21,033 bases of DNA, from positions 1-21,033 of IMG/VR virus record IMGVR_UViG_3300032291_003254. One strand, written 5' to 3'. The position numbers and the translations under genes were made by a program. The notes under the pieces are model-generated. The model searched no databases. It saw only the letters and a list, made by a program, of their open reading frames with translations, and was not told where the DNA came from. This document shows, in pieces, positions 1-21,033 of the stretch (position 1 is the first letter of the stretch; every line of letters starts with the position of its first letter). Source of the DNA: a virus.

Positions 1-1
1 C

Positions 2-382
2 TATCCACCAAGATCAGGCGAAGGTCGTCCACCACCACAAGATATACAAACTGCTTCGTCTTCAGCTTCGGGCCAGGCTGCGCCAAGCGTGGCCCAAACC
101 CCTGCCTGGGCAAAGCCAACTTCAGTAACTGGAACAACACCAACATCGTCAATTGCCAAGGGAACACAGCAGATATTGAATCCGCCGACTCAACTGAATG
201 AACCAACTTTGGCACAGCTCCAAGCAAGTCCGACTTATATACTAGCTAGAAGAGGCGGCGCAACCCCTGCAGCCGCGCTAGCAGCAGCAAGAGCAACATT
301 TGCAGCAGGAACAAACAATTTTAGCGGAACAGCATTGCCTGGCATTAGAACACCAGGGCAAAATATAGTCAAGGAGCCATAA
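2..382 (+). CDS. C-terminal part of unidentified Pro/Ala/Ser/Thr-rich virion-cluster protein (5' truncated)
   Basis: The frame is open from base 2 to the TAA at 380-382 with no stop, so this is the 3' end of a gene that begins before the window. A GTG at 89 is in frame, but it has no Shine-Dalgarno sequence and the frame continues upstream of it, so I do not take it as the start. About 126 residues are visible. They are low in complexity and rich in Pro, Ala, Ser, Thr and Gln, with a Pro-rich stretch near the left edge and an Ala-rich segment (AAALAAARATFAAG) near residues 80-95 of the visible part. No membrane segment, catalytic motif or recognised domain is seen. The stop overlaps the gp5 start by one base (ATAATG), which suggests translational coupling and a role in the same baseplate/tail assembly. 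A hub- or tube-associated protein with a disordered tail is possible, but I cannot identify the family. Confidence 0.75.
   Translation, partial: YPPRSGEGRPPPQDIQTASSSASGQAAPSVAQTPAWAKPTSVTGTTPTSSIAKGTQQILNPPTQLNEPTLAQLQASPTYILARRGGATPAAALAAARATFAAGTNNFSGTALPGIRTPGQNIVKEP
371..376 (+). promoter_or_regulatory. Strong ribosome binding site for gp5 gene
   Basis: AAGGAG lies five bases before the ATG at 382, inside the last codons of the preceding gene. It fixes the gp5 start and is the best Shine-Dalgarno match at any gene start in the window. With the one-base stop/start overlap it supports coupled translation. Confidence 0.8.
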
Positions 383-2802
383 TGGCAGAGAATATACAAA
401 GAAGTGTAGGGCGCCCCGAAGAATACCGATTTGACCGTGGCGGAAACCCAGTCGAAATGGGTCCGTTCGTCGGTATTGTAGTTAACAATATCGACAACAC
501 TCGGTCTGGACGCTTGCAAGTATGGATCCAACAGTTTGGTGCTACTAACAGCGACGGATCTCCAAATTTAACTGACGATACTTGCTGGCGAACAGTTAGA
601 TATATTTCTCCTTTTTATGGTGCTACACAACAATCAGGATCAACTGGCGTGGGAACTTACCCTGGCAACAGAAACAGTTACGGCATGTGGTTTACTCCCC
701 CTGAACTGGGAACAAAAGTTCTTTGCTTTTTTGTTGGAGGCGATCCGACTGTAGGCGGTTACTATCTTGGTTGTATTCCTGAAGATGGTATCAACAGAAT
801 GATTCCTGCTATAGGCGCAGTGTCTAATTACAATACAAATAATGCAACACAGAAACAATTACTAGCAGGCGCACCAGCAGTTCCGGTAACTGAGATCAAC
901 GACATTGACCCAAAATTTACAAATGATCCAAGATTCTTTGACAAAGAAAAACCAGTCCAAAGCACTGTTGCGGCTACCTTGTTCCAACAAGGATTAATTA
1001 AAGATCCCATTCGCGGCCCTATCAAAAGCAGTGCTCAAAGAGAAAGCCCATCAAACTGCTACGGCATTTCAACACCTGGTAAACCAATTTATCAAGGTGG
1101 ATACAATGATCAAAATTTAAGACCTTCACTAGAACAAGGCCAAGTTAGACTGCAAGACATTGCAGTTGTTGGACGTCAAGGCGGCCACACCTTTGTGATG
1201 GACGACGGAGACATTGACGGCAAGGACACACTGATTCGTATCCGCACTGCCAAAGGCCATCAAATTACCATGAGTGATGATGGCGACGCATTTTACATAA
1301 CTCATGCAAATGGACAAACATGGCTAGAGTTTGGCAAGCAAGGCACAGTTGATGTGTATTCAACAAACTCTATCAATTTAAGATCTCAAGGTGTGTTGAA
1401 TTTCCACGGAGACAAAGGCATCAATATGTATACCGGCGGCTCCTTTAGAATTAAAAGTGCAAAATCAACTCTAATAGATTCGGGAGAAAATTTAATTTTA
1501 AACAGCGAACAACTTTCTTTGTTAACGTCCAAGAAAACAGTTGGCATTCGCAGCGACGGCAACCTTGGTCTACAAGGTAAATTTTGTTCAATAAAGAGTG
1601 AGTCTCTTATAAATTTGTCGGCTAGATTGATAAATTTAAACGGCGGCCAAACTATACCTATTCCGCCGGCGCCTGTGCTCCAAGGATTTGAACTCGCAGA
1701 CACTGTTTATGTTGCTGGCAAGGGATGGGTAAGTCAACCGGGTATACTAAAAACAATTGTGAGTCGAGCACCTACCCACGAACCATTTGCAGGGCACGGT
1801 GGCGCAGCTGATGCAAGTGTTAACCTCAACCCAGTTGAGGTTAAAATTCCGGACCCTAACAGTTCAGTTGGAGAAATATATACAAAAGTTTCTGCCTCGG
1901 CAGTTCAACGAGGTGTCACACTAGAAACAGTATCTGCAGAACCAGTTGCAGTCACAGAAATAGGACCAATGTCAGTTGCACAAGTTACTTCGTTAACTGC
2001 ACAAGCTGCCGAAAATCAAGCACTGAAATATCCTGCATACGACGACGATGGAAACTTGTTGCCAGGCTACGAGTTGGATAAAGATAACAACCCAGTGTAT
2101 ACTGGCCCATCACTAGGCACTGCCTCTCGTGGTATTGGCAAATACGGACAAAGTGTTCAGGGTCTGGTTTCAGTTGGCCTGGTTAAATCAGCTTCATTGA
2201 GCTTGATCAACGGTGGATTATCAGCAGAGGTAGTGCTAAAATCAAATGGTTCCTGGACAGGCCAATTTGGTGTCAATAGTTTGAGTGACTATTTGAATTC
2301 TAAAGAATTGCAAAATATTGTGCAAATTGGTTTAATGGCAGCAGCGTTTACTGGATTGGTAGATTCGGGCACGCTCACTGGAGAAGAAGATCCTAGAGTA
2401 GTTGCTACTTTTGTTCAACCTGCTACAGAATATGGAGTCAGCAGAGTTGTAGAATGGACAGATGGATTTGCAGACTCATTGGAGCAAACTGAACTAACAA
2501 TTGCAGCACGCCAAGGTCAATATGCCATTGATTTTGTGGAATATTTTGGCGAAGAGATTGAGTTGATTAACACCCCGCCAGATGGAACAAACGCACAAAG
2601 AGATGTAATCGACCAGGCCATTGCTGATATCATTGACAACCCCAAAGTTCCTGTTCCGCAGTATACAGATACTCCTGCGGAGGTTGTTAATACCACATCA
2701 ACAGTTATACAAGCTGATGGGTCTTTGATCAAAGTCAACAAGCCCATAACAACAGACGAAGACGGCACGTTCCGATTCGCTCCAGGTAGCAATCAAGGTT
2801 AA
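382..2802 (+). CDS. 5: gp5-like baseplate hub / central spike protein, no lysozyme domain
   Basis: This is probably the trimeric hub-spike protein at the tip of the tail tube, which punctures the host envelope when the sheath contracts. Residues ~26-140 look like the gp5/VgrG OB-fold domain (GPFVGIVVNNIDNTRSGRLQ, then MWFTPPELGTKVLCFFVGG). A short conserved linker follows around residues 220-233 (RESPSNCYGISTPG). Residues ~268-425 are short alternating beta repeats (GHQITMSDDGDAFYITHANG and onward), as in the gp5 beta-helix needle. A conserved-looking RAPTHEPF element follows near residue 465. Residues ~575-705 form a mostly helical, Ser/Leu-rich region (GKYGQSVQGLVSVGLVKSAS; NSLSDYLNSKELQNIVQIGL) of unknown role. 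T4 gp5 (575 aa) carries a lysozyme between OB-fold and needle; nothing like it is visible here, so any muralytic activity must lie elsewhere. The start is fixed by AAGGAG. The gp5 assignment is confident; the function of the C-terminal ~370 residues is not known. Confidence 0.85.
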   Translation: MAENIQRSVGRPEEYRFDRGGNPVEMGPFVGIVVNNIDNTRSGRLQVWIQQFGATNSDGSPNLTDDTCWRTVRYISPFYGATQQSGSTGVGTYPGNRNSYGMWFTPPELGTKVLCFFVGGDPTVGGYYLGCIPEDGINRMIPAIGAVSNYNTNNATQKQLLAGAPAVPVTEINDIDPKFTNDPRFFDKEKPVQSTVAATLFQQGLIKDPIRGPIKSSAQRESPSNCYGISTPGKPIYQGGYNDQNLRPSLEQGQVRLQDIAVVGRQGGHTFVMDDGDIDGKDTLIRIRTAKGHQITMSDDGDAFYITHANGQTWLEFGKQGTVDVYSTNSINLRSQGVLNFHGDKGINMYTGGSFRIKSAKSTLIDSGENLILNSEQLSLLTSKKTVGIRSDGNLGLQGKFCSIKSESLINLSARLINLNGGQTIPIPPAPVLQGFELADTVYVAGKGWVSQPGILKTIVSRAPTHEPFAGHGGAADASVNLNPVEVKIPDPNSSVGEIYTKVSASAVQRGVTLETVSAEPVAVTEIGPMSVAQVTSLTAQAAENQALKYPAYDDDGNLLPGYELDKDNNPVYTGPSLGTASRGIGKYGQSVQGLVSVGLVKSASLSLINGGLSAEVVLKSNGSWTGQFGVNSLSDYLNSKELQNIVQIGLMAAAFTGLVDSGTLTGEEDPRVVATFVQPATEYGVSRVVEWTDGFADSLEQTELTIAARQGQYAIDFVEYFGEEIELINTPPDGTNAQRDVIDQAIADIIDNPKVPVPQYTDTPAEVVNTTSTVIQADGSLIKVNKPITTDEDGTFRFAPGSNQG
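1820..1844 (+). repeat. Perfect 11-bp inverted repeat with 3-nt loop inside gp5 gene
   Basis: TTAACCTCAAC (1820-1830), loop CCA, then GTTGAGGTTAA (1834-1844) form a perfect 11-bp stem. It encodes residues ~480-488 (VNLNPVEVK), at the boundary between the needle and the C-terminal region. There is no T-run on either side of the stem in the direction needed for an intrinsic terminator, so its role, if any, is unknown. Confidence 0.6.
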
Positions 2803-2805
2803 ATA
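2800..2805 (+). promoter_or_regulatory. Weak late-promoter-like TAAATA at gp25 start
   Basis: TAAATA overlaps the gp5 stop codon; the octamer GTTAAATA (2798-2805) matches 6 of 8 bases of the T4 late promoter core TATAAATA. It ends only five bases before the gp25 ATG, so a transcript from it would start at or past the ATG. It is listed mainly because the same hexamer recurs at two other gene starts. Confidence 0.15.
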
Positions 2806-2810
2806 TACAC

Positions 2811-3185
2811 ATGCCTGCATTCATTGGTTTTAACACACAAGGTCAGTATAAAAAGTTTACGTTGACAGATTCAGCGTTGATCAAACGTGACCTTCTAAAC
2901 GCTCTTAATATTCGTCAAGGGCAAATCCCCGGCCGCCCCCAAGTAGGGACTATACTGTGGGACAACTTGTTTGATAATCAAACAAACGAAACTGAACGAG
3001 CAATACTCAATGAAATACAAAGAGTAGCCGGCGGCGACCCACGTCTGCAAATATCCACTGTGGAAATTTTCCCCCAACAAAACGGATTACTGTTGCAGGT
3101 TGAGATAATTTTGGTTCCCAGCACAGAGCCCGAGCGCCTGTCTATTTTCTTTGATCAAAACACACGCAACGCAAGCTATGTTTAA
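2811..3185 (+). CDS. 25: Baseplate wedge protein gp25 (GPW/gp25 family)
   Basis: This 124-aa protein matches the size (T4 gp25 is 132 aa) and layout of the gp25 / phage P2 GpW / TssE family. Family members sit in the inner wedge and form the platform from which the contractile sheath starts to polymerise. The N-terminal region holds an Asp/Leu-rich helix (SALIKRDLLNALNI, residues 21-34), followed by the family signature: GQIPGRPQVGTILWDNLFD at residues 37-55, a helix (NETERAILNEIQRVAGGDPR, 59-78), and two C-terminal strands ending in EIILVPSTEPERLSIFF. No signal peptide or membrane segment is present. The ATG lies 8 nt after the gp5 stop, with only a weak AAGG about 12 nt upstream, so coupling to gp5 translation is likely. 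Lying between gp5 and gp6 fits baseplate assembly; in T4, gene 25 sits in a different cluster. Confidence 0.88.
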   Translation: MPAFIGFNTQGQYKKFTLTDSALIKRDLLNALNIRQGQIPGRPQVGTILWDNLFDNQTNETERAILNEIQRVAGGDPRLQISTVEIFPQQNGLLLQVEIILVPSTEPERLSIFFDQNTRNASYV

Positions 3186-3204
3186 CTGAGCCGTTTTTAA
3201 GTTC

Positions 3205-3212
3205 CATAAATA
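3205..3212 (+). promoter_or_regulatory. Candidate T4-type late promoter upstream of gene 6
   Basis: CATAAATA matches the T4 late promoter core TATAAATA at 7 of 8 bases and lies in the longest intergenic gap in the window (45 nt, 3186-3230), 18 nt before the gp6 ATG. In T4 this element is read by RNA polymerase with the phage sigma gp55 and clamp gp33/gp45. A start point about 10 nt downstream would leave a leader of only some ten bases. Confidence 0.5.
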
Positions 3213-3230
3213 AACAAATAATGGACTACT

Positions 3231-6200
3231 ATGGCTAAGACTACTAGACAAACTGCTATTTTTGGGGTAGAGGACTGGAAAAGAATCTATCAAACTTATC
3301 GTGAAGCTGACTTCCAAAGCTACGACTTTGAAACGTTGCGTAAGAGTTTTGTAGATTATCTACGCTTATACTATCCCGAAACTTTTAATGACTACATTGA
3401 AAGTTCTGAATTCATTGCCTTGCTTGATATTATTGCATTTATGGGGCAGAGCCTTGCATTCCGCAATGATTTAAATGCAAGAGAAAACTACATTGACACA
3501 GCAGAACGTCGAGACAGTGTTGTCAAACTGGCAACACTGGTTGGTTACACCCCAAAACGCAATACATCTGCATCTGGTTATCTTAAAATTTTCTCGGTAA
3601 ACACAACTGAGAATGTGACTGATGTTAACGGTATCAATTTGGCCAACATCACAGTCAACTGGGCAGACCCAACAAACTTTAGCTGGCAAGAACAATTTTC
3701 TGCTATTATCAATGCCAGCTTGGTGAGCAGCCAACGCATCGGACGTCCAGGCAATCGATCAAATATTCTAGGTGTAGACACTTCGGAATATACTGTAAAT
3801 TTGGTCCCTGGTTACCTGCCTGTTATCCCTTACAGTGCCACAGTGGACGGAGTAAGCATGCCGTTTGAAGCAGTGAATGCCACTTCTGTAAACAGAGAAT
3901 ATGTTTACGAACCAAGCCCACAACCCAATGGCGAGTTTAATATTCTATTCCGTAACGACTCACTGGGATTTAACTCTGCCAACACCGGCTATTTCTTCCT
4001 GTTCAAACAGGGTGTTTTGCAAAGCCAAGATTTTAACTTGGCTGATAGAGTCAGCAACCAAGCAGTTAACATCAATATCGAAGGGTGTAACAATGACGAC
4101 CATTGGTTATATCAAATTGATGATGTAGGCACAGTGGCATCAGAATGGAAATGGGTTGAAAGTGTATACGCTGCGGCAGCAGAGCAAACAGATCCTGGCG
4201 TTAGAAAATTATTTTCAATCACAAGTCGTGCCAATGATCAAATTACATTGAACTTTGGCGACGGTGTGTTTTCTGAGATTCCAGTTGGCACCTTCCGTGC
4301 TTATGTCCGTGCATCCAATGGATTGCAATATATCATCAACCCAGAAGAAATGCAAAGTGTAGTGATTCCTATCAGCTACATCAGCCGTTCTGGTCAGTTG
4401 GAAACAATCACATTCACTTGTGGTATTACCACACCTGTGTCAAACGCACAACCACGTGAAACAATCGACGAGATCAAGCAACGTGCTCCTGCTCGTTACT
4501 ACACACAAAACCGCATGGTCAATGGCGAAGACTATAATAATTTCCCATTTACTGCATACAACTCAATTATCAAATCCAAAGCACTGAACCGTGCCAGCAT
4601 TGGCACAAGTAGATACCTGGAACTGGTTGACGGCACTGGAAAATATGCATCAACCAACAGTTTTGCAAGCGACGGTGCATTGTATGAAAACTATGCTCTC
4701 CCTGCGTTTCAGTTCACCTATACCACAAGCAATGAAGTTGCCAACGTTATCAGCAATAGAGTGCAACCAATTCTACGTGAAAGTTTAATGCAGCAATTTT
4801 ATTATGCTGAATTTCCAAGACCCAGTTTGGTGAGTTTAAATGTATCCTGGAATCAGAGCACTACAATTTCTAATACAACCACAGGATTTTTTGTTAACAA
4901 TCTTGGAAACCCAGTTCCTATTGGTCCATACACAGCCGACAACAAAAAATATATTGTTGTTGGAAGTTTGGTTAAATTTGAAGCTCCTGCAGGATACTAC
5001 TTTGATGTCAACAACAGACTCAAAGCTGGTGTTCCAACCCGCGCTGATGAAAAGTTAGTGATATGGGCAAGCCCAACCAGCGTGTATCTTGAAGGCACCA
5101 ACAGTGGTGAAGGAAACTTGCCAAGTGGCCTTGGACCAGTTGCGCTGAACAATTTTATTCCAACAGGGGCAATTGCCACACAAGTTATCCCTATCTTTAT
5201 CACGGACTTGCCAGTGTCGTTTGAAAGCTCAATGGCCGAACAAATCTTATTAAACAGAAATTTTGGCATAGGATACGACAGCCAAGGCAACATAACAGGC
5301 ACTGCCGGAACTTGGTATTTGATTACATCTACAAACCTAGCACAAGGCGCTGATTTTAGTTTGGCAAATGCTGGTAGCACCGCAGGCACCAATCTTGATG
5401 CAAGTTGGTTGGTAGAGTTCATCACTGACGGAAGCACATACACAGTGAGTTCAAGAGCACTCGAGTATTTGTTTGGCTCTGTGTTGCAAAATCGTTTCTT
5501 CTTCTATGGCGACGAGCAAGTGTATGACAGTAGAACCGGAACTGTAATCAAAGACTTTGTTAATGTATTAAAAACCAACAGCAGACCTGACAGTGCATTG
5601 CCACTAGCTGAAGATATCAAACTTGAAATTGTTGATCAACCTGTGTTGAGTGATGGTTATGTTGATGACTTCCAAGTTTTGGTCAGCTTTAAAGATTCAG
5701 ATGCAGATGGTGTTCCAGACAATCCCGATTTCTTCAATGACATTGTTGCGCCTAGCGTGAACCCAACATCAAAACTTGTGTTCTTGGAAAAAACAGTTGA
5801 CTTTGACAATTTAGAAAGATACTTGCTGGTCGAAAGCGGACGTGTGAATTCAGAGTATGCAACATTGGATGACATTGAATTGGTCAAAGAGCAATATGCC
5901 AATGGTCAAGTGTTTTATACATATACCTCTGAGCAGTTCTATCAGCTGGCAGTAAATGTAACAACTGGATTGAGAACATTATCCAATGTAAGCACAGCAT
6001 GGATAGCAAGAACCGGTCGCCAGAATCTATACTTCCAGTATAGACACAATAGTCCGTTGACAGCACGTATTGATCCAGGCACAAGTAATATCATTGACTT
6101 GTATGTGGTTACATCTCAATACTATACAGCATATCAAAATTATATTCGTGATGTGACTGGCACCATACCTGAGCCATTGCCTCCCACTATCAACGAACTA

Positions 6201-6659
6201 ACAACAGCATATCAAGGTCTTCAAGATTTCAAAATGATTTCTGACACTATGATTTTGAACTCAGTTGAATTTAAACCTTTGTTTGGCGAAAAGGCAGACG
6301 AAAGTTTGCGAGCAACTATTAAAGTCATCAAGGCATTTAACAGCACAGCAAGTGTTAGCGAAATTAAAAATCTTGTGGTTACATACATGAATCAATACTT
6401 TAGCATTGACAAATGGGACTTTGGTGATACATTTTACTTCTCAGAATTGGCAGCATATTTGCACGACAACATGGCAGGAGTAATTAGTTCAGTTGTTCTA
6501 GTGCCATTGGATCAACAAAAAAGTTTTGGTGACTTATACGAAATACGATCAACTCCAAGTCAAATTTTCGTAAATGCAGCGACAGTAAATAACATTGATG
6601 TGATTGAAGCCCTCACAAGTACGAACCTTCGTACAGCCCCGGGCAGTGGAGTAATTTAA
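3231..6659 (+). CDS. 6: Baseplate wedge protein gp6 (extended, baseplate-J-like)
   Basis: gp6 forms the ring that links the wedges and keeps the baseplate together as it changes from hexagon to star. The N-terminal ~110 residues are typical of the family (FVDYLRLYYPETFNDYIESS; FIALLDIIAFMGQSLAFRND; AERRDSVVKLATLVGYTPKR). The baseplate-J-like core includes ETIDEIKQRAPARYYTQNR near residue 410. Residues ~575-800 are a beta-rich segment. A DSDADGVPDNPD acidic loop lies at 822-833, GRQNLYFQYRHNSPL starts near 929, and the C-terminal wedge part runs from about 1010 (FKPLFGEKADESLRATIKVI) to the end. At 1142 aa it is far longer than T4 gp6 (660 aa); long forms are usual in marine T4-like phages as I recall them. 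I chose ATG 3231 because the family N-terminus begins there, although no clear Shine-Dalgarno sequence precedes it. The next gene starts one base after its stop. Confidence 0.9.
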   Translation: MAKTTRQTAIFGVEDWKRIYQTYREADFQSYDFETLRKSFVDYLRLYYPETFNDYIESSEFIALLDIIAFMGQSLAFRNDLNARENYIDTAERRDSVVKLATLVGYTPKRNTSASGYLKIFSVNTTENVTDVNGINLANITVNWADPTNFSWQEQFSAIINASLVSSQRIGRPGNRSNILGVDTSEYTVNLVPGYLPVIPYSATVDGVSMPFEAVNATSVNREYVYEPSPQPNGEFNILFRNDSLGFNSANTGYFFLFKQGVLQSQDFNLADRVSNQAVNINIEGCNNDDHWLYQIDDVGTVASEWKWVESVYAAAAEQTDPGVRKLFSITSRANDQITLNFGDGVFSEIPVGTFRAYVRASNGLQYIINPEEMQSVVIPISYISRSGQLETITFTCGITTPVSNAQPRETIDEIKQRAPARYYTQNRMVNGEDYNNFPFTAYNSIIKSKALNRASIGTSRYLELVDGTGKYASTNSFASDGALYENYALPAFQFTYTTSNEVANVISNRVQPILRESLMQQFYYAEFPRPSLVSLNVSWNQSTTISNTTTGFFVNNLGNPVPIGPYTADNKKYIVVGSLVKFEAPAGYYFDVNNRLKAGVPTRADEKLVIWASPTSVYLEGTNSGEGNLPSGLGPVALNNFIPTGAIATQVIPIFITDLPVSFESSMAEQILLNRNFGIGYDSQGNITGTAGTWYLITSTNLAQGADFSLANAGSTAGTNLDASWLVEFITDGSTYTVSSRALEYLFGSVLQNRFFFYGDEQVYDSRTGTVIKDFVNVLKTNSRPDSALPLAEDIKLEIVDQPVLSDGYVDDFQVLVSFKDSDADGVPDNPDFFNDIVAPSVNPTSKLVFLEKTVDFDNLERYLLVESGRVNSEYATLDDIELVKEQYANGQVFYTYTSEQFYQLAVNVTTGLRTLSNVSTAWIARTGRQNLYFQYRHNSPLTARIDPGTSNIIDLYVVTSQYYTAYQNYIRDVTGTIPEPLPPTINELTTAYQGLQDFKMISDTMILNSVEFKPLFGEKADESLRATIKVIKAFNSTASVSEIKNLVVTYMNQYFSIDKWDFGDTFYFSELAAYLHDNMAGVISSVVLVPLDQQKSFGDLYEIRSTPSQIFVNAATVNNIDVIEALTSTNLRTAPGSGVI
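5694..5729 (+). other. Acidic DxDxDG calcium-loop-like motif in gp6
   Basis: gp6 residues 822-833 read DSDADGVPDNPD. The spacing of Asp residues (D822, D824, D826, G827, D830, D833) resembles thrombospondin type-3 or EF-hand-like calcium loops. It sits between a beta-rich segment and the conserved C-terminal wedge part, so it may be a calcium-stiffened linker. Metal binding is inference. Confidence 0.5.
6619..6634 (+). repeat. 7-bp inverted repeat near the 3' end of gene 6
   Basis: GTACGAA-CC-TTCGTAC is a perfect 7-bp inverted repeat with a 2-nt centre (in RNA, more likely a 6-bp stem with a 4-nt loop). It lies 25 nt before the gp6 stop and 27 nt before the giant gene. No T-run follows, so it is not a normal intrinsic terminator. 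Confidence 0.4.
6648..6651 (+). promoter_or_regulatory. Ribosome binding site for the giant structural gene
   Basis: GGAG lies nine bases before the ATG at 6661, inside the last codons of gene 6. Because gene 6 stops one base before this ATG, ribosomes could reinitiate directly, coupling the output of the giant protein to gp6. Confidence 0.6.
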
Positions 6660-6660
6660 G

Positions 6661-9600
6661 ATGGCACGAGTTAGAACGGTAGAATTTTTACCTGAGATTT
6701 TTCAAACTTCTACGAACAAGCAATTCCTTGCTGCTACGTTAGATCAACTGGTGCAAGAACCAGCGTTTACAAAAATCCAAGGCTTTGTTGGACGACGTGT
6801 CGGTCCAGGTGTCAATCCAAATGATGAGTATATCAAAGAAACCACTGACGTAAGAACAAACTATCAGCTTGAACCAGGTGTGGTTCTTAAAAAATACAAC
6901 ACAAGTGATGTCAAGGATGTTATCACATACCCAGGTATCACTGATGCAATTAACCTCGCTGGCGGTATCACCGACGACTCTGACAGACTGTATACAAGTG
7001 ATTATTACACTTGGGATCCGTTTATTGATCTTGACAAGTTCTCAAACTTTAGTCAATACTATTGGTTACCTGCTGGCCCAGATGCAGCGGACGTATATGC
7101 TGGTCAGTTGCCATTAACTGACACATTTGATGTCACTAGAGAAAACGGTGTTTATACATTTAGTGGGTTGTCTGGCGACAACCCTGTGGTGCGTTTGGTT
7201 CGAGGCGGCTCTTATAATTTTAATGTTGCACAAAATGCCAAGGAAACTGTCAACTACCGTGTGACATCCAACAGCACTTCGTCGTTTGTTATTGATTACC
7301 AAAATAATCCTACGCTAACACTCACTCGTGGCAATACTTACGTATTCAACTTGACAAGAAATGAATATGCATTTTACATCAAAACAGATCCTACTCTAGG
7401 CACAACAAACCAGTATACCACTGGGGTAACAAACAACGGTATTGTCAACGGAAAAATTACGTTTACTGTGCCACAAGATGCCCCTGACACATTGTATTAT
7501 TGCAATGACATCCAGAGAAATCTCAAAGGCACATTAAACATCATTGATGCTGTGCCTGGTACCGGTCCAGGATTCTGGATTCAAGTTGACCCAGGTGTTG
7601 ACGGCAAAGTTATTGCCACTCCCAACATCAGTGGTAGAGATGTTCTTGGTGTAGTAAACAACGGCGAAGACCTTGGAACTGTGACATTCAACGTTCCATT
7701 GGCCACTGCTCAGAGTTTTTATTATGGGCTAACCAATATTGATAGCAGTTTACCCACCAATGGTGTTGACTTAATAACCTCTTTAAAGTTTAACCAGATC
7801 AACAACATATTCGTTGATCAGTTTCTGTTGCAAAATCCAACAGGTATTGATGGTATCACAAACTTAGATGGCAAAACAATTGTATTCCAAGAACAACAAC
7901 CTGATCCAGAAGCAGGTGGTTGGGAAATCACAACTCAGTTTGATCCACTAATCGAGTCGTCAGGCAACAACGGACGCATTGGCTCTTACGATACTACATT
8001 GTTTGATCAAACAACTGTGATCGATCCGTCGCAACGTTACGGTGTGTGGCAAATCAACTATGTTACTACTGAGGGCGGCAACAAGTATATCAGATTGACC
8101 TCTATCCTGTCAGTAAACAATCTCGAAAAATTTAATGTTTTATCTGGCACAACATATTCCAGCACAGAATGGTTTAAAAATGCCTCTGGGGTGTTTGAAC
8201 AGATACCATTGCTGACTGCAGTCAAAACAACATTGTATTATCAAGATGGCACAGACCCAGAGATTTTTGGTAGAATCCAGATTGTAGACGAAGCAAACGC
8301 AGGCACCCTGGACGTAAACGAAATCATTGGAAAGAAAAACTACACAAGTCCCAACGGTGTTGTGTTTACCAACGGACTAAAAATTACATTTGTTGGCAAT
8401 GTTGAACCAGCAAGCTATCAAGACAACAGTTATTACATTGAAGGTGTTGGCACAGCAATTAAATTGTTGCCAGTAACTGACTTTGTAACACCTGAGACAT
8501 ACACACAAAGTGCAACTATCCCATACGATAGTTTGGCCTACGATATTGGTAACTTTGATGCAAGTTTGAACCAACCGTTGATACCTGACTATCTTACTAT
8601 CAATCGAGCTAGCCTTGATCTCAATGCATGGTCAAGATCAAACCGATGGTTCCATATTGATGTTATCAATGCTTCGGCAGAATACAACAACACAATAGCA
8701 ACACTAGACAACAATTTTAGAGCCAAGCGCCCCATCATTGAATTCAGAGCCGGCACACGATTATTTGATAATGGCACTTCTGGAAAACAACCAGTTAACA
8801 TTATTGACTTTGCTGCAACTGATGCGTTGAGCACTATCAACGGCAGTGTTGGATACAGCATCGACGGATACTCGTTTATCAATGGATCTAGAGTTATTTT
8901 TGCAGCAGACACAGATCCAAATGTTCGTAATAAAATTTATGTAGTTGAATTTATTAGTCCAGATACTGTTCCACCACTGATTACTGAGCCAATTATCAAT
9001 TTGGTTCCTGCAACAGACTCTGCTGTTTTAGCAGATCAAACTGTTGTTTGTTTGTCGGGTATACAACAACAAGGTAAAAGCTATTACTATGATGGTGTTG
9101 AGTGGCTGCTTGCACAACAAAAAACTGAGACCAATCAGCCACCATTGTTCAATGTATATGATGTAGATGGTGTAAGTCTTGGTAATCGTGTTAAATATCC
9201 ATCTACAAACTTTGTTGGTAGTAAATTATTTTCTTATGCAGTAGGCACTGGCACTGACGATACAGTTCTAGGATTTCCGTTGAAATACTTGAGCTTGAGC
9301 AATGTCGGCGATATTGTGTTTGACAACAATTTATACTCAGATGAATTTACCTACACCAAAGATCGAGTATCCAGCACCGAACTGGTCAGCCAAGGCAATG
9401 TAAGAGAATACAGCACACGAACTGCTTATGTAAAAGAAATTGGGTGGCAACGGGCCGCAGAAAAGAGTGTGGTAAGACAACAGTTTAGTTTTACATATAC
9501 CGGTGCTCCGTTGGTTCTTGACATACCAGTTGACACCACATCAAAGTTCCCCCCAATTCAACTTTATGCCAGCGGGATCTTTATTGATCCCAACGATTAC

Positions 9601-12600
9601 ACTTACACAGTCACAGGCAACACAACAACTATTATCATTGGCACCATTGACGAATTTGCTGGCATAGGTAGTATCATTGAAGTTGATGCATTGAGTGCCT
9701 TGACAAGCAAGTATGGATTTTATCAAGTGCCTGTAAACCTTGAGAACAATCCGCTAAACGGCAACAGCAAAACATTCACCCTGGGCACTGTAAGATCTCA
9801 TTATGAATCAATTGGTGAAAACCTCAAAGGCCTAGTTGGTAAAATTAATGGGGCAAACAACAGTCGGGACTTAGGAAATATTATTCCATACGGCGAGAAC
9901 ATTTTACAACAAAGTTCTCCAATGACAATGGCTGGCTATTTCATGCGCAGCCAAGAATATAATATTTTCACATCTCTTGAGTATAACAGCAGAGAATACG
10001 AAAAATTCAAAGCTCAATTGTTAGATACTGTGACTCGAAACGACTATACAAATCTAACAATACCTGAAATGCTCACAGCAGCATTTAACGACATTAATGC
10101 TGGTAAGATTGAAACATCTCCGTTCTATTGGTCGGACATGTTACCGGCCAGTTCAATCTACACACAAAATATTGTAAAGATCACTCCAATCTCTACCAAT
10201 GTTTTTGATCTCTCAACCACTTACGATTTTACCAGTTCCAACTACAAAGGTCTGTTGGTATACTTGAACAACGTGCTGTTGACAATCGACAAAGACTATA
10301 CTGTTTCCCCAGACAGTCCTCGTTTGACTATCACAGCCACATTAGCCGTTGGAGACACAGTTACCATTAGAGAATATACTACCACCTACGGTAACTTTGT
10401 TCCTAATACCCCAACAAAGATGGGTTTATATCCTGCCTATCGTCCTCGCATTTACTTAGATACAAACTACGTAAATCCGCAAACAATGATTGTTGGACAC
10501 GATGGTAGCTTGACTGCGGCATTTGGTGATTTTAGAGATGACCTGTTGTTAGAATTTGAAACTAGAATTTTCAACAACTTAAAAGTCAAGAGCAGGATTC
10601 CACTGACCACAGTTGATATTATTCCAGGCCAGTTCAGAACAACTGATTACACTTTGTTTGAAGTAAATTCAATATTGTCAGTTGACTTTTTGAGTTGGAT
10701 TGGTTGGAACAAACTTAACTACCTGTCACAAGATTATATTGCATCAAACGAATTCACTTGGAACTACAGTGCTTGCGGCAACAGATTAACAGGACCAAAC
10801 GAATCCCCATTGAACATTGGTGCATGGCGTGGCTTGTATCAATATTTTTACGATACCACAAGCCCCAACACCACACCTTGGGAAATGTTAGGTTTCACAA
10901 TTGAACCATCATGGTGGCAAGATGTTTACGGTGCTGCCCCTTATACCAGTGATAACTTGGTGTTGTGGGATGACCTTGCAGCAGGCAAGGTTGCTGATCC
11001 TGCAGGCGAATACTACCTCACACAGTATGCTAGACCAAGACTGACTGAAGTTATTCCTACTGGCACACAAGGCGAACTATTAAGTCCGTTTGACAGTGTG
11101 GTTGGATTTTACGATTCAAGTCAATTCCAAAAGTCCTGGGTAGTTGGTGACGAAGGTCCTGTTGAATATTCTTGGCGCAAGAGTTCGAGCTATCCTTTTG
11201 CGCTGATGCGTTTGTATGCTCTGACTCGCCCTGCAGAATTCTTCTCGTTGTTTGCTGACCGCGACCTTTACAAATTTGATGCTGATTACAATCAATACTT
11301 GTATAACGGTCGTTACAGACTGGATGCAAATGGTGTTCAGGTCTACGGCGACGGCACAAGCAAAGCCAGCTTTATCAATTGGATTGTTGATTATAACCAA
11401 CAAACTGGTTTGAGCAGCACAGCAAATCTAACCAAAGATCTTGAGAGTTTGGATGTGCGCTTGTGCTATCGAATTGGCGCATTTACTGATAAACAATATC
11501 TAAAAGTTTACACAGAAAAGTCTAGCCCTAACAGCTTGAACTCTAGCTTGTTGTTGCCTGACGAAAGCTATAGCTTGATGCTATACAAAAATCAACCGTT
11601 TGAAAGAGTATTATATAGTTCGGTTATTTTCCAGGTTGTTGAGAATGGATATGCACTGTATGGTTACAGCATTACTTCACCATATTTTAACACACTGGTT
11701 AGTAAAACATACGGAACTAAAACTACAATCACTGCCGGCGGCCAAAGTGTAACTGTTCCTGCTCAATATACCGATGATGTAGTTCAAGTGCCTTATGGTT
11801 ATGTATTCACTAACAAGACTGTGGTTGTTGACTTTTTACTAAGTTACGGCGCATTGCTAGAACAGCAAGGTATTATCTTTAATGATAGAGAAAACGGATA
11901 TACCCTTAACTGGAATCAGATGGCCCAGGAATTTTTATATTGGGCAAATCAAGGCTGGGAACCAGGTGCAGTTATTAACCTTAACCCAACTGCATTTAGT
12001 TTAACAGCCGTGCAACCGCAGGCAATCATTGATAGCATAGTTGCACAAACTCCTGAAAACAGTATTCTTGATCAAAATAGATCCACTCTACCTATTCGCA
12101 ACTTGGTGATAGATCGCAACGAAAACATTTTTAAAGTATCTACGCTAAATGAACAAACTATCAGTTATCTAGATCTCAAGTTTACAAACTATGAAAGTAT
12201 TGTTGTTCTAGACAACGTCAGTGTGTTTAACGATTTGATTTATGATCCAGTCACTGGCGCAAGACAAAGTAGAGTCAACGTCACTGCTATCATCAACTCT
12301 GATTGGAACGGCCAATTAGATGCACAAGGATTTATTTTTAACAATAGTGAAACCATCGAAGAATGGCAACCACAGAAAAAATATGCCAAGGGCGAAATTG
12401 TTACCTACAAAAATAATTATTGGTCGGCACAAACTATTGTGCAGCCAAAGGCGTTGTTTGAATACAGCGACTGGGTAAAGAGCGATTACACAAAAATTCA
12501 AAAGGGCTTGTTGCAGAACTTGCCTAACTTGAGCGATCAGTTGTCGAACTCATACAACACCAACACTGCAAATCTGGAAACAGATCAGGATCTGGTGTCT

Positions 12601-15600
12601 TTTGGACTAATTGGATTCCGCCCAAGAGAGTATATGTCTGCATTGAATCTTGACGATATTAGTCAGGTCAATGTATACAAGCAATTCCTCAAAGACAAAG
12701 GAACTGTTCGCAGCGTAAGACTAATTGGTAATGCTCAAACAAACAAGGAAGTTGCAGAATACGATCTTTACGAAAATTGGGCAATACTCAGAGGCACCTA
12801 CGGTGCTACTGCAAACAAGAGCTTTGTTGAACTACGTCTCAATGAAGCACTGTTGCTAGCAGATCCAGCAATTGTGCAAATTGTCAACGTCGGCCAAGAA
12901 AGTCAAGCTGATCAAAAAATCTTATTAAATGATTTGTGGCGCCAAAGCTATAAGATTCCAACCACAGATGTGTTCCCTACCACACTCATACCGATACAAG
13001 ATTCTGCATTGCCCACAGCTGGTTATGTTAATCTTGATGATGTTGATCTCACTGTGTTCTCGTTGGATGCTGATTTAGGTCTTGCACCGGGTGTGATAGA
13101 CTCCATTGGCGTTGGCACAACAATTTGGGCAGCTAAAATTAATGCATACGATTGGGGAGTTTTCCGTTGTATGCCTGTTCCAGGATTTGTAAGACAAATC
13201 TCTACAAACTTGAACTCTACTAGTGTTGTTACATTTACAGGTAAACATAATCTGTCGATATACGACATAATAGTGATTAGAAATTTTGCAGACAACGTCG
13301 ACGATGTGTATAGAGTATTAGCAGTACCATCTGCAAATACAATTGTGGTTGAGTTGCCGTTGACAAGAAGCATCACCGGCGAAGGTGTTGCTGTTGTATT
13401 AAAAACAATGCGTGTTGCACAAGCAAGTGATGTTATTAATTTGAGTTATGCAAATGAACTCACTGCTGGTGCAAAAGCCTGGGTTGACAACAACGGAAAT
13501 GGTCTATGGCAAGTTCTTGAAAAACAAACTCCATTCTCTCAAACTGTTAATAATACTCTGCCCAACAATGCTCCTATCTACGGTGCTCGATTTGGCAGTG
13601 TTATATCACAAGGCTATCAAAATATCATTGCAGTGGTTGGTGCTCCTGGATACAGAACACCAACTGAAGAATCAGCACAAATCGGTGCAGTTTATCCTTA
13701 TCTCAGAGATAACTCGAATCAGTATGCTGAAACTGCTACTCTTACCTTGGGAACAACTGGAACTCTGGGATACGGAAATGCAGTTGACATCGGCTATCAA
13801 AGTTGGCTTGCAGCAGGTGCCAGTGCATCCAACAACAACATGGGCTATTCTGCGGTAATATATCGTGCAGAAAATAGCAACGCCTTTGAACAACGACAAC
13901 TACTTGTTGCACCGGACCAAGATTTTGGCTCAGGTGAGTTTGGTTATGCAGTATCAGTCAGCAGAGATGAGCGTTGGATGTATGTTGGTGCCCCGGGCAA
14001 TAACAAAGTCTATGCATTTGCTAGACAAGATGTTGAGCTACAAATCGCTCGTTATGTAACAGATGGTATAACAAAAATATATTCATTTGACGGCAAAATT
14101 GTTATCGACTCAGGCGAAGATGAGCAACTTAATGTAGTTTACAATAACAAATTGTTAGTTCTTGGAACGGATTATACTGTCACTGGCACAAACGTTGTAT
14201 TAACTGATTTGCCGCCGGCAGACCAACTTTTAATTATACAACGCAAGCAAGGACAGATTCTAGATAGCAAGACCTATTACAAGGTATCGCAGGATGGCAC
14301 ATCGGGATCAGGATCGGCTGCTGAGTTTACAATCACTAATACCCGAGGGGAATATTTTGCAACAGTTACCGCAGTGGGTGCAAATTATGCAGTAGGTAAT
14401 ACTGTGACATTTGACGGCTCGACTTTGGGAACAGAAAATTCTTTACCCAATGCACCTACTACTCCTGCAAACAATTTGGTATTAACAGTCACAGGAGTTG
14501 ATGACAACGGCGGTATCACTGACTTTACAGTAAGTGGGTCTGGTATAACCAATAATTATATTTTCCCAATTACTCCGTATCTATACGGCATTGAAAATAT
14601 TTGGTCAATGTCTGTGACTGTGGATGGTGTATTGCAAAGACCATTTATTGACTACGACTTTAACAGTGACAGCGCATATGCAAACGACATTGTGTTTAAT
14701 ACTATACCGGCAGCCGGAGCAAGCATAGCTGTTACTGCAACGACACAATTTACTTTTGTTGATACTCTTGATGTTTCAGGTCTTGCCCCTGATGCAAGAT
14801 TTGGTGCAAGCCTAGCTCAAATTGATTCAGGAAGAGTTGTCGTGGTTGGTGCAAGTAATGCTGATACCACAGTAAGCAACAGTGGTGCAAGCTATGTGTT
14901 TAGTCGTGGCACTATCAAGTATATTGTTAGTGATGTATCGCAAACAACATTTGAATTGCCAGCAGGATTTAATGCGCCGGCGGCAGTTGTGCTTAATGGA
15001 GAATACTTAACAAATTCTGCACAGTATATCAACGGTCAATATTCTGTTGTTGGCACAGATGTAATTCTCGACAGTTCTGTAACATTAAATGTTGGTGATG
15101 CCATTGAAATAGAAAATAATATTTTTAATTTGGTGCAAACTATCACAGGAGCCTCGCCGTTCGACGAAGCAAGTTTTGGTGCAGCATTGGATATATGCCC
15201 GACAAATTGCAGTCTTTATATTGGTGCACCAACTGACGGATCGTTGCAAATCCAGGCCGGTTCTGTTGAACGTTTTGTGAACCAAGCCAGACTGTATGGT
15301 GTGATAACATCTACAAATGTATCGCCAACATTGACTCCTGGCGGCACTATGTTTATCAGTAACTTTGAAGTTACTTTATCAACACCAGCGACCTGGGATT
15401 CATTGGTAGAATATGCCAGCGGCACATTTGTAATTAACAGCGGTGACATATATCAGGCAATTAGAAATGTTCCTGTTCCAACACCGATTACTAATACAAC
15501 CTACTGGAAACCCAGCAGTTGGATTGAAGTGTTTTCCGGCGATATCAATGATGCAAATTTACCGAACATCACATCTTCGGTCAGAAATGGTTTAATCACA

Positions 15601-18600
15601 ATAAATGTTATTAATCCAGATGCAGCCATTGAATTCAACAAGCTATCAGTATCACCAGGTTTGACTGGCACATTGTTCAATGATGTGGGTTTTGATGTGT
15701 ATGTATACACTCAAACCATTATCAGCCCTAACCCTTCTATAAATGCAAAATTTGGTTCGTCGTTGTCAATCTCATCTGACTCACAGACATTGATTGTGGG
15801 TGCGCCGGGTGGCAACACATATGAACCAGTTACATTTGATAACAAGACTACAATTTTTGATGATCGTAGCACAATATTCTCAAGTGTTGTGATCGAAGGT
15901 GGTGCAGTATATTCATTTGATATGCTAGCAAGTGCAGACTCGAGTATAACAAACCCTGTTAAGTTTGTGTTTGGACAACAAATTTACAATGAAGATTTGG
16001 AACCACTTGATCAGTGGGGCACATCTGTTAGCTATGTCAGCGGCAGATTGTTAGTTGGTGCGCCGGGCAGTGACCTTGGCGACAGCTCTGTAAATTACGG
16101 TAGCGTTGGTATTTTTGAAAATACAACCAATCGTCCTGCTTGGTATCCAATTCATGTTCAAGAGCCAACAGCAGATGTAACATTGTTCAACAATGTTTAT
16201 TTGTATAACAAGTTGCAATCTAGTAAAACAAACTTCCTGGATTATATTAATCCTTTGCAAGGCAAGATTTTGGGTGCTGCACGTCAGAACATTGATTACA
16301 TCAGTGCTGATGACCCAGCAAAATACAATCAAGGTCCAATAAACGACAATGGTAATTTCTGGGCAGAAGAAAAAGTAGGACAAATTTGGTGGGATATCAG
16401 TTCTACTAGATTCATTGATCCAAGTCAGAACGACATTGTTTACGCAAGTCGTCGATGGGCACAACTGTTCCCTGGTAGCACAGTTGAAATTTATCAATGG
16501 GTAGCGAGTAGTGTGCTACCAGCAGCGTATACTGGACCAGGCACTCCGTTGAACACTATCAGTTATACTGTTAGAACACAACTAAATCAACAAGGTGTGT
16601 TTGTTACAACCTATTATTTCTGGGTAACAGGTATTGACACAATCAACAGCGGTGCTGGAAAAACATTGAGTACCACTGGTATTGCTAGATACATTGAAAG
16701 CCCACGCAGTTCGGGAATTCCGTATATTGCACCTCTTGATGCCAATACTATAGCTATCTATAATTCGCTCGAATATTTGAGTGCATCTGATACGATTATC
16801 AATATTGGTTATGATAGAGAGCGTAACGATGACAACATTCATACAGAATATGAGTTGATTGCTCAAGACGATCCTTCAAGTTTCTTGAGTGACAATCTGT
16901 ATAGAAAATTACAAGACAGTTTCTGTGGAGTAAACTCTGCTGGTGCGCTAGTGCCCGATATTACTCTAAGTCCTGCTGAACGTTACGGTGTGCAGTTCCG
17001 TCCTCGTCAGAGCATGTTTGAAAATAGATTTAGTGCGCTCAACAATTACTTGACATATACTAATTCGATCCTACAGCAACATCCAATTACAGAGAGCCGT
17101 TCATTTATTTTGTTAAACAGTTCTGAACCACAACCAACCGCGGCAAGCGGAGAATGGAACAAACGATTAAACAACATTCAAGAACTATCTTACCAAGATC
17201 TGTATGAAGTTGCCCTTGGTTACAAATATCTAATCGATTCAGACAGCAACAACGGGGGACTGTGGACAATTTACACAGTGGTCCAGCAAACAGACTTGTT
17301 GGGCTCACCGAGAACCACTCAGTTGACCAGAGTGCAGAACTACGACACAAGAAAATACTGGAATTATATTGATTGGTATGATATTACTTACAACACTACT
17401 CAAGTTCCTGTGTATGAAGTTGCAAACTATTCGGATCTGGCAACTGTAGAATTGATAACACCATTGGGTGCCAGCGTAAAAGTCACTGCCAACGCACAAC
17501 AAAAATGGGAAATATATCAACGTGTTACAACTGGATGGTCACGTGTTAGCCTTCAAGATGGAACCATTGCATTTAGTAATGTGCTTTGGGACTATGCTGC
17601 TGGCCGTTTTGGATTTGACGTTGAAGTATTTGATGTTCAATACTTTGACTCTGAACCGGTAATTGAAACTAGAAAAATTATTCAAGCTATCAACGAAGAA
17701 TTGTTCATTGAAGATTTGGCAATTTATCGCAATAAAGCATTGATCCTAATGTTCAATTACATGTTGAGTGAATTCCAAGCACCTGAGTGGCTGACTAAAA
17801 CCAGTTTGATCGATGTAAATCACAAAATCCGTGAATTGCTACCATTCCAGGTGTTCCGTCAGGACAATCAAGACTTTGTGCTCGATTATATACAGGAAGT
17901 CAAACCTTACCATGTGCAGATCAAAGAGTTTAATTTAACATACAACGGTCAAGACATATACGATGGTCAATTGTCAGACTTTGATGTTCCTGCATATTAC
18001 AATCGTTTATTGGAGATTCCAAAGTATACCAGCCCTGTGCTGTTACCTTACACCAAGAGCAATGCAGTTGGCACCGGAACACCAAACGACGCATCTGATG
18101 CATACAGCGATGATGAAATTTGGACATTGTGGCCTTGGAGCCAATGGTATGCAAATTACCTCTTGAGCATTGACAGTGTGTCAATCATCGACGGCGGTGC
18201 CGGTTACTCTGAACCACCACTGGTTACAGTCACTGGAGACTGCGAAGTACCTGCTGAACTTGAAGCAGTTATCAACAGTGCTGGTAAAGTTGTTGCTATC
18301 AATGTTATCAATCCCGGTGTTGGGTATTCTACCACTGCAATAATTGAAATTACCGAAGGCAACGGCGTCGGCGCAAGAGCTTATGCTGTTATGGGCAACC
18401 AACTGGTAAGATCTATAAAGACTACATTAAAGTATGACCGCTGCGAATACACTTCGACGGTGGTTGACTGGGCAGCAAACACTACCTACGCTACCGGTAG
18501 CCTAGTGCGCTACAACGATAAAGTATGGAGTGCCAATTCAACAACTACCTCGGCAACTTTTAATCCAGACAACTGGACACCAGTGCCTGCAAGTGATCTA

Positions 18601-20988
18601 GGAGCAGCAGATCGTGTTCAAGGATATTACGCACCTACTGCCAATCAGCCAGGTTTGCAATTGCCATTGTTGATTGACGGTATTGAATATCCAGGAGTGC
18701 AAGTTGCCGGAGTCAACTTTGATCAAAACACAGGATTTGATATCGGTAACTTTGACATCAATCCTTTTGATAACATCAGCTACGGTCCTGAAGGTCGTCC
18801 AACATACGATCCTGCTATTCTTGATGCAATTTATGAAAGCCCGTATTTGGATCCGTTCCTTGGCACACGTGCCACTGACATCAATGTCGACGGCGGCACA
18901 TATATTGATACATTCTCAAGTTTTGCTCCTGAAGAATTAGTTCCTGGTGCAGAGTTTGATACACTTGATATGCGCATCTATACTCGCCCAGGTGCAGACT
19001 GGGCAGTGAACGGACACGGGTTTAGTTCGCATTCAAGTGCTATTATTGTAGAATCTTTGCCACAAACTTATAGTTTTGTATCATGGTATGACTATGTTCC
19101 GTATCTTGTGACCATTGTGTTAACAAACCAAACCACAGGAGTTGAAATGCTCCCGGATGTTGACTATACTATTGATTGGGGCTCAAAAGAGTTTACTGTT
19201 ACTGCTGGATGCAACGTAGGCGACATATTGGTTGGCACAGCATACGGCGCAGGTGGTGGCAATCAACTGTATCGTGTGAATTATGTAGGAAATGAAATCA
19301 GCAACAATCGCATTAGTGTTCCGGTATTGTTTACACAAATTCAAGAAGTTGATGTGTGGGTAAACGGCACACCATATACTAATGTAACTTATGCAGCAGG
19401 AACAAACAACACAACAACTGTGACATTTGGTACATCTTTCAGTGCTGCCGACTTGGTGGTTGTATATGTGTTGGGCCCAACAACTGTCGACAGCACTCAA
19501 GTAAATTACAGCTGGAGTGCTCCTGTCACACAATATATTGTGTCTGACGGATCGTCGTTGATTTTTGATCTTGACAACAGTTTGGAGTATACCAATCCTG
19601 CTAACATGATTGTTACTGTAAACGGCGTAAGAGCAAGAACTGCTGGTGGTGTTGAATATTTTGCTGATGGTAGCTCTGCATACTTGTTGCCTGCACGATT
19701 GGGATTCAGTGATGCAATAGTAGCAGATAACGAAGTGTTGGTATACATCAACGACATTCCTCAAACACTTGGCTCTGACTTTGTGGTAGAACCTTACACA
19801 GGAGATCACAGACATGTTGTGTTCAACACAACTCCAGCCGACGGAGAGAGAATCTTGATTGCTGTGACAACAAATACTCAAGCTCGTGTTGATAGTGGGA
19901 CTAGTTTGTATTTTGACCCAACCCAAGGACTAATTCCAGTAACTGGAGACATAATTGCTGTTACCACATGGAATGACACTCGTCAACAGGAAATTGTCAC
20001 TACTGTTTATGTTGGTCCAGTTGTGTCTGGCTCAGTGGTCACTGAAGGTTTTGACTCTACTGATTATTCGTCAGCTACGTTGAACAACGAACCGGGCAGT
20101 TTTGACTACGCACTTGGTGTAACTGTAAGCAACAACAATTTATATCTTCCAAGACCTGTTACCAACCCAGATCGTTTGTGGGTAACATTGAATGGAGATC
20201 GATTGTTCTTTGGAGAAGATTTTACCATTGTAAATGATGAGATTATTCTGGCCAGAGGAATTATCAATACTACTGATGTTGTGATGATCACTGAGTTTAC
20301 AAACAGTGTTGTTCCTGAAGCCATGGCATTCCGCATATTCCAAGACATGCGTGGCGTGCAAGCAACTTACAGAATCACACCTAACACTACCACAGTGTTA
20401 ACACAAACACTAGGCGAAAATGATGATGTGATCTATGTGGATGATGCTTCTAAACTTGATGCACCAAATGTTACTGCTAATATTTGGGGTGTGTTAACAA
20501 TTGGCGGCGAACGCATTATGTATCGTAACAGAGACATTGCTACTAATACTATCAGTAGCTTGCGTCGAGGCACAGGTGGCACAGCAGTTGATTCACACGA
20601 AGCTGGTGTTGTTGTTTATGCAATGGGTCGCGGCGAAATTATGCCAGCAGAATTCCAAAACTACATCGACAGCAATTACTTCTTGGGAGACGGATCTACA
20701 GTGGCATTTGAAGCAACCAACATCACATTCAGCGACACTGATAGCGCTCTGGAAGTTGATGCAGTTGAAGTTTGGGTAGGCGGCACTAGAATAACAAGCG
20801 GATATGCTGTTACAGGAGCCACTCCAGTTGGAATTGAATTTGATACAGCACCAGCAGCTGGAACCGGAATTACTATTTTGGTAAGACGCGGTGTAAATTG
20901 GTATCAACCGGGCGTTAATACACCAAGCGACGGTGTTGCATTGCAAGATACAAACACTGATGCGGCAAGGTTCTTACGCGGGCTGTAA
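6661..20988 (+). CDS. Giant (4775 aa) modular tail/baseplate structural protein at the gp7 position
   Basis: Large virion protein, probably attached to the baseplate wedge; it follows gp6 as gp7 (1032 aa) does in T4. The N-terminus (FLPEIFQTSTNKQFLAATLD; GFVGRRVGPGVNPNDEYI; YYTWDPFIDLDKFSNFSQYY) resembles a giant protein family that I recall from marine T4-like phages. Blocks of that scaffold recur at ~620-720 (YLTINRASLDLNAWSRSNRW), ~1155-1310 (FYWSDMLP; GHDGSLTAAFGDFRDDLLLE), ~1405-1450 (TPWEMLGFTIEPSWWQDVYG), ~1500-1540 and ~3680-3780 (HKIRELLPFQVF; IQEVKPYHVQIKEFN). Between them lie beta-rich modules: cupredoxin-like halves (181-357), FG-GAP-like repeats (2309-3155), CBM5/12-like modules (1902, 2912, 3937), a GGAGY repeat (3841-3911) and C-terminal beta-sandwich repeats (4141-4747). 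There is no signal peptide, membrane segment or visible enzyme motif, and Cys is rare. The reading frame is intact throughout. The structural role is confident; equivalence to gp7 and host-surface binding are inference. Confidence 0.85.
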   Translation: MARVRTVEFLPEIFQTSTNKQFLAATLDQLVQEPAFTKIQGFVGRRVGPGVNPNDEYIKETTDVRTNYQLEPGVVLKKYNTSDVKDVITYPGITDAINLAGGITDDSDRLYTSDYYTWDPFIDLDKFSNFSQYYWLPAGPDAADVYAGQLPLTDTFDVTRENGVYTFSGLSGDNPVVRLVRGGSYNFNVAQNAKETVNYRVTSNSTSSFVIDYQNNPTLTLTRGNTYVFNLTRNEYAFYIKTDPTLGTTNQYTTGVTNNGIVNGKITFTVPQDAPDTLYYCNDIQRNLKGTLNIIDAVPGTGPGFWIQVDPGVDGKVIATPNISGRDVLGVVNNGEDLGTVTFNVPLATAQSFYYGLTNIDSSLPTNGVDLITSLKFNQINNIFVDQFLLQNPTGIDGITNLDGKTIVFQEQQPDPEAGGWEITTQFDPLIESSGNNGRIGSYDTTLFDQTTVIDPSQRYGVWQINYVTTEGGNKYIRLTSILSVNNLEKFNVLSGTTYSSTEWFKNASGVFEQIPLLTAVKTTLYYQDGTDPEIFGRIQIVDEANAGTLDVNEIIGKKNYTSPNGVVFTNGLKITFVGNVEPASYQDNSYYIEGVGTAIKLLPVTDFVTPETYTQSATIPYDSLAYDIGNFDASLNQPLIPDYLTINRASLDLNAWSRSNRWFHIDVINASAEYNNTIATLDNNFRAKRPIIEFRAGTRLFDNGTSGKQPVNIIDFAATDALSTINGSVGYSIDGYSFINGSRVIFAADTDPNVRNKIYVVEFISPDTVPPLITEPIINLVPATDSAVLADQTVVCLSGIQQQGKSYYYDGVEWLLAQQKTETNQPPLFNVYDVDGVSLGNRVKYPSTNFVGSKLFSYAVGTGTDDTVLGFPLKYLSLSNVGDIVFDNNLYSDEFTYTKDRVSSTELVSQGNVREYSTRTAYVKEIGWQRAAEKSVVRQQFSFTYTGAPLVLDIPVDTTSKFPPIQLYASGIFIDPNDYTYTVTGNTTTIIIGTIDEFAGIGSIIEVDALSALTSKYGFYQVPVNLENNPLNGNSKTFTLGTVRSHYESIGENLKGLVGKINGANNSRDLGNIIPYGENILQQSSPMTMAGYFMRSQEYNIFTSLEYNSREYEKFKAQLLDTVTRNDYTNLTIPEMLTAAFNDINAGKIETSPFYWSDMLPASSIYTQNIVKITPISTNVFDLSTTYDFTSSNYKGLLVYLNNVLLTIDKDYTVSPDSPRLTITATLAVGDTVTIREYTTTYGNFVPNTPTKMGLYPAYRPRIYLDTNYVNPQTMIVGHDGSLTAAFGDFRDDLLLEFETRIFNNLKVKSRIPLTTVDIIPGQFRTTDYTLFEVNSILSVDFLSWIGWNKLNYLSQDYIASNEFTWNYSACGNRLTGPNESPLNIGAWRGLYQYFYDTTSPNTTPWEMLGFTIEPSWWQDVYGAAPYTSDNLVLWDDLAAGKVADPAGEYYLTQYARPRLTEVIPTGTQGELLSPFDSVVGFYDSSQFQKSWVVGDEGPVEYSWRKSSSYPFALMRLYALTRPAEFFSLFADRDLYKFDADYNQYLYNGRYRLDANGVQVYGDGTSKASFINWIVDYNQQTGLSSTANLTKDLESLDVRLCYRIGAFTDKQYLKVYTEKSSPNSLNSSLLLPDESYSLMLYKNQPFERVLYSSVIFQVVENGYALYGYSITSPYFNTLVSKTYGTKTTITAGGQSVTVPAQYTDDVVQVPYGYVFTNKTVVVDFLLSYGALLEQQGIIFNDRENGYTLNWNQMAQEFLYWANQGWEPGAVINLNPTAFSLTAVQPQAIIDSIVAQTPENSILDQNRSTLPIRNLVIDRNENIFKVSTLNEQTISYLDLKFTNYESIVVLDNVSVFNDLIYDPVTGARQSRVNVTAIINSDWNGQLDAQGFIFNNSETIEEWQPQKKYAKGEIVTYKNNYWSAQTIVQPKALFEYSDWVKSDYTKIQKGLLQNLPNLSDQLSNSYNTNTANLETDQDLVSFGLIGFRPREYMSALNLDDISQVNVYKQFLKDKGTVRSVRLIGNAQTNKEVAEYDLYENWAILRGTYGATANKSFVELRLNEALLLADPAIVQIVNVGQESQADQKILLNDLWRQSYKIPTTDVFPTTLIPIQDSALPTAGYVNLDDVDLTVFSLDADLGLAPGVIDSIGVGTTIWAAKINAYDWGVFRCMPVPGFVRQISTNLNSTSVVTFTGKHNLSIYDIIVIRNFADNVDDVYRVLAVPSANTIVVELPLTRSITGEGVAVVLKTMRVAQASDVINLSYANELTAGAKAWVDNNGNGLWQVLEKQTPFSQTVNNTLPNNAPIYGARFGSVISQGYQNIIAVVGAPGYRTPTEESAQIGAVYPYLRDNSNQYAETATLTLGTTGTLGYGNAVDIGYQSWLAAGASASNNNMGYSAVIYRAENSNAFEQRQLLVAPDQDFGSGEFGYAVSVSRDERWMYVGAPGNNKVYAFARQDVELQIARYVTDGITKIYSFDGKIVIDSGEDEQLNVVYNNKLLVLGTDYTVTGTNVVLTDLPPADQLLIIQRKQGQILDSKTYYKVSQDGTSGSGSAAEFTITNTRGEYFATVTAVGANYAVGNTVTFDGSTLGTENSLPNAPTTPANNLVLTVTGVDDNGGITDFTVSGSGITNNYIFPITPYLYGIENIWSMSVTVDGVLQRPFIDYDFNSDSAYANDIVFNTIPAAGASIAVTATTQFTFVDTLDVSGLAPDARFGASLAQIDSGRVVVVGASNADTTVSNSGASYVFSRGTIKYIVSDVSQTTFELPAGFNAPAAVVLNGEYLTNSAQYINGQYSVVGTDVILDSSVTLNVGDAIEIENNIFNLVQTITGASPFDEASFGAALDICPTNCSLYIGAPTDGSLQIQAGSVERFVNQARLYGVITSTNVSPTLTPGGTMFISNFEVTLSTPATWDSLVEYASGTFVINSGDIYQAIRNVPVPTPITNTTYWKPSSWIEVFSGDINDANLPNITSSVRNGLITINVINPDAAIEFNKLSVSPGLTGTLFNDVGFDVYVYTQTIISPNPSINAKFGSSLSISSDSQTLIVGAPGGNTYEPVTFDNKTTIFDDRSTIFSSVVIEGGAVYSFDMLASADSSITNPVKFVFGQQIYNEDLEPLDQWGTSVSYVSGRLLVGAPGSDLGDSSVNYGSVGIFENTTNRPAWYPIHVQEPTADVTLFNNVYLYNKLQSSKTNFLDYINPLQGKILGAARQNIDYISADDPAKYNQGPINDNGNFWAEEKVGQIWWDISSTRFIDPSQNDIVYASRRWAQLFPGSTVEIYQWVASSVLPAAYTGPGTPLNTISYTVRTQLNQQGVFVTTYYFWVTGIDTINSGAGKTLSTTGIARYIESPRSSGIPYIAPLDANTIAIYNSLEYLSASDTIINIGYDRERNDDNIHTEYELIAQDDPSSFLSDNLYRKLQDSFCGVNSAGALVPDITLSPAERYGVQFRPRQSMFENRFSALNNYLTYTNSILQQHPITESRSFILLNSSEPQPTAASGEWNKRLNNIQELSYQDLYEVALGYKYLIDSDSNNGGLWTIYTVVQQTDLLGSPRTTQLTRVQNYDTRKYWNYIDWYDITYNTTQVPVYEVANYSDLATVELITPLGASVKVTANAQQKWEIYQRVTTGWSRVSLQDGTIAFSNVLWDYAAGRFGFDVEVFDVQYFDSEPVIETRKIIQAINEELFIEDLAIYRNKALILMFNYMLSEFQAPEWLTKTSLIDVNHKIRELLPFQVFRQDNQDFVLDYIQEVKPYHVQIKEFNLTYNGQDIYDGQLSDFDVPAYYNRLLEIPKYTSPVLLPYTKSNAVGTGTPNDASDAYSDDEIWTLWPWSQWYANYLLSIDSVSIIDGGAGYSEPPLVTVTGDCEVPAELEAVINSAGKVVAINVINPGVGYSTTAIIEITEGNGVGARAYAVMGNQLVRSIKTTLKYDRCEYTSTVVDWAANTTYATGSLVRYNDKVWSANSTTTSATFNPDNWTPVPASDLGAADRVQGYYAPTANQPGLQLPLLIDGIEYPGVQVAGVNFDQNTGFDIGNFDINPFDNISYGPEGRPTYDPAILDAIYESPYLDPFLGTRATDINVDGGTYIDTFSSFAPEELVPGAEFDTLDMRIYTRPGADWAVNGHGFSSHSSAIIVESLPQTYSFVSWYDYVPYLVTIVLTNQTTGVEMLPDVDYTIDWGSKEFTVTAGCNVGDILVGTAYGAGGGNQLYRVNYVGNEISNNRISVPVLFTQIQEVDVWVNGTPYTNVTYAAGTNNTTTVTFGTSFSAADLVVVYVLGPTTVDSTQVNYSWSAPVTQYIVSDGSSLIFDLDNSLEYTNPANMIVTVNGVRARTAGGVEYFADGSSAYLLPARLGFSDAIVADNEVLVYINDIPQTLGSDFVVEPYTGDHRHVVFNTTPADGERILIAVTTNTQARVDSGTSLYFDPTQGLIPVTGDIIAVTTWNDTRQQEIVTTVYVGPVVSGSVVTEGFDSTDYSSATLNNEPGSFDYALGVTVSNNNLYLPRPVTNPDRLWVTLNGDRLFFGEDFTIVNDEIILARGIINTTDVVMITEFTNSVVPEAMAFRIFQDMRGVQATYRITPNTTTVLTQTLGENDDVIYVDDASKLDAPNVTANIWGVLTIGGERIMYRNRDIATNTISSLRRGTGGTAVDSHEAGVVVYAMGRGEIMPAEFQNYIDSNYFLGDGSTVAFEATNITFSDTDSALEVDAVEVWVGGTRITSGYAVTGATPVGIEFDTAPAAGTGITILVRRGVNWYQPGVNTPSDGVALQDTNTDAARFLRGL
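7201..7731 (+). other. Nested cupredoxin-like domains in the giant protein
   Basis: Residues 181-357 hold the same pattern twice, one inside the other. The outer copy has RGGSYNFNV (181-189), FWIQVDPG (305 on), GVVNNG (330-335), GTVTFNVP (339-346) and FYYGL (353-357). The inner copy has RGNTYVFNL (223-231), AFYIKTDP (237-244), GVTNNG (255-260), GKITFTVP (264-271) and LYYC (278-281). In copper-binding relatives a His precedes the Phe and CxxHxxM closes the domain. Here those positions read Tyr-Ala-Phe and C281-N-D-I-Q-R-N, so only the Cys remains and copper binding is unlikely. Confidence 0.6.
12364..12489 (+). other. CBM5/12-like module 1 in the giant protein
   Basis: Residues 1902-1943 read W-x5-Y-x-KGEIVTYKNNYWSAQ and end in YSDWVKSD. 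This is the compact aromatic pattern of carbohydrate-binding module family 5/12 (chitin-binding type): a leading Trp, a Y-x-x-G-x-x-V strand, a Y/W-x-A strand and a closing Trp (1938). Binding of a host glycan is inference. Confidence 0.55.
13585..16125 (+). other. Seven-copy FG-GAP-like beta-propeller split by inserted modules
   Basis: Residues 2309-3155 contain seven FG...GAPG-type repeats. FG or its variant is at 2311 (FG), 2371 (YG), 2427 (FG), 2714 (FG), 2839 (FG), 3031 (FG) and 3119 (WG). The matching GAPG/GAS/GAPT is at 2327, 2386, 2443, 2730, 2855, 3047 and 3133. The Gly-to-Gly distance is 15 residues in five copies, 14 in copy 2 and 13 in copy 7. Most copies then end in a hydrophobic strand such as KVYAFAR, ASYVFSR or GAVYSFDM. 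Seven copies is the number needed for one integrin-alpha-like propeller. About 255 residues separate blades 3 and 4, ~85 separate 4 and 5, and ~150 separate 5 and 6. Confidence 0.65.
15394..15525 (+). other. CBM5/12-like module 2, inserted between propeller blades 5 and 6
   Basis: Residues 2912-2955 start W-DSLVEYASGTFVINSGDIY, followed by QAI and a closing TTYWKP (Trp 2949). The same Trp, Tyr-x-x-Gly, Tyr-x-A/S, Trp order as module 1 is kept. It lies in the ~150-residue gap between FG-GAP-like blades 5 and 6, so it would project from the propeller. Confidence 0.5.
18181..18393 (+). other. GGAGY beta-repeat segment in the giant protein
   Basis: Residues 3841-3911 hold two units of a repeat: DGGAGYSEPPLVTVTGD and, 38 residues later, NPGVGYSTTAIIEITEGNG, with a GKVVAINVI strand between them. 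This x-GG-x-GY-x4-P-x-V-x-I pattern is, as I recall, common in phage tail and adhesin proteins, where it is thought to form stacked beta turns. No specific ligand can be named. Confidence 0.5.
18469..18588 (+). other. CBM5/12-like module 3 in the giant protein
   Basis: Residues 3937-3976 read WAANTTYATGSLVRYNDKVW, then SAN, and close with FNPDNWTPVP (Trp 3972). This is the clearest of the three CBM5/12-like copies. It directly follows the GGAGY repeat segment, on the C-terminal side of the last strongly conserved scaffold block. Confidence 0.6.
19081..20901 (+). other. C-terminal string of beta-sandwich repeats in the giant protein
   Basis: From residue ~4141 to ~4747 a loose repeat recurs: a strand ending in V-x-VNG or similar, an 'x-DYT/FTV' strand, and a 'GD/ADx-I/V-x-V' strand. 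Examples are DVWVNGTPYTNVTYA (4231 on), MIVTVNGVRA (4316 on), VLVYINDIPQTLGSDFVV (4359 on), LWVTLNGDRLFFGEDFTI (4506 on) and VEVWVGGTRITSGYAV (4702 on). A different module at 4577-4658 (DDVIYVDDASKLD, then GERIMYRN, SLRRGTGGT, AVDSHEAG) interrupts them. Related units occur singly earlier, near 941-1012, 1170-1240, 2461-2531, 2646-2697 and 2750-2822. They look like structural spacers or adhesion modules. Confidence 0.5.
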
Positions 20989-20995
20989 AACTAGG

Positions 20996-21001
20996 TAAAT
21001 A
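20996..21001 (+). promoter_or_regulatory. Weak late-promoter-like TAAATA before the last gene start
   Basis: GGTAAATA (20994-21001) matches 6 of 8 bases of the T4 late core TATAAATA and lies in the 17-nt gap after the giant gene. It ends four bases before the ATG at 21006. The overlapping AGG (20993-20995) could instead act as a weak ribosome binding site. Confidence 0.2.
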
Positions 21002-21005
21002 GTTC

Positions 21006-21033
21006 ATGGATCAAAAAGATAATAATACACAAC
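21006..21033 (+). CDS. Probable start of the next virion gene (3' truncated by window edge)
   Basis: An ATG at 21006 opens a frame that runs to the window edge, encoding MDQKDNNTQ and one further base. AGG at 20993-20995 lies about ten bases upstream. The spacing (17 nt after the giant gene's stop) and same strand fit the compact gene layout. Nine residues are too few to identify a family; by position it may encode another baseplate or tail-fibre protein. Confidence 0.4.

Follow-up and report, generated by a model that had tools for sequence, protein, structure and literature searches.

The window analysed here is a whole IMG/VR virus record of 21,033 bases, which is itself probably a fragment of a genome. 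Its genes lie in the order gp5-like hub, gp25, gp6-like wedge and then a giant protein of 4775 residues, labelled in PHROGs as a virion structural protein and nothing more specific. The position of the giant gene, after gp25 and gp6, is that of T4 gp7, a likeness of gene order. Profiles of its scaffold did not match any solved structure. The homologue in phage PA5oct is annotated as detected by ESI-MS/MS. The features examined are listed in Table 1.

Table 1. Features of the giant protein and its propeller; positions are those of the window.
Feature	Residues	Position	Strand	Basis
Giant 4775-aa virion structural protein, right after gp6-like gene		6661..20988	+	ORF; phrog_10938, E=1.5e-302
N-terminal flanking scaffold	1010-2250	9688..13410	+	median 58% identity in relatives
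W-rich hairpin ahead of blade 1	2270-2292	13468..13536	+	PA5oct comparison, AlphaFold2 strands
Blade 1	FG 2311	13585..13731	+	motif, AlphaFold2 model, blade profile
Blade 2	YG 2371	13765..13905	+	motif, AlphaFold2 model, blade profile
Blade 3, strands A-C	FG 2427	13933..14028	+	motif, AlphaFold2 model, blade profile
Blade 3 insert, beta module 1 (T7-tail-fibre-N-like kit)	2463-2527	14047..14241	+	module profile (window copy is one of its seeds)
Blade 3 insert, glycine-rich module	2549-2610	14305..14490	+	module profile (window copy is a seed)
Blade 3 insert, beta module 2	2622-2692	14524..14736	+	module profile, E 3e-5, not a seed
Blade 3, strand D (next FG 11 residues on)	2696-2703	14746..14769	+	AlphaFold2 model
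Blade 4, strands A-C	FG 2714	14794..14925	+	motif, model, profile; best FG-GAP_2 stretch
Blade 4 insert, beta sandwich	2756-2813	14926..15099	+	AlphaFold2 model
Blade 4, strand D	2814-2828	15100..15144	+	AlphaFold2 model
Blade 5, strands A-C, conserved CxxxC	FG 2839	15169..15282	+	motif, AlphaFold2 model
Blade 5 insert, flagellin-IN-like domain	2875-3013	15283..15699	+	profile, AlphaFold2 model
CBM5/12-like module nested inside IN-like domain	2912-2953	15394..15519	+	profile
Blade 5, strand D	3014-3020	15700..15720	+	AlphaFold2 model
Blade 6, small B-C loop insert	FG 3031	15745..15984	+	AlphaFold2 model, alignment, blade profile
Blade 7	WG 3119	16009..16158	+	motif, AlphaFold2 model, blade profile
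C-terminal flanking scaffold, overlapping blade 7 end	3140-3800	16078..18060	+	profile

The FG-GAP_2 propeller and its inserts

Residues ~2309-3166 of the giant protein hold seven FG...GAP motifs (residues 2311 to 3119), and over this region the Pfam profile FG-GAP_2 (PF14312) reaches 56.6 bits (E=3e-15), its cut-off being 23. All of the aligned relatives (33/33) match it as well. The PF01839 FG-GAP profile was dropped as a repeat model since it found no match on the window's record, whereas the related FG-GAP_2 model fits. The original prediction had counted seven FG...GAPG repeats, five of them identically spaced. Both counts stand, the FG-to-GAP spacing being the same in blades 1, 3, 4, 5 and 6, but the GAPG ending is not uniform: blades 2 and 4 finish in GAS, where the integrin FG-GAP/Cage motif has a proline in each blade. 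Two blades are degenerate, blade 2 (YG...GAS) and the shorter blade 7 (WG).

A blade profile finds exactly seven blades in the window and none in shuffled sequence or on the adjacent scaffold of broader relatives. Among 88 non-redundant sequences it counts seven blades in 71, six in 14, five in 3 and never eight; it should be noted that the profile was trained on the propeller family and that the within-family counts hold partly by construction, the independent part of the count being the shuffles, the scaffold controls and the distant relatives. In an alignment of 86 sequences, almost every one retains the FG columns. A CxxxC pair in blade 5, carried by 84 of the 88 sequences, is a possible disulfide or metal site. 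The propeller-less protein of PA5oct has a hairpin similar to the W-rich hairpin ahead of blade 1.

Single-sequence and profile searches found no significant relative among PDB sequences, and fold comparison was therefore needed. AlphaFold2, run on a 33-sequence alignment, predicts the window propeller as one confident fold (pLDDT 88.2, pTM 0.87), and a second model, of the compact relative L034, reaches a pTM of 0.88. In Foldseek, the window model matches integrin-alpha propellers end to end with TM scores (target length) up to 0.59, and the L034 model up to 0.64, both values obtained against integrin alpha5 entries; the top 29 PDB matches of L034 are all integrin headpieces. The rmsd of the integrin matches is large (8-17 Å) because the inserts disturb the superposition. 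A BFVD search also matches the predicted propeller to other viral FG-GAP proteins, while cyanophage A4 (9k09_U) was set aside as a structural match, its TM being low (0.14-0.17). Structure prediction and fold comparison, set beforehand as the test that could refute a ring, gave no separate small folds. By the pLDDT, pTM and TM scores on which closure rests, the seven repeats are predicted to form one closed propeller ring, in agreement with the original prediction.

The large inserts sit in blades 3, 4 and 5, between predicted strands C and D. Strand D and the FG that follows it are 11 residues apart in each of blades 3-6, although blades 3-5 carry inserts of ~58-235 residues. In blades 3-5 the chain passes through strands A-C, then the insert and then strand D; the inserts therefore lie inside the blades, not between them as first proposed. 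The CBM5/12-like module lies where the original prediction put it (2912-2955), but a glycine-rich module and the flagellin-IN-like domain that hosts the CBM had been missed. From ordinary propeller topology, the C-D loops of the consecutive blades 3-5 would share one face.

Several CBM-like stretches occur in the protein. Taken alone, the nested module matches PF02839 weakly (E 0.025, 15 bits vs a Pfam cut-off of 26.2), whereas the whole giant protein scores 39.7 bits, with its best stretch in the C-terminal part (residues 3937-3971, window 18469-18573). An additional CBM-like W/Y pattern lies near residues 1901-1941, within the conserved scaffold. Residues ~3836-3943 (18166-18489) match segments of PHROG hub/lysozyme and Hc2 families, and their glycine-rich repeat type is seen again in the giant protein of Atu_ph07.

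Occurrence and module turnover among relatives

The N-terminal scaffold is common to RaK2, PBECO4, PA5oct and others, and the C-terminal scaffold (median identity 61% over residues 3150-3780) is likewise present in propeller-less phages. Six cultured jumbo phages, namely PA5oct, RaK2, PBECO4, SCTP-2, Atu_ph07 and Vibrio 2.275, have colinear flanks without a propeller at the site. The site measures about 130 residues in PBECO4, about 130-420 across RaK2, PBECO4, PA5oct and SCTP-2, and about 1500 in Atu_ph07 (L064), where a non-propeller block occupies protein residues ~1658-3173. The broader set of scaffold relatives numbers 60; one or more blades can be recognised in 47 of them and none in 13. 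The sites of the distant relatives L170 and L209 (~1200 aa) hold degenerate blades and long inserts that include CBM-like W/Y modules.

The original prediction had allowed that the family may be known from marine phages; the propeller region has no match in 50,697 annotated phage records. No propeller candidate was confirmed in prokaryotic genomes. In public viral contigs, 477 candidate stretches were confirmed, spread over hundreds of contigs. In nine phage contigs of 315-364 kb, the FG-GAP_2 matches are confined to the giant protein. The carriers of the propeller are uncultivated jumbo myophages, which form a large group without a cultured member in the collections searched.

The ring is constant across relatives, whereas the inserts vary. 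Insert lengths are step-like, reflecting the presence or absence of modules, and 18 module patterns occur among 88 sequences; the B-C loop insert of blade 6 is of nearly constant length. Some relatives lack the glycine-rich module of blade 3 (a gain or loss on the tree), and L004, L005 and L006 lack the CBM5/12-like module of blade 5, whose IN-like domain may hold no module, a beta module, a CBM or both. Modules are also found elsewhere, namely: CBM-like in blade 1 (L017 and L056), beta after blade 2 (L025, L027 and L030) and glycine-rich in blade 4 (L037). On a scaffold tree built from the N-flank by a quick search, which recombination could distort, slot 3 needs a minimum of 17 state changes and slot 5 of 13, and the CBM in slot 5 changes at least 11 times. 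Shuffled labels need more changes (27.8 for slot 3 and 40.8 for slot 5), and the modules are therefore mostly inherited, yet change repeatedly. Identity among relatives is ~40% in the propeller vs 58-61% in the scaffold, and conservation approaches the scaffold level in blade 3 and the blade 6-7 region. This faster evolution of the propeller could reflect relaxed constraint.

Proposed role and rival explanations

We think it likely, arguing from sequence and models, that the propeller is exposed at the rim of the baseplate as a platform for adhesion, binding the host surface and diversifying as modules are exchanged. Its anatomy and its variable modules fit a display role, and it resembles a platform for surface display that can evolve, probably one for gripping host cells. 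The fold, blade number, module turnover and absence from cultured relatives are computed; exposure, binding and a role in host range we infer. The complete seven-blade FG-GAP_2-type propeller would be a cassette, set at a single place into the giant baseplate protein that follows gp6, with the ends of the ring exiting near blades 7 and 1 and running on into the conserved scaffold. The C-D-loop inserts of blades 3-5 would then lie on one face and within a single sector, roughly across the ring from where it is attached. In these loops, lineages gain, lose and nest small modules without any change in the set of seven blades, drawing on a putative kit of CBM5/12-like, T7-fibre-like beta, glycine-rich and TGTGTA-type modules. 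The putative ligands are host-surface glycans or proteins, although such beta modules may do no more than act as spacers. Domain shuffling is common in phage tail proteins (PMC10684548). Tentatively, the propeller might go further and be a natural combinatorial display scaffold, a fixed ring with defined slots in which binding modules are swapped, nested or lost by recombination, thereby retargeting host attachment.

The main rival to an adhesion platform is a structural or fibre-docking role, in which the propeller would serve baseplate assembly or docking, joined to neighbouring wedges or tail fibres, and the inserts would be spacers or fibre-docking modules. The N-terminal domain of the T7 tail fibre docks fibres, and the propellers of T7-type nozzles are structural. 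The beta modules resemble that fibre domain, the crAss001 muzzle propeller is structural too (PMC10172136), and the propeller is built into a core baseplate protein between conserved scaffolds, with blade 3 and the blade 6-7 region nearly as conserved as these. However, cultured jumbo phages with the same scaffold do without any propeller, and repeated module turnover and CBM-like modules better fit an exposed variable surface; we find a docking role rather doubtful. Neither is it likely that the insert turnover is adaptively meaningless, a product of neutral drift alone in surface loops that tolerate change. Such drift would agree with changes that follow the tree more closely than randomly assigned labels (13 vs 41 in slot 5), most modules being inherited, but one and the same module type turns up in different slots, modules are nested in one another, and the CBM of slot 5 changes state at least 11 times.

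That there is no single closed ring, but a set of separate small folds made of tandem FG-GAP motifs and beta-sandwiches, seems very improbable. Separate folds would agree with the breaks of up to ~235 residues in the run of motifs and with the degeneracy of some blades. Against this stand two confident predictions, each matched over its full length by whole integrin propellers of seven blades. Most relatives, moreover, have exactly seven blades and none has more, and some distant ones, L227 and L213 among them, carry a propeller nearly free of inserts.

The propeller is a case of an integrin-like adhesion fold within a baseplate protein. For jumbo phages that have no cultured member in the collections searched, it is a well-defined component of the likely adsorption apparatus, and one that lends itself to testing. 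The relatives form a comparative series for the evolution of a display platform, from no propeller through a nearly bare propeller to a loaded one.

Comparison with known systems

The split arrangement, which the original prediction suggested might be undescribed, has precedent. In integrin alpha-I subunits a domain is inserted between blades 2 and 3 (PMC10659397), and in the seven-blade propeller of crAss001 muzzle gp44 Ig-like domains occupy two places, one inside blade 3 and the other between it and blade 2 (PMC10172136). What holds of that claim is the FG-GAP baseplate version: the literature on FG-GAP with phage, jumbo phage, baseplate or tail fibre yielded nothing relevant (most subscription papers lay outside the search), and an FG-GAP propeller in a baseplate protein family with module turnover appears undescribed in the literature searched. 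gp44 and the T7-type nozzle belong to the hexameric nozzle of short-tailed phages, which has a ring-joining domain, whereas the window holds a contractile-tail baseplate cluster; the gp5, gp25 and gp6 neighbours of the giant speak against membership of the crAss/T7 nozzle group.

Among jumbo phages, the giants of RaK2, PBECO4, PA5oct and SCTP-2 share the scaffold on both sides, and several of them the gene order, but have no propeller at the site. Atu_ph07 has an FG-GAP_2 propeller in its 'hemagglutinin' gp320 (393 aa), which differs in being a separate gene without large inserts. This stand-alone propeller gene (L228 2519-3700) adjoins a tail-sheath gene. With the integrin alpha headpiece, the phage propeller shares seven FG-GAP blades and the same predicted fold (TM 0.59-0.64), but it is only ~10% identical and carries its inserts in the C-D loops of blades 3-5. 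Integrin-type alpha propellers have DxDxDG calcium loops (PMC3192720); this motif has one weak match in 616 blades of the family. In repeat type the propeller agrees with FG-GAP_2 propellers, given a profile over cut-off in the window and its relatives and seven blades, from which the window's differs by its place in a 4775-residue phage baseplate protein and by the variable modules inside its blades.
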